Notes under the pieces: generated by a model
What the model was told of the DNA's origin: nothing
Database searches by the model: none
The model's input: the letters and a program-made list of their open reading frames with translations, nothing else
NCBI GenBank assembly: GCA_003584705.1
Contig: AP018536.1
Location: 3,906,001-3,970,000 of the forward strand
DNA: 64,000 nucleotides
Origin: Lachnospiraceae bacterium GAM79
GTDB taxonomy: Bacteria > Bacillota > Clostridia > Lachnospirales > Lachnospiraceae
Reading direction: 5' to 3'
Made by a program: the position numbers and the translations under genes
Part shown: positions 1 through 64,000 of the stretch, piece after piece
Layout: each line of letters starts with the position of its first letter
Position numbering within the stretch: the stretch's first letter is position 1

Positions 1-150
1 GGATGACAAAGATGCCGTATTCCGCAATATACAGCTATGATATGTGTTACTTTAAACCAGTATGACGATATGAATAATACGATATGACGATTTTTATAAA
101 AAAGACTAAAGTTTTCACATGGTCAGCCGAAATATGTAGTGCAAGACAAA

Positions 151-190
151 ATGCAACATTCCATAATAGAATGTTGCATTTTTCTATTTT
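151..190 (+). terminator. Rho-independent terminator
   Basis: An 11-bp perfect stem (ATGCAACATTC pairing with GAATGTTGCAT) around a short AT loop is followed by a T-rich tract on the plus strand. It probably ends a gene that lies left of the window. No coding region is supported between 1 and 456. Confidence 0.75.
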
Positions 191-273
191 AATCCTTTCA
201 TTTCTGTGGTATTCTTTTTAAAGACTGCATATCGCTATTTTTCGACAAATATTTCTCTTTTATTGAAACATAT

Positions 274-426
274 GTAACTATTCAGAGCCATGTAAAGATT
301 ATCAAATGAGCGTCGAATGCTTGCATTCGTAAGAGCAATTGATAATCTTTATAGGGCGAAGTAACCACATGAGCAAAAGAAAAGCCTCGCAGAGGCGGTT
401 TTGCGAATGGGGTTCTGAATAGTTAC
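274..426. repeat. Nested palindromic intergenic element, about 153 bp
   Basis: The outer arms at 274-289 and 411-426 are inverted copies of GTAACTATTCAGAGCC with one G-to-A-type wobble. Inside lie a perfect 12-bp inverted pair (AAAGATTATCAA at 294-305 and its complement at 339-350), a CGAATGC/GCATTCG hairpin at 314-329 and a GCCTC/GAGGC hairpin near 384-396. The first 19 bases recur exactly at 16387-16405, so the outer arm belongs to a dispersed family. It may be a non-autonomous mobile element or a structured RNA leader of the esterase gene that starts 31 bases downstream. Confidence 0.6.
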
Positions 427-456
427 AAACATATACAGTCAGAATCAGGAGTACAC

Positions 457-1377
457 ATGAAAAGCTTTATATGTCAAATGTTCTATAAGCAGCGGGCGGC
501 ATTCGAGCAAAGCTGCGCTTCCAGGGGCAAAGAGTATCCTCTTCCGGAAGACGTTTTCCTACAATCGGATATTTTCTATGACGAGAAGCATGTTCCGGCC
601 CATCGTCTTGATGTCTACCGTCCCAGGGGACGGGACGGAGAGATTCTTCCGGTCATCGTCAACGTACATGGCGGAGGCCTCCTCATGGGAAATAAAGAGT
701 TCAACCGTCCCTTTTGTGCCTCCCTTTGTGAGGCGGGGTATCTGGTATTCAGCATTGAGTACCGGCTGATACCGGACTGTCTCTTCTATGATCAGCTGGC
801 TGACCTGCATCTGGCACTGGATTTTATCCGGGATCATCTGACGGAATACGGCGGTGACATTTCTCACATATATGCCTGCGGCGACAGCGGCGGTGCCTGT
901 CTGCTGACTTATGGAAGCGCCATGCAGCGAAGCACTGCACTGGCACAGGCTGCCGGAGTAACCCCTTCTGACCTGCCAGTCCGGGCACTTGGCCTGGTCA
1001 GCGGTATGTTCTATACGAACCGCCTGGATCAGATCGGACTTTTCCTCCCCAGATATCTCTACGGCCGGCATTATAAAAAAAGTGCTTTTGCCCCCTATGT
1101 ATCTCCGGAGCACCCGGACATCGTGACCAGCCTGCCACCCAGTCTCCTGATCACCAGTGACAACGATAATCTTCAGAGCTATACTCTGAATTTTGAAAAG
1201 GCTCTGCGCAGACATCAGATGCCCCATAAACTGATCAACTACCCGAAGGATCCCCGCCTGACCCATGCGTTCAGCGCTTTTTACCCGGAGCTTCCGGAAA
1301 GCAGGGAAGTGATCCACCATTTGATTCATTTTTTTGAACATACCGGAGATGACTGTAAAGGAGGATATGTATCATGA
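457..1377 (+). CDS. Alpha/beta hydrolase (HSL-like esterase/lipase)
   Basis: This is a predicted cytoplasmic serine esterase of the alpha/beta hydrolase fold, hormone-sensitive-lipase-like family. The oxyanion motif HGGG is at residues 71-74 and the nucleophile elbow GDSGG at 142-146, with Ser144 as nucleophile. An Asp in the ITSDND stretch and the His in THAFS near the C-terminus fit the rest of the triad. There is no signal peptide. The length (306 aa) is normal for the family. The start is supported by an AGGAG six bases ahead of the ATG. The stop overlaps the next start as ATGA, so the gene is translationally coupled to the MCP-PilZ gene. The substrate is unknown. Confidence 0.88.
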
Positions 1378-3470
1378 CATACGACGAAAATGTTTTCAAA
1401 GAAAAAGCTAATCGGAAAGCCCGTAAGATCTGGATCGTTTTTGCTGTTTTACTGAGTGCCAACTATGGCTCCGATGCGTCCGGGGGATTATATCCCACCA
1501 CTTCTTACCTTATTTTTCTGGCATTGTGCTGGCTGCCTCTGATCTTCGGCGAAGTGCTGTTACGTGTAAAGGGCTGGGCAACGGAACTCTACCGCTACGA
1601 TCTGGTCATCGGTTACGGCATCTTCTATACCTTTGTCATATGCACCACAGAGTCACCGATCGCATTCACTTACATCCTTCCGGTGACAAGCTTACTGGTC
1701 CTGTATAAGAACCGGAAATTCATGATCAACTGCGGTATCGTCAACTCTCTGATCATTGTGGGCGCTGCCGTCTACCGCTACATGCTGGGCTTTAACAGTG
1801 CTTCCGATATGAAGAATTACCAACTGCAGCTGTCCTGTATCATCCTGTGTTACATCTGCTATGTCATGTCCATCCGCCATCTGAACGAGTCCGACGGTGC
1901 CATGACCGACAGTATCAAAGCCGACCTTCACAGAGTGGTGACCACCGTAGAACAGGTCAAGACATCCAGCAATACCATTCTGGACGGCATTACCGTTGTC
2001 AGAGAACTGGCTTCCGAGAATAAGCACGGTTCCGATATGGTCATGCTGGGTATGAATGAATTGACGGATAATAACCATATGCTGCAGGATCGGACAACCT
2101 CTTCCACACAGATGACTTCCGACATCCGTGCCCAGGTGGAAAATGTTGTGGCACTCATCAGCGAAATGGTATCTCTGGTAGGGAAAACCGAATCCCATTC
2201 CAGTGTCAGTGCAAAAGATCTGCAAAGTTTGGTAAGCACTGCCACCACGATGTCAGAGCTTTCTACGGAGCTGGAAAATGTCCTGCAGAATTTCCAGCAG
2301 GAATTTGGCATGGTGAAGCAGGAGACCGGTACCATCGAAAAAATTACAAATCAGACGAACCTGCTGGCCTTAAACGCTTCCATCGAAGCTGCCAGAGCCG
2401 GTGAAGCAGGCAAGGGCTTCGCAGTGGTAGCTGATCAGATCCGTACCTTAAGTACTGAAACCCACGCTTCCTCCGGACAGATCAGAGAAGCTCTGTCCCG
2501 TCTGGATGCTACTTCCGCTAAGATGACCGCTTCCATTGAAGAGACCTTGAAGCTGATCCAGATTACCCTGGAAAAGGTAACACATACCGGTGAAAATGTA
2601 AATCAGATCGCATCTGATTCCGCACAGCTCGGCAGACATATTCAGGTAGTTGATAATGCAATTAAAGAGGTGGAAAGCTCCAATACCCAGCTGGTATCCA
2701 ATATGAAACAGGTATCCAACATCGTGGAGACCATCACCGGCTGTATTGCACACTCCAGCCAGACCAGTGAACGTATGCTCAGTAAATATGAAGAGACAGC
2801 TGCCAATATCAATACCATTGAAGATGTCATGGAGAACATGATGTGTGATCTGGGTATCGGCGGCTTCATGGGTATCGAAGATATCCGGCCCGGCATGAAG
2901 ATCGATCTGAAATTAGCCGGTCAGGGAGATACGGAATACCTTGGAGAACTGATCGAACAGATTCCGGAGGGTCTGCTAGTATCCTGTCAGAAGGAGCTTG
3001 CACTCACCGATACCGCTTCCTGTACCTTACAGATCACTGCAGGCAATATCCTGTATTGCTGGGACAAGGCAGCCATCTCTCCTGCTCCTGAAAAGGGTGC
3101 TCATGCCTTCAAAATCGTCATTAATACCAGACCCCGGATCAATAACCGCCGTAAATACCCCCGTATGGATCTGGACAATGCCTGCACCATTAAGTTCAAT
3201 AATTCCGAAAAGGAATATGCAGCTACCATGGATAATATCAGTGCCAACGGCTTTGCTTTCCTAGCGACAGATAATATCTTCACCCAGAGCAAGAATGCCT
3301 CGGTCACTGTCACTATCCATGATTTCGCTCTCCCGGATCACAATGTGCTGGAAGGACGTATCATCCGCTGCTCCGATGATAACGGTCTGTTCATCGTAGG
3401 CTGCCAGATGCCGGAGGATAACTTCTATATCCTGGAGTATGTAGAGAAAAATCTGGAAAGTAAGAAATAG
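1374..3470 (+). CDS. Membrane methyl-accepting chemotaxis protein with C-terminal PilZ domain
   Basis: This chemoreceptor is probably also a c-di-GMP sensor. Residues 18-167 hold about five or six hydrophobic segments and no large extracellular sensor domain. Residues 190-500 form the long coiled-coil signalling region, with the conserved hairpin tip near 325-360 ([20 protein letters not shown]). Residues from about 585 to the end match a PilZ domain: the RRKYPR element near 591 fits the RxxxR ligand motif, and DNISANG fits the (D/N)xSxxG motif. The ATG overlaps the esterase stop (ATGA) and is preceded by GGAGGATATGTATC. A terminator follows at once. The MCP-PilZ combination links chemotaxis signalling to c-di-GMP. 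The esterase partner is unexplained. Confidence 0.9.
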
Positions 3471-3478
3471 TCAAATAC

Positions 3479-3515
3479 AAAAGGGTGTCGCACAGCGGCA
3501 CCCTTTCTTGTTTGG
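3479..3515 (+). terminator. Rho-independent terminator of the MCP-PilZ gene
   Basis: A 10-bp stem (AAGGGTGTCG with CGGCACCCTT, one G-U pair) is followed by a T-rich tract about nine bases after the MCP stop. The complementary strand also carries an A/T flank, so it may also stop the converging AraC transcript. Confidence 0.8.
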
Positions 3516-3529
3516 TTTTATAGTTTCAT

Positions 3530-4417
3530 CTATGGCTTCAGGAGCCGGGCGATCAGACCCTCGACCTCCTGGAGCTGTTCTTTTGTGCTCTCCTTGTGGC
3601 TTTCCTTGCGGTACTTCGAAGGGGACATTCCCTTCATAGCGTGAAAGGCCTTGGTAAATACCAGGGCATCGCTGTATCCGCAGGACAATGCAATACTCTC
3701 GATAGGATAATTCGTGGAGTCCAGAAGCTCTCTCGCCTTGGTAATACGGAAGGTAGTAAGGAACTGCTGGGGAGACATCCCCAGATAGTTCTGGAACAGC
3801 GTATATAAATAGCTGCGGTTGATACACACATAGTCCGCCACATCCGTGACCTTGATGGGGTTACAGTAGTTGCTCTGGATAAAGGAGACCGCTTTTTTCA
3901 CATACTGGTTCCCCTTATCCTCTTCCTCCCTTGCCACCACACCGGCGCTGTCGGCGATCACCGACAGAAATACTCCCAGCAGTCCGTTCCGCCGCAGATC
4001 ATCCGCAATGCCAAAGGTATTATGCTCCATCATATCCCGGACAATGGAATACAGTTCCTCCGATTTATCACAGGAAAAAATAGGATGCCGGTCCGACAGT
4101 CCCATGCTGTGTAAGTATTCTTCGGCGCGGCTTCCAGCAAAGCCCACCCACAGATAGCTCCAGGGATCCTTCGCATCCGCCTGATAAAAAGCCAGTTCAT
4201 TGGGCTGGATCAGGAAACCGTAACCCGCCTCCAGCCGGTATTCCTTGTCGTGAAACCGGAAATGTCCCTTGCCACTCAGGACATAGTGGATCAGGTAATG
4301 TGGCTTGGAGGCCGGTCCGAAGCTGTGCAGCGGTGCCGTCTGGGAGCATCCGCAGCAGTTCACATACAGACTTCCTGTTTTATCATTGACAAAATCCAGT
4401 TTAAATGCTTTTTCCAT
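3530..4417 (-). CDS. AraC-family transcriptional regulator (cupin sensor)
   Basis: The protein has 295 aa. Residues 1-100 look like the AraC-type cupin arm (LSGKGHFRFHDKEYRLEAG). Residues about 174-275 hold two helix-turn-helix motifs, the second ending in the family signature ALSCGYSDALVFTKAFHAMKGMSPSKYRK. Regulators of this shape usually control sugar uptake or hydrolysis genes. It is the last gene of a minus-strand run after the CapA-like lipoprotein, 38 bases away, so it may be cotranscribed. No carbohydrate gene lies beside it, so its target is not evident. Confidence 0.85.
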   Translation of the reverse strand: MEKAFKLDFVNDKTGSLYVNCCGCSQTAPLHSFGPASKPHYLIHYVLSGKGHFRFHDKEYRLEAGYGFLIQPNELAFYQADAKDPWSYLWVGFAGSRAEEYLHSMGLSDRHPIFSCDKSEELYSIVRDMMEHNTFGIADDLRRNGLLGVFLSVIADSAGVVAREEEDKGNQYVKKAVSFIQSNYCNPIKVTDVADYVCINRSYLYTLFQNYLGMSPQQFLTTFRITKARELLDSTNYPIESIALSCGYSDALVFTKAFHAMKGMSPSKYRKESHKESTKEQLQEVEGLIARLLKP

Positions 4418-4455
4418 GATCGGACCGTTTCCCTTCTGCGTTGCCGCTCTCTCAT

Positions 4456-5703
4456 CTAATTCACGAGAATCCCGCCGTTTTCATCAAATTCGACACCGAA
4501 ATCCCGGCTGTATTCATTCATACGCTGCAAAATTCTCTTCTTATCCTCACCTGCTGCCGGAGTAGGCTTAAAATCATTCCGGGTGGACACAGAACTCACC
4601 ATGCAGGGAATGATCCTGGCATTCCGGTCCTCCACCTTTTGTCCGTTTTCGAATGTAAAGGTCTGCTGGAAGATCATGGTGTCTTTATCTGCTGGGTTCC
4701 GGTTGGCCCCGAAACAGAAATTCGCCAGGCTATAGATAATATATCTGCCCTTATATTCTTCGATTCCCTGGAGGACATGGGGATGATGACCAATGACCAG
4801 ATCTACGCCCCAGTCAATGCATTTTCTCCCCAATACCTGCTGATAATTCTCCGGGTAAGTGTCTTTCTCGATCCCCCAGTGACAGCATGCCAGGATCAGA
4901 TCCACATTCTGTTCCCGCAGAGTTTCAATATTGTTCTGGATCAGCTTTTCCACCTGTGCGCCCCATTCTACCTCATTGACAGAGATGATTCCTATTTTCA
5001 GATTCCGCTCTCCGCCGTGGGCTGCCGCACTGTCCTGGATCTCATAAACACCTACGTTTTTATCATAGGCATAGACGATCCCTTCCTGCTCCAATGCCGC
5101 CACCGTGTCCCGGCTTCCCTGTTCGCCATAATCCAGGCGGTGATTGTTGGCGAAGCTGACGGCCTCAATGCTCCCCAGCGTCAGCAGATGAGCATAGGCT
5201 GGATCCCCTTTGATGCAGTAGGTCTGTCCCTCCCGCATCTGTTCCGATGTGGTCAGAGGCCCTTCCAGATTCACGATGGTCATATCGTCCGCCGCAAAGA
5301 TGTCTCTCACATTTTCAAAGAAATAACCTTCGTCCTCCGCCTGATCATAGGCCTGACGGAAGGAGGCACTGTAGTCTTGTTCCTGATGATTTCCCAACGT
5401 TACATCCCCTGCTGCGGAGATGGTGATCGTATAACGTTCACCCGTCAAATCACCGGAGTCATGGCAAGATCCCGATGTTGTTGCGTTCTCTCCACCGGAA
5501 GCCGTCCCTGTCTGTGCCCCCGTAGCAGAATCTTCTGCCGTCTGCCCAGCCTGCGTAGTTGCATTGTAACCGCCGATAGGCTGCGCCAGATCTTCCCTTC
5601 CCGGAATGTAGACCTGCTGGGTCAGATCATCGCCACATCCACCAAGCATTATGACTGCCGCTGCACAGAACAGTGCTGCAAACCTTTGTTTTCGATACCC
5701 CAT
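4456..5703 (-). CDS. CapA-family (PGA_cap) lipoprotein, metallophosphatase-like
   Basis: This is an extracellular lipoprotein of the CapA/PgsA family, which includes poly-gamma-glutamate capsule proteins and has a calcineurin-like metal-binding fold. An N-terminal signal with lipobox MLGGC is followed by a low-complexity linker. The core holds AAGDVTLG, the NLEGPLT strand, SFANNHRLDYGEQG and GHHPHVLQGIE. The coding frame extends upstream to 5817, but the ATG at 5703 has a GAGGGAG Shine-Dalgarno and puts the signal peptide at the N-terminus, giving 415 aa. It lies downstream of an LCP gene on the same strand, which fits a cell-envelope polymer role. A capsule substrate is inference. Confidence 0.87.
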   Translation of the reverse strand: MGYRKQRFAALFCAAAVIMLGGCGDDLTQQVYIPGREDLAQPIGGYNATTQAGQTAEDSATGAQTGTASGGENATTSGSCHDSGDLTGERYTITISAAGDVTLGNHQEQDYSASFRQAYDQAEDEGYFFENVRDIFAADDMTIVNLEGPLTTSEQMREGQTYCIKGDPAYAHLLTLGSIEAVSFANNHRLDYGEQGSRDTVAALEQEGIVYAYDKNVGVYEIQDSAAAHGGERNLKIGIISVNEVEWGAQVEKLIQNNIETLREQNVDLILACCHWGIEKDTYPENYQQVLGRKCIDWGVDLVIGHHPHVLQGIEEYKGRYIIYSLANFCFGANRNPADKDTMIFQQTFTFENGQKVEDRNARIIPCMVSSVSTRNDFKPTPAAGEDKKRILQRMNEYSRDFGVEFDENGGILVN

Positions 5704-5832
5704 AAGCTGCTCCCTCATTATCGTAGCATGATCCGCACCTTTGGTGCTTACCGTTGCTTCGCAACTATCATGATCCCATTCGCCGTTCGTCAATCCTGCT
5801 GGCACATTGACTCTCATACGTCAATTATAATA

Positions 5833-7386
5833 TCATTCCGCAGAAGCCTCCGATGTGGAAGTAATGTCTCCGTCTCCGTACAGATTCTCCTGCAGGAATT
5901 TCTTGTTGGCTTCGAAATCCACTTCCAGCACTGCCATCTTACGGATGGTCGCATCCTTATAGGTGCCCTCCAGTGGAATGCTGTTCTGGATAATATCGTA
6001 AGTCACGGCCTTAGGTGCCATAAGGCTCAGCCGATAGCATTCTGTCTGGGTCAGATTCGTGGTCAGATTCGGCATCAGACCATCGATCAGCTCCTGGGGA
6101 TTGGTCAGCATTCCCTGCGGAAGCTTGTGGATCACCTCTGCCAATACCTTTCTCTGCCTCTCGGTTCTGCCGAAATCCGTACCGATATAACGGTTTCTGC
6201 AATACGCCAGTGCCTGCGGTCCGTTCAGGTGTACCATACCGCCGGAAGTATCTTCAAAATAGTCGGTACCTTCCGGTCTTCCCAGCAGAATGTTGTATTC
6301 CACCAGATAGCCGTTGACATATTCCACTTCCTTGCTGGTCAGCTCAAGATCCACACCGCCCACTGCATCCACCAGATTGGCAAATGCTTCAAAGTTCACC
6401 AGTACATAGCGGCTGATATGAATATCGAAATTCTGCTCAATAGTCTCCATCAGCAGTTCTGCGCCGCCATAGGAATATGCCGCATTCAGACGATTCCCCT
6501 TATGTCCCGGAATGTCCACATACATATCACGGAGCAGGGATGTCATGTAGATCTTCTTCGTCTTGTTGCTGATGGACAGCAGGATCATGGCATCTGATCT
6601 ACCGTCTTCACCGTTTTCACGGGAATCGTTACCGATCAGCAGAATATTGGTCACGCCTTCTTCCTTCATGGGAGAGGATGCTACCGACTCGATCTTCTCA
6701 TAGTTCATCTCTCCGTAGACCTTTCCTACCAGCACATACAATCCTGCTGCCAGGAATACAAGGATCAGCGCCACTGCGATCAGGAAACGCTTGAGTCCTG
6801 ACTTTTTCTTCTTTCTGCCGCTCCCGGCTCCCTTTTTATTTCCTTTTCTGTTTCTTTTATCCGCTTTCGTGTCTATCTCCTCACGCTTCCCGGATCTTCT
6901 TCCGGAGCGTTTTCTATCGTTATAATCGTCCTCATAGTCCTCTACATAGTCATCCCGTCTGCTGCGGCGGGTTCTGCCTGAGGTCTCCTGTCTGCGGTGA
7001 TCAGCGTTACTGCTACGGCCGCCACCGTTACGACTCTCTGAAGTCTTACGTGCCGTCTCTCTGCGGGCGGCCTGTCTCCTGCGGTATGTGGGATCATCCC
7101 AGTCCTCTACATAGTCCTCACGGGATCCTGCTCTTCTGTCGGATCCGATCACATCCAGTTCCTCCTCTTCCTCGTCATCTTCCCTCATATCATACATCTG
7201 CGGAGCCGGGCGGGCTGCCTCACGCTCCGCAGAGTGTGTCCCCGCATTCGCCGCCGGGCGCCCCGTACTGCGGCGGGCTCCCGCCCCGGATGCCTGCATT
7301 TCCTGCATCTCCTGTTGTAAAAAGGCTTCCAGACCCTTTTGTATATCTTCCATCTCCTGAATGGAGTCTCTTTCCTTATCGCTCAT
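5833..7386 (-). CDS. LytR-CpsA-Psr (LCP) family cell-wall glycopolymer transferase
   Basis: LCP enzymes attach phosphate-linked glycopolymers to peptidoglycan on the outer face of the membrane. About 200 N-terminal residues are cytoplasmic, very charged and repetitive (acidic and RRS/GRR patches). One membrane helix follows (LKRFLIAVALILVFLAAGLY), then the LCP domain with GNDSRENGEDGRSDAMILLS, LLRDMYVDIPG and NAAYSYGG, which carry the conserved Asp/Arg residues. A GTG at 7404 is possible, but the ATG at 7386 has GTGAGG upstream and is preferred. The long disordered tail is unusual in length and may be a phosphorylation or partner-binding segment. The gene is followed by the CapA-like lipoprotein. 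Confidence 0.88.
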   Translation of the reverse strand: MSDKERDSIQEMEDIQKGLEAFLQQEMQEMQASGAGARRSTGRPAANAGTHSAEREAARPAPQMYDMREDDEEEEELDVIGSDRRAGSREDYVEDWDDPTYRRRQAARRETARKTSESRNGGGRSSNADHRRQETSGRTRRSRRDDYVEDYEDDYNDRKRSGRRSGKREEIDTKADKRNRKGNKKGAGSGRKKKKSGLKRFLIAVALILVFLAAGLYVLVGKVYGEMNYEKIESVASSPMKEEGVTNILLIGNDSRENGEDGRSDAMILLSISNKTKKIYMTSLLRDMYVDIPGHKGNRLNAAYSYGGAELLMETIEQNFDIHISRYVLVNFEAFANLVDAVGGVDLELTSKEVEYVNGYLVEYNILLGRPEGTDYFEDTSGGMVHLNGPQALAYCRNRYIGTDFGRTERQRKVLAEVIHKLPQGMLTNPQELIDGLMPNLTTNLTQTECYRLSLMAPKAVTYDIIQNSIPLEGTYKDATIRKMAVLEVDFEANKKFLQENLYGDGDITSTSEASAE

Positions 7387-7538
7387 CCTGTACCTCACTT
7401 CCACATACCTGATTTTGCACTCTTTTATTCCTATTCATCTTCTAGGATAATACCATAATCTGCTGTATTCGTCACGACAGAAATCCTTAAAATTTGTTTA
7501 AATGTTATCCGGTATTTCTTAAGAAACGCCAACAAGAA

Positions 7539-7604
7539 AGACCATCTGCGGCAGCTACACGATTTTCTTTCGTATGCTTTCCTCAGATGGTCTCTGCATT
7601 TTTG
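7539..7604. terminator. Hairpin in a 230-bp gene-free stretch, probable terminator
   Basis: AGACCATCTG at 7539-7548 pairs perfectly with CAGATGGTCT at 7584-7593 across a 35-base loop that is rich in C and T. A T5 run follows on the plus strand. It sits just after the stop of the minus-strand kinase-like gene, but its T-run is on the wrong side for that gene, so the direction is uncertain. The rest of 7405-7620 should contain the LCP promoter, which cannot be placed confidently. Confidence 0.45.
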
Positions 7605-7620
7605 TTGACTTATGTCTGCT

Positions 7621-8220
7621 TTATTTATGAGCAAGCCTTGCGTCTATGTAATTTTTCAGAGATTCCACCGTCTCTTCTACACCCAACTTGCTGCTGTTGA
7701 TAGACAGATCGTAATTACGGGAATCGCCCCATTTTACCTTACAATGACTATTGTGGTAAGACTTTCTGCGACGGTCCTTCTCGATCATACGCTCTTCCGC
7801 ATGACGGGCATCCAGCTCATAGATCTCCATGACACGTTTGATCTTGGCCTCCCGGTCTCCCAATACGAAGATGGAGATCAGGTGCGGATTGTCCTTCAGC
7901 ACAATCTCGGAACAGCGTCCTACGATCACAAAGGATTCCCCTGCTTCCGCCTTTTTCTTAATATAATCGAACTGCATTCTGGCCACATTGTCTGCCGGAG
8001 AGCTGTTCATTCCCATTACACTGCGGTACAGGAATTTGTTACGTCTCGTTTCATCGAACTCTGCCAGCTCCTGGCTGCTTACGTTCATGCTTGCAGCTAC
8101 CTCGTCTAACAGGTTGTGATCGTACATCGGCAGCTTATAATACTCTGCCAGCTTCTGTGCGATCTCATGTCCGCCGCTGCCGTATTCACGACTGACGGAG
8201 ATAATCAGTTGTTCACTCAT
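7621..8220 (-). CDS. Cytidylate kinase-like family protein
   Basis: This is a P-loop nucleoside-monophosphate-kinase-like protein of about 199 aa (Pfam Cytidylate_kin2 type). The N-terminal ISVSREYGSGGHEIAQKLAE replaces the classic GxxGxGK loop, as is usual in this family, and the VGRCSEIVLKDNP stretch follows in the middle. The start at 8220 is chosen because AAGGAGGGCAGATCC precedes the ATG; the frame runs open upstream without a better signal. It lies 67 bases after the transporter gene on the same strand and is probably cotranscribed. True CMP kinase activity is unproven, and these proteins usually coexist with a real Cmk. Confidence 0.82.
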   Translation of the reverse strand: MSEQLIISVSREYGSGGHEIAQKLAEYYKLPMYDHNLLDEVAASMNVSSQELAEFDETRRNKFLYRSVMGMNSSPADNVARMQFDYIKKKAEAGESFVIVGRCSEIVLKDNPHLISIFVLGDREAKIKRVMEIYELDARHAEERMIEKDRRRKSYHNSHCKVKWGDSRNYDLSINSSKLGVEETVESLKNYIDARLAHK

Positions 8221-8287
8221 GGATCTGCCCTCCTTATGGCTGGATGTATTTCCAAAATTTTTTAAACTCGTATTCTGCAAATACATC

Positions 8288-9646
8288 TTACAGATATCTT
8301 GCATAGATCATCAGCATAGAGATCCCTACTACTATTATAGTCGCAGGTGCCATAACTTTGCAATATTTTCCCCACTTAATCATATGACCGGCTTTCGCTG
8401 CGGTGGCGATACCTACTACGTTGGCAGAAGCTCCGATGGGAGTTGCGCTTCCTCCAATATCGGTTCCCATAGCCAATGCCCATGCCAGAATGGACAGATC
8501 CACGCTCTGGGCAGCAGACAGACTGCTGATAATCGGGATCATGGTCGCTGCAAAAGGAATATTATCCACAAATGCGCTGGCGATGGCGGAGATCCACAGG
8601 ATAATGGCGATCATCAGCATCAGATTGCCGTTACTGATATCTCCGATGAAGTTCGCCATGACTTTCAGGATACCTGTCTGCTCCAGACCACCTACGACCA
8701 TAAACAGTCCGATGAAGAACAGCAGCGTCTTGTAATCAATCTGTCTGATCAGCTTCAGCGCATCTTTGCCTGCAGCGATCAATGTCACGATGGAGATGAA
8801 TACACCGATGCAGGATACGGTCAGTCCAGTCTGTGCGTGGGTCACCAGCAGAACTACCGCACACAGGAAAATAATAGTGCTGATAATAAATCCTTTTTTA
8901 TCGGTAATGGCTTCGGAAGGATCCGGGTAGGTCTGGTTGCTGCCTGCTGCAGCTGCCTCACTGGCACGCAGTTCCTTGTGGAATACCAGATAGAAATACA
9001 GTACGACCACAACCAGGGAAACGCCTGCGATCACACCGGTATTGGTCAGGAAATCCGTGAAGGAATATCCCAGGGAAGTACCGATGATGATATTGGGGGG
9101 ATCTCCGCACATGGTAGCGGATCCTCCCAGATTCGCACAGAACACTTCTGCCAGAATCATAGGCACCGGATTGAATTTCAACAGTTGTGACAATTCAATG
9201 GTAACGGCTGCCAGGAACAGGATTACGGTAATACTGTCAATGAACATTGCCAGAATACCGGATAATACCATAAAGGTGACAAACAGCGGTACAACCTTAT
9301 ACTTGACCATCTTGGCAAGGCGCATGCACAGCCAGCGGAAGAATCCCACCCGGGCCATTCCCTCTACCATGATCATCATTCCTGCTACGAACACGATGGT
9401 CTCCCAGTTGATACCACTGGAAGCCTCTGCGGACTGTCCCGCCGTGTACCAGAAATGACTTGTGAAAAAGCTGCCTAAGTTCAAAGTCTCCAGCACTGCG
9501 CTCATACTGTGCATTCCCAGTCCGAATACCAGTACCAGTGTCAGCAGACCGCAGCCCAATGTGATAATGTGTCTCTCCCATACTTCCAGGACGATCAGTA
9601 CAAACATCGCCAGAAATATGATTACTGCAAGTATTTGTGCTACCAC
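8288..9646 (-). CDS. SLC13/ArsB/NhaD-superfamily ion transporter
   Basis: This integral membrane protein has 452 aa and about 11-12 hydrophobic segments, in the ion-transporter superfamily that includes ArsB, NhaD and DASS anion carriers. Typical stretches are NLGGSATMCGDPPNIIIGTSLG in the middle and its inverted-repeat partner MGTDIGGSATPIGASANVVG near the C-terminus; these are the two hairpin loops that bind the ion in this fold. The start is GTG with AGGAGG eight bases ahead. The substrate (arsenite, Na+/H+ or dicarboxylate) cannot be decided here, and no arsR or arsenate reductase is nearby. It is followed by the cytidylate-kinase-like gene. Confidence 0.83.
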   Translation of the reverse strand: MVAQILAVIIFLAMFVLIVLEVWERHIITLGCGLLTLVLVFGLGMHSMSAVLETLNLGSFFTSHFWYTAGQSAEASSGINWETIVFVAGMMIMVEGMARVGFFRWLCMRLAKMVKYKVVPLFVTFMVLSGILAMFIDSITVILFLAAVTIELSQLLKFNPVPMILAEVFCANLGGSATMCGDPPNIIIGTSLGYSFTDFLTNTGVIAGVSLVVVVLYFYLVFHKELRASEAAAAGSNQTYPDPSEAITDKKGFIISTIIFLCAVVLLVTHAQTGLTVSCIGVFISIVTLIAAGKDALKLIRQIDYKTLLFFIGLFMVVGGLEQTGILKVMANFIGDISNGNLMLMIAIILWISAIASAFVDNIPFAATMIPIISSLSAAQSVDLSILAWALAMGTDIGGSATPIGASANVVGIATAAKAGHMIKWGKYCKVMAPATIIVVGISMLMIYARYL

Positions 9647-9786
9647 TTTCCCTGCCTCCTTGCTAATTTTTCTTTAGAACATACAAGAGTAGATTCTATC
9701 CGAAATATCGGCATAAGTCAATTCTTCTTTTGGTTTCTATGCATAAATATTCCGTTAAGGTTTTTTACAAATTGCGACGCATAAAA

Positions 9787-9833
9787 AACTCCGGAAGATC
9801 CTGCCTGCATACCGATCTTTCGGAGCCTTTTTA
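9787..9833 (-). terminator. Bidirectional intrinsic terminator
   Basis: CTCCGGAAGATC (9789-9800) pairs with GATCTTTCGGAG (9814-9825). On the minus strand the stem is followed by T6, which suits the GH3 gene ending at 9848. On the plus strand a T5 run also follows. Confidence 0.8.
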
Positions 9834-9847
9834 TTGCTTATATTGTT

Positions 9848-12661
9848 TTATTCATTCCGGAAGCTTTCGATATCGTTCTTTCCCACATACCGCAAGAACA
9901 TCCGGTGCATATCAATACCGCTTTCTCCGAAATACAATTTCATGTACTTCTCACCGTCCTGCCGGATTGCCAGCGTGACGGACTGTTCCACCACTTTGCC
10001 CTCCGTGCCGTTAATCGTCACGGTCTGCTGTAATGTATTATTCAGGAACACGGAAATAGGCAGCTGCGCCAGCGGGCCCAACGTGGAACTCATCCGGAAT
10101 ACCAGTTCGTACCGTCCGATCTTCGTGAAACGCAGCTGGTATACCGCACCAGTACCTTTCTTCGTGGACAGCTTCTCCAGCGGAAGTTCCATCTCTTCGC
10201 CGGTCTTCGGCTCCGGCAGTTCCAGCCGGGCCAGCACCTGTCCGCTGTCTCCGGCTCCTTCGGTGCTTACCGGACTGTGAAGCTCCGTACACTCCTCTTC
10301 CTCTCTGCCAAGCAGCCTCTCCATGGCAACGGAACGTAACAGGAAGCAGCAGATGTTTGCAGCATTCCGCATAAGCTGCGCTCTGGTCAGCCTGCCGTCT
10401 GCCAGTCCTTCCGCAGTGTTGTCCTTATTAGAATTGGATGCTGCGTCTGCGGTCACCATGTAAATATCATTCTGCGCCCGGACCATAGGTACCGTCTGAC
10501 TCTTGGAACCGGATTCGCCTTCCTCATTGATCTTTGCCCACCAGTCGGTCATGACAATACCCTGATAGCCCCATTCCTTACGGAGAATGGTTGTCAGAAG
10601 ATCATAGCTGCCTGCGGTCCACAGTCCGTTCACCGGGCCATAGGTGGACATGATGCTGTAGGCTCCGCCCTGTTTTACGGCGATCTCAAATCCTTTCAGA
10701 TAGATCTCCCGCAATGCCCTCTCGGATACAATAGCATTGGCATCATGCCGTTTGAATTCCTGATTATTACATGCAAAATGCTTGATGGTTCCGGTAACTC
10801 CATATTTTCCCATGCCTTTCAGCTGTGCCGCCGCCATGGTACCGGTGAGGTACGGATCCTCGGAAAAATACTCAAAGTTACGTCCATTCAACGGATTTCT
10901 GTGAATATTGATGCCGGGGCCTAAGAGGGAATCAATCTTGTTCTTGCGAAGCTCCATGCCCTCCATCTCATACAGTTCTTCCACCAACTCCGGATCAAAG
11001 GTACATGCCAGCAACGTACCGTTCGGCAGTGCATAGGCCATGGTACCGCAGTCCATACGGATGCCGGAAGGACCATCGGAACAGCAGGCCACCGGAATAC
11101 CGAATTGCTGCAGTCCATCCGTCACACCGCCGAAAGCTGCTGCTGTTCCGGGGGTAACTTTCGGGGAACACATGCCTTCTCCTCTGGTCATGCAGATCAG
11201 ATCTTCGTCTGACAGCTGTGTCAGGAACTGTTCCAACGTAATCTTTTTGTCATAGACATCTGCCAGCTTCCATCCCTGATCTCCCATGTATTCGCTCCGG
11301 GTGGGTCTTTCCCGCAAAATACGTTCCGCCAGATCTATGGTCCGTAAGGGCACATCCTCCCAGTTGGCGATGGCATGCTTGTTTTCTCCGAAGAAGAACG
11401 GTCGTAAGCGTTTAAATGCCTGCACCGGAGCCAGTGCTTCCGTAACGGTTTGTACGACCTGCAGCTCCGCTAATGTCACTCTTCCGACTTCTCTTGCACT
11501 CCGCACATCGGTACCGACATAGAAGATATAGTCTCCTGCTTCCAATACATAGCAGGATTTATGTCCAGTGACACCACTGTCATCATAGGACGCAAGCTCC
11601 GTCAGTTCTGCTTTCAGGATCAGTTCTTCACTTGCTCCGGGCTTCAGTTCTTCCGTCTTGGCATAAGCTGCCAGCTGACGCAGCGGCTTTCCCAGCTTTC
11701 CCTGAGGAGCCTCCACATAGACCTGTATGGTCTCTCTGCCGGACATACTGCCAACATTTGTCACTTTCTCAATGACAGTTGCCTCGGTACCCTGCACTGC
11801 CAGTCCCATGCTCTCTGTCTGGAACCGGGTATAGGACAGTCCAAAGCCAAAGGGATATTTTACCTTGTCTCTGGCAAAGGTCTCAAAATAGCGATAACCT
11901 ACATAGATGTCCTCGGTATAAAAATTCTCCACCGGATCCCCGAAATTCTCCGTGGAAGGATAATCCTCAATATCTTCCGCAATAGTATCGCTGAGCTTAC
12001 CACCGGGATTCACTTTTCCTGTCAGGACATCTACTGTAGCTCTGCCGCCCTCCTGGCCGCCCTGCCATACATAGAGCACAGCCTGTGGCTGATACCGGTC
12101 GACCCACTTCATATCCATGATATTACCCACATTCAGCACAACGATCGTCCTGGCAAATGCATTGCAGACATTACGAAGAATTTCTTCCTCCGCAGCTGTC
12201 AGCAGATAACTGCCTTCCGCAGCACTATTATCCTTGTCTTCTCCTGCGGTTCGGCCGAGAACCACAATCGCCAGATCCGACTGTTCCGCCGCCTGTCTCG
12301 CCAGTTCTTCGCTGACGGGCATTTCTTCCTGGTTCCAGGGCTCCATGGCCCATCCCTCTCCTATATCAAAAGGATGATCCTTCAGCCATTCCCGGTACTG
12401 TGCCTCCAGTACCTCATTCACCTGTACGGTGCCGTCTTCCTTGAGACTGTCTGTAATATTGGTCACATATGGAGCATTGACCATACCTCCGGAACCCGTA
12501 CCGCTCTTATAATGCTCGAACTGTGTCCTTCCGAAGATCGATACTTTCTGTCCTTTTTGTAAAGGAAGTACTTCATCCTCGTTGCGAAGCAATACGCTTC
12601 CCTCTGCGGCCACACGTCTGGCCAGTTCCGCATACTTTTTGTAATCCAATGTGTATTTCAT
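9848..12661 (-). CDS. Glycoside hydrolase family 3 beta-glucosidase, reversed domain order
   Basis: The protein has 937 aa and no signal peptide, so it is a cytoplasmic enzyme that probably splits beta-glucosides. The GH3 C-terminal alpha/beta sandwich comes first (about residues 15-260: EGSVLLRNEDEVLPL, IVVLGRTAGEDKDNSA, LYVWQGGQEGG), then a fibronectin-III-like domain (PFGFGLSYTRF to about 400). The TIM-barrel nucleophile domain comes last (about 480-780: SDGPSGIR, GPGINIHRNPLNGRNFEYFSEDP, IKHFACNNQEF, and the nucleophile Asp in MTDWWAKI near residue 704). This inverted layout is known for some rumen and gut clostridial enzymes. A roughly 100-residue beta-rich tail follows, possibly carbohydrate-binding. 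Confidence 0.9.
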   Translation of the reverse strand: MKYTLDYKKYAELARRVAAEGSVLLRNEDEVLPLQKGQKVSIFGRTQFEHYKSGTGSGGMVNAPYVTNITDSLKEDGTVQVNEVLEAQYREWLKDHPFDIGEGWAMEPWNQEEMPVSEELARQAAEQSDLAIVVLGRTAGEDKDNSAAEGSYLLTAAEEEILRNVCNAFARTIVVLNVGNIMDMKWVDRYQPQAVLYVWQGGQEGGRATVDVLTGKVNPGGKLSDTIAEDIEDYPSTENFGDPVENFYTEDIYVGYRYFETFARDKVKYPFGFGLSYTRFQTESMGLAVQGTEATVIEKVTNVGSMSGRETIQVYVEAPQGKLGKPLRQLAAYAKTEELKPGASEELILKAELTELASYDDSGVTGHKSCYVLEAGDYIFYVGTDVRSAREVGRVTLAELQVVQTVTEALAPVQAFKRLRPFFFGENKHAIANWEDVPLRTIDLAERILRERPTRSEYMGDQGWKLADVYDKKITLEQFLTQLSDEDLICMTRGEGMCSPKVTPGTAAAFGGVTDGLQQFGIPVACCSDGPSGIRMDCGTMAYALPNGTLLACTFDPELVEELYEMEGMELRKNKIDSLLGPGINIHRNPLNGRNFEYFSEDPYLTGTMAAAQLKGMGKYGVTGTIKHFACNNQEFKRHDANAIVSERALREIYLKGFEIAVKQGGAYSIMSTYGPVNGLWTAGSYDLLTTILRKEWGYQGIVMTDWWAKINEEGESGSKSQTVPMVRAQNDIYMVTADAASNSNKDNTAEGLADGRLTRAQLMRNAANICCFLLRSVAMERLLGREEEECTELHSPVSTEGAGDSGQVLARLELPEPKTGEEMELPLEKLSTKKGTGAVYQLRFTKIGRYELVFRMSSTLGPLAQLPISVFLNNTLQQTVTINGTEGKVVEQSVTLAIRQDGEKYMKLYFGESGIDMHRMFLRYVGKNDIESFRNE

Positions 12662-12749
12662 GCGCTTGTCTGCTCCCTTCCTGTTATATCTATATTTCTG
12701 TATTTTTTATCCTAATAATAGCATTAATTTCCCAATACATCCACAAGAA

Positions 12750-12778
12750 AAGCTCTTTCTCTGACAGAAAGAGCCTCA
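12750..12778 (-). terminator. Intrinsic terminator after the histidine kinase
   Basis: GCTCTTTCT and AGAAAGAGC form a perfect 9-bp stem with a five-base loop. On the minus strand it is followed by a T-rich tract. It lies about 20 bases beyond the stop of the kinase gene. Confidence 0.7.
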
Positions 12779-12795
12779 AAAACATTTTATTGATT

Positions 12796-14064
12796 TTACA
12801 AGATGATCCGAACCACAAAATCCCCATCCTCCATAAAAAACTGATATTGTCCGCTAAGTTTTTCTACATAATATACGATGCTTCTGGCTCCCAGCCCGTG
12901 TCCCGAACGTTCTGTCACCGGAACGCCATCCGCAAATGTGGGAACACTACGCACTGTATTTTTCTCCATCAGAAGAAGATGCCCCACCTTTTCCGACAGA
13001 GACAATTCTATGTATCGTTTATCCTGCGGCAGTTCCTGTACGGCATGCATGGCATTTTCCAGCACATTGGACAGAATCGCACAGAACATCATTTCCGAAC
13101 AGGGAAGCTTCTCCCCGATACTGACCTGCACTTCCCAGTGAATCCTCCGTTCCTCAAACCGGGAGTTATAGATGGACAGAACCGAATTCACCATTTCATT
13201 TTTACAGTAGGTCTTGATCACCGTATCGTCATAGGTCTGGCTCACTTCGTTCAAATATTCCAGCGCCTTGTCGGACTCTCCCTGCTGGATCAGTGTCCGG
13301 ATCGCCGACAGATGATGTCTTGTATCATGCCGCAAGATGGACATTCTCTGCTCGCTTTTTCTTGTACTTTCCATTTCCGTATGCAGAGAACTTAACTGCA
13401 TCCGGATCATTTCGTTGTACTGCTCCGCCTTATTCTTCAGCTCATACTCCCGGAAATATACCAGTAAAAAAAGCAGATACGTCAGGCACATGGCAAAGCC
13501 CAGGAACTCCGGCACCGCCTTATTGCCGGAATACAACAGACTGGAAAATTTGGTCGTGGCATAGTCAAAAATGTAATAAATGATCGGCAGGCTTCCAATG
13601 ATCAGAAGTTCCCGGTCCGTTTTGGCAAACAGCATGGCTGTGGTCTGGCATACATACCGGCATAAAAGGATGAAAGCTCCCACCGTCACCAGAATACGAC
13701 AGACATAATAGCACCATTCCTGTCCTGTCAGAGCCAAAGCAAACAGTCCCATCCAGTTGCTGCACTGACAACATAGATATGCCGTGAAAATAGAAATCAG
13801 AGAGGGAAGAACACGGAATTTGTAATACAAAACCAGTACAAATAACAATGGGGCATGCACGATCAGCGGATAAATCTGATCTACTGTTTCTGTTCCAAAG
13901 AGAAGTACACACAGAACATATAGAATTCCTGAAACAACCGCCAATGACAACAATTGCAATATATTTTTCTTATCCTGCTTCACTCCCAGAAAAAATGCCG
14001 ACAGGAAGATTCCAAACAGCATTGTCGTTATATGATGTGTATATGTTAATATCTGTAGTACCAT
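12796..14064 (-). CDS. GHKL sensor histidine kinase (AgrC-like), orphan
   Basis: The protein has 422 aa. The N-terminal half has six to seven membrane segments, as in peptide-sensing AgrC-type kinases. A coiled coil leads to the phosphoacceptor region LRHDTRHHLSAIRTLIQQG, with the His in RHDTRHH. The ATP-binding domain shows SNVLENAMHAVQ (N box) and GHGLGARSIVYYVEKLSG (G box). Kinases of this type normally phosphorylate a LytTR-type response regulator encoded next door. Here the neighbours are a GH3 enzyme and an AraC regulator, so the partner is elsewhere or lost. The ATG has AAAGAGAG upstream. Confidence 0.87.
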   Translation of the reverse strand: MVLQILTYTHHITTMLFGIFLSAFFLGVKQDKKNILQLLSLAVVSGILYVLCVLLFGTETVDQIYPLIVHAPLLFVLVLYYKFRVLPSLISIFTAYLCCQCSNWMGLFALALTGQEWCYYVCRILVTVGAFILLCRYVCQTTAMLFAKTDRELLIIGSLPIIYYIFDYATTKFSSLLYSGNKAVPEFLGFAMCLTYLLFLLVYFREYELKNKAEQYNEMIRMQLSSLHTEMESTRKSEQRMSILRHDTRHHLSAIRTLIQQGESDKALEYLNEVSQTYDDTVIKTYCKNEMVNSVLSIYNSRFEERRIHWEVQVSIGEKLPCSEMMFCAILSNVLENAMHAVQELPQDKRYIELSLSEKVGHLLLMEKNTVRSVPTFADGVPVTERSGHGLGARSIVYYVEKLSGQYQFFMEDGDFVVRIIL

Positions 14065-14131
14065 TTTCTTCTCTCTTTCGTATTCTTACCATACATTTTT
14101 TACGGTATAAACCATTTCTGTTATATGACCC

Positions 14132-14200
14132 ACCCCGATATGCGAATAGAGGGTAGGATTGTGGGAGTGCGTAGCACGTAGGCATCAAAGCCGGGGGCCT
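14132..14200. repeat. Dispersed intergenic repeat, copy 1
   Basis: This stretch shares the core GATATGCGAATAGAGGG, GTAGGATTGTG/GGAGGATTGTG, the phrase GTRCGTAGCACG and TAGGCATCAAAG with 21918-22027. It lies between the histidine kinase start and the AraC gene. Function is unknown. No reading frame is plausible in either copy. Confidence 0.6.
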
Positions 14201-14310
14201 TTGACCTCGACTTTATTATATAAGACTCTCAACGAGAAATCAATTTGTGGATGATTTGACTTTTTGCGTCACAAATGTCAGCATGTCTCGCCTGTGGGAT
14301 TCAGTAGCTT

Positions 14311-15153
14311 CTACGCCTTTCGCCGGCGTCTGGTATCACTGGGACTGACACCATAAGCATTGCGGTAGGTTCTGGAAAAATGCACCAATGACGCAAATCC
14401 GGTCTTCTGCGCGATCTCCTGGATCGCCAGAGAAGATTCCACCAGAAGTCTTCCGGCTCTGGTCAGCCGGACATTGGTAAGGTATTCCAGAACGGTGGCT
14501 CCGGTCACCTCGCGGAAAATACGGCAAAAATAGTATTTACTTAAATGGATCTGGGATGCGATGGTCTCCAGATCTATTTTTTCCGCATAATGGGCATTGA
14601 TATAGGCGATGGCATCCAGGATCTCCTGTCTGGGAGCTGCGGAGAGCTCCGGCATCTGTGTCCGCTCCTGCCTCGTATAGTAGTCTCTGCACAGTAGCAG
14701 CAGTTCCAGACAATAGTTTTGCTTTAATTTCTCGGCCACAGCATCGTGGCGGTTATAATATTTCCGCAGCCGTTCGAAGACCTCTACCAGTTCTCCGGAC
14801 TGTTCCGTTGTCAGATGCAGAATATCATTCTGCAGAACCTCCAGGAACCGCTGCTTCTCCGCAGGTTTCAACATTCCATCCAGATAATCCGGTGCAAAAT
14901 TCAAGACATACCGGGCATAGAAATCCGAGGACAGACTCTGCATATAATGGGTCTGGTAGGGTTTGATCAGGATGATGTCACCCGGATTCAGCACATGACA
15001 GACACCATCCAGGAAGATGTATCGTATCCCCTTCACCACAAAAAAAAGTTCGTAAGTATCGTGGTAATGATTGGTCTGCATGTCATTTTTCTTAGAGGTC
15101 TCTATGTATTCCAAAAACAGATCCGAATAGGGATCAAAAATCGTACGAAGCAT
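14311..15153 (-). CDS. AraC-family transcriptional regulator
   Basis: The protein has 280 aa. An N-terminal cupin (NHYHDTYELFFVVKGIRYIFLDGVCHVLNPGD region) is the likely ligand sensor. The C-terminal roughly 100 residues hold two HTH motifs ending in IAQKTGFASLVHFSRTYRNAYGVSPSDTRRRR. It is divergently transcribed from the GH105 gene over a 150-base gap, the classic layout for a local activator of pectin-derived sugar use. The ATG has AAAGGAAACAG upstream. Activation of the GH105 gene by an unsaturated galacturonyl-rhamnose product is inference. Confidence 0.87.
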   Translation of the reverse strand: MLRTIFDPYSDLFLEYIETSKKNDMQTNHYHDTYELFFVVKGIRYIFLDGVCHVLNPGDIILIKPYQTHYMQSLSSDFYARYVLNFAPDYLDGMLKPAEKQRFLEVLQNDILHLTTEQSGELVEVFERLRKYYNRHDAVAEKLKQNYCLELLLLCRDYYTRQERTQMPELSAAPRQEILDAIAYINAHYAEKIDLETIASQIHLSKYYFCRIFREVTGATVLEYLTNVRLTRAGRLLVESSLAIQEIAQKTGFASLVHFSRTYRNAYGVSPSDTRRRRKA

Positions 15154-15303
15154 CTGTTTCCTTTCCCGGAAAAGATTCCGGCAAGATTCATATTATTACT
15201 TTTCACTATCGCAAGATATGTTAAACAATATCCAAAATAAACGATTATAATGTAATTATATAATAAATCTTGTGCTATGTGAAGTATATGGGAAGGAGAA
15301 CTT

Positions 15304-16380
15304 ATGGAGAAAAGACCTTTAGATTACGCAAAAGCATCCATGGATACCATGATGCGCAAATGGGAAGCCCCCAAGCTTCCGCCCGAAGGAAGATTCCATT
15401 ATCATCAGGGAGTATTCCTGTCCGGAATGTACAAAAGCTATGAACTTTGTAAAGAGGAAAAATATTTTGATTACATCAAATCCTGGGTGGATGCCGTCAT
15501 CACCGAAGACGGTGTGATCAAACAGGCTGATATGGGGCAGTTCGACGATATGCAGCCGGGTATTCTGTTATACCCTCTCTATCATCGTACCGGTGATGCC
15601 AGATATAAGAAAGCCCTGGATTCTCTGATGGCTGCCATTGATCATTATCCCACCACTCCCGAAGGCGGCTATTTCCACAAGGCTGATCTGCCGGAAGAAA
15701 TGTGGTTGGACGGTCTGTACATGGAAGGTCCGCTGCGCGCGCAGTATGGCGCAGAATTTGATCACCCCGAATATTTTAATGAGGTTATCTTCCAGGCTCT
15801 GACCATGCAGAAACATACCCGTGACCCCAAAACCGGTCTGCTGTATCATGCCTGGTCCTATGACAGGAAAGTAGAATGGGCTGATAAGGAGACCGGCTGC
15901 TCCCCCGAGTTCTGGGGCAGAGCTATGGGATGGGTGCCTGTAGCCCTCCTGGACGAACTGGATTTCATTCCCGCCGATCATCCGGACAGAGCAAAACTGG
16001 AAAAAATGGCAGTGGATCTGTTAAAGTCTCTGCTCGCATACCAGTCTGAAGACGGCAGATGGTATCAGGTAGTCAACCGGGGCAATGATCCTGCCAACTG
16101 GCTGGAGAATTCCTGCAGCTGCCTGTATGTTGCCGCCCTGTGCAAAGCGATCCGCAAAGGTCTGCTGGATGCATCTTATCTGGAATATGCCCACAAGGGT
16201 TATGAGGGTGTGATCCGCTCCCTGACCTGGGAAGGCGATGACCTCATTATCGGTAATGTCTGCATCGGAACCGGTGTCGGTAATTATGACCACTATATCC
16301 ACCGTCCCGTATCCGCCAACGACCTGCACGGGGTCGGCGCCTTCCTGCTGATGTGTGAAGAGTGCGAACAGGTATTTTAA
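15304..16380 (+). CDS. GH105 unsaturated rhamnogalacturonyl hydrolase (YteR/YesR-like)
   Basis: This cytoplasmic enzyme (358 aa, no signal peptide) removes the unsaturated uronic acid left on rhamnogalacturonan-I oligosaccharides by pectate-type lyases. The fold is an (alpha/alpha)6 barrel. The catalytic Asp is expected at about residue 136 in MWLDGLYM, and the EFWGRAMGWVPVALLDEL strand is the family signature. NSCSCLYVAALCKAI fits the late barrel helices. The start has GGAAGGAG seven bases ahead. The divergent AraC gene is its likely regulator. No lyase or transporter is next to it, so it works as a satellite of a larger pectin regulon. Confidence 0.9.
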   Translation: MEKRPLDYAKASMDTMMRKWEAPKLPPEGRFHYHQGVFLSGMYKSYELCKEEKYFDYIKSWVDAVITEDGVIKQADMGQFDDMQPGILLYPLYHRTGDARYKKALDSLMAAIDHYPTTPEGGYFHKADLPEEMWLDGLYMEGPLRAQYGAEFDHPEYFNEVIFQALTMQKHTRDPKTGLLYHAWSYDRKVEWADKETGCSPEFWGRAMGWVPVALLDELDFIPADHPDRAKLEKMAVDLLKSLLAYQSEDGRWYQVVNRGNDPANWLENSCSCLYVAALCKAIRKGLLDASYLEYAHKGYEGVIRSLTWEGDDLIIGNVCIGTGVGNYDHYIHRPVSANDLHGVGAFLLMCEECEQVF

Positions 16381-16386
16381 TATCTT

Positions 16387-16405
16387 GTAACTATTCAGAG
16401 CCATG
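16387..16405 (+). repeat. Second copy of the 19-bp arm GTAACTATTCAGAGCCATG
   Basis: This is identical over 19 bases to 274-292, the left arm of the nested palindrome, and in the same orientation. The rest of the 153-bp element is absent, so this is a solo arm or a remnant directly after the GH105 stop. Confidence 0.65.
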
Positions 16406-16415
16406 CAAAACCAGG

Positions 16416-16470
16416 CTTACAGATCCTCGCTGCCGGGATTCCGGCGGCGGGCAGATCTGCTTATATTATT
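16416..16470 (+). terminator. Probable intrinsic terminator of GH105
   Basis: AGATCCTCGCTGCCGG and CCGGCGGCGGGCAGATCT form a long imperfect GC-rich stem with a GATT loop. It is followed by a T/A-rich tract, within 95 bases of the GH105 stop. Confidence 0.6.
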
Positions 16471-16475
16471 ACTTT

Positions 16476-17015
16476 TTACAGCTTTACTTTTACAAAATCA
16501 TGTCCCATGGCGGGAAGCACCTTTTCGATCAGATCTGCCGTCCGCATGCGGAGGCTGGAGGTATTGATGCAGGGGTGGCATCCGAAATATTCGCTGTCCA
16601 GCACCTCTTCATCGATCAACAGCTTCACCTGATGTTCCTTATCGTTCATCAGACCGAGTACACTGACAGATCCGGGAGTGATATCCAGAAATTTCTCCAT
16701 ATATTCCGGCTTGGCAAAAGATAATCTCGCCGAACCGATCTGCGCCGACAGATCCTTGGTATGGAACACCTTGGTATCCGGGATCATCAACAGGTAAAAT
16801 GCGGTCTCCTGACGATTGCACAGGAACAGATTCTTGCAGACCATGGACTCCAGGATCTCATCCACTTCCTTACAGTCTTCCATGGTCATGGCCGGAGCAT
16901 GATCCACACGGTCATATTCCACACCTAAGCTATCCAGCAGGTCATAGGTGCGTATCTCTTTGTCCAGTCTGCCGGTCGTATCTGCAGGTCTTCCTTTTTG
17001 TAATTCCAATGCCAT
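16476..17015 (-). CDS. YbaK/ProX-type aminoacyl-tRNA editing protein
   Basis: The protein has 179 aa from the chosen ATG at 17015, which has AAAGGGGAAAGAAC upstream; an earlier in-frame ATG would overlap the preceding gene. The family (YbaK/EbsC, PrdX, ProXp) hydrolyses mischarged tRNA in trans, typically Ala-tRNA(Pro) or Cys-tRNA(Pro). Supporting stretches are VDHAPAMTMEDCKEVDEIL, CKNLFLCNRQE, the conserved lysine-bearing HTKDLSAQIGSARLSFA, and a GCHPCINTSSLRM C-terminal motif. It starts 19 bases after the stop of the LUD-domain gene, so they are probably an operon. Confidence 0.86.
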   Translation of the reverse strand: MALELQKGRPADTTGRLDKEIRTYDLLDSLGVEYDRVDHAPAMTMEDCKEVDEILESMVCKNLFLCNRQETAFYLLMIPDTKVFHTKDLSAQIGSARLSFAKPEYMEKFLDITPGSVSVLGLMNDKEHQVKLLIDEEVLDSEYFGCHPCINTSSLRMRTADLIEKVLPAMGHDFVKVKL

Positions 17016-17034
17016 GTTCTTTCCCCTTTGCTGT

Positions 17035-17661
17035 TTAATATCCGATGGTGTCATTTACAAGAATCACATGAATTCTGTCCGTATGTCTGGAATATCTTGT
17101 GATCAGGAACTGACAGCAGATGGTATCCGGAGATTTGCAGTCGAAGCATTTTCCGGTCTCCTTGCAGGGAGTCTTGATGTCGAATCTCTGGGCATTGATG
17201 GGAGCTGCCACATTTCTTGCACGCTTCATGGCGCTGTCCAGATCGGCACATACCTTATTGATGCCGACGATGAAGATTACCTTTCTCGGTCCCTGAGCAA
17301 TGCAGGAAACACGGTTGGAATTGCCGTCGATATTGACCATGACCCCATCGCTGGTGATGGCGTTGGCACTGGAGAGGAAGATATCCGCATCGTATGCTGC
17401 CATCAGTCCTGCTCTGGCATCCATCTTAGAGCGGTCGATATAGTGGTAATTGCCTGCTTCCAGAGCGGAGATCAGTCCGATCTCTCCGGCACTCATGCAT
17501 CCGCCCATGGCAATGGTGCTTCCCTCCGGTATCAGCTCCAGTGCCTGTTTCAGCGCGGCTTCTTTATCCTCTGCGTAGTAGCCCGACATGTTGCGGGACT
17601 GTAAACCCTTGATGACTGTTTTTGCCAGTTGTTCATTTCTTTTTCTGATCATTTCGTTCAT
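17035..17661 (-). CDS. LUD-domain (lactate utilization/LutC-like) protein
   Basis: The protein has 208 aa and belongs to the DUF162/LUD family, with IPEGSTIAMGGCMSAGEIGL near the start, NAITSDGVMVNIDGNSNRVSCIAQGPRKVIFIVGINKV in the core, and a C-terminal cluster of cysteines (CKETGKCFDCKSPDTICCQF) that may bind metal. LutC-type proteins act with LutA/LutB in lactate oxidation, but this stand-alone form has no such partners here and its role is not established. The ATG has AAGAGGGTT upstream. The next gene in the probable operon is the tRNA-editing protein. Confidence 0.83.
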   Translation of the reverse strand: MNEMIRKRNEQLAKTVIKGLQSRNMSGYYAEDKEAALKQALELIPEGSTIAMGGCMSAGEIGLISALEAGNYHYIDRSKMDARAGLMAAYDADIFLSSANAITSDGVMVNIDGNSNRVSCIAQGPRKVIFIVGINKVCADLDSAMKRARNVAAPINAQRFDIKTPCKETGKCFDCKSPDTICCQFLITRYSRHTDRIHVILVNDTIGY

Positions 17662-17829
17662 CTCTTAACCCTCTTGTCTTTCCGTAGCCTGCAAGCCTTC
17701 CGGTGCTTTAAACCTGTACTTCCGTACACTGTGCAGGCACAATTTGCGCGTGAAAAGTTTATACTGAAAAAATCCTTATTGATCCTATTTTATCACTTTT
17801 GTATCTCTCTGGAAATACTGATCCTGTTC

Positions 17830-19386
17830 TTACTCTATTTCCTCTATCCGCTGCTGTTGTTCTTTTTTTACCGTTAAATATTCTCTGGCATAGTGTATCT
17901 CTTCATCGGTCGTCAGAATGGCTTCCTGTCCCTGCGGCATGTTAATATCCGTTGCCACAAGCAGGAGGGAATCCTCCTTCAACCAGTTTTCCAGCCCTGT
18001 GAAAAACTGCGGATTGTAATGCTCTGCCCCTTTCAGCTCGTTATGATATCTGTCAAAGGAATAGTCCACCGGAGACAGTACATTATAGTCATAATAGCAG
18101 ATCCCCTGTCCCGTCCAGAGGCTTGTCACCACCAGATAATCGTAGCCATCCTTTTGCGTAAGGAAGATCTGCGTGTTCCCGGCATGGGCAATAGCGAACT
18201 CCTGTGACCACAGAGGGATGATTCCATATTGTCCGTCTCCCAGATATTCGTAGACCTCTACTGTTCCCCAGTTTCCGGCCTTCCGCAATGCTTCCGTGAG
18301 ATCCCCGTTTTCTTCCTCCAGATAGACCTTCGTTACGACCTTTTCCTTGTAACCGTTATGGGTCAGATCATAATATCCGGTATAGACCTCTGTCATATTC
18401 TGTTCTTCCCCGTCTGCGTTCTCCACGTTCACGTCATAAGGGTTGGTCCTTACCGAAAAATTGCCCAGAGAAAATTTCCCATTCTCTTGCATTGACACCG
18501 GTGCCGTTACACGAAAGCTGGAATCATACAGCGGAATTGCTATCTGATATAGCTGTATACCCACCACTACGCTTGCAAAAGGGGTTCCTCCTCGGAAATC
18601 AAACCGGATCTGGTCTCCCAGAACGGTACCCATATAAGTATTTCCTTCATATTCCCGTAGCAGGGAATCCAGACTCAGATCTATACTTTCCTCAGGATCT
18701 GACTCCCCGTTTTTATCCAGGAAATCCACATGAAGTGTATGGAACTGTTCATCTAACGTATCCGCCGCAAGGATCCGGCTTTCAAAATCTTCAACCACAT
18801 TTGTATATTCGGAGATCTTCGGAGTTCCTTTCTGTACATCTACATAATACAGTCCTTCCACATGGACACCGGTTCCTGTCCCCTGTATGGTAGAGATATA
18901 GTACTCCTTGTCGCCATCCCCATCATAATCTGCGGCCTCTACCGCAGGTGGTGCCGAATACATGTTTTGCCAGGGGATCTCCACCCGGTATTCCTCGTCG
19001 CCGTCATGAATCACCAGGCAATCTTCTGCACCGTTGCCCCAGACACTGACTGTCTCATCATAGGAGTATGACAGCACACCATACTCTCCTTCCGGCAGTT
19101 CCCGGGCAGCATCCACCGAGACTTGATCTGCCAGGGTTTTCTCCTGATATAGTCCGGTCTGGCAGGTAAGTTTCTCCGGCTCAGGTTCCGTTGTCGTCTC
19201 CGGGATTGTCTGTGAGGTGGCTGGAGTGGCTGTATCGGTTTCCTGACTGATTCCTTCTGCCTGAGCAGATTCGGTATCAGAGATTTCCAAAGCGTCCCTA
19301 CTGCTGCCGCAGCCAGTCAGAGAAAATGCCACGATCAATACCAGTAATCCGCTGCTTATTTCTTTGTGAAGCTTTCTTTTGTACAT
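17830..19386 (-). CDS. Secreted lipoprotein of unknown function
   Basis: The protein has 518 aa. The N-terminus is a lipoprotein signal with lipobox LTGC. A Thr/Glu/Pro-rich linker follows (to about residue 75), then a globular, acidic, beta-rich region. A DYDGDGDKEYY motif looks like a calcium-binding FG-GAP or EF-like loop, and DLTHNGYKEKVV later repeats the same idea, suggesting a beta-propeller-like integrin-type fold. The C-terminus is a short charged helix. I do not recognise a named family. The start has GGGGAGGG seven bases ahead. It stands alone between the LUD gene and a divergent HAD phosphatase. Confidence 0.78.
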   Translation of the reverse strand: MYKRKLHKEISSGLLVLIVAFSLTGCGSSRDALEISDTESAQAEGISQETDTATPATSQTIPETTTEPEPEKLTCQTGLYQEKTLADQVSVDAARELPEGEYGVLSYSYDETVSVWGNGAEDCLVIHDGDEEYRVEIPWQNMYSAPPAVEAADYDGDGDKEYYISTIQGTGTGVHVEGLYYVDVQKGTPKISEYTNVVEDFESRILAADTLDEQFHTLHVDFLDKNGESDPEESIDLSLDSLLREYEGNTYMGTVLGDQIRFDFRGGTPFASVVVGIQLYQIAIPLYDSSFRVTAPVSMQENGKFSLGNFSVRTNPYDVNVENADGEEQNMTEVYTGYYDLTHNGYKEKVVTKVYLEEENGDLTEALRKAGNWGTVEVYEYLGDGQYGIIPLWSQEFAIAHAGNTQIFLTQKDGYDYLVVTSLWTGQGICYYDYNVLSPVDYSFDRYHNELKGAEHYNPQFFTGLENWLKEDSLLLVATDINMPQGQEAILTTDEEIHYAREYLTVKKEQQQRIEEIE

Positions 19387-19460
19387 ACGCCCTCCCCATA
19401 TAGCCGGTAAATACAGTTTCTATCTTTATCATATCTAACGAATTTGGCAAAGTAAAGCCC

Positions 19461-19507
19461 AAAAAGGTGCCGACACCATGCTTTTCGGTATCGGCACCTT
19501 TTCTTTA
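19461..19507. terminator. Strong hairpin in the 5' leader of the lipoprotein gene
   Basis: AAAAAGGTGCCGACACC pairs with GGTATCGGCACCTTTT almost perfectly, with T-runs on either side depending on strand. It lies 75 bases upstream of the minus-strand lipoprotein start and 270 bases from the divergent HAD gene, so it follows no known coding region. On the minus strand it reads as a leader terminator (attenuator-like) ahead of the lipoprotein. The rest of 19508-19777 is AT-rich with nothing clear beyond promoter-like sequence. Confidence 0.6.
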
Positions 19508-19777
19508 TTTAAATGCTGAAAATCACTCTGAAGACATTGTAACACCTAAAGACAGCTTTAGGTCAAGGATTATTGTTTTACTCTTGCTTACTATCTTACT
19601 CGTTTTGGATATCATTAGCAATTTTTTTATTTTTATATCACTTTCCTTGTTTCCGCATTTTTTTCAACATATCTTGTAGTAATCAAGAAAAACAGCTATT
19701 AAATAAAAATAAATATTCATGTATAATTTATGATATACTATTTAAAATTATCATTCTGAGAGAAAGGAATTCCGACT

Positions 19778-20545
19778 ATGGGAATCAGATTAGTCTGCAG
19801 TGACCTCGATGGTACACTTTTACAATATGGAAAAAAAGAATTGGAAGGCGAGATTTTTGACCAGATCCGGGCACTTCATGACCGGGGGATCCTGTTTTGC
19901 CCGGCGTCTGGAAGACAGTATACCAGTCTGCGGAAGCTGTTCGCTCCGGTGGCGGATTGCTGTATTTTCTTATGTGAAAACGGTGGCGTGATCTACAAGG
20001 ACGAGCTGTGCATTGCGAAAAATCCCATGCCCCGTGCCCTAGCGGAAGAGATTGCAGAAGATCTGTGGAGCCGGAGTGACGGGCAGGGCGAAGTCATGCT
20101 CTCCGGACAGAATACGGCTTATCTGATGGAACGTGGGCTGGGAATGCTGGACAGAATAAAGTTTATTGGCAACAACTATCAGGTCATTCAGGATCCTTCC
20201 GAAATTCCGGAGGACATCGTAAAGGTCTCCGTATATCTCCATGAAGGCGTAGCAGCTTATGCTGACCGCTTCGTCCCCCGCTGGGAGCAGGCGAACTGTG
20301 CAGTGGCGGGACCTTACTGGATCGATACCACCCTTGCCAACAAAGGCATCGGTGTGCAATCCATTTGTAAAATTCTTGACTTTGACCTCGCGGATGTCAT
20401 GGCCTTCGGTGACAATTATAACGATGTATCCATGCTGGATATCGTGGGACATCCCTATATTATGGACGGAGCTGCCGGTCCGTTGAGAGAAAAATATCCG
20501 CAGCACACTCCCCGGCCCGAGGATGTACTGCGGAGCCTTCTCTAG
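19778..20545 (+). CDS. HAD-superfamily Cof-type phosphatase
   Basis: The protein has 255 aa and is cytoplasmic. Motif I is DLDGTLL (Asp8 nucleophile, Asp10 acid), motif II the early Ser/Thr of CPASGRQY, and motif III/IV is AFGDNYNDVSML near residue 210. The C2-type cap and length fit the Cof/YbiV group that dephosphorylates sugar phosphates or cofactors. The ATG has AGAAAGG ten bases upstream. The stop TAG overlaps the stop of the converging NagZ-like gene through a shared CTAG. Confidence 0.87.
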   Translation: MGIRLVCSDLDGTLLQYGKKELEGEIFDQIRALHDRGILFCPASGRQYTSLRKLFAPVADCCIFLCENGGVIYKDELCIAKNPMPRALAEEIAEDLWSRSDGQGEVMLSGQNTAYLMERGLGMLDRIKFIGNNYQVIQDPSEIPEDIVKVSVYLHEGVAAYADRFVPRWEQANCAVAGPYWIDTTLANKGIGVQSICKILDFDLADVMAFGDNYNDVSMLDIVGHPYIMDGAAGPLREKYPQHTPRPEDVLRSLL

Positions 20546-21822
20546 TCCTGAGCATCCGCAGTGTCCGCAATGATGCTCAGCTTTATTTTCATTTTCAAAA
20601 TACGCAGGACCGATTCGTTGAGGCGTTCCTCGGTAATCTCACCGGTTTCGACCGCCTTGATGACTGCGGGTACCTGTACTTCAAAATCGGTGCAGCACAG
20701 CATATCGTTTCCCGCCTGTACCGCCCTTACGGCAATCTCCGCATCCCCGGCGAACTGCCGTACTCCTTCCATGACCAGATCATCGGTAATGATCACGCCG
20801 TCAAACCCTAATTCATTACGCAAAATATTATGTACCGACAGAGATATGGAGGCCGGCTCCTGATCATCCATGCAGGAAACCACATTGTGGGATACCAGTA
20901 CCATATCGGCTCCGGCATCGATTCCTGCCTGAAACGGCAGAAAGTCAGAATTTACAAATGTTTCATAAGGACGTTCATCATAAGCAACACCGGTGTGCGT
21001 ATCGGAGTTATTGCCATATCCCGGGAAATGCTTTAATACACTTCCCATCTGTTCCTGCGACATGGTCTGCACGACGGTCCTCACATACTCCGTCGTCTGT
21101 TCCGCATCCTGCCCGAAACTGCGGGCATAAATAAAATCCTGCGGATCCTGTGATACATCGCATACCGGAGCAAAATTCAGATTAATTCCCAGGCTCTGCA
21201 GTAATTGACATTTTTCCTGTGTGTCGCTCCGAATAAGATCCCATCCGCCCTGCGCATACAGTTCCTGAGGAGAGGCAAAAGGCGTTTCCCGCAAGTTCGC
21301 ATTTTTGCTGACACGGTTTACCGTGCCGCCTTCCTCATCCACACCGATCAGCAGAGGCACTTTTGCAGCATTCTGATAGCTTTGAATGGCTGCTGTTACT
21401 TCCTCTTTTGTCTTCCCGGCAAAATCCCGGGCAAATAAGATATATCCGCCGAGATGATACTGCGTCACTTTGGATGCTGCATCCGTCTCCGGGCACCGGG
21501 CGATGAACATCTGTCCGACTTTTTCCTCTAAGGTCATTCCTGCCAGGAGTCCTTCTGCCCTCTGCTCTACAGGATCTTCCGTTTTCACCGGTTCGCTTTC
21601 TTCTGTCTCCGGCAATTCCGTAGGATCTGCACTGTTCTCCGCACCGTTGCCGCTCACATCAGAATCCGATACACTCTGTTCCGACATAGGCTCCGGCTGA
21701 ACTTCCGGTATTATTTCCTGTGCAGACTCCTCTGTACTTCTTAAATTCCACAACAAAAAAACCAGAATTCCAACACATATGACAGATAACACGATCACTA
21801 CGATATTCCGCACCTTTTTCAT
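20542..21822 (-). CDS. GH3 beta-N-acetylhexosaminidase (NagZ-like), membrane-anchored
   Basis: The protein has 426 aa from the ATG at 21822 (GGAGAA seven bases upstream; an ATG five codons earlier is less well placed). An N-terminal helix (NIVVIVLSVICVGILVFLLW) anchors it outside. An acidic Pro/Glu/Ser linker runs to about residue 90. The catalytic domain follows, with EEKVGQMFIARCP, VGVDEEGGTVNR, the NagZ loop KHFPGYGNNSDTHTG and the nucleophile Asp in TDDLVMEGV. It lacks the large C-terminal GH3 domain, as NagZ does. The likely role is cell-wall turnover or release of GlcNAc. It converges on the HAD gene with overlapping stops. Confidence 0.88.
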   Translation of the reverse strand: MKKVRNIVVIVLSVICVGILVFLLWNLRSTEESAQEIIPEVQPEPMSEQSVSDSDVSGNGAENSADPTELPETEESEPVKTEDPVEQRAEGLLAGMTLEEKVGQMFIARCPETDAASKVTQYHLGGYILFARDFAGKTKEEVTAAIQSYQNAAKVPLLIGVDEEGGTVNRVSKNANLRETPFASPQELYAQGGWDLIRSDTQEKCQLLQSLGINLNFAPVCDVSQDPQDFIYARSFGQDAEQTTEYVRTVVQTMSQEQMGSVLKHFPGYGNNSDTHTGVAYDERPYETFVNSDFLPFQAGIDAGADMVLVSHNVVSCMDDQEPASISLSVHNILRNELGFDGVIITDDLVMEGVRQFAGDAEIAVRAVQAGNDMLCCTDFEVQVPAVIKAVETGEITEERLNESVLRILKMKIKLSIIADTADAQD

Positions 21823-21855
21823 TTCGCATTTCTCCATAATATTATTATAAAGATG

Positions 21856-22027
21856 CCAGGGGCAAAAGGTCTAAGCCCACATGAGCTTGCTCATAAGTGG
21901 GTGAAAGACCTTAGGACCCGCCCCGATATGAGCATAAAAGTGGGATGATAATCCCACGATATGCGAATAGAGGGGAGGATTGTGAGAGTACGTAGCACGG
22001 AACAATCCGTAGGCATCAAAGTCAGGG
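21856..22027. repeat. Dispersed intergenic repeat, copy 2 with extra hairpin blocks
   Basis: The part from about 21918 matches the copy at 14132-14200, but here it is interrupted by an extra AGCATAAAAGTGGGATGATAATCCCAC-type hairpin block and by GGAACAATCC. To its left, AAGGTCTAAGCCCAC and GTGGGTGAAAGACCTT form another long hairpin at 21867-21911. The repeat runs to within a base or two of the YitT gene stop. No coding function is seen. Confidence 0.6.
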
Positions 22028-22891
22028 TCAAAAGGCCCCGGTCTTCGGCTGATACTTCATACTCGATACATTATATACGGTAATAAACGCCTTGGGATCC
22101 AGTTCATTGATAAATTTCATTAACTTCTGGTACTCGCTTTTGTCCACAATGGTGATGATCTCGTTGTGTTTTTCAAAATGATAGGCACCGGTGGCTTCAT
22201 AGATCGTAGCGCCGCTGTGCAGATCTCTTGTAATAAACTGGCGCAGTTCTTCTTCTTTTTTCGTGATAATGCAGACACGCCGCTTGATATTATTGTCAAA
22301 AATAAAATGATCCAGAATGATTCCGTTGAAATAGGTACCCAGGATACTTAGCACCACCGTTTTCTTATCATATACCAGTGCCGCGGACAGCGCCACACAC
22401 ATACCGGAGAGAGACATAGCCTTACCCAGTTCCATATGGAGATATTTGTTCATGATCTTTGCTACAATATCCAGTCCTCCGGAAGATGCATTCCGGTTGA
22501 ACAGAATGCTGAGTCCCACGCTGACCACCAGAATATAGCAGAGCACGTCCAGCTCCTGACTGTCTGTCAGGGATCCGAAATTCGGAAACAGAATCTCGAA
22601 AAGTCCCAAAAATATCGGCAGCATCACAGAGGTATACACCGTTTTGACTCCGAACTCTCTGCCACAGGTAACAAATCCGATCAGTAACAATACCACGTTC
22701 AGAATCATGGTAATGGCAGACAACGGAAGCGGAATAAAGTTAGCCAATACGATTCCCAGACCGGAGATGCTGCTGACCGACGCGTGACTTGGCACCAGGA
22801 AAAAGTAGACTGCTGCCGCGATGATGGCCACCGCCACAGTCAGGATCCCTGTCTCCTTCATTATTTCTGCATAATTTATTTTTTTCTTCAT
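22028..22891 (-). CDS. YitT-family membrane protein (DUF161/DUF2179)
   Basis: The protein has 287 aa. The N-terminal two thirds have five or six membrane segments with the YitT signature (VLLLIGFVTCGREFGVKTVYTS and SSGGLDIVAKIMNKYLHMELGKAMS). The C-terminal roughly 80 residues form the soluble DUF2179 domain (THRDLHSGATIYEATGAYHFEKHNEIITIVDKSEYQKL region), a ferredoxin-like regulatory module. The function of the family is not established. The start has TTGGAG eleven bases upstream. The last codons sit at the edge of the dispersed repeat. Confidence 0.87.
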   Translation of the reverse strand: MKKKINYAEIMKETGILTVAVAIIAAAVYFFLVPSHASVSSISGLGIVLANFIPLPLSAITMILNVVLLLIGFVTCGREFGVKTVYTSVMLPIFLGLFEILFPNFGSLTDSQELDVLCYILVVSVGLSILFNRNASSGGLDIVAKIMNKYLHMELGKAMSLSGMCVALSAALVYDKKTVVLSILGTYFNGIILDHFIFDNNIKRRVCIITKKEEELRQFITRDLHSGATIYEATGAYHFEKHNEIITIVDKSEYQKLMKFINELDPKAFITVYNVSSMKYQPKTGAF

Positions 22892-22953
22892 AATAACATT
22901 TTCTCCAACGATATATTTTAATTTGTTTCTATACTCTTCTCATCTTATTATTC

Positions 22954-24672
22954 TTAGAGTACTATTACAGCGGCATCAAGTCCCTCTATTTTTCCATCAA
23001 AGGGATTCTCTCTAAGTAAATCATATTTTTGCGCATACTCATTAAACATTCTTGCGCTGCTGCTGCAGTTGAAGATCAAAGCGAGTGTCTCTTCTCCATT
23101 TTTTCTGGTCAGGACGATCGTCTCTTCCTCGTCCCTTGCAGCTAGTTCCATCGGTTCACCCTCTACGATACATGCATGGTTTTTTCGCACCTTCAGCAGC
23201 TGCTTATACCATTCAAACATCTCTTTATCCTGGTATTCTTCATCCCAGTACATGCCACGTCTGCAATCCGGATCATTTGCTCCGGGCATCGCGAATTCAT
23301 CTCCGTAATAAATCATGGGCATTCCCGGTAATAACAATTGAAAAGCTGCAGCCAAATGCTGCTTTTTCTTATTATCATCACATAGATGTAGAAATCTTGC
23401 TGTATCATGGCTGTCGATCAGATTCCACATTAGAGGATAGCATTTTTTGTTTAAGCGCCCCTTCAAATATCCAAGATTCTGTATAAACTGGCTGACATTG
23501 ATTTTTTCATCTGCAAGCAGATCTATGAGATTCAGGTAAAATGGATAATTCATGACCGTATCCCATTCATCTCCCTCAAGAAAATCTCCTGCATAATGCC
23601 AGATTTCTCCAATGATCAGCAGATCCTTTTTTACTGCCTTAACAGCCTTTCTAAATCGCTTCCAGAAGAAATGACTGATTTCGTCACCTACATCCATTCT
23701 CCATCCATCGATATCGCATTCCTTAATCCAATAACATGCAACATCTGTAACGAATTTTTCAACCTCCGGATTTTTCAGATTTAACTTTGGCATTCCGCCA
23801 TAATAACCAAAACATTTGAAGTTAGGAGTTTCTCCTTTTTCACCCTTCAGCGGAAATCTCTCGATAAAATACCAGTCCAGATATCTGGATTTATCTTCTT
23901 TTTCTATAATATCCTTAAATGCAAAAAAATCTCTTCCTGTATGGTTGAATACCGCATCCATCACTACTTTCATTCCACACTCATGCGCTTTTTGCACCAG
24001 CTCCTTAAGATCCTCTGTTGTTCCGAAGGAAGGATCAATCTGGTAATAATCAGTGGTATCATATTTATGGCAGGAATCCGATTTAAAAATAGGTGTTAAA
24101 TACACAACATCTATTCCCAGCTTCTGAATATGATCCAAATGATCAATAATTCCTCTGAGATCACCATGCAGATTATCCTTAGATGTAATGGGGGCTTTAT
24201 ACCACAGCTCCTTGTCTATTGGCTGTGATGCTGCAAAGCGAGATGGAAAAATCTGATACACAACCTTGTTTGCTGCCCACTCCGGCACCTCAAACATTTC
24301 TTCCTCACGAAGGTTTTGCGGACAGTCGAACATTCTGTCCCTGTTTGTAATGCATTCCCTGCTAAACTCATAGTTGCCGTAATATACCTTTTCTCCCTGC
24401 ATATCCGTAAATTCAAAATAATAACGGAGGCATATTAAATGCATCTGAAGCTGTGCCTCATAATAATCATGAAACTGTGATGTGGCAACCTTCTTCATCG
24501 AAATCGTCTTTCGTGTATCCTTCCATCCCAATGGTATGTACTTGTCCTCATAATGAAGAATGATCTCTTTTATATCATCTTTTTTTACCTGCACACGTAT
24601 CACAAATAAATCCTTATCGATTGCATAGCAGAATCTTTTATCCATATCATGAAGAATTGCTGAATATTCCAT
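22954..24672 (-). CDS. GH13 alpha-amylase family enzyme (neopullulanase/cyclomaltodextrinase type)
   Basis: The protein has 572 aa without signal peptide, so it acts on imported maltodextrins. Residues 1-120 resemble a CBM34-type N-terminal domain. The barrel carries the four GH13 regions: DAVFNHTG (239-246), GWRMDVGDE with nucleophile Asp327, IGEIWH with acid/base Glu356, and IDSHDT with Asp423. A short beta C-domain ends in DGKIEGLDAAVIVL. The domain layout fits the neopullulanase, maltogenic amylase and cyclomaltodextrinase group, and the exact activity is undecided. The ATG has GAAAGGAAA upstream. Confidence 0.9.
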   Translation of the reverse strand: MEYSAILHDMDKRFCYAIDKDLFVIRVQVKKDDIKEIILHYEDKYIPLGWKDTRKTISMKKVATSQFHDYYEAQLQMHLICLRYYFEFTDMQGEKVYYGNYEFSRECITNRDRMFDCPQNLREEEMFEVPEWAANKVVYQIFPSRFAASQPIDKELWYKAPITSKDNLHGDLRGIIDHLDHIQKLGIDVVYLTPIFKSDSCHKYDTTDYYQIDPSFGTTEDLKELVQKAHECGMKVVMDAVFNHTGRDFFAFKDIIEKEDKSRYLDWYFIERFPLKGEKGETPNFKCFGYYGGMPKLNLKNPEVEKFVTDVACYWIKECDIDGWRMDVGDEISHFFWKRFRKAVKAVKKDLLIIGEIWHYAGDFLEGDEWDTVMNYPFYLNLIDLLADEKINVSQFIQNLGYLKGRLNKKCYPLMWNLIDSHDTARFLHLCDDNKKKQHLAAAFQLLLPGMPMIYYGDEFAMPGANDPDCRRGMYWDEEYQDKEMFEWYKQLLKVRKNHACIVEGEPMELAARDEEETIVLTRKNGEETLALIFNCSSSARMFNEYAQKYDLLRENPFDGKIEGLDAAVIVL

Positions 24673-24832
24673 AATTTTTTCCTTTCTATAGCTCGAAAAA
24701 AGCGTTTTTTCCTTCTTGATTATAATTCCTTTTTATTATGCTGCACAAGTCACAAAACGATAAAAAGGTCACCGTTTCTGCCTGTTCTGTTGGGGCAACG
24801 GAGCTGTAATAGATTTTTTCTTCTTCAACTGT

Positions 24833-24862
24833 AAAAGGTGGGCGCTTACGCTCCCACCTTCA
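24833..24862 (-). terminator. Intrinsic terminator, probably of the ATPase gene
   Basis: AAGGTGGG and TCCCACCTT with GCGC/GC extensions form a tight GC-rich hairpin. On the minus strand it is followed by a T-rich tract. It lies in the 381-bp gap between the GH13 gene and the ATPase, which otherwise contains only the surface-gene relic. Confidence 0.6.
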
Positions 24863-24892
24863 CACTTTTATTCAATTACTATGTCAGATACT

Positions 24893-24961
24893 TATTCTTC
24901 TGAACCACTCTTTTTCCTTACATAGAATATGGCTCCAATAACAATCAGCATAATACAGATA
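24893..24961 (-). pseudogene. Relic of the 3' end of the giant surface-protein gene
   Basis: About 70 bases match the last codons and stop of the surface gene at 26420-26490 with two substitutions and one lost GAA codon. The stop remains in frame, so the encoded tail (membrane helix, then VRKKSGSEE) is recognisable. Homology ends abruptly at about 24961. It marks a former second copy or a duplication across the ATPase gene that lies between. Confidence 0.75.
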
Positions 24962-25053
24962 CGCCCTGATTCTTTCTCATCTTGTCTATATAATTATATT
25001 CTGTATCTCCCTCACAGAATACTGCAAACCTCTTCTGGAGGACTCTTGTTTTT

Positions 25054-26229
25054 CTACTCAAATGCCGTACCTCCCAATATTCCCTTCATATAAAACTCAT
25101 ATATCTTAGTGTTTTCATACCTCACTTCCGGAAAATCTGCTAGAGAATACAATTCTGATGTCAATTCATCTTTACTTTTTGTAATGAAATAAATCTGCTC
25201 TTTCATGTATGTCTTCAAATTTAGGTGTAATACATTATGTGTAGAAAATACAAACTGCCCTCTGTGCTCCATACCGTTAATATACGCAATAACACGGTCT
25301 GACAAGATTGGATTAAGAACCCGGTCCATCTCATCTGCAAATACCACTTTATTTTCATATACCACGCGAAATATCTGTACAGCCCATGCAAAAAATTCTC
25401 TGACACCGGTTGAATCCTGTGATAATTCTCTCTTAAACTGCTTTCCCTGTGCATTCTTACGAATTACCAGAGTTTTAGAATAAGGCTTCTCATCATCCAC
25501 TTCAATTCCGCAAATGCTGTAATCTACCATCTTAAAAATTTCTACATATCTTGGATCTTTCATAATTTCAAGATCCCGTTCCTGCCTGACAATGCTGTCT
25601 ATATTGTCAGAGGGGATATTACCCGGATATAGGACATTTAACATCCATTCAACAGTTGCTGACGCATCCTTATTTCCGAGAAGAGCCAGTTTAACTACAA
25701 ATAATCCGTTACTATTATTGCTATTCTTAAGAGCAGCTGTCACTTCCCTGGCTGTTCCTCTTTGTAATGTATATATGTTCTCCTGATCCCGTAAAATATC
25801 AAACACTACATGCTCAGCTGATTTCCGCTGGCTGCTTCTGATAAGTTTTTCGCTATAGATTCCTTTTGTATCAACAATAGTTTCATACTCATAAATATAA
25901 TGATTCCCCGCTAAGAATACTACATTAAATTTCTGTTTGGGATTATTACACTCCATCAAAGTATCTGCGTTAATATATGAATTAACAGACTGCACTTTCA
26001 TGTTTGTATCAAACAATGATTTCAGATATTTTAATCCATTTATAAAGTTGGACTTACCACCTGCGTTCTCACCTACGATAACTGCCGTTTTCAGCAAGTC
26101 GTATCCTGTTTCTGTTGTAATATAGTTATCCGGAAAGCGCTTCTTTACTTTCCCGCCTGGTGCTTCTAATGAAAACTCACACTCTTCCTTGAACGAACAA
26201 AAATTGTCAAACATATATCTTATGAGCAT
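25054..26229 (-). CDS. AAA family ATPase (AAA_15/AAA_21, OLD/RloA-like)
   Basis: The protein has 391 aa from the ATG at 26229 (GGTGGA just upstream; an upstream TTG is less likely). Walker A is GENAGGKSN near residue 50, a Walker B-like stretch is VVFADEMDRVLNP, and the sensor stretch FSTHNVLHLNL follows, with an SMC/ABC-like split core. Proteins of this group include the ATPase partners of RloAB- or AbiL-type phage-defence pairs. No second-component gene is adjacent, so it is either a solitary member or an orphaned half. It sits between the intact and relic tails of the surface-protein gene, and is more AT-rich than the block beyond 28.8 kb. Confidence 0.82.
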   Translation of the reverse strand: MLIRYMFDNFCSFKEECEFSLEAPGGKVKKRFPDNYITTETGYDLLKTAVIVGENAGGKSNFINGLKYLKSLFDTNMKVQSVNSYINADTLMECNNPKQKFNVVFLAGNHYIYEYETIVDTKGIYSEKLIRSSQRKSAEHVVFDILRDQENIYTLQRGTAREVTAALKNSNNSNGLFVVKLALLGNKDASATVEWMLNVLYPGNIPSDNIDSIVRQERDLEIMKDPRYVEIFKMVDYSICGIEVDDEKPYSKTLVIRKNAQGKQFKRELSQDSTGVREFFAWAVQIFRVVYENKVVFADEMDRVLNPILSDRVIAYINGMEHRGQFVFSTHNVLHLNLKTYMKEQIYFITKSKDELTSELYSLADFPEVRYENTKIYEFYMKGILGGTAFE

Positions 26230-26261
26230 ACTTCCACCGCCTTTCAATAATCATTATATAC

Positions 26262-26311
26262 TAAAAAGATCCGATGTAAACCAGTTTTTTGTTTTACATC
26301 GGATCTTTTTA
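26262..26311 (-). terminator. Intrinsic terminator of the surface-protein gene
   Basis: AAAAGATCCGATGTAAA pairs with TTTACATCGGATCTTTT over about 17 bp with an 11-base loop. On the minus strand a T-run follows. It lies about 110 bases after the surface-gene stop and 33 before the ATPase start. Confidence 0.85.
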
Positions 26312-26419
26312 TAGATATCATGTTAAAAAGTGAGCACCAAATATTAAATACATACTTTTAGCTGTTTTTTGTTGATTTTGCTCTTTCTATTAAATCGTGC
26401 AACTCCTATGAAATCATCA

Positions 26420-29400
26420 TTATTCTTCTTCTGAACCACTCTTTTTTCTTACATAGAATACGGCTCCAATAACAATCAGCATAATACAGATACCTATAAT
26501 AATGATTATCGTATTATTCCATGTATATTTTGAAGTGCTGTCATCTGTCTTAGACGCAGGAATGGTTTCATCAGATTTGTTGTCTGCCTGACCGTTATCA
26601 CTCATAATCCTGGTATCAACAACAATCGTGTAATCTGATGCATGGGTAAATACAAGTTCCGCATTTCCATCCGGATCAATCTGTCCGGCACTGATAAATT
26701 CCAGTTCTCCGGTCTGTTCATTGTAGTAGAACAGGTTCGCATACAGTCCTGCATTCTTTGATTCCATGTTGACGGTCAGTGTGGCTGTAAATCCAAACTC
26801 TCCGTCATAAGCAAGCGTCAGGTTCATGGAAGAACGTTCCCCTGTCACGTTGTTGATCACATCCACAGGAATGGATTTTCCTGCATCGGCTCCGACTGTC
26901 ACATCAAAATCAATATCTCCGGCTGCATCAGTAATATCCTGTCCATTGATTTTCCAGGAAAGACCATTTCCCATGTCAAGAACAAGTGTTGTATCTTTGC
27001 CCTTGATACTGTCAATTACATCTTTCGGTACTACCGTCGTTCCGTTCATTGCAACCGTTACCGTATCGCCTGCCTTAGCTTCTTCAAGCTGTGGCTTGAT
27101 CACATCCCAGCCTTCCTTGCCGCTGTCATCCTTGATGTATGGCTTAATTGAAGTACCATTGTCCTTACCATTATCCGTATCAGGCTGTGGCTTCTGATTC
27201 TGATTACCATTGTGTGTGCCAGACTGCGGTTTCTGGTTTTGGCTGCCATTATCCTTGTTGCTGTCATCGGACTTGATCTTAGCGATCGGCTGTGTGTAAC
27301 TGTGTCCGCACTTGGAGCAGGTGTAGGTCATGATGCCTTCCTCTGTTGTCGTTGCAGCTTTGGTTACTTTTGATACATAGCTGTGTCCTGTTGCCGGAAT
27401 ATTCTCCGTGTAGCTGTCTCCACAGGAACAGGTATAAGACCTTACCCCTGCCTCTGTACAGGTTGCTTCCTTCGTAATGCTTCCCGTATAGTTGTGAGTG
27501 TGCTTTTCCTCCGGCAGCTTCGCAATGCTCTCTGTGTAGCTGCTGTTGCATCTGGTGCAGGTGTAGGTTCTGATGCCTTCCTCGGTTGTCGTTGGCTGCT
27601 TTGTTACGGTTACTTTATAATCATGTCCCAATGCTGCCAGCTCTTTTCCGGTACTCATAAGTTTATCGCAGTCCGTACAATAGGTATCTCCTGCGTATCC
27701 GGTCTGCGTGCAGGTCGCTTCCCGCTGATTCCGTATTTCAGTGTGCGTGTGATCACATTCTCTTCTTGTAATCGTAATGCTTACACTTTCTGTCTCATAA
27801 TTTCCCTTGTCAGCTCCTATATAAACCGCAGTCGCCGTCACAGCCACACCATCTGCAAGCACCGTGTCCTTATCTGCCTCCTGCCAGCTCCATCCTTCCT
27901 GAAGTGTAATATTGCCAACCTTCTTTGTGCTGTGTGCCGGTGTCATTGCAGCTTCCGGCATGTTTGGAGCTTTCGCTGCCTTATTGACCGTAACTGTTAT
28001 TGTTCTAGTTACTGTATTGTAGTTGTTTGTGTCATCAGGTGTAAATACTGCCTGATAGCCTTTGTTGTTTACAGTCGGAATGATGTTCGTTCCTGTAAAG
28101 CTCCATGTTCCGGCAAGTGAATTGCCATCTGCCCCTGTCACACTTCCGCCTGTTATATCTGAACCGGTAAGCGCAGCATCCGGATTGTATCCACGCTCTG
28201 CAACGGTTGGTACTGTTACAACTATCGGAGTTGCCTTGGCTACTGTGATGGCTGCTGTTCCGGTAAGTTCCGCGTAATACGTACTGTCTGCCGGCTTGAA
28301 TACCCAGCCCGCCTGTGTGGTTCCGGCTGCCGGTATCTCGTCCGGATTGCTCCATGAAAGAATACCTTCTATCACATCATCTGTACCGGCTTCCACAAAA
28401 ACGGTATTTCCAAGTGTCAGCTTTGAAACCTTTTCCCCATAGGTCAGCGCATTGCTTCCATCTACAGATACGGTGTTTCCGCTCTTAATCTCTACCGTCT
28501 TCTTATCTGTAATACTAATCGTCAGCGTGTATCCAGCATTCGCATAGTTCTCCATCGAAGCTGTTACCGTGATAATTGCTGTCTTTCCAACCTTGGACGC
28601 ATCTACCTGATTTACTTTATAGGTCAGATTTCCGGCTGTATCGACTGTTACCTCACTTAAAAGCTTCTCTGTATCTGTCTTTGCAACCGCATATGCTGTA
28701 GTTCCCCTATCCGTCGGAAGCTTTCCTGCAATATTCACACCGATTGCCTTACCGTCTGAACCGGAAGCATACGCATAGGTCTTATTTTCCGTGATGCTGG
28801 AAACGGTGAGTGGGCGTTTGGTAATATTTACCCAGGCGGAGCCGGAAGCATCCGCATAGCCGAACTGGGAGACCTTATAAAATACGATCTTTGGACCATT
28901 CGTGAAGTTGGTGTAGGTCAGGCTGTCCTGTGTGCAGCTATCTGCGCTTTCGCCGTATTTTACGGTTGCGCCACTGGGCACGCCGGTGAGGGTGATTCCG
29001 TGCGCCTTACCGTCATACACACCATCATAAGCCTCAGGCGAAATGCCGCTGAAGTTCTTCTGCGTGAGTTTGACCTTGATCTGCGCCGTCACAGGCATGC
29101 CGGGCTGCTCCACCTCGTTAGCAATCGAAGTAAGATCTAATGTTCCGGTGAGCGTCTGCTCCTCCAGCGTATTCGGATTATAACCGCTCCATGTGACGGG
29201 GATCTTATCAAATGTTTTGCCGTCCTCCGTGGTGATCGTCACGGTTTCGGGTAGTCCCAGCTCTTCCAGCGCCGTTCCGTAGGGCTTGTCCGTAATGCCA
29301 GTCAGCGTATGGCAGCTCTTTACCGTACGCTTGACAACCGTTACGTTATAGTCCTGAGTCAGCTCCTTGTAATTATTGGTATCTGTGGGAGTAAACACAA

Positions 29401-32400
29401 TCGTGGTGGTCTTGCTGCCTGCGCTGTCCCAAGATTTCGCAGCACCTGCCTTGAAAGCGAAGGTGCCTTCGCCGCTGCCGCCGGTGAGGGTCGCTTCACT
29501 GTTGACATAAACCGATGCAGAAAGCGTCGGCCATTCGGTCACCACCGGATTAGCCTTCTGAATGGTATACTCCACGCTGGCAGTGGCAGCCTTGTTACCC
29601 TCGCCCACCGTGATGCTGGCGGTGTACTCGCCCGCGTCGGTGGGGAGCGCGCCGTTTTCCAACATCTGTTGACCATACGTGCCCGTCTTTATGTAGCTGA
29701 TGGTGATCCCACTCGCCGCCGGACCCTGCCAATCGCTGCTTGCAGTCACCGTGGCGGGTTTGCCTTCCCCGCTGTAGGTCAGCTCGGCGGGGGCCGCAAT
29801 GGTCACGCTGCCGCCGTTTCCGTCGGTCAGATAGCAGCCCTCTGCCGTACACTTCGCGGTGATGGTCGCGCCGCTTGCCGTGTACGTCCAGCTATGCTGA
29901 TGCTGGGTCACGGTGAACGGCTCGCTGTAGCAATTGTAGCCGTTGCTGCACTGGACGTAAATGTGGTACTGATAGCTCTTGTCTACGGGCAGCCCGGAGA
30001 TCGTGAGCGTCTTGCTCTTCTCGCCGGTATGCGTTGCAGTATTAACTTTTTTGAAACTCGTGGTCCAGTCGTTTTCTGATTCGTTAAACAGCTCCCACCA
30101 GTAGTAGTAGGTGACGTTCTCCGTTTCGGGCTCGGACGCGATTACCGCAGTCAGCGTGATATTGCCGTCCGTCGCAAACGCCGAGCTTCCGGTGTAGTTC
30201 GTATCGCTATTCGGATAGATCTTTTCGACCGCGAAGGGGGCTTTTTCAACGGTGACTTTTGACGGGATTGAATTGGCGTTGGGGAGCCATTCATTATCCG
30301 TTGTTTTTTTGTAAGCGTACCCCTTCGCCAGCAGCGCGTAGGGCTTGACATAGCCGGCATCGCTCGTGATCGCGCCGTAGCTGCCGCCGCTGAGGCTGGC
30401 GCTGCTGCCGTCGTCCTTTACAGCCACACGGCTGAAGGTGCCGTTGCTCAGCGAAAGCTTTCCGCCGTTCTTCGCCGTGACAATGGCGAGCTTCGTATCC
30501 TTGTCCTTGACGGTCAATTCCGCGTCTTTGCCGTCCACCGTCACATAGAAGCCTCCGTTGCTGCCCGTGACCGTCAGAGAAATGCCCTTGGCGATGAGGT
30601 CCACACCATCGACCGTTTTCCCGCCGGTCGCCAGCGTCACCGGCCCGCGGGTCAGCTCATAGGTGGTCCGCTTCCCGTTGACAGTGTCATCCACATTCTG
30701 ATACAGCGTGATGGTCTTTGCACCGTCCGCCGCGTTCGCCGCCTCAATGGCAGTGGCAAAGGCCGTGTACCAGCTCGTCTTGTCGCCGATGGTCAGCGAC
30801 GCCGCCATCTGCTTCTTACAGACACTGCAAATGCCCTTGCCGTCCGTGCCGCCGTTGTGCGTATGCGACACGACCTTGACATTTTCCAGCGTATTCACTC
30901 TATCATTGGTCACAGCCTGATTATCACTTGCTCCGTAATACGCCGCGCCCTCCGCCAGCAGGTCGGCGAGTTTGCGGTCGCCGTTGGTTTTGATCATCGT
31001 AAATGTGCCGCCGGAGAGCTTGACTTTGGTGGTGTAAAAATCCGCGAAGGTAAACGTGCCGCCGGTGATCGTCCCCGTGACATTGTAGTCAAACGTAACG
31101 CCGCCATATTTCTTTTCATTATTAAAGCTGCCGCCGCTGATGTTCGCGATGCTGCTGCCGTTGAATTTGACATTACCAGTGAAGGTACCGCCCTTGGCGT
31201 TCAGCGTACCGTTCACCTCGACGGAGGCGTCGGTAAATGTGACGCCCTCCTTCACCGTCGCCGTGCCGTCGATGGTCGCACCTTTATAGCTGCCGCTGGC
31301 AAAGGTCACGTCCGCGTTTTTAGCGACCGTCACATTCTTGGCGGTGTGCGTTCCGCCCTTCAGCGTCAGCGTGCCGGTCAGCGGCATGGAGGTGCCGAAA
31401 GCATACATATCCCGCAGCAGGGTCAGCGTCGGCTCGGTGCAGCCCTCATTGCTCCAGCCGTTCAAGGTCTGGATGGCCTCTACATAGCCGTGTTCCAGCG
31501 CACTGTCTTCCGTGAAGTAGGCAGTCTTGGTCGTGCCGTCGGTGCTCTGGGCGGTAATTTTCGTATACAGGTCCTTGTGGCACACAGAGCACACGGGGTT
31601 GCTGTCATCGGCGCACTGATGGACGCACTCCGGGAACTGCACCTTGTACGTTGTATAGCCGGTCAAGTCCACAATTTTAGCGCTCTTATCAACGATGCTC
31701 CATGTACCGTCCTTTTCGCCGTACAGCTCGCACTTTGCATGGTTGGTTTTCAGCAGGTCTTGAACGGTGAGGCTCTTGCTCTTCGTGCTGTCCGTGATCT
31801 TGCCGATGGTGCAGGCGTTTGTATTGCCATTCCACAGCTTCAGATTGTAGCCCGTACTTGTGGAGCCAGCCGCAGCATTGCTTAATACCAACTCGCCGAT
31901 TTCGCCGCCAAAGCGCTCCAATGCGCCGCCGGCCTGCAGCTCCACGCGCGAAATCTTGCCGGTGTAGGAGTCGCCGACTGCAAGCGTTCCGTTGGAGGAA
32001 ACGTAAAACGTGACATCGAGCGCCTGCGTTCCGCCGCCTGTTCCGGAATCCTTGACCGTCAGAGTCCTGGGTTTGTTCCCACCTCCGACGCTAATGTAAT
32101 AACGCTCGCTGCTGACAGTTTTGCCATTCAGATCCAGCGTCGCTGAGTAGGTGTAAGAAGAAGAGCAATTTCCTGCGAGTGTCACATCCCGCAGCAGCGT
32201 CACGGTGTTGCCTCTGGCTGCATCAAACGCCTTCGTCAGCGTCTGATAATAGGCGCTATCGCCCACGCGCGCGTCGAATTGCGTATGGCACTTCTTGCAG
32301 GTGTAGCCGGTATCGTCCATCTCGTGCGTGCAGGGCACAAGATAGACCTTGCCGTCATCGCCCAGGCTGGTCACGCAGTCGGCGGCGTCCGCCTTGAAGT

Positions 32401-33340
32401 TCTCGGCGCTGAGCGTCACGCCGCTTGCCGGTTCGGCGATGGCCCCAAGATTTATGCCTTCACGCACGCCCACACGGATGACCGAATCCTCTCTCAATGC
32501 GCCTGATACAAGAATGGGCAGCTTCCAAGCTTCATTGGCGTAATAACCGGCCTTCACCGAGCCGGAAATAGTGAGCTCAGGAGTGTTGCTTTCCCTTCCG
32601 TCGTAGTAAACGTCATATTGAGAGTTGTCGGTAACGGTAGCATCGGTGAGGGTAATAGCGCCCTTTCCATAGATGCCGCCGCCCTCAAAGGTACTGTTGT
32701 TTCCGGTGATCGTCACATTCTCGACGGTTACCCCTCTCTCCGAATAAATGCCGCCCCCGTGGCCATAACTTGTATTCCCCGTGGCGGACGCCTTGTTGCC
32801 GGTGATCGTGGCGTTGGAGATCGAAACTGTGCCGGCGTTAAAGTGGATATAGATCCCGCCGCCGTTGCCGGCGGTCGCCTTGTTGCCGGTGATGGCTCCG
32901 CCGTCCATGGTGAAGCTGCACTTCTCACCCACATATACGCCGCCGCCACCGCCGTCAGACGCACCCGCAGTGTTATCGGAAATGGTTCCGCCATGCATGG
33001 TGAATCTTGGCGGGTCGGTCTGATTCGTCGTGCCGACAAGGAACACACCGCCGCCGCTGCCTGCTTTATTACCGGTAATCTCTCCACCATACATGGTAAA
33101 GGACGAGCCGGTCTGATAGGCGCTGCCCTTTATACCGACCTGCACGCCGCCGGTGATCGTGCCGCTGTACAGTTCAAATTTGCCGCCGTTGACGGTCACT
33201 TCGCCTTGAACCCTGCCGCTGCCGATGCAGTCGGTCAGCGTCAGCGTCGCGCCGCTGCCGATGGTGATTTTGCCGTTGATCGTCTGCCCGTTCAGGCAGA
33301 GGTTGACCTCGCCTTCTGGCACAGCCCAGCTCCCCGACAC
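26420..33340 (-). CDS. Giant surface protein, main part (downstream of a frameshift)
   Basis: This piece of about 2300 codons begins in the middle of a right-handed beta-helix region rich in GGEITGNKAGSGGGVF-type turns, resembling polymorphic pectate-lyase-like repeats. Several Cys-pair modules (CKKCHTQF, CSVCHKDL, CSVCKKQM) head further beta-helix blocks. Ig-like/MBG-type repeats follow, then three C2C2-type His/Cys modules (CDHTHTEIRN, HTHNYTGSITKEATC and their partners), and a C-terminal helix (NNTIIIIIGICIMLIVIGAVFYV) with RKKSG. There is no LPxTG. The encoding DNA is clearly GC-rich upstream of about 28.8 kb and AT-richer after it, so the gene is a mosaic. The true start is in the separate upstream piece at 33987. 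Confidence 0.8.
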   Translation of the reverse strand: MSGSWAVPEGEVNLCLNGQTINGKITIGSGATLTLTDCIGSGRVQGEVTVNGGKFELYSGTITGGVQVGIKGSAYQTGSSFTMYGGEITGNKAGSGGGVFLVGTTNQTDPPRFTMHGGTISDNTAGASDGGGGGVYVGEKCSFTMDGGAITGNKATAGNGGGIYIHFNAGTVSISNATITGNKASATGNTSYGHGGGIYSERGVTVENVTITGNNSTFEGGGIYGKGAITLTDATVTDNSQYDVYYDGRESNTPELTISGSVKAGYYANEAWKLPILVSGALREDSVIRVGVREGINLGAIAEPASGVTLSAENFKADAADCVTSLGDDGKVYLVPCTHEMDDTGYTCKKCHTQFDARVGDSAYYQTLTKAFDAARGNTVTLLRDVTLAGNCSSSYTYSATLDLNGKTVSSERYYISVGGGNKPRTLTVKDSGTGGGTQALDVTFYVSSNGTLAVGDSYTGKISRVELQAGGALERFGGEIGELVLSNAAAGSTSTGYNLKLWNGNTNACTIGKITDSTKSKSLTVQDLLKTNHAKCELYGEKDGTWSIVDKSAKIVDLTGYTTYKVQFPECVHQCADDSNPVCSVCHKDLYTKITAQSTDGTTKTAYFTEDSALEHGYVEAIQTLNGWSNEGCTEPTLTLLRDMYAFGTSMPLTGTLTLKGGTHTAKNVTVAKNADVTFASGSYKGATIDGTATVKEGVTFTDASVEVNGTLNAKGGTFTGNVKFNGSSIANISGGSFNNEKKYGGVTFDYNVTGTITGGTFTFADFYTTKVKLSGGTFTMIKTNGDRKLADLLAEGAAYYGASDNQAVTNDRVNTLENVKVVSHTHNGGTDGKGICSVCKKQMAASLTIGDKTSWYTAFATAIEAANAADGAKTITLYQNVDDTVNGKRTTYELTRGPVTLATGGKTVDGVDLIAKGISLTVTGSNGGFYVTVDGKDAELTVKDKDTKLAIVTAKNGGKLSLSNGTFSRVAVKDDGSSASLSGGSYGAITSDAGYVKPYALLAKGYAYKKTTDNEWLPNANSIPSKVTVEKAPFAVEKIYPNSDTNYTGSSAFATDGNITLTAVIASEPETENVTYYYWWELFNESENDWTTSFKKVNTATHTGEKSKTLTISGLPVDKSYQYHIYVQCSNGYNCYSEPFTVTQHQHSWTYTASGATITAKCTAEGCYLTDGNGGSVTIAAPAELTYSGEGKPATVTASSDWQGPAASGITISYIKTGTYGQQMLENGALPTDAGEYTASITVGEGNKAATASVEYTIQKANPVVTEWPTLSASVYVNSEATLTGGSGEGTFAFKAGAAKSWDSAGSKTTTIVFTPTDTNNYKELTQDYNVTVVKRTVKSCHTLTGITDKPYGTALEELGLPETVTITTEDGKTFDKIPVTWSGYNPNTLEEQTLTGTLDLTSIANEVEQPGMPVTAQIKVKLTQKNFSGISPEAYDGVYDGKAHGITLTGVPSGATVKYGESADSCTQDSLTYTNFTNGPKIVFYKVSQFGYADASGSAWVNITKRPLTVSSITENKTYAYASGSDGKAIGVNIAGKLPTDRGTTAYAVAKTDTEKLLSEVTVDTAGNLTYKVNQVDASKVGKTAIITVTASMENYANAGYTLTISITDKKTVEIKSGNTVSVDGSNALTYGEKVSKLTLGNTVFVEAGTDDVIEGILSWSNPDEIPAAGTTQAGWVFKPADSTYYAELTGTAAITVAKATPIVVTVPTVAERGYNPDAALTGSDITGGSVTGADGNSLAGTWSFTGTNIIPTVNNKGYQAVFTPDDTNNYNTVTRTITVTVNKAAKAPNMPEAAMTPAHSTKKVGNITLQEGWSWQEADKDTVLADGVAVTATAVYIGADKGNYETESVSITITRRECDHTHTEIRNQREATCTQTGYAGDTYCTDCDKLMSTGKELAALGHDYKVTVTKQPTTTEEGIRTYTCTRCNSSYTESIAKLPEEKHTHNYTGSITKEATCTEAGVRSYTCSCGDSYTENIPATGHSYVSKVTKAATTTEEGIMTYTCSKCGHSYTQPIAKIKSDDSNKDNGSQNQKPQSGTHNGNQNQKPQPDTDNGKDNGTSIKPYIKDDSGKEGWDVIKPQLEEAKAGDTVTVAMNGTTVVPKDVIDSIKGKDTTLVLDMGNGLSWKINGQDITDAAGDIDFDVTVGADAGKSIPVDVINNVTGERSSMNLTLAYDGEFGFTATLTVNMESKNAGLYANLFYYNEQTGELEFISAGQIDPDGNAELVFTHASDYTIVVDTRIMSDNGQADNKSDETIPASKTDDSTSKYTWNNTIIIIIGICIMLIVIGAVFYVRKKSGSEEE

Positions 33341-33348
33341 AGACCGCG

Positions 33349-33987
33349 TCAGATAATAGCTGCCCGCAGAATTAGGCAGGGAATCGGCTGCCGTCCATGC
33401 TGTGCTGTTGTTATGGGTATGACCGTTGTACCGCTGTCCTTGCCGCAGACACAGTGGGTATGCTCGCCGGACTGTGCGTCCGCCAACAGCGCGGTCTGGC
33501 TGTTGAACCAGCCGAGCAGCGCCTCGAAGTCTGCGCCGGTGATCTGCGCCTGCTGCTCTGCGTTCAGTGCTTCATAAGCATCATACGCCGCCTGAATGTC
33601 GTCATAAGCTGCGTCCAGCTCGTCGGCGGTCATGCCGTCCAACTCACTCACGATGGGCAGCGCATCGATCATCGTCTGCACAGCGGATACCGCCGCGTCC
33701 GCATTGTTCCCGGCGTTTTCATCCTCGCCGCTCTCCGGCGCATCTGCTTTACTGTCCTCAGCGCCACCGGCGTCAGGGGTACCGGTATTTTGCGGGTCAC
33801 CCTCTGAACCGTTCTCTTCCTCATTCGTTCCAGCCTGTTCGGATACGGCGGGCGAAATTTCCTCCTGCCGCTCCTGCTGCACGATGGCGCCGCTCTCCGG
33901 CGTATCCTCCGCCGCTCGCACGGGTGCGGGCAGGAGCGTCAGACACAGCGCCAGCGCCATGAACATACTCAATACTCGTTTTTTCAT
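33349..33987 (-). CDS. Giant surface protein, N-terminal part (upstream of the frameshift)
   Basis: The start ATG at 33987 has AAAGGAG six bases ahead. The product begins with a Sec signal peptide (KKRVLSMFMALALCLTLLPAPVRA), an acidic Gly/Glu/Asp linker, then a helical FIVAR-like module (SAVQTMIDALPIVSELDGMT and onward) and a Cys motif, HTHCVCGKDSG. Near 33400-33420 the frame is lost: after GTTVI the frame used here runs about 22 codons to a stop, while the other frame continues as HNNSTAWTAADSLPNSAGSY into the main part. A net two-base insertion or one-base loss explains it. It is downstream of a LuxR-type gene on the same strand. Confidence 0.8.
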   Translation of the reverse strand: MKKRVLSMFMALALCLTLLPAPVRAAEDTPESGAIVQQERQEEISPAVSEQAGTNEEENGSEGDPQNTGTPDAGGAEDSKADAPESGEDENAGNNADAAVSAVQTMIDALPIVSELDGMTADELDAAYDDIQAAYDAYEALNAEQQAQITGADFEALLGWFNSQTALLADAQSGEHTHCVCGKDSGTTVIPITTAQHGRQPIPCLILRAAII

Positions 33988-34052
33988 AAGATTCTCCTTT
34001 AGGATATATGTATAAGGTTTATATTCAGCCCGTTCAAGCACAGGCTCAGCTT

Positions 34053-36416
34053 TTATAGATCATCCGGAATGAGCCACAGCTTTTTTGCGGCTGTCCTGGC
34101 TTCCGCCCGGCGCTTCACGTCCAGCTTGTCGAGAATGTGGCTGACGTGGGTCTTCACCGTGGGCAGCTTCACGTCCATGATCTGCGCAATCTCGGCGTTG
34201 GACTTGTCCGCGCAGATGAGATGCAGAATTTGTAGCTCCGTGGGCGTCAGCTCCTCGCCGGGGGCAAGGCGGGGTTCGAGGAAATGCGGGTAGAACGCCG
34301 CCTGCATCCGCACCGCCGCCATTAACTGCTTATACCACTTTTTGTCGCCATCCCATTCCAGTGCCCCCAGCAGCGGCAGCACTGCCGTGCCGTATACGCT
34401 GACGGTGCGGATGAATCGGTACTCTGCCGCCGCGCCCAGCGCCGCCGTCAATCGCTCGCGCCACCGCTCATCCTTCTTGCGGCGCAGGGCGATGGCAGTC
34501 AGGACATTCAGGTGAATGCCGTCGATGATGCGGGCGCAGTTTTGAATGTACGGCTCCATGGGTGAGAGCGTCAGCAAAGCGGCGTCCGGGCGGTTCTGCA
34601 TAATTTCCACCATTGCCTGCGTGAGATACTGGTAGCGCCGCATGACATTCAGGTGCGTTGGTTCGCAAGGGGCTTTTTCCCGGTACCACGCATCCGCCGC
34701 ATCAAGGTCGCCGGTGTGCATGTCAATACGGCAGAGCATGGCGTCCATATTGGGCAGAAAGCGAGTCAAACCGCGCTCGACAAAGCATTCATGGAGCACC
34801 TCGATGGTGCGCCGCGCGTCGGTGGGCTGCCCGTTTGCCAGCTGGCTGCGGGCCAGCAATCCGCTGACGGCGAACTCCATGTCCGACGTGCCGTGGTTGC
34901 GGACCTCGTTCATCTGCGGGAGAAGGGACAGCATCCGGCCGGCGACGTCCTCGCCCTTTTCAAACTTGCTCTCGGCAATGGCGCAGTCGGCAAGACACAC
35001 ACTGTCCCGCCCCAGTACTGCCTCCACGGGGAGACGGAGGGTTTTGTAGAGCAGGTCGTCCTTTTTGCTCCATTCGGAAAAGTCCTTGCCACCGTTCATG
35101 ATGCTCGGCAGCGCGCTCGTGACGGAGAAGGACGGCAGCGCCACCTCTTTGTTCGTCAGAAGCCGGAACACGGCGGGGATGGTTTCCGTCAGACCCTTCA
35201 CGCCCCGCTGGGGCAGGGAGATGTCCAGCCATGCAAGGCGGCCGCGCGCCTGCTTTCCGGCGGCGTCCTGCCTGCCGCAGTGTTCGACAAACTTTTGCAG
35301 TTCGCCATACCAGCGCTCCGAGCCTTCGTAATCCATGACCAGCGCGCAGAGCATGCTCATGCCCTGCATCAGAGAGGGGGATGCGAGAATTTCCGCCTCC
35401 GGCAGGCTGCGGTAGTATTTTTCCATCTCGGCATAGTGCCCCATGCCGGGGTGAAGTTCTGCATTACGCACTAGCAGCTCGGAAACCTTGGAATGGTCAC
35501 CGCCGCTGGTGTAGCATTCTAGGGCGTGGGCGTAGTCTTCCTTCAGCTCATAGTACAGCCCGCCCCGGCCGATGAGCGCTTTGCGCTTTTCCTCGGTATA
35601 CTCCCGTTCCATCTCCCAAAGGAGAAAAGCCCGGAAACCCGACCAGAAGTGGAAGCGCTGGCAGTCGTCGTAGCGCAGCATAGTAGTGTATCGAAAAATC
35701 CAGTCCAGCCGTTCGCCGGCACGGGGATCACCGCTGACCATCCGCGCCATTTCCAGGTCAAAACTTTCAAAGGGGGCTAGCTCCAACAAGAAGCGCCGCA
35801 CCGGCAGGTCAAAGCGCCGGTAGATGGCGGTCTCAAAGTAGAGGAACACCTCGTAGAACACCCGCGCCACCAGCTCCGGCGTCCACGGCTTGTCCGGGGA
35901 CATGCACCGCGCCGTGATGGCCACACCCAACGGATAGCCCACGGATTCTTTCAAAATTCCATCAATCTCGCTATCTGTTACGTTTACTCCCGAAAGCTGA
36001 AACAGCCGCCGCACATCGCCCTCATCAAAAAGCAGGTCGTCGGCCTCCAGCACTGTCATCAGCCCCGTATACTGAAACGCCGTCAGGCAGCCGGGCGGCA
36101 CACCGCGCGAGAGCAGCACAAAACGGCGCTCCGGACTTGAGCGAATCAGTTCGCAAAGAGCCTGCTGCCCGGCTTCCTCCTGCATGAACTGAAGATCGTC
36201 AATCAGCAGAATGTCCCAATCCTGCGCTGACGGTGGGATTGCGCAGTCTGGGTCTGCTGCACTTTGCCGCAGCACGTTCCGACCGCGCAGCAGTGCGTCC
36301 GCCAGTACTGTCTTTCCAAAGCCGCAGGGTGCGCTGAAAAAAAGGACTCTGCCATGCGCCATGAAGCTGTCAAACCGTTTCTGAACGGAGGTCTTTATGA
36401 TAATATTTTTGGTCAT
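34053..36416 (-). CDS. LuxR-family ATP-dependent regulator (MalT/LAL-like)
   Basis: The protein has about 787 aa from the ATG at 36416 (GGGAGG upstream). An N-terminal NTPase domain has a P-loop, SAPCGFGKTVLAD near residue 30, and a Walker B, ILLIDDLQFM. A long helical TPR-like region follows (about 200-710). The C-terminus is a LuxR HTH: LTPTELQILHLICADKSNAEIAQIMDVKLPTVKTHVSHILDKL. Such signal-transduction ATPases activate transcription when they bind an inducer. It is 65 bases upstream of the giant surface gene on the same strand and probably controls it. It shares the high GC of the neighbouring surface gene, unlike the ATPase genes beyond 36.7 kb. Confidence 0.88.
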   Translation of the reverse strand: MTKNIIIKTSVQKRFDSFMAHGRVLFFSAPCGFGKTVLADALLRGRNVLRQSAADPDCAIPPSAQDWDILLIDDLQFMQEEAGQQALCELIRSSPERRFVLLSRGVPPGCLTAFQYTGLMTVLEADDLLFDEGDVRRLFQLSGVNVTDSEIDGILKESVGYPLGVAITARCMSPDKPWTPELVARVFYEVFLYFETAIYRRFDLPVRRFLLELAPFESFDLEMARMVSGDPRAGERLDWIFRYTTMLRYDDCQRFHFWSGFRAFLLWEMEREYTEEKRKALIGRGGLYYELKEDYAHALECYTSGGDHSKVSELLVRNAELHPGMGHYAEMEKYYRSLPEAEILASPSLMQGMSMLCALVMDYEGSERWYGELQKFVEHCGRQDAAGKQARGRLAWLDISLPQRGVKGLTETIPAVFRLLTNKEVALPSFSVTSALPSIMNGGKDFSEWSKKDDLLYKTLRLPVEAVLGRDSVCLADCAIAESKFEKGEDVAGRMLSLLPQMNEVRNHGTSDMEFAVSGLLARSQLANGQPTDARRTIEVLHECFVERGLTRFLPNMDAMLCRIDMHTGDLDAADAWYREKAPCEPTHLNVMRRYQYLTQAMVEIMQNRPDAALLTLSPMEPYIQNCARIIDGIHLNVLTAIALRRKKDERWRERLTAALGAAAEYRFIRTVSVYGTAVLPLLGALEWDGDKKWYKQLMAAVRMQAAFYPHFLEPRLAPGEELTPTELQILHLICADKSNAEIAQIMDVKLPTVKTHVSHILDKLDVKRRAEARTAAKKLWLIPDDL

Positions 36417-36530
36417 TTCTTTCCTCCCTTTGATACAGAGCGAGATTGCCATAAGTCTTTCGTAATCTGTCTCGAATTATATTATACGAGTCTGTTTCGA
36501 AATGTAAATCATCCCAAAGGATGAGACACG

Positions 36531-36566
36531 CTGCATAGCAAACTGCTATGCAGATCATTTTTGTTT
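36531..36566 (+). terminator. Hairpin with T-run upstream of the LuxR gene
   Basis: CTGCATAGCA and TGCTATGCAG form a perfect 10-bp stem with a three-base loop, followed by ATCATTTTTG on the plus strand. No plus-strand gene ends here, so it may be a relic or an antisense terminator. The rest of the 324-bp gap (36417-36740) must hold the LuxR promoter and the ATPase terminator. Confidence 0.45.
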
Positions 36567-36687
36567 GATTTTGATAGCATAGATGCAAATAAGCAGCCAC
36601 ACACCGAAGTGCATGACTGCTATGTAAAAAGTTCGGAAAGGATTTTTGCAATCTGACACAGTTTCCTGGCCCTGAATCTCCATCAAC

Positions 36688-36733
36688 ATAAAAATATCTC
36701 CATCATTTCAAAAGAGAATGACGGAGATATTTC
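36688..36733 (-). terminator. Intrinsic terminator of the first AAA_14 gene
   Basis: AAATATCTCCATCATT and AATGACGGAGATATTT form a 16-bp stem with one mismatch. A T5 run follows on the minus strand, eight bases beyond the gene stop. Confidence 0.8.
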
Positions 36734-36740
36734 GCCTTGT

Positions 36741-37937
36741 TTATTCTTGTAGCAGCCAATCGGCTATATCATGGATTTCGATTCCTTCATAGCTATATTT
36801 TGGATGTTTGGTTCTGGCAATAATCATTTTCGGATAAGCATCTCGGATCTGAAGCAGAGGAGAGCATTCTCTCTCAAATGTTTCCTGCCCGGAAATGTTG
36901 TCGCTGACCTGAATATAAATCTTCTCGCTGCCTCTCTGAGCAACAAAGTCGATCTCCTTTTGATAGAGCTTGCCGACATAGACATCGTATCCACGGCGAA
37001 GAAATTCAATGCAAACAATATTTTCATATACTCTGCCGTAATCCATATTTCTGCTTCCCAGTATTGCATATCGAATACCACTGTCACACAAATAGAACTT
37101 TTCAGAGCTTTCAAGGTATTTCTTGCCTCGGATGTCGTATCTCTTAATATCATAAAATACAAAAGCATTGCACAAATACTTAATGTACTTGCCGACGGTT
37201 ACATGATTGGTTGGAGTCTCATTTGCTGTCAGCAGCTGACTGACCCTATTAGGAGACGTCAGGTTGCTGATATTATCCATAAGGAACTCGCTCAGACGTT
37301 GTAAAACCAAAGAGTCCGGGAGCGCATATTTTTGCACCAAATCCCTTGTAACAATCGTTTCGTAGACCTCTTTGATATAGTTTGTTCTGTCTTTTTCGGT
37401 TCTGTAAGCGTAAGAACCTGCTAAACCGCCCTTGATAGCGTAATCATCAAAGAGCTTATCTTTATCACTAACATCATCATAATATTGGCAATATTCCTGG
37501 AAGCTGAAAGGAAACACATGAATTTCAATATAGCGTCCGGTAAACAGAGTTGCCAGATCCGCACTCAACAGGAAAGCATTGGAGCCGGTTACATAGATGT
37601 CATATTTTCCCTTAGAGTACAGGCTGTTGATTGCCAACTCAAACTTGGGACACATCTGAACCTCGTCTACAAACAGGTAGTTCGTTTTACTTTCCTGATA
37701 ATGTTCTTCCACATAAGCGTGTAAGGCATGGTATTCCTTGATTTCTTCATACACCAAATCCATGAAGTCAATGAAGATAATATTGATATTTTCAAAATGG
37801 CTTTTCAGATACTCAATATACGCCTGCATCAGCTTGGACTTACCGGATCGACGAATGCCCGTGATAATCTTGATGTCAGGAGTACCATTCAGTTCAATGA
37901 TTCTGTCGAGATACTTTGCTCTTGTAATTGTTTTCAT
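36741..37937 (-). CDS. AAA_14-DUF4143 ATP-binding protein, copy 1
   Basis: The protein has 398 aa from the ATG at 37937 (GTGGGTGACGAT upstream). Walker A is GIRRSGKSKLM near residue 30, Walker B YLFVDEVQ, and the sensor VTGSNAFLLSADLATLFTGRYIEIHVFPFSFQEY. These are the AAA_14 hallmarks. The C-terminal DUF4143 domain is nuclease-like (GYDVYVGKLYQKEIDFVAQRG: the G-x-E-I-D-F-V motif recalls a PD-(D/E)XK core). The family is common in gut clostridia and its role is unsettled; proposals include toxin-like or DNA-processing functions. A paralogue follows upstream at 38230. Confidence 0.85.
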   Translation of the reverse strand: MKTITRAKYLDRIIELNGTPDIKIITGIRRSGKSKLMQAYIEYLKSHFENINIIFIDFMDLVYEEIKEYHALHAYVEEHYQESKTNYLFVDEVQMCPKFELAINSLYSKGKYDIYVTGSNAFLLSADLATLFTGRYIEIHVFPFSFQEYCQYYDDVSDKDKLFDDYAIKGGLAGSYAYRTEKDRTNYIKEVYETIVTRDLVQKYALPDSLVLQRLSEFLMDNISNLTSPNRVSQLLTANETPTNHVTVGKYIKYLCNAFVFYDIKRYDIRGKKYLESSEKFYLCDSGIRYAILGSRNMDYGRVYENIVCIEFLRRGYDVYVGKLYQKEIDFVAQRGSEKIYIQVSDNISGQETFERECSPLLQIRDAYPKMIIARTKHPKYSYEGIEIHDIADWLLQE

Positions 37938-38011
37938 ATCGTCACCCACTTTCAAAAATCGAATATTTTTCATTTTTTGAAACTGCTTCGATGTATTTAT
38001 TATACTGTCTG

Positions 38012-38200
38012 CTAATAGTATGTGCAAGACGTCGCTTTCAAAAACTCAATCAGAGTACTCAGACATTCTTTGCCATTGTTTTCTCCTTCTCTGTTCTGAA
38101 TTGCCATGCGTATCATCCTCTCAAATGACTCGCTGAAATGTTCATCATCTTCTGGCGTCCGTTTCTTTGGCCCTTTTATATGATTTTTTCCAGAAGCCAC
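38012..38200 (-). CDS. Doubtful short reading frame between the two AAA_14 genes
   Basis: The frame has 62 codons starting with GTG, is highly charged (GPKKRTPEDDEHFSESFER), and overlaps nothing essential. No good ribosome binding site precedes it and I recognise no family. It may be a relic or a small partner of the flanking ATPases. I list it because the charged composition is unlike a random AT-rich frame. Confidence 0.25.
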   Translation of the reverse strand: MASGKNHIKGPKKRTPEDDEHFSESFERMIRMAIQNREGENNGKECLSTLIEFLKATSCTYY

Positions 38201-38228
38201 AATTTTAAATTTTTTCTTAATTTGTGGC
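38196..38228. repeat. Palindrome flanking the second AAA_14 gene, downstream copy
   Basis: GCCACAA at the left pairs with TTGTGGC at the right around an A/T-rich centre. It is closely similar to the palindrome at 39488-39522 on the other side of the gene. It ends two bases before the gene stop, so it may act as its terminator. Confidence 0.6.
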
Positions 38229-38229
38229 G

Positions 38230-39453
38230 TTATGATAAATTAATATCCTTCTTACCCAAAAGAAAATCAACAATATTGATATGTGCAATTCCATTTCTTG
38301 AATAATCAAATCTATCTAATGAAAACACATATTTCGGTGATGCATCACTAATTGGCTTAAAAGCACCAAACTCTCTTTCAATCGTTTCCTTGCCAGCCAA
38401 ATAATATGCCACCTGAATAAAACATTTCTTTCTTCCATTTATTGCAACAAAATCAATTTCACCCTTATATGTTTTTCCTGTAAAGACTTCATAATCTCTT
38501 GCTTTTAGCTCGTTATAAATTATATTTTCAAGAAAAAAGGTATCCTCAAAATTTACTAAGTTTGTATTTATCATGCGAAAACCAGTATCTACCGCATATT
38601 GCTTCTCTATATACGACATTGCCTGTTTTCCTACAATATTAAATCTTTTTACACGATCAATTAGACAAGCCTTTTCCATTTTATCAAGATATCTGTATAT
38701 CGTCTTTTTATCCAAAGTATCTGCATTTTGATGTATAAAATAGTTCTCTATATTTTTACTGGAAAATTCCTTTCCTGCATTTGCCATAATATATGTTGCT
38801 ACTCTTTCAAAGTTTTGTCTATTAACCTTTGATCTGTCAGTAATAATATCCTTATCTAAGATACCTTCATATGTCTGCTCCAAATATCTCTTAATATCAC
38901 TTTCTTTTGTAAACGAAAAACGCAAAGGGAAGCCACCCCAATTGATATAATCAATCATAAACTCATCCGGAGATATATTTCTTCCTATAGCTGTAGCATA
39001 TTCGTAGCTTTCGGCAAAGGAAAATGGCATTATTCTAAATTCAACACATCTTCCAACCAACAATGTTGCCATCTTGCCGGATAGCAATTTCGAATTACTT
39101 CCAGTAATAAAAATTGAGCAATTTAATGTTGCCCGAAAGGAAGCTAAAACCTTTTCAAAGCTCCTGACATGCTGAATCTCATCTAAAAAAATCAAGTATT
39201 TGTCATGATCCTTGATTTGCTCATTCACATAGGAATTAAGTTTTTCTGCAGTTCTTATTTTTTCAAATTGCAAATCTTCAAAATTAATGGTAATAATATG
39301 CGCTCTATCAAACCCATTTTCAATAAATTCTTCTTTAATCTGCTCTAACAATATAGATTTTCCACATCTTCTAACACCTGTCAGAACCTTAATTAAATCC
39401 ACATCATAAAATGGTCTTATTTTGCTTAGATATCTTTCACGCTTTATATACAT
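38230..39453 (-). CDS. AAA_14-DUF4143 ATP-binding protein, copy 2
   Basis: The protein has 407 aa and is markedly AT-rich. Walker A is GVRRCGKSILLEQI near residue 26, Walker B LIFLDEIQH, the sensor ITGSNSKLLSGKMATLLVGRCVEFRIMPFSFAESYEYA, and the C-terminal DUF4143 element VFTGKTYKGEIDFVAINGRKKCFIQVAYYL holds a nuclease-like E-x-D-x-V core. The start has GGAGATGATGTT ahead. It is paralogous to the 36741-37937 gene but far enough in sequence to be a separate acquisition rather than a tandem duplication. Nearly identical palindromes bracket it. Confidence 0.85.
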   Translation of the reverse strand: MYIKRERYLSKIRPFYDVDLIKVLTGVRRCGKSILLEQIKEEFIENGFDRAHIITINFEDLQFEKIRTAEKLNSYVNEQIKDHDKYLIFLDEIQHVRSFEKVLASFRATLNCSIFITGSNSKLLSGKMATLLVGRCVEFRIMPFSFAESYEYATAIGRNISPDEFMIDYINWGGFPLRFSFTKESDIKRYLEQTYEGILDKDIITDRSKVNRQNFERVATYIMANAGKEFSSKNIENYFIHQNADTLDKKTIYRYLDKMEKACLIDRVKRFNIVGKQAMSYIEKQYAVDTGFRMINTNLVNFEDTFFLENIIYNELKARDYEVFTGKTYKGEIDFVAINGRKKCFIQVAYYLAGKETIEREFGAFKPISDASPKYVFSLDRFDYSRNGIAHINIVDFLLGKKDINLS

Positions 39454-39487
39454 AACATCATCTCCAAATCAAAATATATATTTATTA

Positions 39488-39522
39488 TGCCACAAATCAA
39501 GATTTTTTCAAGATTTGTGGCA
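39488..39522. repeat. Palindrome flanking the second AAA_14 gene, upstream copy
   Basis: TGCCACAAATC pairs perfectly with GATTTGTGGCA around an AAGATTTTTTCAA centre. It is located 35 bases upstream of the gene start, where a self-regulating operator would lie. Confidence 0.65.
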
Positions 39523-39532
39523 CATATTTAGA

Positions 39533-39596
39533 AAATTTCCATTTCAATTTCTACCACTTTTTCATCCGTAACTCGTTCGTCTGTTTTTTTCTGCCA
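39533..39596 (-). pseudogene. Relic of a ParB-like gene start, copy 1
   Basis: An ATG with GGAGAGAATGCCT upstream begins MAEK. After a slip in an A7 run the frame reads KTDERVTDEKVVEIEMEIF and stops. It is homologous to the start at 55839 (MAEKVDQMDPDEKIVEIAIE). The relic lies about 90 bases from the tRNA-like module, as does its partner at 55.8 kb, within a few hundred bases. Confidence 0.45.
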
Positions 39597-39680
39597 TAGG
39601 CATTCTCTCCTTTTCCCTGAACTCACTCGCGTTACACGCTCGTTGTCGCGGCATTCGGTGCTCGTAAGCACCTATAAATA

Positions 39681-40075
39681 AAAAAAAGCAACAATGAATT
39701 GTGGTCATCATTGTTGCAAAATTTGACTGTTCCCAGGGGGAATCGAACCCTCAACTAGTGCTTAGGAGCTCGAGTCCACACTGGGAACAACGATTATTTT
39801 AAGTAAATATGAGTCAAGGAAAGCCTTGATTTTCCTGACTATTTTGTAAATCTCTGTCAAAATAAGAAAACGGAAAATCACCTGAGAAAAATGGTTTTCG
39901 CTGTCAAATCGCTGACATTGTCACCCTGAGGGTTCAGCCATTCCGTTCCAATGATTTTTTCATAAATATGGCTACCATTCCATCTGTAGCAGTAATGATA
40001 ACACTGTTTTCTTATTAGATTATCTATATTATAGCGTGTAGAGCAAGGGATGTCGATGTTTTTTGATCAAATTAT
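39681..40075 (-). repeat. Reading frame/tRNA-like/terminator module, copy 1 (divergent)
   Basis: On the minus strand the module has three parts. A frame encoding TRYNIDNLIRKQCYHY, NGSHIYE and GTEWLNPQGDNV comes first, at about 40060-39890. A 60-nt tRNA-like fold follows at 39729-39788, and an intrinsic terminator with a T8 run follows at 39681-39717. Differences from the other two copies in the frame include length changes of three bases, which suggests past selection on the encoded peptide. This is the most divergent of the three copies (others at 56114-56510 and 61950-62340). Confidence 0.65.
39729..39788 (-). ncRNA. tRNA-like RNA without D-arm, copy 1
   Basis: The minus strand starts GTTCCCAG and ends CTGGGAAC, an 8-bp acceptor-like stem. 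It contains the tRNA-Arg(CCU)-like loop CTCCTAAG and a canonical T-loop, GGGTTCGATTCCC. There is no room for a D-arm in 60 nt, so it is not a standard tRNA gene. It may be a tRNA-derived attachment site or a tRNA-like structure. Confidence 0.5.
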
Positions 40076-40100
40076 TTTGGCAACCTATTAAATGTAGGGA

Positions 40101-40145
40101 CAGCAAAAACCACGGCTGCTCTGTACGGGGCGGCCGCCGTTTTCC
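40101..40145 (-). terminator. Probable terminator after the sortase gene
   Basis: ACGGC at 40112-40116 and GCCGT at 40136-40140, with more GC pairs inside, form a GC-rich hairpin. On the minus strand it is followed by GGTTTTTGC. It marks the left edge of the second GC-rich block. Confidence 0.5.
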
Positions 40146-40213
40146 CTATATCATACGCTGCTTTTCAGTACCGCAAGGATGGGTGTCCTGTTATCGTCGT
40201 ATTCTGATTTCTT

Positions 40214-41038
40214 TTAGGGCATTTCAGGACTATCCACAAGGGATACGCTGAACTCCTGTGCGGTTGCGCCCTCCGGCAGCAGCTTTGCCATGACCACCAG
40301 CCGCTGATTACCGCTGTTGGCCTTGTCATACTTCCGGCAGCAGGTGGAGAGGGTCAGAACAGTATCTTCCTCGGAGAAAGTCACGCCATCAAAGTCAAGC
40401 CAGTTTTTCCGCGCAATCGTCTCAAAGAAGCTGGTCAGATCATCTCCCGTGGGATCAGGCTCAATATAGTCAAAGCCAATATCCGTGACGAACAGCGCGG
40501 TGATCTGGAAAATCATGTCCTCACCATCCACAGAGAGATAGATATACGGATGCTCCTTTACAAAGTCTACGTCCATATAACGGTAGAGCTTGGTGAACCG
40601 CACACCGTCCGGGTCGCAGTTGCTGGCGGAGTGGCCGAAAATGGTGGTGTTTTTGTCCAGCTTATCCCTGCCGCCGATTTTGTTTTCACAATGGGCATAA
40701 TAGCAGCCCCACATGGCGTACTCACCGTTTTCATCCAGCTTTAGGTAATAGCCGTTGTCCTCCGCCTGCATCACAGGGTCGTCCACCTCCGCACCTGGGA
40801 TATACAGCCATGCCACGGTGTCGGGATTCTTCGCTCTGGCTTCCGCCAACTCTGTCTGCCTGTCCACCGAGGGGATAACTTCGCCCGCGAGAGGCGCTGA
40901 TGGCTGAGGCGCAGATGTGCCGGGAATGTCGATAGGCTCTGTCTCTCTCTGATAGCAGCCCCTGACTGCCGTGGTCATAGCAACGAGAAGGACAACTATG
41001 CAGATGATCGGACGAATGATTCTTGTGATTCTTTTCAT
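40214..41038 (-). CDS. srtB: Class B sortase
   Basis: The protein has 274 aa from the ATG at 41038 (AAGGAG eight bases upstream). An N-terminal membrane helix (PIICIVVLLVAMTTAV) is followed by the sortase barrel: WLYIPGAEVDDPVMQ, YYLKLDENGEY, the catalytic His in TIFGHSASN, the Cys in LTLSTCC and the Arg in NQRLVVMAKLL. It joins surface proteins with NPQTN-like signals to the wall or to pili. It follows the giant surface gene by 46 bases on the same strand. That protein contains an NPQTG near its end but no membrane tail, so the substrate is uncertain. The gene lies in the GC-rich block. Confidence 0.9.
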   Translation of the reverse strand: MKRITRIIRPIICIVVLLVAMTTAVRGCYQRETEPIDIPGTSAPQPSAPLAGEVIPSVDRQTELAEARAKNPDTVAWLYIPGAEVDDPVMQAEDNGYYLKLDENGEYAMWGCYYAHCENKIGGRDKLDKNTTIFGHSASNCDPDGVRFTKLYRYMDVDFVKEHPYIYLSVDGEDMIFQITALFVTDIGFDYIEPDPTGDDLTSFFETIARKNWLDFDGVTFSEEDTVLTLSTCCRKYDKANSGNQRLVVMAKLLPEGATAQEFSVSLVDSPEMP

Positions 41039-41084
41039 AATGCTATCTCCTTGCCGCGCTTGGATAGCGGCGCAGCTCAAAATG

Positions 41085-44000
41085 TCATTGATTTGTTTCT
41101 TGTAGCGAAAAGAGAACAGCCCAATCCACAGCGTCCTCATAATAGCTGCCGGTGGCTACATCCACAAACACGCCGGTCTGAGGGTTGCCGTTGGCTTTCA
41201 TAAAGATAACCTCGATGGTATGGGTTCTGCTGACATTCTCAAAGGTGTAGGACTTCGCCGCGCCAATGCTCTTGCCGTCAATCTTGACGTTGGCGACAGC
41301 ATAGCCCTTATCCGGAGTGATGGTGAAGGTCTGATCTCTGCCCTCACGGACGCTGACATTGCCGGAGGGAGAAATGGAGCCGCCAGCCCCGGCAGTTGCC
41401 TTGATGGTGTAGTAGCTGTAGCCGCTTCCGCCGCCACTGCCGCTTCCGCCTTCATTGCCGCCTGTGCCGCTATTGCCTTCATTGCCGCCTGTGCCGCTAT
41501 TGCGCAGAATCGTCAGCGTGTAGGTTTTAGCACCGATTCTCACGACAATGTCGGTTGTGCCGCTGTTGGGGATGGCAACGGTTGCGCTGCCGCCGGTGGA
41601 CAGAGCCTGTCCGTTGATGTTCACGGGCTCGCCGTTTCCAGACACCGCTGTGACTAGCGTAGATGTTGCTCCGCTATCATTTTGCAGCGTATAGGTATAG
41701 TTTGTTCCGTTGGCGGTAAAATCGCCGAGCCCCACTGCCAGACCTTCAAAGGTCAGAAGGTCTTTACCGGGCACTGCGGCTCGCACCACTACGCGGGTGC
41801 CAAGCCGGGAGAAGGTGACGGTTTCTGTCTGGAAGGTTTCCCCGGAGATGGCACCGCCAATACTGGTCTTTTTCGTTTCCAGAACGGTCCCGGCAGCATC
41901 CAGCAGCGTGGCCACCAGCTCTGCGCCAGTCTGAGACTGCAGGCAGTTGTTGCGCAGGGTAATGGCGGCGGTGCTGTGACCGTTGCCGTCGTTCCCCTGT
42001 GTCACATCCATCGTCAGCTGCTCTCCGGTGCGAGCCAGTGCGCCGGTCATATGGACGCTGGCCTCGCTGTCACTGCCGTTATACTCCGGCAGGCGCTGAT
42101 TGCTTCCCGTTCCACCGACCTTGCCTTCCGCCCACGCCTCGGCGTACAGATAGGTACCCACATTGGGGATCTCGGTTTTGCCAATGAATGTCATATACTC
42201 ACCCAGATCATAGGTCAGATCCAGTGTAAAGGTTCCCTGATCAATGCGGGCGAGGACGCTGTCTTCGGAAATGGTGATTTCATTACCGTTAACCGATACG
42301 CCGTTTGTGGTGCAGGCTACCTCTGCAGGTTCGGTATGCAGATCATCCGCATAGAACGCAAGCTTCACCTCGCGGCTCTTTCCGCCGGCCAGCGCGGCGG
42401 CAGCGGAATTATAGAGGGTCATGCGCACCGTGCGCTTGCCGGCGCTCTCCGCAATCACTTCCATTTGTGAGATTCCAATGTCGGGATAATCCAGATACAC
42501 TGTGCCGTTTTCGTGGATGCCGCCGGCGGCGGTGATGGTATAGCCCGGGTCGGTCACGCGGTCCTTCACATGGTGCCAGACGGTAAGGGTGGTGCTTTCA
42601 TTGGGCAGCAGTTTTTCCGTAAGGGTAGCGGTTTCCCCGCTGCCAAGGCTGACCGTTAGGTTTGTCACATCGTTCAGCCCGGTGTTGCGGATGGTAAAGT
42701 GAATGGGTGTCAGGCTGTTCAACGCCAGCGTTGCATAATCCACACCGATCTGTTCCACTGCCACCGCATCGGTGACAAAATCAGAAGTAGCGGTATAGAG
42801 GATCGTTTCCTCACCCGGAACGGTCACGCCGCCGATTACCTGCGGGTTTTCATCGTCATACCGGGTGGCCTGAATGGCGGCCTGCACCTGATTGGTGCCG
42901 CTGACATAGGCATCAAAGTGGTCAGCCAGCGTGCGATCCGGCAGCTCTGCCAGTTCCAATGGTGCGGACAGAGTGTAGGTATTTGTGGCATAGCGCAGCT
43001 TGGCCGCCTTCAAAATGCCGTGATCTACCGCGCCGTTGGCGTTATTGACAGTCTCATTCCAGACGATGGTAAGATCATTGCGGCTGCGATGATCCCCGCT
43101 GAGGGAAGCGAAGCGGAAGTCTCCGCCCACGACGGCGTTGCCGCTGCTGGTCAGGGTCGACAGAGAGCCGGGGAAACTGTTGGACATGGTGCCGCTGCCG
43201 TCCACAGCCAACAGCTGAATATCGCTGCTGCCGTCTCGGACACTGTGCCAACCGATGACAAATCGGTCATCCCCGCTGCCGAAGTTGGCTGCAACGACCT
43301 GGGGGTTTTCGTCAAGATTGCTGTCACAGGTCGCCAACATGGCTGTACCGGGAGTTCCGTCAGCAGCCACGGTACAATAGGCGATCTCGTAGGCGGAGGT
43401 ATCTCCGGTTCCGCTGCGGTCCAGCGAGTAAACCGCCATAGCGGTTCCGTCGGGCAGCATGGCCGCCTGCAGTGCCTTCACGCTGCCAGTAGCACCGTTA
43501 TAAAGCATTTTTGCCTTGCTCCAGGTGCCGTTAGTGCTGTCATAGCAACTGTACATGATACAATCTCTGGTCGTGAAGTTCAGCAGGTTGTTGCTGCCCT
43601 GCGTACCGGGATCGGGGGTGTAGACGTTGCGCCAGAACACGATGGCTTTGCCGTCGCCGCCCACTGCCGTGGCTGGGGCCAGATCCGGCGTGCCGTCGTT
43701 GGTTAGGCGGGTGGATGTCCAGGTTGAGCCGTTACAGACGGACACTACGATCTCCGTGCTGTTCATCAGCAGGTTTTGCTCTTCCAATGTCACGGCATCA
43801 CCGGCATTTTTACCCGGCAGGTCGGTGCCCATGCGAACCCAAGCCGCCGCCGCAAAGCTGCCAGTGCCGGACAAAGAAACGCTCGTGTCGCCGTAGCCGG
43901 GGAACCCTGTGGGAGCGTCAATTTCACTGGAGGGAGTATAGACGCCGCCATTGAGGGTGGAAAAATGCGCCCGGCTGTCGTAAATACTGCTGCTGTTGCC

Positions 44001-47000
44001 GTCGTTGATGTAGGTCAATACCTTCCCGTCATCGCTGAGCTGTGGATAGGATGTGGGGTTGGCATTGGTCTGGATGTTTTCCAGCCCACTGGTGGAGTTC
44101 AGAGAGAACAGCATCATCCGCTGCTGGGGCTGGCCCCAGGTACGGGCATATTGCTCCAGATAGTCCCGGCTTTGGAGCGTTGCACTGCCAGAAGCCACCT
44201 GCATTCCGCTCTGGGCCGCTGCCATCCGCAGCGAAGCAAGGCTCAGCCCACTGGTGGCGCTATTCCAGTAGTCGTCGATTGTTTTCCAGTCATTAAAAGT
44301 CCTGGTGGCTCCAAGGGTTCCGGAGGCGATCACCGCCTCGTAGGAGATAAACAGGAAGGTTGCCACAAATTTGATTCCCACTTCGCTTTGGATCCCCAGA
44401 GCCTGACCATTGATCTGGCGCTTTGTCTCGTCGGCAAGATAGGTGCGGGAAAGGAACTTATTCTGACTGTCCACATCCAAATTGCCGAATAGGCCGATCT
44501 TCAGCGCCACGACCGAATAGTCAAAGCCAATACCGCCAAACGCGTGGACATAGGCGTTGATACGCAGCGTGGTCAAAAAGTCATTCACTGCCGTGGCCGT
44601 GGGATCGCTCCAGGCAAGCTCTGTACCCTCGCCCTGCCGGCCGTAGCGCACTGCGGTACGGAAATCCAGCTGAATGGCACCACCCAGCTCAAAGGTTGCT
44701 GTCAACGGCACAGGACCAGCCATGGCGTTCACGCTGAAGGAGAAGCCCACACCAACGCCGGTGGTAAATCCGCCGCCTACGGTGAAAACCTCCCACTCCT
44801 TCTTTTCGGTGTTATAGCGGATTTCCGCTTCGTAAAAGCCCTCCAACTGCAAGTTGAGATCCGTGCTGGTGACATTGTCGGCTATGGAGTTGGTTTTGTA
44901 GTCCCCCTTGGGATCATAGGTGCCCTGGGCCATCTGGCTCAGATCCCCGGTCCCGGGCACACCCACTTCCAGGTTCTGCGTCAGCACATTCGCACCCAAC
45001 GCCACGCCGTCCTCGGAATAGTCCATGTCCTCCATCTCCAGCGTATTGTACCCGGCCCAAATCATGGCACGGAACACGGAGGGATCTTCGCTGGGGGTGA
45101 TAATCATTTTGAACACGGAAGTGTCCACCGGACCGCTCAGATCATCCAGCCGTCCGGTCAGCACCTTGAGAATGTTACTATCGCCCACTCCGCCAAAGTC
45201 GACTTGATTCACTCCACTGGAGGATCCCATCGTCGCCAGAATACCGGTGACGCGGTCATCCTCTGTCACCTTGGGCACTCGGGTCAGATCAACGACCCGG
45301 AAGGGCATTATTTTCTCCTGTAGCAGGCTGCCGTTCAGGCGCAGCTGCGTTTTTATACCCACATCCTTGCCGTCAGCGATCCATCCAGAGGTAGTCATGG
45401 TGGTCTCGGTGAGAGTCAGATCGTTTTCCGCTACGGGGATGGATGAGAAGGGATACTGCTTGGTACTGCTGCTCTGGGCGGCAGGAATAACGCCGTATTC
45501 GTCCGCCAGCTTGAGACTGTAATTCCGCGCGTTGGCAATCTTCTCGCCCCAGAGGAACATGGTGGTGTGCAGTCTTGCTGTTTTAAAGCTGCTGTTAGGT
45601 CCAATCTTCCCAGTCGAGCTGCGGACATCCACCTTCTGACCGTTGGCAAGACCGTAATCAACACTTTGCGCCACAATGAAGGGTTTGTTTTCCTCCCCCG
45701 CCGGCACGCGCTCCAGAGAGACAACGCCCTCTGCGGTGCGCATTACATCGTCCACGCCCAGCTTGCCGTTGACGGTCAGCAGCAGCGGATAGTACTTGTC
45801 GCCGTCAATTGCGCTGATCTCCAGAATGTACTCCAGCTGATCCATAGCGGAAAGCGCCGTGGTGTTGCTCTCGCCCTTTTCGGCCGACCAGAACTGGGTG
45901 GAATCCAGATAGACGGTTATATTTCCCGCCGCATCCGTGGTATAGGTGTCGCCGGTGATGCCGCTGACAAGTGCTCCTGCCCTGGAGCCCAGCAGAGCTG
46001 TCTGGCAGTAGCCTCCGTTTTTATAAACGCCGCCACGAACGGTCACCGTCTTGTTCGCCAGCGGATCGCCGCCCGGCGTGATGAGCGTCACAGATGCCCG
46101 GGCAACTCGCCGAAGGCTGAAGGTATTCAAGGGATAAAGCTGCAGTTTTGTGGCATCCCGCTCGCCGGAACGCAAATTTTCTTTATAGATGGTGCCCAGA
46201 TAAATATCCGCGCCGGAGCCGGACCGCAGAGACACCTCACTGGCGATTCCGTTGGGTTCGTAAAGCGCCAGCACGCCTTCACTGTTGGTCGTGACCGTTT
46301 TGGGCACACCTTTGCCGTCGGTGTATTGCAGCGTAGTTTCCGCTGCAGGCGTCAGCTGGAAGAGATAGAACTTATTTTGCAGCGTTTTCGCTGTCACCTG
46401 TACGGCGGCATTCATGCCCGTGGCGGCATGGGTAGCCGTGACGGTTGCGGTGCCGTTGGCCAAGCCGGACAGCGCCATTTTGGTTTCGGGAAGGTAGGAA
46501 TCAAAGGAGAAGTTTCTGATGTCCTCATACAGTCCGCCCTGCTTGTAGTTGACGGAAATGGCATTGTTGTTGCTGGAGAGCCACCGGATGCCGTCTTTAA
46601 AGGAGTTCCATCCGTACTCGTCATAGTTGATGCCTATGTACTCGATCAGCCCCAACTCCTGGCGCAGCTGCAAAATTTCAGCTGTAACGGTGGGCAGGCT
46701 GCCGCTGACCTTGGAGGTATTGTCCATGGTCAGCTTAGAAATCGTTTCTCCTTTGTCGTTCTGCACCTTCAGTGCGTCGGCATCGTAGACATACAGGGGG
46801 AAGGAGTCGGTGCTGGGAGATTCCTCACCAGGATTCTCCACGCTCAAAACCACTTGATAGGTATCCTTCAGATTGCCGGCTTTCACACTCTGTAATGACA
46901 GGGAGACGCTCCCGGAGGTGCCGGATAGGCGCTCACTGTCCACCACTTTGGTGGTGTTGTCCTCTGTGACCCGGGTGATGGTCAGCGTGGGCTGCAAAGG

Positions 47001-49991
47001 GGCGCCCTCAGTGGTGTTTTCCACCGACCAGTCGATATTGACGGCACCGTCGGTATCCTTGAGGTAAATGCTCTGGGGCGGTGTCAGCTTGGCTGTGGCA
47101 GGTGGTGCCTGCACGATGATCCAAGCAAGTGCCGACAGGCGGACGTCCTCACCGCCGGCATTGGGGTGCGGCATGGAGACCAATACCGTGTAGGCAGGGG
47201 TATTGCCGTTGGAGAGCTTGGAGAGCACATTCTCCTCGATCCGCACGCTGTTTTTATCCTTGCCGGCGGTATAAGTCGCAACGGGCTTGCGGCCGCTCAG
47301 CGCCGCCTCATTCGCGTAGTTGCCCTCATACAGGTCAATCCTGTAATTGAACTCTTTGTTCGGCGCCATCAGCGCGGCGTTGGAGCTCCACAGCACGGTG
47401 GCGGGCTGATTTACCCGCGTCACGATGGACGCGCCGCCGGGAATCACCAGTGCCAGGGAATCGCCTGCCGTCACGGTATAGGGCTTTGACTTGCCCGTCA
47501 CATCATCGGCAGTGTCCTCAGTCCCGTTGTCCGCCGTAAAGGTAAAGGTGACGGCTCCCACCTTGGTTCCTGTGGTGGCAACAACGCCGGTATCCTCGTT
47601 GATGGTGGCAATGAGCGTGTCACTGCTGCTCCATTTGCCGGTGGTGTAGCTGGCCGTCTCACCGCCTGCCCCCAAAACCTCTGCCTTAAGCGTGGGGCGG
47701 GTGGTTTTGCCGAGGGAAATCGTATAGTCGGCGTCATTCGCTTCCGGGAAGACCTTCACCGTGTGCGCGGAAACTTTCTTTGCCACCGTGAACTGCCGGG
47801 TCATGGGAAGAACATTCACCCAGTCAGGATCGGCTTTCGTGCCCTCGTTGGCCTGCAGCGTCACCGTGTAGGTGCGATCGAAAGCAGAGGGTGCGATTGC
47901 ATAGTCGCTAATGGTGAAGGCTTCCTTCTCTGTGTCCAGATAGACCTGCAGATGGATTGGTTCACCCGCAGAGTCGTACCTCAGCTCGAGGCGGAACGGG
48001 GCTTCCTTCGGGTCTGTGCCTGCCGGGGTGTGATAATTGCTGTATACGGTCTTGTAGACCTGCTCCATGTTGGCGTTCATCGTGAACGATGCCTTGCCGT
48101 TGTCGTAGTCGGCGGTCAGTGCGGTGGGAGCGTTACGCATCAAGACGCTCTTCAGCGTAACGTCGGCAATCGAGTTGCTTGGATAGAGTGAGGTATCCAG
48201 CGTATGACCGAAAACATCTTCCACACCGGTCATACCATTGACGGTGACCGTGGTGTCATCCGCATCCTGCACTGGGTACCAGAGCATTGCCGTGACGCCG
48301 TAGTTGTTCATGGAAAGCTCAGCGGCGCTATACACTTTGCCATTGATGGTCACGGTGGCGTTGCTAAGATTCACGAACTCGTTAAAGGTAACTGTGATGG
48401 GCACGTGCTGTCCGCTGGCATAGGTTCCCTCCGGGGCCGTGACGCTTTGAATGGTGGGATTGTCCGTGTCCACCAGCATGGCTGTAACATTGCTGTTCTT
48501 GGTGGTGGCCCAGGAATTTTGGATTTCGCCCTGTACACTTTTCATATACAGTCGGAAGGGCAGCCAGTACCGTTGATTCCCTCTGTTTTGCGTGGTAGAC
48601 TGCAGGGAGATGTTGACCGTTTCGCCCTTGTTAATCGTACAGTTCAGCGCTCTCGTTTTGTCGCTGCTGAGCTCCAGAGATGTTCCATTGAACATGTACT
48701 CCGTCAGATAGAACGGGGCATGGGGTTGTGTGTCACTATTATAGCCATACGGCGCAAAGCCATTATAGGTCTCTACATCGGTACTCCAGTTAAACTCGAT
48801 GCTGGCATCGATTTTGTATGGCTGATAAAATGGGTCGGAGTCGACGGGAAGCACCGAGTTGCGGGCACCCTCCAAAATTCTGATGGTATCGCTTAGCGCA
48901 ACGAAGTCCTGATTGTTGGCACCTTCGCCGATATTGTATTCATTTGCCAGCAAAGGAATATACATATCCCCCTGTATTGTTTCTGTACTTTCGTATCTTT
49001 CCTCATAGTTCGGCGCGCTCACTGATGTTTGTATTGTGGGGGCGTCAACCGTCTTTTTTAGCTTGAGCTGACAGTGGTCGGCATAAGCGGCACCGTCATA
49101 GAACACCAGATTTTCCGCATCGTAAAATTCAATCATCCCCAGCAGGTCGCCATAGGAATAAGAACCCTCGAGCCAGTCTGGGTTCCCTCCTTTGGTTGTA
49201 ACCTTGACAGTGATTTTACAACCATCTAAACTGAAAGTCGAGCCTACGTCATAGGTCAGCTTGTAGGACCCGTCGCCTTGGGCGACCCCACTCGTCTCGC
49301 CTATCGAGACCTCCACACCGGTGATATACTCGCTGAGCTGGCCTTTTTGAATGCGGTAGGAAAAGCCGACCGGTTTTCCGCCATATACAGTAAAAGTCCC
49401 GGAGCTCCAGCTGTTGGTTGCGAGTTCCCCCAGCGTTTGGCTCATCATGCCGCTCATATCCACCGTCTCAACGCCCTCAGGCTTTGTGGCAGAGGCGGAA
49501 TACTGCAAACTGATGCCCTGCAGCTCCAACTGCTCCATCAGGTTATTGAGATTCTCCAGAGCTTCCCCGGTAAACTCCCTGCCGGAGAAATAGGTGTCCT
49601 TGATCCGCTGCAACTCCTGTTCGATTTGGATCATGGTCTTCAAATCGCCCAGCGCCACCGGAGTCCCATCCACGTCGGCTATACGGGTGAGATCCGTGGC
49701 GGGATTTTCCAGCAGCTCCATGACAGCCGCCAGTGTCAACACCTGACCGTCCAGCGTGATGGTTTGATCCACCTTGAAATTGCCGTCTTCATCCAGCAGC
49801 CCCAAAGCGTTCAGCATGGAAAGCACCTGGTCGCTGCTATCGCCGGTCAGGGCAGAGACCTGCTCCAAAATCGCCTGATTTTCCTCGGGTGTGTTGCCCA
49901 GCGAATCGCTCACCGCTGCAAACGCCGTAGTTGGCAGCAGCGTGAGCGTCATGCACAGGCTCAGCAGCGCCGCTAAAAATCTTTTCTTCAT
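41085..49991 (-). CDS. Giant secreted surface protein with truncated SLH anchor
   Basis: The protein has 2968 aa. A signal peptide (KKRFLAALLSLCMTLTLLPTTAFA) is followed by a helical N-domain, many beta-sandwich (Ig/cadherin/Big-like) repeats to about residue 1500, a mid-region with VTGILATMGSSSGVNQVDFGG and beta-rich blocks, and YPQLSDDGKVLTYINDGNSSS-type repeats that look propeller-like. Then come more Ig-like repeats, a Gly/Ser/Asn linker with a duplicated NSGTGGNEG unit, an ITPDKGYAVANVKIDGK beta-repeat and NPQTGVFVDVATGSYYEDAVDWAV. That last part is the opening of an SLH domain, and the frame then ends in unrelated residues. Three SLH repeats would be expected. The start has AGGAGG ten bases ahead and overlaps the stop of the small membrane gene by ATGA. 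Confidence 0.85.
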   Translation of the reverse strand: MKKRFLAALLSLCMTLTLLPTTAFAAVSDSLGNTPEENQAILEQVSALTGDSSDQVLSMLNALGLLDEDGNFKVDQTITLDGQVLTLAAVMELLENPATDLTRIADVDGTPVALGDLKTMIQIEQELQRIKDTYFSGREFTGEALENLNNLMEQLELQGISLQYSASATKPEGVETVDMSGMMSQTLGELATNSWSSGTFTVYGGKPVGFSYRIQKGQLSEYITGVEVSIGETSGVAQGDGSYKLTYDVGSTFSLDGCKITVKVTTKGGNPDWLEGSYSYGDLLGMIEFYDAENLVFYDGAAYADHCQLKLKKTVDAPTIQTSVSAPNYEERYESTETIQGDMYIPLLANEYNIGEGANNQDFVALSDTIRILEGARNSVLPVDSDPFYQPYKIDASIEFNWSTDVETYNGFAPYGYNSDTQPHAPFYLTEYMFNGTSLELSSDKTRALNCTINKGETVNISLQSTTQNRGNQRYWLPFRLYMKSVQGEIQNSWATTKNSNVTAMLVDTDNPTIQSVTAPEGTYASGQHVPITVTFNEFVNLSNATVTINGKVYSAAELSMNNYGVTAMLWYPVQDADDTTVTVNGMTGVEDVFGHTLDTSLYPSNSIADVTLKSVLMRNAPTALTADYDNGKASFTMNANMEQVYKTVYSNYHTPAGTDPKEAPFRLELRYDSAGEPIHLQVYLDTEKEAFTISDYAIAPSAFDRTYTVTLQANEGTKADPDWVNVLPMTRQFTVAKKVSAHTVKVFPEANDADYTISLGKTTRPTLKAEVLGAGGETASYTTGKWSSSDTLIATINEDTGVVATTGTKVGAVTFTFTADNGTEDTADDVTGKSKPYTVTAGDSLALVIPGGASIVTRVNQPATVLWSSNAALMAPNKEFNYRIDLYEGNYANEAALSGRKPVATYTAGKDKNSVRIEENVLSKLSNGNTPAYTVLVSMPHPNAGGEDVRLSALAWIIVQAPPATAKLTPPQSIYLKDTDGAVNIDWSVENTTEGAPLQPTLTITRVTEDNTTKVVDSERLSGTSGSVSLSLQSVKAGNLKDTYQVVLSVENPGEESPSTDSFPLYVYDADALKVQNDKGETISKLTMDNTSKVSGSLPTVTAEILQLRQELGLIEYIGINYDEYGWNSFKDGIRWLSSNNNAISVNYKQGGLYEDIRNFSFDSYLPETKMALSGLANGTATVTATHAATGMNAAVQVTAKTLQNKFYLFQLTPAAETTLQYTDGKGVPKTVTTNSEGVLALYEPNGIASEVSLRSGSGADIYLGTIYKENLRSGERDATKLQLYPLNTFSLRRVARASVTLITPGGDPLANKTVTVRGGVYKNGGYCQTALLGSRAGALVSGITGDTYTTDAAGNITVYLDSTQFWSAEKGESNTTALSAMDQLEYILEISAIDGDKYYPLLLTVNGKLGVDDVMRTAEGVVSLERVPAGEENKPFIVAQSVDYGLANGQKVDVRSSTGKIGPNSSFKTARLHTTMFLWGEKIANARNYSLKLADEYGVIPAAQSSSTKQYPFSSIPVAENDLTLTETTMTTSGWIADGKDVGIKTQLRLNGSLLQEKIMPFRVVDLTRVPKVTEDDRVTGILATMGSSSGVNQVDFGGVGDSNILKVLTGRLDDLSGPVDTSVFKMIITPSEDPSVFRAMIWAGYNTLEMEDMDYSEDGVALGANVLTQNLEVGVPGTGDLSQMAQGTYDPKGDYKTNSIADNVTSTDLNLQLEGFYEAEIRYNTEKKEWEVFTVGGGFTTGVGVGFSFSVNAMAGPVPLTATFELGGAIQLDFRTAVRYGRQGEGTELAWSDPTATAVNDFLTTLRINAYVHAFGGIGFDYSVVALKIGLFGNLDVDSQNKFLSRTYLADETKRQINGQALGIQSEVGIKFVATFLFISYEAVIASGTLGATRTFNDWKTIDDYWNSATSGLSLASLRMAAAQSGMQVASGSATLQSRDYLEQYARTWGQPQQRMMLFSLNSTSGLENIQTNANPTSYPQLSDDGKVLTYINDGNSSSIYDSRAHFSTLNGGVYTPSSEIDAPTGFPGYGDTSVSLSGTGSFAAAAWVRMGTDLPGKNAGDAVTLEEQNLLMNSTEIVVSVCNGSTWTSTRLTNDGTPDLAPATAVGGDGKAIVFWRNVYTPDPGTQGSNNLLNFTTRDCIMYSCYDSTNGTWSKAKMLYNGATGSVKALQAAMLPDGTAMAVYSLDRSGTGDTSAYEIAYCTVAADGTPGTAMLATCDSNLDENPQVVAANFGSGDDRFVIGWHSVRDGSSDIQLLAVDGSGTMSNSFPGSLSTLTSSGNAVVGGDFRFASLSGDHRSRNDLTIVWNETVNNANGAVDHGILKAAKLRYATNTYTLSAPLELAELPDRTLADHFDAYVSGTNQVQAAIQATRYDDENPQVIGGVTVPGEETILYTATSDFVTDAVAVEQIGVDYATLALNSLTPIHFTIRNTGLNDVTNLTVSLGSGETATLTEKLLPNESTTLTVWHHVKDRVTDPGYTITAAGGIHENGTVYLDYPDIGISQMEVIAESAGKRTVRMTLYNSAAAALAGGKSREVKLAFYADDLHTEPAEVACTTNGVSVNGNEITISEDSVLARIDQGTFTLDLTYDLGEYMTFIGKTEIPNVGTYLYAEAWAEGKVGGTGSNQRLPEYNGSDSEASVHMTGALARTGEQLTMDVTQGNDGNGHSTAAITLRNNCLQSQTGAELVATLLDAAGTVLETKKTSIGGAISGETFQTETVTFSRLGTRVVVRAAVPGKDLLTFEGLAVGLGDFTANGTNYTYTLQNDSGATSTLVTAVSGNGEPVNINGQALSTGGSATVAIPNSGTTDIVVRIGAKTYTLTILRNSGTGGNEGNSGTGGNEGGSGSGGGSGYSYYTIKATAGAGGSISPSGNVSVREGRDQTFTITPDKGYAVANVKIDGKSIGAAKSYTFENVSRTHTIEVIFMKANGNPQTGVFVDVATGSYYEDAVDWAVLFSLQETNQ
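41448..41501 (-). repeat. 27-bp tandem repeat, two exact units
   Basis: Two consecutive units of GCCTTCATTGCCGCCTGTGC plus CGCTATT encode NSGTGGNEG twice in the linker before the last beta-repeat of the surface protein. Such units can vary in copy number by slippage. Confidence 0.8.
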
Positions 49992-50317
49992 GTTTCCTCA
50001 TCCTCCTTGGTTTGTTCCTGCTGTTTATTGTTTTTTCTCAATCGTGTGCAAAACACGGTAACGACCACCGCCGCTGCAAAGGAGACGACGGCCACCAGCA
50101 CATAGCCGCCCACGTCCTCCCGCAGCAGCATCGCGCCGAACACGCCCCATGCGGCTGTCTGCTCCTGCACTGCAAACACATCCGCCGCCTGCATCATCAC
50201 CGCGAACAGCAGCATACACGCTGCGCTCAGCCCATATATGCCGCGCCACTGCCTCCGGCGGGTGTTTTCCCGCACCCGCTGCTTGACGAGTGCGACTCGT
50301 TTTGCGGTATCGTACAT
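49988..50317 (-). CDS. Small membrane protein upstream of the giant surface gene
   Basis: The protein has 109 aa. A basic N-terminus (VKQRVRENTRRRQWR) precedes two membrane helices (GIYGLSAACMLLFAVMM and VLVAVVSFAAAVVVTVFCT) and an acidic, Gln-rich tail. I recognise no named family. Its stop overlaps the giant gene's start by ATGA, so translation of the two is coupled, and a secretion or anchoring helper role is possible. GAAGG lies upstream of the ATG. The high GC fits the neighbouring surface gene. Confidence 0.7.
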   Translation of the reverse strand: MYDTAKRVALVKQRVRENTRRRQWRGIYGLSAACMLLFAVMMQAADVFAVQEQTAAWGVFGAMLLREDVGGYVLVAVVSFAAAVVVTVFCTRLRKNNKQQEQTKEDEET

Positions 50318-50435
50318 TTCGTTTGAACCTTCTCTCTGGATTTATTGAAATGCGGCTTAAAAACCCCTTCACTTATATAGGTACAAAAAATCGAAAAAAC
50401 TCTCACCCAAAACGCAAATTTTTTCAAAAAAGTTG

Positions 50436-50460
50436 ATTGCATTAGTAACTTCTACTGCCA
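50436..50460 (+). repeat. Direct repeat of TTGCACGAGTAACTTCTG type, copy A
   Basis: This reads TTGCATTAGTAACTTCTACTGCC and is one of four similar short repeats, all in the same orientation, on both sides of the IS30-family transposase gene. The others are at 50476, 50604 and 52033. Confidence 0.6.
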
Positions 50461-50475
50461 TGCTTCAGAAAAAGA

Positions 50476-50500
50476 ATTGCACGACTAACTTCTGCTTTGC
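50476..50500 (+). repeat. Direct repeat of TTGCACGAGTAACTTCTG type, copy B
   Basis: This reads TTGCACGACTAACTTCTGCT and lies 40 bases downstream of copy A. Confidence 0.6.
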
Positions 50501-50603
50501 CCTGTTTCTCTCCATTTTCAGGTTGTTTTTCATCCCTTTCTGACCTATAATAATTAAAAATGAATGGATTTTAGGGTACACTAAAGGAAGCCTCCAAAAG
50601 TCT

Positions 50604-50629
50604 TTTGCACGAGTAACTTCTGGTTGCCA
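50604..50629 (+). repeat. Direct repeat of TTGCACGAGTAACTTCTG type, copy C
   Basis: This reads TTGCACGAGTAACTTCTGGT and is 41 bases from the transposase stop. It may mark the left end of the IS. Confidence 0.6.
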
Positions 50630-50670
50630 TCAACTGTTTATTCTTTTCTGTATCCTCCTGCCTGTTTTAT

Positions 50671-51993
50671 TTATTTCAATAGTTCAGGCTTCAGACAGAT
50701 TTCATCGGGTGGGACGATCTCCAGTCCAAGCTTTTCCATTGCATTTTTGTCAAATGACTTCAGGGCCTTCTTCATGGGTGTCGAACCATGAAGTTTAGGC
50801 CTTGTTGTATTATTGATGTGATTTACCATACGTAACACCTGCTCCTGGTTCAATCCATCAAATGAACTTCCCTTTGGCAGTACATATCTTATGTACTCAT
50901 GATTCTTTTCCAGTTCTCCCTTTTGCTCAGAATGTCTCGATTCACAATAAAACACTCTGGTACGCTTCTTTCCGTCATGTCCTTTTTCAAACAACTCCGG
51001 ATCTGCAAACTCACATCCATTATCTGTCAGTATTACAGGAAACAGTTCCCGAAACATTTCACTTCCCAACGTCTCTTCCAACCATTCAAAAGCAGCTACG
51101 GTATTCTTCATTTCTTTGGTTTCAATCAGAAATGCCAGCATCAGATTGTTTCCCGGCCATAACAGCGTATGAAGTAATTTTCCGCCTTTATTTCCTTCCA
51201 CTGTGTCCATCTGTACCACTCGTATGCCTTCGTTTTTCGCAATAAAATCAAGATAGTCTGAATAATGATGTCCTTCTTTTTTACGATAGCTGATTTTGGG
51301 AGTTGGAACGCTTCTCACTCTTTTTCGATATCTTACCGTTCTCCGCATATCCAGATTTCTTGCGGTCAGATAGCCGGCACTGATATACTTATAAAGCGTT
51401 CGTTCCCCACAGGGAATCTCTTCTGCATGATGCGCCAGGATATGTGCCAGGGGCTGTCCTTTCCTGATCAGCGGGCTCACAAGACTGTCCAATGCTGCCA
51501 GTTCATCTCTGGTCATGTCTATTCCCTGTCTGGATTTCCTAAGCGTTTCACAGTACTCCTTATGGGCATAATCAGCGTTATACAGGTACTTATCAAACAG
51601 ACAGCTGATGGACTTGGGGCAGTTATTGCACACATAAGGCGCCTTGTGTTCTATTGGGCATGGTGCATCCACAAAGTCAGGACACAGCTTATTACAGCTG
51701 ATACACTCCCGGCATGGAATTCTGCACTTATGTCCCTTCTTCTTTTTACACACATCCCAACGCCTGCAGCTATTTCGGTATTTACACCGGTTGGGACTTG
51801 CATGAAGTATGCCATCCCTGCTTCGCAACTTATGATAACGATGCCTGCGTATTTCCTTGGAAACCGTATCAGGTGAACAGCCTATAATGTATGCAATCTC
51901 TTTAAAGGTACGATGTTCTTTCAATCCCTTCTGAATTTCATGCCTGTCATCCCAAGTTAAATGTGTCCCCTTTTTCCTTTCTTCTTTCGGCAT
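50671..51993 (-). CDS. IS30-family transposase
   Basis: The protein has 440 aa and appears complete. The N-terminal HTH (HLTWDDRHEIQKGLKEHRTFKEIAYIIGCSPDTVSKEIRRHRYH) binds the IS ends. A cysteine-rich middle (CRECISCNKLCPDF and CNNCPKS) follows. The DDE core is QMDTVEG, ILTDNGCEF and QKGELEKNHEYIRYVLPKGSSFDGL. The ATG is preceded by a GGAGG-type stretch. It lies between the GC-rich surface block and decayed integrase relics, so it may have helped rearrange this region. Confidence 0.92.
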   Translation of the reverse strand: MPKEERKKGTHLTWDDRHEIQKGLKEHRTFKEIAYIIGCSPDTVSKEIRRHRYHKLRSRDGILHASPNRCKYRNSCRRWDVCKKKKGHKCRIPCRECISCNKLCPDFVDAPCPIEHKAPYVCNNCPKSISCLFDKYLYNADYAHKEYCETLRKSRQGIDMTRDELAALDSLVSPLIRKGQPLAHILAHHAEEIPCGERTLYKYISAGYLTARNLDMRRTVRYRKRVRSVPTPKISYRKKEGHHYSDYLDFIAKNEGIRVVQMDTVEGNKGGKLLHTLLWPGNNLMLAFLIETKEMKNTVAAFEWLEETLGSEMFRELFPVILTDNGCEFADPELFEKGHDGKKRTRVFYCESRHSEQKGELEKNHEYIRYVLPKGSSFDGLNQEQVLRMVNHINNTTRPKLHGSTPMKKALKSFDKNAMEKLGLEIVPPDEICLKPELLK

Positions 51994-52032
51994 AGGACCT
52001 CCTTCTGCAGGAGGATACCTATTCAGTATACC

Positions 52033-52058
52033 ATTGCATGACTAACTTATGGTTTCTA
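52033..52058 (+). repeat. Direct repeat of TTGCACGAGTAACTTCTG type, copy D
   Basis: This reads TTGCATGACTAACTTATGGT and is 40 bases upstream of the transposase start. It faces the same way as copies A to C. Confidence 0.55.
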
Positions 52059-52123
52059 TACCCAAATCAGATTTTTAAAATTCATTCAACGAATTTTTCA
52101 AAAAAGTTTTTTCACAAGAAACG

Positions 52124-52168
52124 AAAAAAACGATACTGCATAGATTTCTTACTCCACACAATATCGTT
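52124..52168 (-). terminator. Intrinsic terminator after the integrase relic
   Basis: AACGATA at 52129-52135 and TATCGTT at 52162-52168, with CTG/CAAT extensions, form the stem. On the minus strand it is followed by T7. It lies just after the integrase stop. Confidence 0.7.
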
Positions 52169-52177
52169 CTTCTATAT

Positions 52178-52836
52178 TTATACTTTCATTGTCTTCGCCA
52201 GAGAAGTAAGCAAAGCCGCCATCTCCGGATTGCCAAGTACTTTCATCAGCAGTTCGGGACCTACTCCCTCCGGTATGGTAATCTTATTTTCTTCCTCTTT
52301 CTGCTCATTCAGTTTGTATGTGACACTTGTATGGCGCAGACTATGAAAAACCACATCCGGAAGACCTTCTCTATCAATTACTTTCTGCAGCTGATCCCGA
52401 ATATAGCTGCTATTGATCGGCATTCCAAAAGTAGTCGCCATTATCAGGTTGTAATCGGTATACTCACTGCCAAGTGCCTCCTTTACCTCATCCTGTTCCT
52501 TCTTTATATCAATAAGGCACTGTGCCACAAATCCCGGTATATAAACTTTGCGCTCGCTGGTATCGGTCTTTGGTGTTTTCAGCACCCTGACCGTCTTATT
52601 ATTCTTCCTTTGTGAGGGGAAGATCAGAATGACTTCTTTTGAATCCAGCTCCTCAACAGCTTCCTTTGATACACGCTCCACCTGTTTGTTAATAAAGACA
52701 TATGCCCTGTTCTCTGAAATAGCTTCTTCTGATATATCCACACAGTCCCATGTCAGCCCAAGCAGCTCTCCTATTCGGACCATTGCTGCGAATGCCAGAT
52801 GAAATGCTACTTTGAGCCATTTATTCTCACACGCAT
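52178..52836 (-). pseudogene. Truncated and internally deleted tyrosine integrase
   Basis: On the minus strand the frame reads NKWLKVAFHLAFAAMVRIGELLGLTWDCVDIS through HSLRHTSVTYKLNE. This is the catalytic-domain start and the RxxH box of a tyrosine recombinase. It then passes directly to a tail (LLMKVLGNPEMAALLTSLAKTM). The stretch with the second His and the catalytic Tyr is missing. The N-terminal arm-binding and core-binding domains are gone as well, cut at a junction with a small polymerase-associated gene. It cannot be active. Confidence 0.75.
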
Positions 52837-52989
52837 CGATTGCCTGCTTTCAGGCTTGCCGCTCTTCTTACATCTGTTACTTTCTGAATCTCATATACAT
52901 GGCCATCCTTCCAGATAAAGCTCCTTGGTAGAAGCCTTCCGTCATTTGTAAATTCAGCCATGACATTTACATATACCTTGCTGCTTTCC
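52837..52989 (-). pseudogene. Relic of a small polymerase-associated (DUF6504-like) gene
   Basis: The minus strand reads KVYVNVMAEFTNDGRLL, then FIWKDGHVYEIQKVTDVRRA, then ASLKAGN. This matches the small proteins usually encoded just after Y-family polymerases. It ends where integrase sequence begins at about 52837, so the gene is fused out of frame to the integrase relic. Confidence 0.55.
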
Positions 52990-53011
52990 ATAATAGTTCA
53001 ATCCCTCCTGT

Positions 53012-53475
53012 CTATCCAAAGTACCCATGCGGATGTACCGTATGATCAGACTTGGTATCACATGCTGACAGTATTTTGTCGCGGTACATAAGCCCTCCCT
53101 GGACACTGTAAAATCCAAATCTTTTGCGGATAATATCAACCGTCTCATCCATTTTCATCTGTTTTTCTCTTGCCTGAGGATCCATGAACATGTCCAGCTG
53201 CTCCCAGAAATAATCTGTCACAAGATCCGTTCCACGTATTCCTATGCTCCGCAGTGGCTTTTGAAAGAACTCTGGCCGGCTGCTTTTCAGTTCCTTATCA
53301 TCCGCCGGTAGTCTGTAGTTGTCTTTGTATAGCATGTATCAGCAACCGGCATCAGCCTGAAAACTATTGCCAATATCGAGTCAAAACAGCATATTCCTTC
53401 TCTGCTATACGCCATGAGGATTGCAGACTTTTTCCTTAAGCCGGTAACAAGCCTGTCATCGAATTCTATGGACAC
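53012..53475 (-). pseudogene. umuC: Relic of a Y-family DNA polymerase (UmuC/DinB C-terminus)
   Basis: The minus strand at 53335-53012 encodes RSIGIRGTDLVTDYFWEQL, MFMDPQAREKQMKMDETVD and IRKRFGFYSVQGGLMYRDKI, then HTVHPHGYFG. This is the C-terminal region of error-prone SOS polymerases. The catalytic palm and fingers are absent. An upstream frame (53287-53475) is not recognisable, so the 5' part was lost or scrambled. The small relic after it is the normal downstream partner of such polymerases. Confidence 0.65.
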
Positions 53476-53536
53476 AACAGCCGGAAGATTTCCTGTGATT
53501 ACTATATCGACGACCGGATGCTGCTTCCGGAAAACG

Positions 53537-53572
53537 CAAAGGCATAGAACCCGTAATGGTGCTATGCCTTTG
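53537..53572 (-). terminator. Probable terminator of the downstream MCP gene
   Basis: CAAAGGCATAG and CTATGCCTTTG form a perfect 11-bp stem with a 14-base loop, then a T-containing tract on the minus strand. It lies about 80 bases past the MCP stop. Confidence 0.55.
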
Positions 53573-53650
53573 TGCTTATTCTGGCATTCATTTTTAGTTA
53601 GTGCGGGTTATTTACCTAATACAGTTTTTCTCATAATAAAAATCTGTTAG

Positions 53651-55069
53651 TTAAACTTTTTCAAATTTTGCTACTTCATCCAATAAATCTTCCGAAAGGT
53701 TCTTATTTTCGTCCGCCTGCACTTTAATTGCTGAAATTGCTGTTACAAGTTGTGATATCTCTTGTGCTACGTTTGTAACACCTTTTGCAGATTCTTCAAT
53801 CGCTATAGAAATGTTATTGATACCTTCATTCATATCATTCATTGTACCTAAGCTATCTTTTGACTTAACTGCAAACTCGTTAAATGTATTACTTGCCTGA
53901 TCAGAATCAGCATCATAATTTCCAATAATTTTTACAAAGTTGTCATAATCAAGTGCTACCTTTTCATCTACAAAACGAATCATTTCCGTTGCATTTCCAG
54001 ACAGATTGTTTACTGCCTCAATAACTTTTCCACTGATTTCCTGAATATTGTTTGCTGTCTCACGTGAACTATCTGCAAGCTGTCTGATTTCATCTGCAAC
54101 AACGGCAAAGCCCCTGCCTGCTTCCCCTGCTCTTGCTGCTTCAATCGATGCATTAAGTGCTAGAAGATTTGTCTGTGCTGCAATATTTAAGATATTTTCT
54201 GTAAGTTTTGCAATTTCATTTACAGACTTAGATGCTTCTACTGCCTCCGCGACATCCTTTTGAATGCCATCAAATGTTTCTACTGTTTTTTCTTTTGATG
54301 CAATCGCTTCTTTATAGCTATTTTCTGCAGTAAGCTTCACTTCCTGCAACTTCATTGCAGAGTTCTTAGCATCCTCATTCATGCCTGCCATTTTCTCTAG
54401 CAGATTATTACATCCTTGGGCTAAATCATATAGAGAAGCAGATACCTCTTCCATGGATGCTGCAAGTTCTTCCGATGTTGCACTCACATTGGATGCACTC
54501 ATATTTGAAGATTCCGCCTCTTTTTGTACAAGATAGGAAGATTTTTTCATATCTTTTGATACACTCTGAATCTTTACCATAAGATTTTGTAATGTTTCAA
54601 TAAAATGGTTGACACCATTTGCAAGCTGACCAATTTCATCACTGGTTTCATCAAATACTCTTAACGTAAGATTACCCTGTCCTGATTCTATACCTAAAAT
54701 GATATCATCCAAATCATTCTTTGCTCTTTTTGCTGGACGAACAATGGACTTATTAATAACAATCGAAAGAAGTACGATTACAATAATATCAGCTACCACA
54801 AGTGCAAGATCAAAAATGATGCTTCCATTTATTCTGTAGTTGCTATGTCTGATGGCTTCTACCACTTCTCCTTTTGCTGTTTCAAAAACCGCAGTATCAT
54901 TATTTTCCACTGCTTCTTCATATTGTTCAAACTGTTCTATAAGCACATTATTCTTTCCTCGAATAGCTTGTAATGCCATTAAATTCAAGACTGTAATCAA
55001 AACTGCAAAAAAGCCTACAGACACTAACATTGTTACTAACTTTTTTCCCAAGTTCTTTCTCTTTTTCAT
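53651..55069 (-). CDS. Methyl-accepting chemotaxis protein
   Basis: The protein has 472 aa from the ATG at 55069, which makes the N-terminal helix ([25 protein letters not shown]) membrane-spanning. Only a short (about 60-residue) extracellular segment precedes the second helix ([22 protein letters not shown]). HAMP-like residues follow, then the coiled coil with the tip [40 protein letters not shown]. The sensor loop is too small for a ligand-binding domain of the usual kind. The gene sits inside the mobile region, with relics on both sides, so it is probably cargo. Confidence 0.88.
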
Positions 55070-55171
55070 GTTTATTTTTCTTCTTTCTGCGAAAGGCACC
55101 AATGCGTTATGTTTTGGAATTTTTTACCATTATTCTACCCCACCCCACAAAATTTTGTCAATTCTTTATTC

Positions 55172-55536
55172 TCTTGATAGAAAATTTTAATCTTTACTCT
55201 GATGAGGATGGTGTGAAACACATCCGTATCAAAGCCAGACCTAATAAATGGCATGAGAATGACTGCCCTTTCTGTCACAAGTCATGTCCTGCTTATGACA
55301 AACATTCCAGCAGACCAACCACTTGGAGGGGGCTGGACTGGGGTGGTATTCTGGTCGAAGTTGAATACCAGACGCATCGTATCATCTGTCTTGAACATGG
55401 GGTATATGTTGCCGAAGTTCCATGGGCATATCCAGGTAATAGATTTACCAAGGATTTCGACCTTACCGTTGCATGGTTTGCATACCCCATTTGTTGTGCA
55501 CGTTTTACACTTAATATCGTAAAGGGTCAACCCTAA
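55172..55536 (+). pseudogene. ISL3-family transposase fragment
   Basis: The plus strand reads VKHIRIKARPNKWHE, CPFCHKSCPAYDKHSS and WRGLDWGGILVEVEYQTHRI. This is the N-terminal zinc-ribbon and DNA-binding part of ISL3 transposases. No catalytic domain follows, and the 5' start is also missing. Confidence 0.7.
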
Positions 55537-55596
55537 CAAAATATTTTCTCTTACTATTTGAAATATTCCTGAAAAAACCTGTTCTTATTACTGAAA

Positions 55597-55625
55597 AAAC
55601 AGAGGACAATTTTGTCCTCTGTTTA
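55597..55625 (-). terminator. Intrinsic terminator
   Basis: AAACAGAGGACA and TGTCCTCTGTTT form a 12-bp stem, with a T6 tract on the minus strand. It overlaps the stop of the integrase scrap just upstream. Confidence 0.75.
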
Positions 55626-55733
55626 AAATAACGTGCACTGCTCAATTAGAGCTTTATCTATTCTCTGATCCACGTCAATGTATCGCTGTGTAGTGGCAAC
55701 ACTGCTATGCTGCAGGAGCTTCTGCACCAACAC
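55623..55733 (-). pseudogene. C-terminal scrap of a tyrosine integrase
   Basis: The minus strand encodes VQKLLQHSSVATTQRYIDVD and RIDKALIEQCTLF and then stops. HSSVATTQRY is the end of the catalytic domain with its active-site Tyr. It abuts the ParB-like scrap, so two genes were joined by a deletion. Confidence 0.7.
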
Positions 55734-55739
55734 AATACA

Positions 55740-55839
55740 TTTCCACTCGAAACGGATGGTTTTCAAATACTCTTAGCCGTTCAATCGCTATTTCAACGAT
55801 CTTTTCATCTGGATCCATCTGATCCACTTTTTCTGCCAT
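55740..55839 (-). pseudogene. Relic of a ParB-like gene start, copy 2
   Basis: An ATG with AAGAAGGAGGATGCCT upstream starts MAEKVDQMDPDEKIVEIAIE, then RLRVFENHPFRV. The VFENHPF element is the conserved N-terminal motif of ParB/Spo0J-type partition proteins. The frame then runs into the integrase scrap and stops. Confidence 0.6.
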
Positions 55840-56113
55840 AGGCATCCTCCTTCTTCCTGAAATAAAAAAATCCGCCCAGATTAGAACCTAATCTAATCTG
55901 AACGGAATACTCATTCAGGCTTGATATTTTCCAAGCAGAAATATTTTTTATCATCACCCTTTTGTTAGCTACAAGAATTTACAACCTTTTACACCAGCTG
56001 CATTATAGCTTTTCATTCCTGTTAGCAAATCTACAATAATTTTACTGTTAGCAATTTGCATTTTCTGTTAGCAAAAATGCTCATTTTTTGATTTGCTGTT
56101 AGCAGAAAAACAA

Positions 56114-56510
56114 CAAAAAAAACGGCAATGATTTTTCTCTCATTACCGCTTAAAATAGAGCGTTCCCTATAGGAATCGAACCTACAATAGAGTCTTAGGA
56201 GTTCAAGTCCATACTGGAAACCTATATTATTTTAAGTTAATACAAGTCAAGTAAAGCATTGATTTTTCTACCTTTCCTGTAAATCCATGTCAAAATAAGA
56301 AAACTGAAAATCATCCGAGTTAAGCACCTCTCGCTGACAAATGAGTGACACTGTCATCCTGAGGGTTCAACCATTCCGTTCCTGCGAATTCATATTTATG
56401 GCTACCATTCTCACTCTGTATGCGGTAATGATAACACTGTTTTCTTATTAGATTACTTACATTATAACGTGTGTGGGGTCGGATGTCGATGATTTTTTGA
56501 CCATCGATTA
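56114..56510 (-). repeat. Reading frame/tRNA-like/terminator module, copy 2
   Basis: This copy has the same layout as the copies at 39681 and 61950. The reading frame (minus, 56320-56589, 89 codons) contains IDIRPHTRYNVSNLIRKQCY, then GSHKYEFAGTEWLNPQ. The tRNA-like fold is at 56162-56222 and the terminator at 56114-56148 (stem CGGTAATGA with TCATTGCCG, then T8). It separates the relic region from the exporter cassette. The identity with copy 3 is high over about 260 bases. Confidence 0.7.
56162..56222 (-). ncRNA. tRNA-like RNA without D-arm, copy 2
   Basis: The minus strand runs from GGTTTCCAG to TAGGGAAC, pairing through one G-U. It has CTCCTAAG in an anticodon-like position and a T-loop GGTTCGATTCC flanked by TA/TA pairs. 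The length is 61 nt. Confidence 0.5.
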
Positions 56511-56566
56511 ACTGCTTATTTGTGTCACCACTGGTGTCACAAAATTGGCTTATTATAATTTCATTA

Positions 56567-57121
56567 TTATATTGCCATAAATGCATCAATTTTAGCTAAT
56601 ATCTCTTCATTGTTTTGATACCTAAAATCCGTTGCATTTATTCGCATCACTTCTCCGGGTATTTCTATTCTTTTCATATAATCGGAACACTTTTTAAAAT
56701 CTTCGAATTTATCTATTGTTGTGCTTAAATGAACCGGATGCCTGTTTTCATTTGTCATTCTATTCAAATATCTCTCATGCAGCACTTCCACAGCTCCAAA
56801 AAGAGCAATTGTAAGTACATCATAACCATTATCTTCCGCTATTTTATGTAACCTTTCCAGTTCCGATTTATGAAAATTTGATTCTAAAATTAAGTCTTTT
56901 TCCAGTGATGCAAACTCAGAAAATATAAAAAACATTAATTCCATGGAAGCAAATGACAGCTTTTTATTTTCCTCTCTGTTGGAAAAACCTATGGTATCTC
57001 CCAAAACTTCTTTAATAGAATCCTTAAAAAACATATTCGTATGATATCTTTTTGAAAGAATGTTAGCAAAAGTAGATTTTCCTGTCGCAATATCTCCTGT
57101 AATCAGCAATAATTTTTTCAT
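56567..57121 (-). CDS. P-loop kinase (AAA_33/zeta-toxin-like)
   Basis: The protein has 184 aa. Walker A GDIATGKSTFANIL is at residues 9-22. FFKDSIKEVLGD and a later LESNFHKSELERL stretch fit the AAA_33 kinase group, which includes zeta-like, tRNA- and metabolite-kinase enzymes. It is the last gene of the minus-strand cassette of regulator and two ABC exporters, so it may modify the exported compound or give self-protection. The ATG has AAAGGAG nine bases ahead. The coding end overlaps the reading frame of the module at 56320-56589. Confidence 0.8.
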   Translation of the reverse strand: MKKLLLITGDIATGKSTFANILSKRYHTNMFFKDSIKEVLGDTIGFSNREENKKLSFASMELMFFIFSEFASLEKDLILESNFHKSELERLHKIAEDNGYDVLTIALFGAVEVLHERYLNRMTNENRHPVHLSTTIDKFEDFKKCSDYMKRIEIPGEVMRINATDFRYQNNEEILAKIDAFMAI

Positions 57122-57159
57122 TGTATTTTTCTCCTTTGATTCCCTACTTAAAATAATAT

Positions 57160-58824
57160 TTATAGTCTTACCACTTTATCTGCCATTGCAATCGTAGATG
57201 GTCGATGGGCAATTATAATCGTGGTATGATTCCTGCTTATTCTATTTATTGCTTTGTTGACCAGTCTCTCTGATTCATTGTCCAATGCTGAAGTTGCCTC
57301 ATCAAGCAGGAGAATCGGTGCGTTTTTCAGCACTGCTCTGGCAATGGCGATCCGCTGGCGTTCCCCACCGGATAAGGTGTTTCCACTCTCCCCGGGAATG
57401 GTATCATACCCTTTTGGCAGACGCATGATAAACTCATGTGCGTTGGCAATCTTTGCAGCATTCACAATATCTTCTCTGGCGACTTCCTGCGTCTTTTTCC
57501 CTCTTCCATATGCAATATTTTCTGCAATACTGACCTCATATAAATACGGCTCCTGCGGAACATAAGCGATCAGATCACGCATTTCTTCTATTGTACTGTT
57601 TCTTCCATTCTTTCCACAAATATTTATCGTTCCTTTTTGCAACGGATAAAATCCCAACAACAATTTTGCCAGAGTGCTTTTCCCGCTTCCGGATTCTCCT
57701 ACGATTGCCACACACTGCCCTCTGGCTATCTGCATATGAAAATCCGAAAGCACTTCCTTCCCTTCCGTATATCCAAAGGAGACATTGTTTATATCCACCT
57801 CTATTTCCGCTGCCACTTCCTCATAATTACTTTGCGTAATATAATGACCGGGTTCTTCATCCAGTTGCAGAAAATCGTACAGATTTTCCACATTTGCCAG
57901 ACAGTTCATCAGCTCCGGAAAATATCTTCCTATATCCATAAATGCATAATGAAACGGTCCGTACAATGTATAGATAGCAGATAACATCCCCAGCGTGATT
58001 TTGTTCCGGGACACAAACCAGACTCCCAATCCCAGAAATGCCAGTGTTCCCAGCAGATCAAATAGATTATTCAAACCGGATAACGTCGCACTGATTCGAT
58101 TTACTTTCTTTTGCGTCGTAAAATATTGTTGATTTTCCTTTCCAAAGCTTTGCAGCAATTTCTCACCGACCGCATAAGTTTTGACCAGCTCCACCCCCGA
58201 TAGAATATTGGTCATCGCTTCAATCATACCCACATTATTCTGTGCCAGTTCTTTTCCTGCCTGTTTCATAGGATGTGCAAAATAATGATTTACCAGAAAG
58301 GTTACCACACTTATCAATAACAGACACAATGTCAACTGTGGACTGTAATACATCATGGGAAGCAGATAAACTACCGCTCCGATTATCGCTGCCAGCAGTC
58401 TGCGCAGACGGGAAGAATAAATATCGCTGGCGCGTTCCGTATCGTAGATTAGTTTCGAAATAAAATCGCCGCTGTGATGTTGCTCATAATAGGAATACGG
58501 CAGGCGCATTGCCTTTGCAAACACTCTTTTCTCCAATTTGGCAGTGCCTATTCTTCCTTCTATGTTGTAATGCATAATGCCCATTCTCCATAAACACCAG
58601 CCGGACACAAATGCCAGAAATTGTATCAGGATCCTGATTAGTAAGCCGTCCGGATTTCTGCTTTGTGCTGCAGAAACAACGCTTTCCACGATCCATGCGT
58701 TGGCAATTTTGGAAAATGCAGTTCCCATAGACGATATCAAAATGCAAAACAAATAAATCGGAAGTCTGTCTTCCATTAGCCCCAGAAACCAACGTAGTAA
58801 GTGCTTTTTCTCTTTATCTTTCAT
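57160..58824 (-). CDS. ABC exporter half (permease-ATPase), second of pair
   Basis: The protein has 554 aa. Six membrane helices occupy about residues 10-300, and the ATPase follows with Walker A GESGSGKST, signature LSGGERQRIAIARA, Walker B ILLLDEATSALD and H-loop IIIAHRPSTI. The protein ends nine residues past that motif (AMADKVVRL), shorter than typical exporters, which go on by about 20-30 residues, so the C-terminal tail may be clipped. The ATG overlaps the preceding exporter's stop, with GGAGGTGG just upstream. It is a likely heterodimer partner of the 58814-60568 protein. The exported substrate is unknown. Confidence 0.88.
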   Translation of the reverse strand: MKDKEKKHLLRWFLGLMEDRLPIYLFCILISSMGTAFSKIANAWIVESVVSAAQSRNPDGLLIRILIQFLAFVSGWCLWRMGIMHYNIEGRIGTAKLEKRVFAKAMRLPYSYYEQHHSGDFISKLIYDTERASDIYSSRLRRLLAAIIGAVVYLLPMMYYSPQLTLCLLLISVVTFLVNHYFAHPMKQAGKELAQNNVGMIEAMTNILSGVELVKTYAVGEKLLQSFGKENQQYFTTQKKVNRISATLSGLNNLFDLLGTLAFLGLGVWFVSRNKITLGMLSAIYTLYGPFHYAFMDIGRYFPELMNCLANVENLYDFLQLDEEPGHYITQSNYEEVAAEIEVDINNVSFGYTEGKEVLSDFHMQIARGQCVAIVGESGSGKSTLAKLLLGFYPLQKGTINICGKNGRNSTIEEMRDLIAYVPQEPYLYEVSIAENIAYGRGKKTQEVAREDIVNAAKIANAHEFIMRLPKGYDTIPGESGNTLSGGERQRIAIARAVLKNAPILLLDEATSALDNESERLVNKAINRISRNHTTIIIAHRPSTIAMADKVVRL

Positions 58825-60568
58825 CTACCCCCACCTCCTTTCCATAGAGTCCGGCATAGATTCCGTTCCGAGCGAGAAGCTCCCTGTGTGTCCCCGATTC
58901 CGCAATCGCACCGTTTTCTACCACATAAATACAATCTGCATTTTGAATCGTGGATAACCTGTGTGCTATAACGATTACCGTTTTATCCCTTGCAACTCTT
59001 GTTATAGCCTTTTGAATTTCCGCTTCTGTCTCTGTGTCTATCGCCGAAGTAGGTTCATCCAGCAGGAGAATCGGTGCATTTTTCAGAAATGCTCTGGCTA
59101 TGGAGATCCGTTGTCTCTGCCCTCCAGACAATTTCACTCCCCGTTCCCCTACCTGCGTATCATATCCCTGCGGAAGACGCATAATAAAATCATGAATATC
59201 CGCTGCTCTGCAGGCTTCCTCAATTTCTTCTCTCGCAGCTCCTTCCTTTCCGCACGCCACATTCTCTGCAACACTCTGCGGTAAAAGAAACACATTCTGG
59301 GATACCACGGAAAAGCAGTCTCTCCATTCCCGCAGCGACCATTGCTCCACGTCTTTTCCAAAAAGCTGATAGGAACCGCTTTCTTTGCGATACAGACCAT
59401 ACAGTAACCTGGCAATGGTACTTTTTCCTTCTCCTGAACCACCTGCAAAAGCCACCATTTGTCCTTTTTTTATCTGAAAGGAAATTCCCTTCAGTACTTC
59501 TCTGTCAGCGGAATAAGAAAAATGTACGTTTTTCCATACGATTGCACCCTTACACTCTGCATCCGGCAGCTCCACTTCATCCCTGGTGCATTTTCCTTTG
59601 AAAGCTTCTTCCTCTTTTTTTGCCTGATACAGAGTCTCCAGTCTGTCCATAGCAACCTTGGAGGCACGGATATCATTCATGCAAAACATCACATTACCCA
59701 GCGGTCTATTTACTCTGCTCAATAAAATCGTAAAAGCCAGCAGTTCTCCCACACTGATGCGATTCGAAATCACCTCAAAAAGGGCAAAAAAATAACAGAC
59801 CACTACAGGAATCGTGGTAATCACTCCCTTTAACAACCAACCCATGGAACTGATTCTTGTACTCTTGCAACCGTGATCTGCTATTTTATCTATCGCAGCA
59901 TTGATGCGCGCACACATCACATGATATAGATTATAACTTTTTCCAATGGCGATTCCCTGAATGGCATCATAAGCGATCTGGGTTCTATCATCCATTGTAG
60001 TTCGGAACTTCCGCAGAATCACCGCCAGCTTTTTGGACAATCTGTCTGCCACCAGCAGCATCACCGGATAGCTTGCAAATAATATCACGATCAGCCTTAT
60101 GTCCATCTGTATAAAATAAGCAGTTATTGTCCCCACTGTCACAATATCTACCAGTAAATCGGGAAGAATGTCTGAGAAAAAATTTCCTGCTTCTCCTATA
60201 TCTGAAGAAAATCGTGTCAGAATACTGCCGGAACCTTTTTCATCAAAATATGAATATGGCAGATGCAGCAGGTGCTCCGCTAATCGTCCCCGCACCTCTC
60301 GCTGTACCAAAGAACTATAATACTTTCGGCTAAGATCTGCAAAGTACGCTGCAACCGTGCCGACTATGATCATCCCTGACATCTGTATTAAAATATTTTG
60401 CAGAACTACCGGCTTTCCCGTCAGCATACTGTCCGTCACCTGTGCAATATAATCATTTCCCCGAACAACGATCTCATTCAGGGAAATAGACATAACAACA
60501 TAGATGCAGAGAATCCATACATATCGTATTCCGATGTCATAAAATAACTTCTTTTTCTTTATTACCAT
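58814..60568 (-). CDS. ABC exporter half (permease-ATPase), first of pair
   Basis: The protein has 584 aa. Six membrane helices span about residues 15-310. The ATPase shows GGSGEGKSTIARLLYGLY, LSGGQRQRISIARAF, ILLLDEPTSAID and IVIAHRLSTIQNADCIYVVENG, with a complete tail. The ATG overlaps the stop of the XRE-PurM gene by seven bases, with AGGAAAACTGCA ahead, so the operon is translationally coupled. With the next gene it should form a heterodimeric exporter of a peptide or small molecule. Confidence 0.9.
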   Translation of the reverse strand: MVIKKKKLFYDIGIRYVWILCIYVVMSISLNEIVVRGNDYIAQVTDSMLTGKPVVLQNILIQMSGMIIVGTVAAYFADLSRKYYSSLVQREVRGRLAEHLLHLPYSYFDEKGSGSILTRFSSDIGEAGNFFSDILPDLLVDIVTVGTITAYFIQMDIRLIVILFASYPVMLLVADRLSKKLAVILRKFRTTMDDRTQIAYDAIQGIAIGKSYNLYHVMCARINAAIDKIADHGCKSTRISSMGWLLKGVITTIPVVVCYFFALFEVISNRISVGELLAFTILLSRVNRPLGNVMFCMNDIRASKVAMDRLETLYQAKKEEEAFKGKCTRDEVELPDAECKGAIVWKNVHFSYSADREVLKGISFQIKKGQMVAFAGGSGEGKSTIARLLYGLYRKESGSYQLFGKDVEQWSLREWRDCFSVVSQNVFLLPQSVAENVACGKEGAAREEIEEACRAADIHDFIMRLPQGYDTQVGERGVKLSGGQRQRISIARAFLKNAPILLLDEPTSAIDTETEAEIQKAITRVARDKTVIVIAHRLSTIQNADCIYVVENGAIAESGTHRELLARNGIYAGLYGKEVGVDER

Positions 60569-61821
60569 TGCAGTTTTCCTGTCGTCCTTATTTTTTCTTC
60601 TTTGTGTTCTTTATCTGCCCTGATTTCTCCAATATTCCAACATTCTGTATATTGTCCGATCACCTGCATTGCTTCCCGGCATTTGTCTGCCGGTACGGCT
60701 ACCACCATACCGATTCCCATATGAAACCGATGAGGAAATACATCGGCACCAATCATATCCTGTTCATAAAGGAAACGAAATAATGGTAAAACAGGAATCT
60801 TTGTCATATCCACACATGCATACAGTCCATCCGGCAGTTCTCTCCATCCTTTATTCCGAAACAAACTGTTATGCACACGGAATGCTCCATGCAGATATCC
60901 GCATTCCTGTAACGACATAATCTCCCTGGTATATGCCACATTGGCTTTCATCATTTCTTCCAGCAGAAAATGTTCTTCATCTATCTTGGCATGCAACAGA
61001 TCCGGTCGCCTGTCCAGCATTACTTTGATAATAGGATAATGCGTCCCGTCGATTCCCTGCGTCCGCATACCGATCAGGGCGTCTCCTTCCTTTATTTTCT
61101 CATAATTCAACAATTTATCTCTGTCCTGTACTCCAACTACAGTTGCATTTATATTGTATTCCTGACTGGAAAAATTAACGGGCTGTGCAGCGATTTCCAT
61201 CCCCGTAAAAAGCATATCATTCTGTTTACAGACCTCCTGAAAAGTCTGTGCCATCATATACAACTGCTCGTAATCATAGTTGCCACATAAAACGAATGCT
61301 TTTAACACACTGGGTCTAATACCATGCTGTAATGTAAAATTGATCGCACTTGCCGCAACATCCGCACATATTTCTTTGTTATAATGGTATTCTTTTGCCA
61401 TTTTTTCCTTAGACCCGGGGATGCAGGTAACACAGGAATACACCGGATCTTTCATCCGTGAGGTATCCATTTGGAACAGGCAGGCATCCGCATACCAGGA
61501 GGACACGATTCTCTTATCATCTGAAACAAGTTTCTGCACATCATTCTTTAATTCATACAGTTTTCTGGTATCCAGTCCTGTATCCATATAAGTAATCTGA
61601 CGCTTCGCCCAGGCTTCCTCATTCAACAATCCATCCACTGTCATATTCAATATTTTTGCAATATCATACAACATCTCTACCGTAGGCAGACTGATTCCCG
61701 CTTCCCACTTGGAGACCGCCTGATAGGAAATATTCAGAAGCGCTGCAAGGTCTTTTTGCGTCATTCCATGCTCTTTTCTGTAATAAGCAATCCGTTTTCC
61801 AACTCCTTTTTTATCCAGCAT
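60562..61821 (-). CDS. XRE regulator fused to a PurM-like (AIR-synthetase) domain
   Basis: The protein has 419 aa. Residues 6-66 are a clear XRE HTH (KRIAYYRKEHGMTQKDLAAL and SYQAVSKWEAGISLP). From about residue 78 it resembles PurM over its length: YMDTGLDTRKLYELKNDVQ near 78-96, then EYNINATVVGVQDRDKLLNY and KIKEGDALIGMRTQGIDGTH (221-261), and FHMGIGMVVAVPADK with WNIGEI (366-400). Key PurM motifs are changed: the ATP-site GTDGVGTK position is CIPGSKEKM (133-141), and the late HLTGGG region is GYLHGAFR. A catalytic role is therefore doubtful and a ligand-sensing role is likely. It heads an operon with two ABC exporters and a kinase; AGGAGG is eight bases from the ATG. Confidence 0.85.
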   Translation of the reverse strand: MLDKKGVGKRIAYYRKEHGMTQKDLAALLNISYQAVSKWEAGISLPTVEMLYDIAKILNMTVDGLLNEEAWAKRQITYMDTGLDTRKLYELKNDVQKLVSDDKRIVSSWYADACLFQMDTSRMKDPVYSCVTCIPGSKEKMAKEYHYNKEICADVAASAINFTLQHGIRPSVLKAFVLCGNYDYEQLYMMAQTFQEVCKQNDMLFTGMEIAAQPVNFSSQEYNINATVVGVQDRDKLLNYEKIKEGDALIGMRTQGIDGTHYPIIKVMLDRRPDLLHAKIDEEHFLLEEMMKANVAYTREIMSLQECGYLHGAFRVHNSLFRNKGWRELPDGLYACVDMTKIPVLPLFRFLYEQDMIGADVFPHRFHMGIGMVVAVPADKCREAMQVIGQYTECWNIGEIRADKEHKEEKIRTTGKLQW

Positions 61822-61857
61822 TCTATTATCCTCCTCCCTGTGATTTTCTACTTCTTC

Positions 61858-61886
61858 AGTATACTATAACTGTATATGTGCAACAA
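61858..61886 (-). promoter_or_regulatory. Sigma-A-type promoter of the exporter cassette
   Basis: On the minus strand TTGTTG (61886-61881) and TATACT (61863-61858) are separated by 17 bases, 37 bases upstream of the XRE-PurM start. The imperfect palindrome ATACTATAACTGTAT inside it could be the regulator's own operator. Confidence 0.55.
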
Positions 61887-61949
61887 TAACCACTTGGTGG
61901 AGTTGGAGGTTTAGGATTCAACCGCAAGTTGAATGAAATTTTGCATAAA

Positions 61950-62340
61950 AAAGCAGCAATGATTTTTACTAACCATTACTGCTTAACTAACGTTCCCTGC
62001 GGGAATCGAACCCACAATTGAGTCTTAGGAACTCAAGTCCCTACAGAAAATCTATGTTTTTCTTGGTCAACATAAGTCAACCAACAACTTGATTTTACTG
62101 ACTTTCCTGTAAATCCATGTCAAAATAAGAAAACTGAAAATCATCTAAGTTAAGCACCTCTCGCTGACAAATGAGCGACACTGTCACCCTGAGGGTTCAA
62201 CCATTCCGTTCCTGCGAATTCATATTTATGGCTACCATTCTCACTCAGTATGCGGTAATGATAACACTGTTTTCTTATTAGATTACCTATATTATAACGT
62301 GTGTGAGGTCGGATCTCGATTGTTTTTTGACCATTATTAA
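61950..62340 (-). repeat. Reading frame/tRNA-like/terminator module, copy 3
   Basis: This is the best preserved copy. The minus-strand frame (62150-62383, 77 codons) encodes IEIRPHTRYNIGNLIRKQCY and then GSHKYEFAGTEWLNPQ. Next come the tRNA-like fold at 61992-62052 and the terminator at 61946-61982 (GCAGTAATG with CATTGCTGC, then T6). It lies immediately upstream of the exporter-cassette promoter. Confidence 0.7.
61992..62052 (-). ncRNA. tRNA-like RNA without D-arm, copy 3
   Basis: On the minus strand GATTTTCTG and CAGGGAAC form an acceptor-like stem with one mismatch. TTGAGT and ACTCAA make a perfect 6-bp anticodon-like arm with loop TCCTAAG, and GTGGGTTCGATTCCCGC is a perfect T-arm. There is no D-arm. 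Confidence 0.55.
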
Positions 62341-62452
62341 CCCGTTTTGCCGATATTTGTTTACAACATATTTGCAAACACATTTAATATCATATTATTC
62401 TTGTTAAAATTCTCTGAACAAAACGTGCTTTGCAACGACAATAACAATTCCA

Positions 62453-63325
62453 CTACTCAATAAACAAATATGGCGGTCTTACAATTTTATATGCTTCTTG
62501 CAGACTTAACTCTACTTTTTGATTTACTGATTTTTTCTTTCCGTTTCCATCTCCCCATGTACTAACATAATCCAAATAAGTTGCATCTATAGAATTCAAG
62601 ATATCCGTAATTGTGTACTCCCCGTTCTTTTCCTTATAATAAAGCATCGTGGATAAAACCGAGTTTACATATCTATATAATCTCATACTAATATGTTCTA
62701 ACGAATCATCCAATCCTTTTGTTGAATGTATAAGTTGATTTCTCAACCTATAAATATAATTCAAATCATGCATAATGGCTTCATAATATTTTTTTATCGC
62801 TATAATTGCCTTATAAGGATTAGTTATGAGCATTTGTAGTTCTGCTGTCTCTCTTTCTAAAACTACATGTTTTTCTAAACCTTTTATGATTTTTCCTATT
62901 CTTTCTTCATCTTGAAAAACTTTTATTACTTTTTGAGTGTCATATCCTCCATCATTCAAATCTTTACATTCTCGTACAAACTGAATAACTTCATTGAGTT
63001 CACTATCTGTCTCTCTAGGCTCAAGATAATGCGTCAATCTTGCCCAAAAAATATTTAATTTATTTTTTATATAAAACAAACTAAACACTTCTGGCACAAC
63101 AACCCTAGCCTTCTCAATAATTGTATAACGCGGAAACGGATATAATGTATACTCTAATGCAGACCAAAAATTTAAAAATCTATTTTGTATTTTATATGTT
63201 TTTGCTGTATTTAAAGTATACAGCACTCTTTCTAAGACTTTAATATCTTCATTCACCAAATCATCCTTAAGTTTTAAAAATCTATTCATTTGGCTCTTGT
63301 AGTACGAATCCACATATCCAAGCAT
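62453..63325 (-). CDS. HEPN-motif protein, C-terminal part (after a frame slip)
   Basis: The 290-codon frame contains the HEPN ribonuclease motif RNQLIH at residues 195-200, in a helix-rich context (YKAIIAIKKYYEAIMHDLNY then IYRLRNQLIHS), typical of Apea-like HEPN proteins in phage-defence and toxin systems. Its first codons continue the frame of the neighbouring piece after a -1 shift at A6 (63340-63345), where KK is followed by TDNVKMLGYVDS. It is AT-rich and lies upstream of copy 3 of the module. It is either a decayed gene, a sequencing error or a slippage-controlled product. Confidence 0.65.
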   Translation of the reverse strand: MLGYVDSYYKSQMNRFLKLKDDLVNEDIKVLERVLYTLNTAKTYKIQNRFLNFWSALEYTLYPFPRYTIIEKARVVVPEVFSLFYIKNKLNIFWARLTHYLEPRETDSELNEVIQFVRECKDLNDGGYDTQKVIKVFQDEERIGKIIKGLEKHVVLERETAELQMLITNPYKAIIAIKKYYEAIMHDLNYIYRLRNQLIHSTKGLDDSLEHISMRLYRYVNSVLSTMLYYKEKNGEYTITDILNSIDATYLDYVSTWGDGNGKKKSVNQKVELSLQEAYKIVRPPYLFIE

Positions 63326-64000
63326 CTTAACATTATCCGTTTTTTAACCATTATCAAATTTAATCTGTTATTTTCAACCCATCCATATTGTTGATCATCA
63401 CGAATACACCCCTGTACTCCTTGCCACATGTCAAATAATTCTTTAGTTTCTCCAAACTCCTTCGCTGCCATTGAAACTGCCTTAGTTATGTCAAGTGCTT
63501 GATATTCCTTATGTGCAATATAATATTCTTCTCCGCGCCACATATTACCAAAAGAAAAATCTTCCTTTTTTTCTATGATAAATTGTTTTTGTAATAATTG
63601 TAATGCGGGGTAAAGTTGAGTATCACTCCTTATCACAAACTTAATATATATTGTATGTCCAATAGGCTGCCTATCTAATTCCGTTAAGTTATGTATAATA
63701 GAAACATCCTGACCATTTTTCATAAATAAAGTCTGTTGATTTTTAAACCATTCAATTAAATATGCTAACGAATACCCCTTATATAACAAATCACTTATCA
63801 AAGCTTCTATAAGAATATCCATTTCTCCGAAAACTTCTTCTCTCTCCAAGCATAATATATAATCCCCTATAATATCAGCTGCACAAAGTTTTTTCTTTAA
63901 GCAAACCATTGCACAATAAATATTATGTAATTCCTTATTCCTTTCACTCTCAGATAATGCAATCAGCTTATGTAAATGAGTAAAATCATTTTTATACAAA
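63286..64000 (-). CDS. HEPN-motif protein, N-terminal part, cut by window edge
   Basis: This frame of at least 237 codons runs off the right end of the window, so the true start is not seen. It is helix-rich with ESERNKELHNIYCAMVCLKK and LFMKNGQDVSIIHNLTELD. It reads through to a stop at 63286, but the continuation in the -1 frame at 63340-63345 joins it smoothly to the HEPN part. No family is recognised for this half alone; the pair together would exceed 520 aa. Confidence 0.6.
   Translation of the reverse strand, partial: LYKNDFTHLHKLIALSESERNKELHNIYCAMVCLKKKLCAADIIGDYILCLEREEVFGEMDILIEALISDLLYKGYSLAYLIEWFKNQQTLFMKNGQDVSIIHNLTELDRQPIGHTIYIKFVIRSDTQLYPALQLLQKQFIIEKKEDFSFGNMWRGEEYYIAHKEYQALDITKAVSMAAKEFGETKELFDMWQGVQGCIRDDQQYGWVENNRLNLIMVKKRIMLRCLDMWIRTTRAK

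What the first reader, a model, noticed from the sequence alone, without database searches (positions are those of the whole stretch)
28600..29000. Base-composition break inside one giant surface gene
Reading along the gene, the DNA from about 28.8 kb to its start is strongly GC-rich with C/G third positions, while the last 2.4 kb is AT-richer like the surrounding genome. The encoded repeats are of the same type on both sides. This looks like homologous recombination that swapped the N-terminal two thirds with a copy from a GC-rich donor.
Basis: seen in the sequence. Interest (0 to 1): 0.6.

Follow-up and report, generated by a model that had tools for sequence, protein, structure and literature searches.

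The report
Surface gene fused from two families
A giant cell-surface gene in a Clostridia genome looks like a true chimera: its regulator and front two thirds are closest to those of a different bacterial family, while its back third, with the predicted membrane anchor, is closest to the host's own family.

Summary
The break is real. In gene 26420-33340(-) third-position GC drops from 0.73 to 0.44 at codon 1503 (window ~28831; gain 89.9 log units, at most 10.4 in 500 shuffles; 3.5-24.9 in 12 related giant genes). Synonymous codons alone, with models from other genes, give codon 1517 (window 28790). The nearest lineage changes at the same place: residues 1-1185 best match a genome of Pseudoflavonifractor's family (73% over 1-698); the tail best matches the host's own family (58% over 1863-2302), the leading tail hits beginning at 1491-1518. 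The GC-rich tract also holds the upstream LuxR/MalT-type regulator (92% in Hominifimenecus, 85% in Pseudoflavonifractor, 81% in Gemmiger), which nests among mostly Oscillospiraceae regulators. A chimera is supported; homologous exchange, a swap and its direction are not shown. Neither parent was found. Some own-family genes hold weak relatives of both halves in the same order, so the layout exists on both sides. Tail copies at two other places in this genome leave direction open. Regulator plus giant ORF is a recurring pair; 3 of 4 loci checked have conjugation or recombinase genes nearby. As assembled, the signal-peptide ORF is in another frame than the main ORF, so present function is uncertain.

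The parts
28790..33340 (-). GC-rich N-terminal two thirds of the giant surface gene (codons 1-1517), closest to Pseudoflavonifractor's family
   Evidence: GC3 0.73; best hit G571, 73% over residues 1-698, 56% over 1-1185; residues 1186-1503 assigned mainly by composition
26420..28789 (-). AT-richer C-terminal third with predicted membrane-anchor tail, closest to the host's own family
   Evidence: GC3 0.44; best hits G1113, G1087, G1126 in own family
28736..28909 (-). joint between the two halves, in a short linker between repeat units
   Evidence: union of GC3 change-point interval and synonymous-codon interval; leading own-family hits start at residues 1491-1518
33349..34041 (-). ORF holding the signal peptide (ATG about 33987, read by eye) and first part of the surface protein; its frame differs from that of the main ORF
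   Evidence: the relative G571 reads the matching region in one frame
34053..36452 (-). LuxR/MalT-type regulator P0003, GC-rich, in a mostly Oscillospiraceae branch
   Evidence: Pfam TPR_MalT and GerE; 92/85/81% relatives; tree
40214..41140 (-). sortase, class B-like (below that model's cut-off); 86.8% DNA identity over 40103-41123 to the region after the Hominifimenecus surface gene
41085..49991 (-). second GC-rich giant surface gene P0002, ending abruptly inside an SLH-like motif (by eye)
24892..24962 (-). 71-base duplicate (96%) of the 3' end of the surface gene
25054..26247 (-). AAA_21 ATPase gene between the two copies of the 3' end
36741..39453 (-). two AT-rich AAA_14/DUF4143 genes (36741-38027 and 38230-39453) between the GC-rich blocks
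50671..52783 (-). HTH_38 protein (50671-51993, transposase-like by reading) and phage-integrase fragment (52178-52783) at the right edge of the GC-rich block

Best explanation
The gene is an in-frame fusion of two related but distinct regulator-plus-giant-surface-protein modules. Regulator, signal peptide and the first ~1,500 residues are closest to an Oscillospiraceae type; the last ~790 residues, with the predicted membrane anchor, are closest to the host's own family. The joint lies in a short linker ('VxIxK...') between repeat units, and a similar linker precedes the same unit in own-family proteins. Shown: the composition step, the change of nearest lineage at the same place, the regulator's placement, and the recurrence of regulator plus giant ORF. 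Inferred: the modules met in one cell because such pairs can travel with conjugative elements, and the joint arose there by recombination or a deletion fusion. Inferred effect: the cell would display a foreign head, under the regulator that came with it, on a tail of its own family's type. As assembled, the frame change between the signal-peptide ORF and the main ORF would prevent export, unless it is a sequencing error.
For: Single large step, reproduced with synonymous codons only; 89.9 against at most 24.9 in 12 related genes. Front: 994.9 bits in the family of Pseudoflavonifractor MSJ-37 (370 genomes; blastp 1157 bits), against at most 106 bits by blastp for front-only stretches of the own-genome and own-family genes compared. 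Tail: 514.1 bits in another own-family genome (368 genomes) against 156.9 in the other family. blastp alignments to G336, G1087 and G1126 start at residues 1495, 1504, 1516 and 1518. The regulator forms a starred 4-row clade with Hominifimenecus, Pseudoflavonifractor MSJ-37 and Gemmiger inside a 23-row branch (14 Oscillospiraceae, 2 Lachnospiraceae, 2 of other families, 5 unassigned; SH-aLRT 100; quick tree of 34 of the 80 loci plus window). DNA homology to these three species covers the regulator and stops at 33925-33928, about codon 20 of the signal peptide. In MSJ-37 the gene at that place still matches the front in protein (46% over 11-238, 47% over 1145-1324). An ORF of at least 600 aa follows the regulator within 600 bp in 38 of 66 usable loci (14 of 80 skipped; some are not evident surface proteins), against 16 of 285 own-genome ORFs. 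In L177, L180, L190, L193, L196 and L205 the gene behind the regulator carries the window gene's tail. Conjugation or serine-recombinase genes in 3 of 4 loci checked, 8 neighbours picked by eye.
Against: Neither parent was found, so the joint cannot be seen at DNA level. Front-type repeats are not foreign as such: own-genome L029 matches residues 4-232 at 38% (106 bits), and own-family G823 and G948 hold both a front-type stretch (32%, 29%) and a tail-type stretch in one gene of low to middling GC3 in the same order. Own-family proteins also align across the joint at low identity (G336, G823, G976, G1010, G993, 32-38%), and the unit at 1436-1500 has its best class-level hit in own-family G146 (51%). 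G571 does not cover 1186-1503. The tail is not exclusive to the own family (46-48% in the other), nor always AT-rich there (G1087 GC3 0.60-0.69). Match GC overlaps: median 0.55 for the front (24 loci) and 0.51 for the tail (109 loci), loci redundant. The MSJ-37 locus (54.8% GC) is itself poorer than that genome's sample (61.3%), so it need not be native there and the donor genus is unknown. The wider pair control is weaker: 92 of 456 for all ORFs of the 80 loci, regulators included. L139's one scanned neighbour gave a peptidase only.
Confidence: 0.82

Rival explanations
1. Island insertion plus deletion: a GC-rich mobile block (about 28.8-50.3 kb, later split by two AT-rich ATPase genes) integrated beside a resident surface gene, and a deletion fused its surface gene to the resident tail. 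A chimera, but not a homologous swap.
For: GC-rich DNA extends far beyond the gene; transposase-like and integrase genes at the right edge; regulators of the two types share only ~30% protein identity, too little for ordinary homologous exchange there; some relatives of the pair lie beside conjugation or recombinase genes.
Against: The joint is in frame and between repeat units, which an unselected deletion would rarely give; own-family genes of the same head-tail order exist, so exchange between like genes is possible; no insertion-site repeats or empty site were tested in a relative. (Odds lowered from 0.40 to 0.35.)
Confidence: 0.35
2. The tail is the incomer: a GC-rich gene was resident or arrived first, and the AT-rich anchor segment, which is copied around this genome, was captured by it.
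For: The 3' end is present three times: in the gene, as a 71-base 96% copy at 24892-24962, and as a 733-base 95.5% plus 80-base 89% copy at 1.308 Mb with an internal deletion.
Against: The copies may be remnants of other own-family genes; the AT-rich genes on the tail side suggest that the tail belongs to its surroundings.
Confidence: 0.25
3. Assembly chimera: two different genes were joined by mistake.
For: The frame change between the signal-peptide ORF and the main ORF shows that the local sequence may contain errors.
Against: One-contig genome, 99.99% complete; the joint is in frame within an open frame of 2,383 codons and lies between repeat units.
Confidence: 0.05
4. No recombination: one gene whose base composition differs because of repeat type, codon selection or expression.
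For: Repeat types differ between the halves; mild steps occur in 7 of 12 related giant genes; own-family genes with both kinds of stretch exist.
Against: The step appears with synonymous codons alone, is 3.6 times the largest of the 12, and coincides with a change of best-hit family.
Confidence: 0.03

Closest known systems
Mosaic surface-protein genes made by interspecies recombination (for example in pneumococcus and its commensal relatives; PMC4404416 and PMC6456647 seen only as search listings with the start of the abstract)
   Same: A surface gene built of segments with different ancestry, joined in frame (general knowledge).
   Different: Here the nearest lineages of the halves are two bacterial families, the tract includes the gene's regulator, and no parent with high DNA identity is known.
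MalT-type LuxR regulators (PF17874, PF00196; NCBIfam PRK04841)
   Same: P0003 has the MalT-like TPR region and LuxR-type DNA-binding end.
   Different: It scores far below the MalT equivalog cut-off (109.2 of 537 bits) and is paired with a giant surface gene; that MalT proper serves maltose genes is recalled.
Sortase- or SLH-anchored giant surface proteins of gut Clostridia (recalled class)
   Same: Signal peptide, long repeat region, anchoring tail; by eye, relatives here end in SLH repeats (L133, L274) or a membrane tail followed by a relative of the window's sortase (L129).
   Different: The window gene's tail matched no curated anchor at its cut-off (LPXTG model 12.7 of 15.9 bits), and its head and tail have different nearest families.

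Membership tests
Mosaic gene from inter-lineage recombination | abrupt change of composition inside one reading frame | tested here: met
   control
Mosaic gene from inter-lineage recombination | the segments have different closest lineages | tested here: met
   regulator tree; weak relatives of both halves also in the own family
Mosaic gene from inter-lineage recombination | parental sequences or near-parents known for each segment | tested here: not met
   best protein identities outside this genome 73% (front, over 1-698) and 58-59% (tail); own-genome tail copies 94-96%
Homologous-recombination replacement | shared DNA between donor and recipient at both ends of the tract | tested here: inconclusive
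   a similar linker at protein level only; the far end near 36.55 kb was seen only against L129
MalT equivalog (PRK04841) | score at or above the curated cut-off | tested here: not met
   109.2 bits against 537
MalT-like LuxR regulators in the broad sense | TPR_MalT plus GerE domains above Pfam cut-offs | tested here: met
LPXTG-anchored surface protein | C-terminal LPXTG anchor domain above cut-off | tested here: not met
   12.7 of 15.9 bits

The most novel reading that the evidence does not exclude
A mobile surface-display module shared across families of gut Clostridia: a constant MalT-type regulator plus signal peptide, behind which the displayed head changes and is grafted onto tails that suit each host's envelope (SLH repeats, sortase-linked tail, or the own-family membrane tail seen here). 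The window gene would be one such graft caught in DNA, with its regulator transferred alongside.
Probability: 0.3. Interest if true: 0.65.

Novelty: new variant of a known kind. Interest (0 to 1): 0.5.

Why it matters
If right, giant surface proteins of Clostridia can be exchanged between families below the level of the gene, with head, tail and regulator as separable parts. It gives a handle for asking whether tails are kept to match the host envelope while heads are traded, and it warns that whole-gene trees and best hits of such proteins can mix two histories.

Tried and rejected
Whole-protein scan of genome contigs (close relatives only; near-identical records may be left out): 30 pattern matches, none a relative. 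Phage and plasmid records with window 28700-36600: no match. tRNA as an integration site: none found in the window; Rfam at gathering gave only Clostridiales-1 RNA. A strict linker motif outside the window gene: no hit in the loci then held. Structure of residues 1425-1640, to see whether the joint lies between folded domains: single-sequence model, mean pLDDT 33.7, not usable. P0002 in 12 genomes: 5 with matches, and the listed matches lie in its last ~270 residues, so no relative of its front was listed in those 12. A near-repeat of about 20 bases at ~28.77 and ~28.86 kb was seen by eye and set aside: both copies are present, so it is no simple crossover scar. Literature listings showed no title on this module; no paper was opened. 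One search listed 3 papers naming Hominifimenecus, not read.

Full report
What was claimed.

The break. The gene (ORF 26420-33340, 2,306 aa) has one change-point in third-position GC: codon 1503, window 28831, 0.73 before and 0.44 after, gain 89.9 log units, at most 10.4 in 500 shuffles; 2-unit interval 28762-28909. To remove amino-acid effects I scored synonymous codons with a GC-rich model from P0002 and P0003 of the window and an AT-rich model from a relative (G1113) and two neighbouring genes: maximum at codon 1517, window 28790, 28736-28835 within 2 units. The genome sample (322 mechanical ORFs of at least 200 aa, 26 stretches of 20 kb; pairs overlapping by 12 kb and 1 kb; six stretches picked around surface-gene copies and the window's flanks) has median GC3 0.553 and maximum 0.72. 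The front lies above all of them, the tail below the lower quartile (0.498) but within range. As a control, the same split on 12 related giant genes gave gains of 3.5-24.9, and 7 of 12 exceeded their own 60 shuffles: mild steps are usual in such genes, a step of 89.9 is not.

Extent. GC-rich DNA runs past the gene start through the signal-peptide ORF (GC3 0.65) and the LuxR/MalT-type regulator (0.75) to 36.45 kb. A second GC-rich block holds a sortase gene and a 2,968-aa surface protein (40.2-50.3 kb). Two AT-rich AAA_14/DUF4143 genes lie between.

Lineage of the two halves. In 370 genomes of the family of Pseudoflavonifractor MSJ-37 (G449) the best hit of the whole protein is to its front: G571, 73% over residues 1-698, 994.9 bits, continuing to 1185 at 41%; 56% over 1-1185 by tblastn and blastp. 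In 368 own-family genomes the best hits outside this genome are to the tail: G1113 58% over 1863-2302 (514.1 bits), with G1087 and G1126 covering from about 1500 onward. The leading tail alignments start at residues 1491-1518, the place of the composition step. Class-wide, 40 of 391 genomes matched the front and 110 of 391 the tail, own genome counted in both. Listings are cut, and only about two candidates per genome were scored in these larger searches, so absences are not proof. The host's family name is told by no call; Lachnospiraceae is inferred from titles of loci that carry the tail (four of the six listed below).

What does not fit neatly. Several own-family proteins align across the joint at 32-38%, and the unit at 1436-1500 has its best class-level hit in own-family G146. 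On checking, own-family G823 and G948 carry a front-type stretch (residues 5-332 at 32%; 5-328 at 29%) and a tail-type stretch (1506-1788; 1779-1941) in one gene in the same order, at low to middling GC3, and L029 of this genome matches 4-232 at 38%. So the head-tail layout is not new to the own family; what is foreign-looking is this particular front (73% relative elsewhere, GC3 0.73, with its regulator). This makes exchange between two genes of like layout easier to picture, and I lowered the insertion-plus-deletion rival from 0.40 to 0.35 for it. Own-family tails are not always AT-rich (G1087).

The regulator. A scan of one genome per species (best 80 of 234 kept) found P0003 relatives at 92% in Hominifimenecus microfluidus (Lachnospiraceae), 85% in Pseudoflavonifractor MSJ-37 and 81% in Gemmiger formicilis (both Oscillospiraceae). 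In a quick tree of 35 rows (34 of the 80 loci plus the window; SH-aLRT only; six rows of unusual make-up) P0003 and Hominifimenecus nest in a mostly Oscillospiraceae branch of 23 rows; regulators of the six loci below sit on the other side of the midpoint root, where 2 Oscillospiraceae rows also lie. Samples: own genome 47.1% GC (400 kb), Hominifimenecus 48.7% (20 kb, short contigs), MSJ-37 61.3%, G571 54.2% (60 kb each). The MSJ-37 locus is 54.8%, below its genome, so the module may be a guest there too and the donor genus stays unknown.

A recurring pair. DNA homology between the window and these three species covers the regulator and stops at 33925-33928, about codon 20 of the signal peptide. 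The giant genes that follow differ, though the MSJ-37 one still matches the window's front in protein (46% over 11-238, 47% over 1145-1324). Of the 80 loci, 66 had enough downstream DNA and 38 of these have an ORF of at least 600 aa starting within 600 bp, some not evident surface proteins; the same rule gives 16 of 285 in the own-genome sample and 92 of 456 for all ORFs of the 80 loci, regulators included. In L177, L180, L190, L193, L196 and L205 the gene behind a more distant regulator carries the window gene's tail. Neighbours picked by eye in four loci (8 proteins, one without a match): L133 TraG P-loop, NlpC/P60 and serine recombinase; L177 MobL and coupling protein; L190 serine recombinase; L139 a peptidase only. 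Among the window genes scanned no conjugation gene appeared; an HTH_38 protein and an integrase fragment lie at the right edge.

The tail is duplicated. A 71-base, 96% copy of the gene's 3' end lies at 24892-24962 beyond an AAA_21 ATPase gene, and a 733-base 95.5% plus 80-base 89% copy with an internal deletion lies at 1.308 Mb. This keeps open that the tail, not the front, was the moving part. The own genome gave no other match to an own-family-type regulator (L190's) at E up to 0.001; one search counted a second match of P0003 in this genome that does not appear in the rows shown.

Frame. The signal-peptide ORF (33349-34041) and the main ORF are in different frames; G571 reads the matching region in one frame. 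Whether this is a sequencing error or a real break cannot be told here. If real, the protein is not exported as assembled.

Verdict. The chimera is well supported (I give it about 0.82 with the reading above, nearer 0.9 for the bare fact). Its mechanism is open between exchange at a shared linker and island insertion with a deletion fusion, and its direction is open too. Mosaic surface genes are a known kind; the cross-family scale and the inclusion of the regulator make this a variant worth following.

Noticed in passing
window 24892-26493: The last 71 bases of the surface gene are repeated beyond an AAA_21 ATPase gene; a reading frame after the ATPase appears cut short there (by eye), as if a second surface gene had stood there and been deleted.
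   Followed up: partly
L028 10370-11209 (G000:C1 about 1.308 Mb): Decayed second copy of the tail, 95.5% identical over 733 bases plus 80 bases at 89%, lacking about 825 bases in between relative to the window gene.
   Followed up: partly
window 33349-33440: Frame change between the signal-peptide ORF and the main ORF of the surface gene.
   Followed up: partly
window 41085-41203: The 2,968-aa surface protein ends inside what reads as a first SLH repeat, where homology to the Hominifimenecus sortase region begins: a second possible mosaic joint.
   Followed up: partly
window 36741-39453: Two AT-rich AAA_14/DUF4143 genes (GC3 0.45 and 0.25) sit between the two GC-rich blocks.
   Followed up: no
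window 21851-22018: Clostridiales-1 RNA (Rfam RF01699, 139.3 bits) on the plus strand.
   Followed up: no
L133 3363-7627 and 20271-21989: In Pseudoflavonifractor MSJ-37 the regulator and surface gene lie between conjugation-like genes and a large serine recombinase.
   Followed up: partly
L133 12457-18849 and L274 8754-15356: Milder composition steps inside two other giant surface genes (gains 24.9 and 18.0 log units), possible further mosaics.
   Followed up: no
window 49988-50317: Small GC-rich ORF of unknown nature directly upstream of the 2,968-aa surface gene, at the right edge of the GC-rich block.
   Followed up: no
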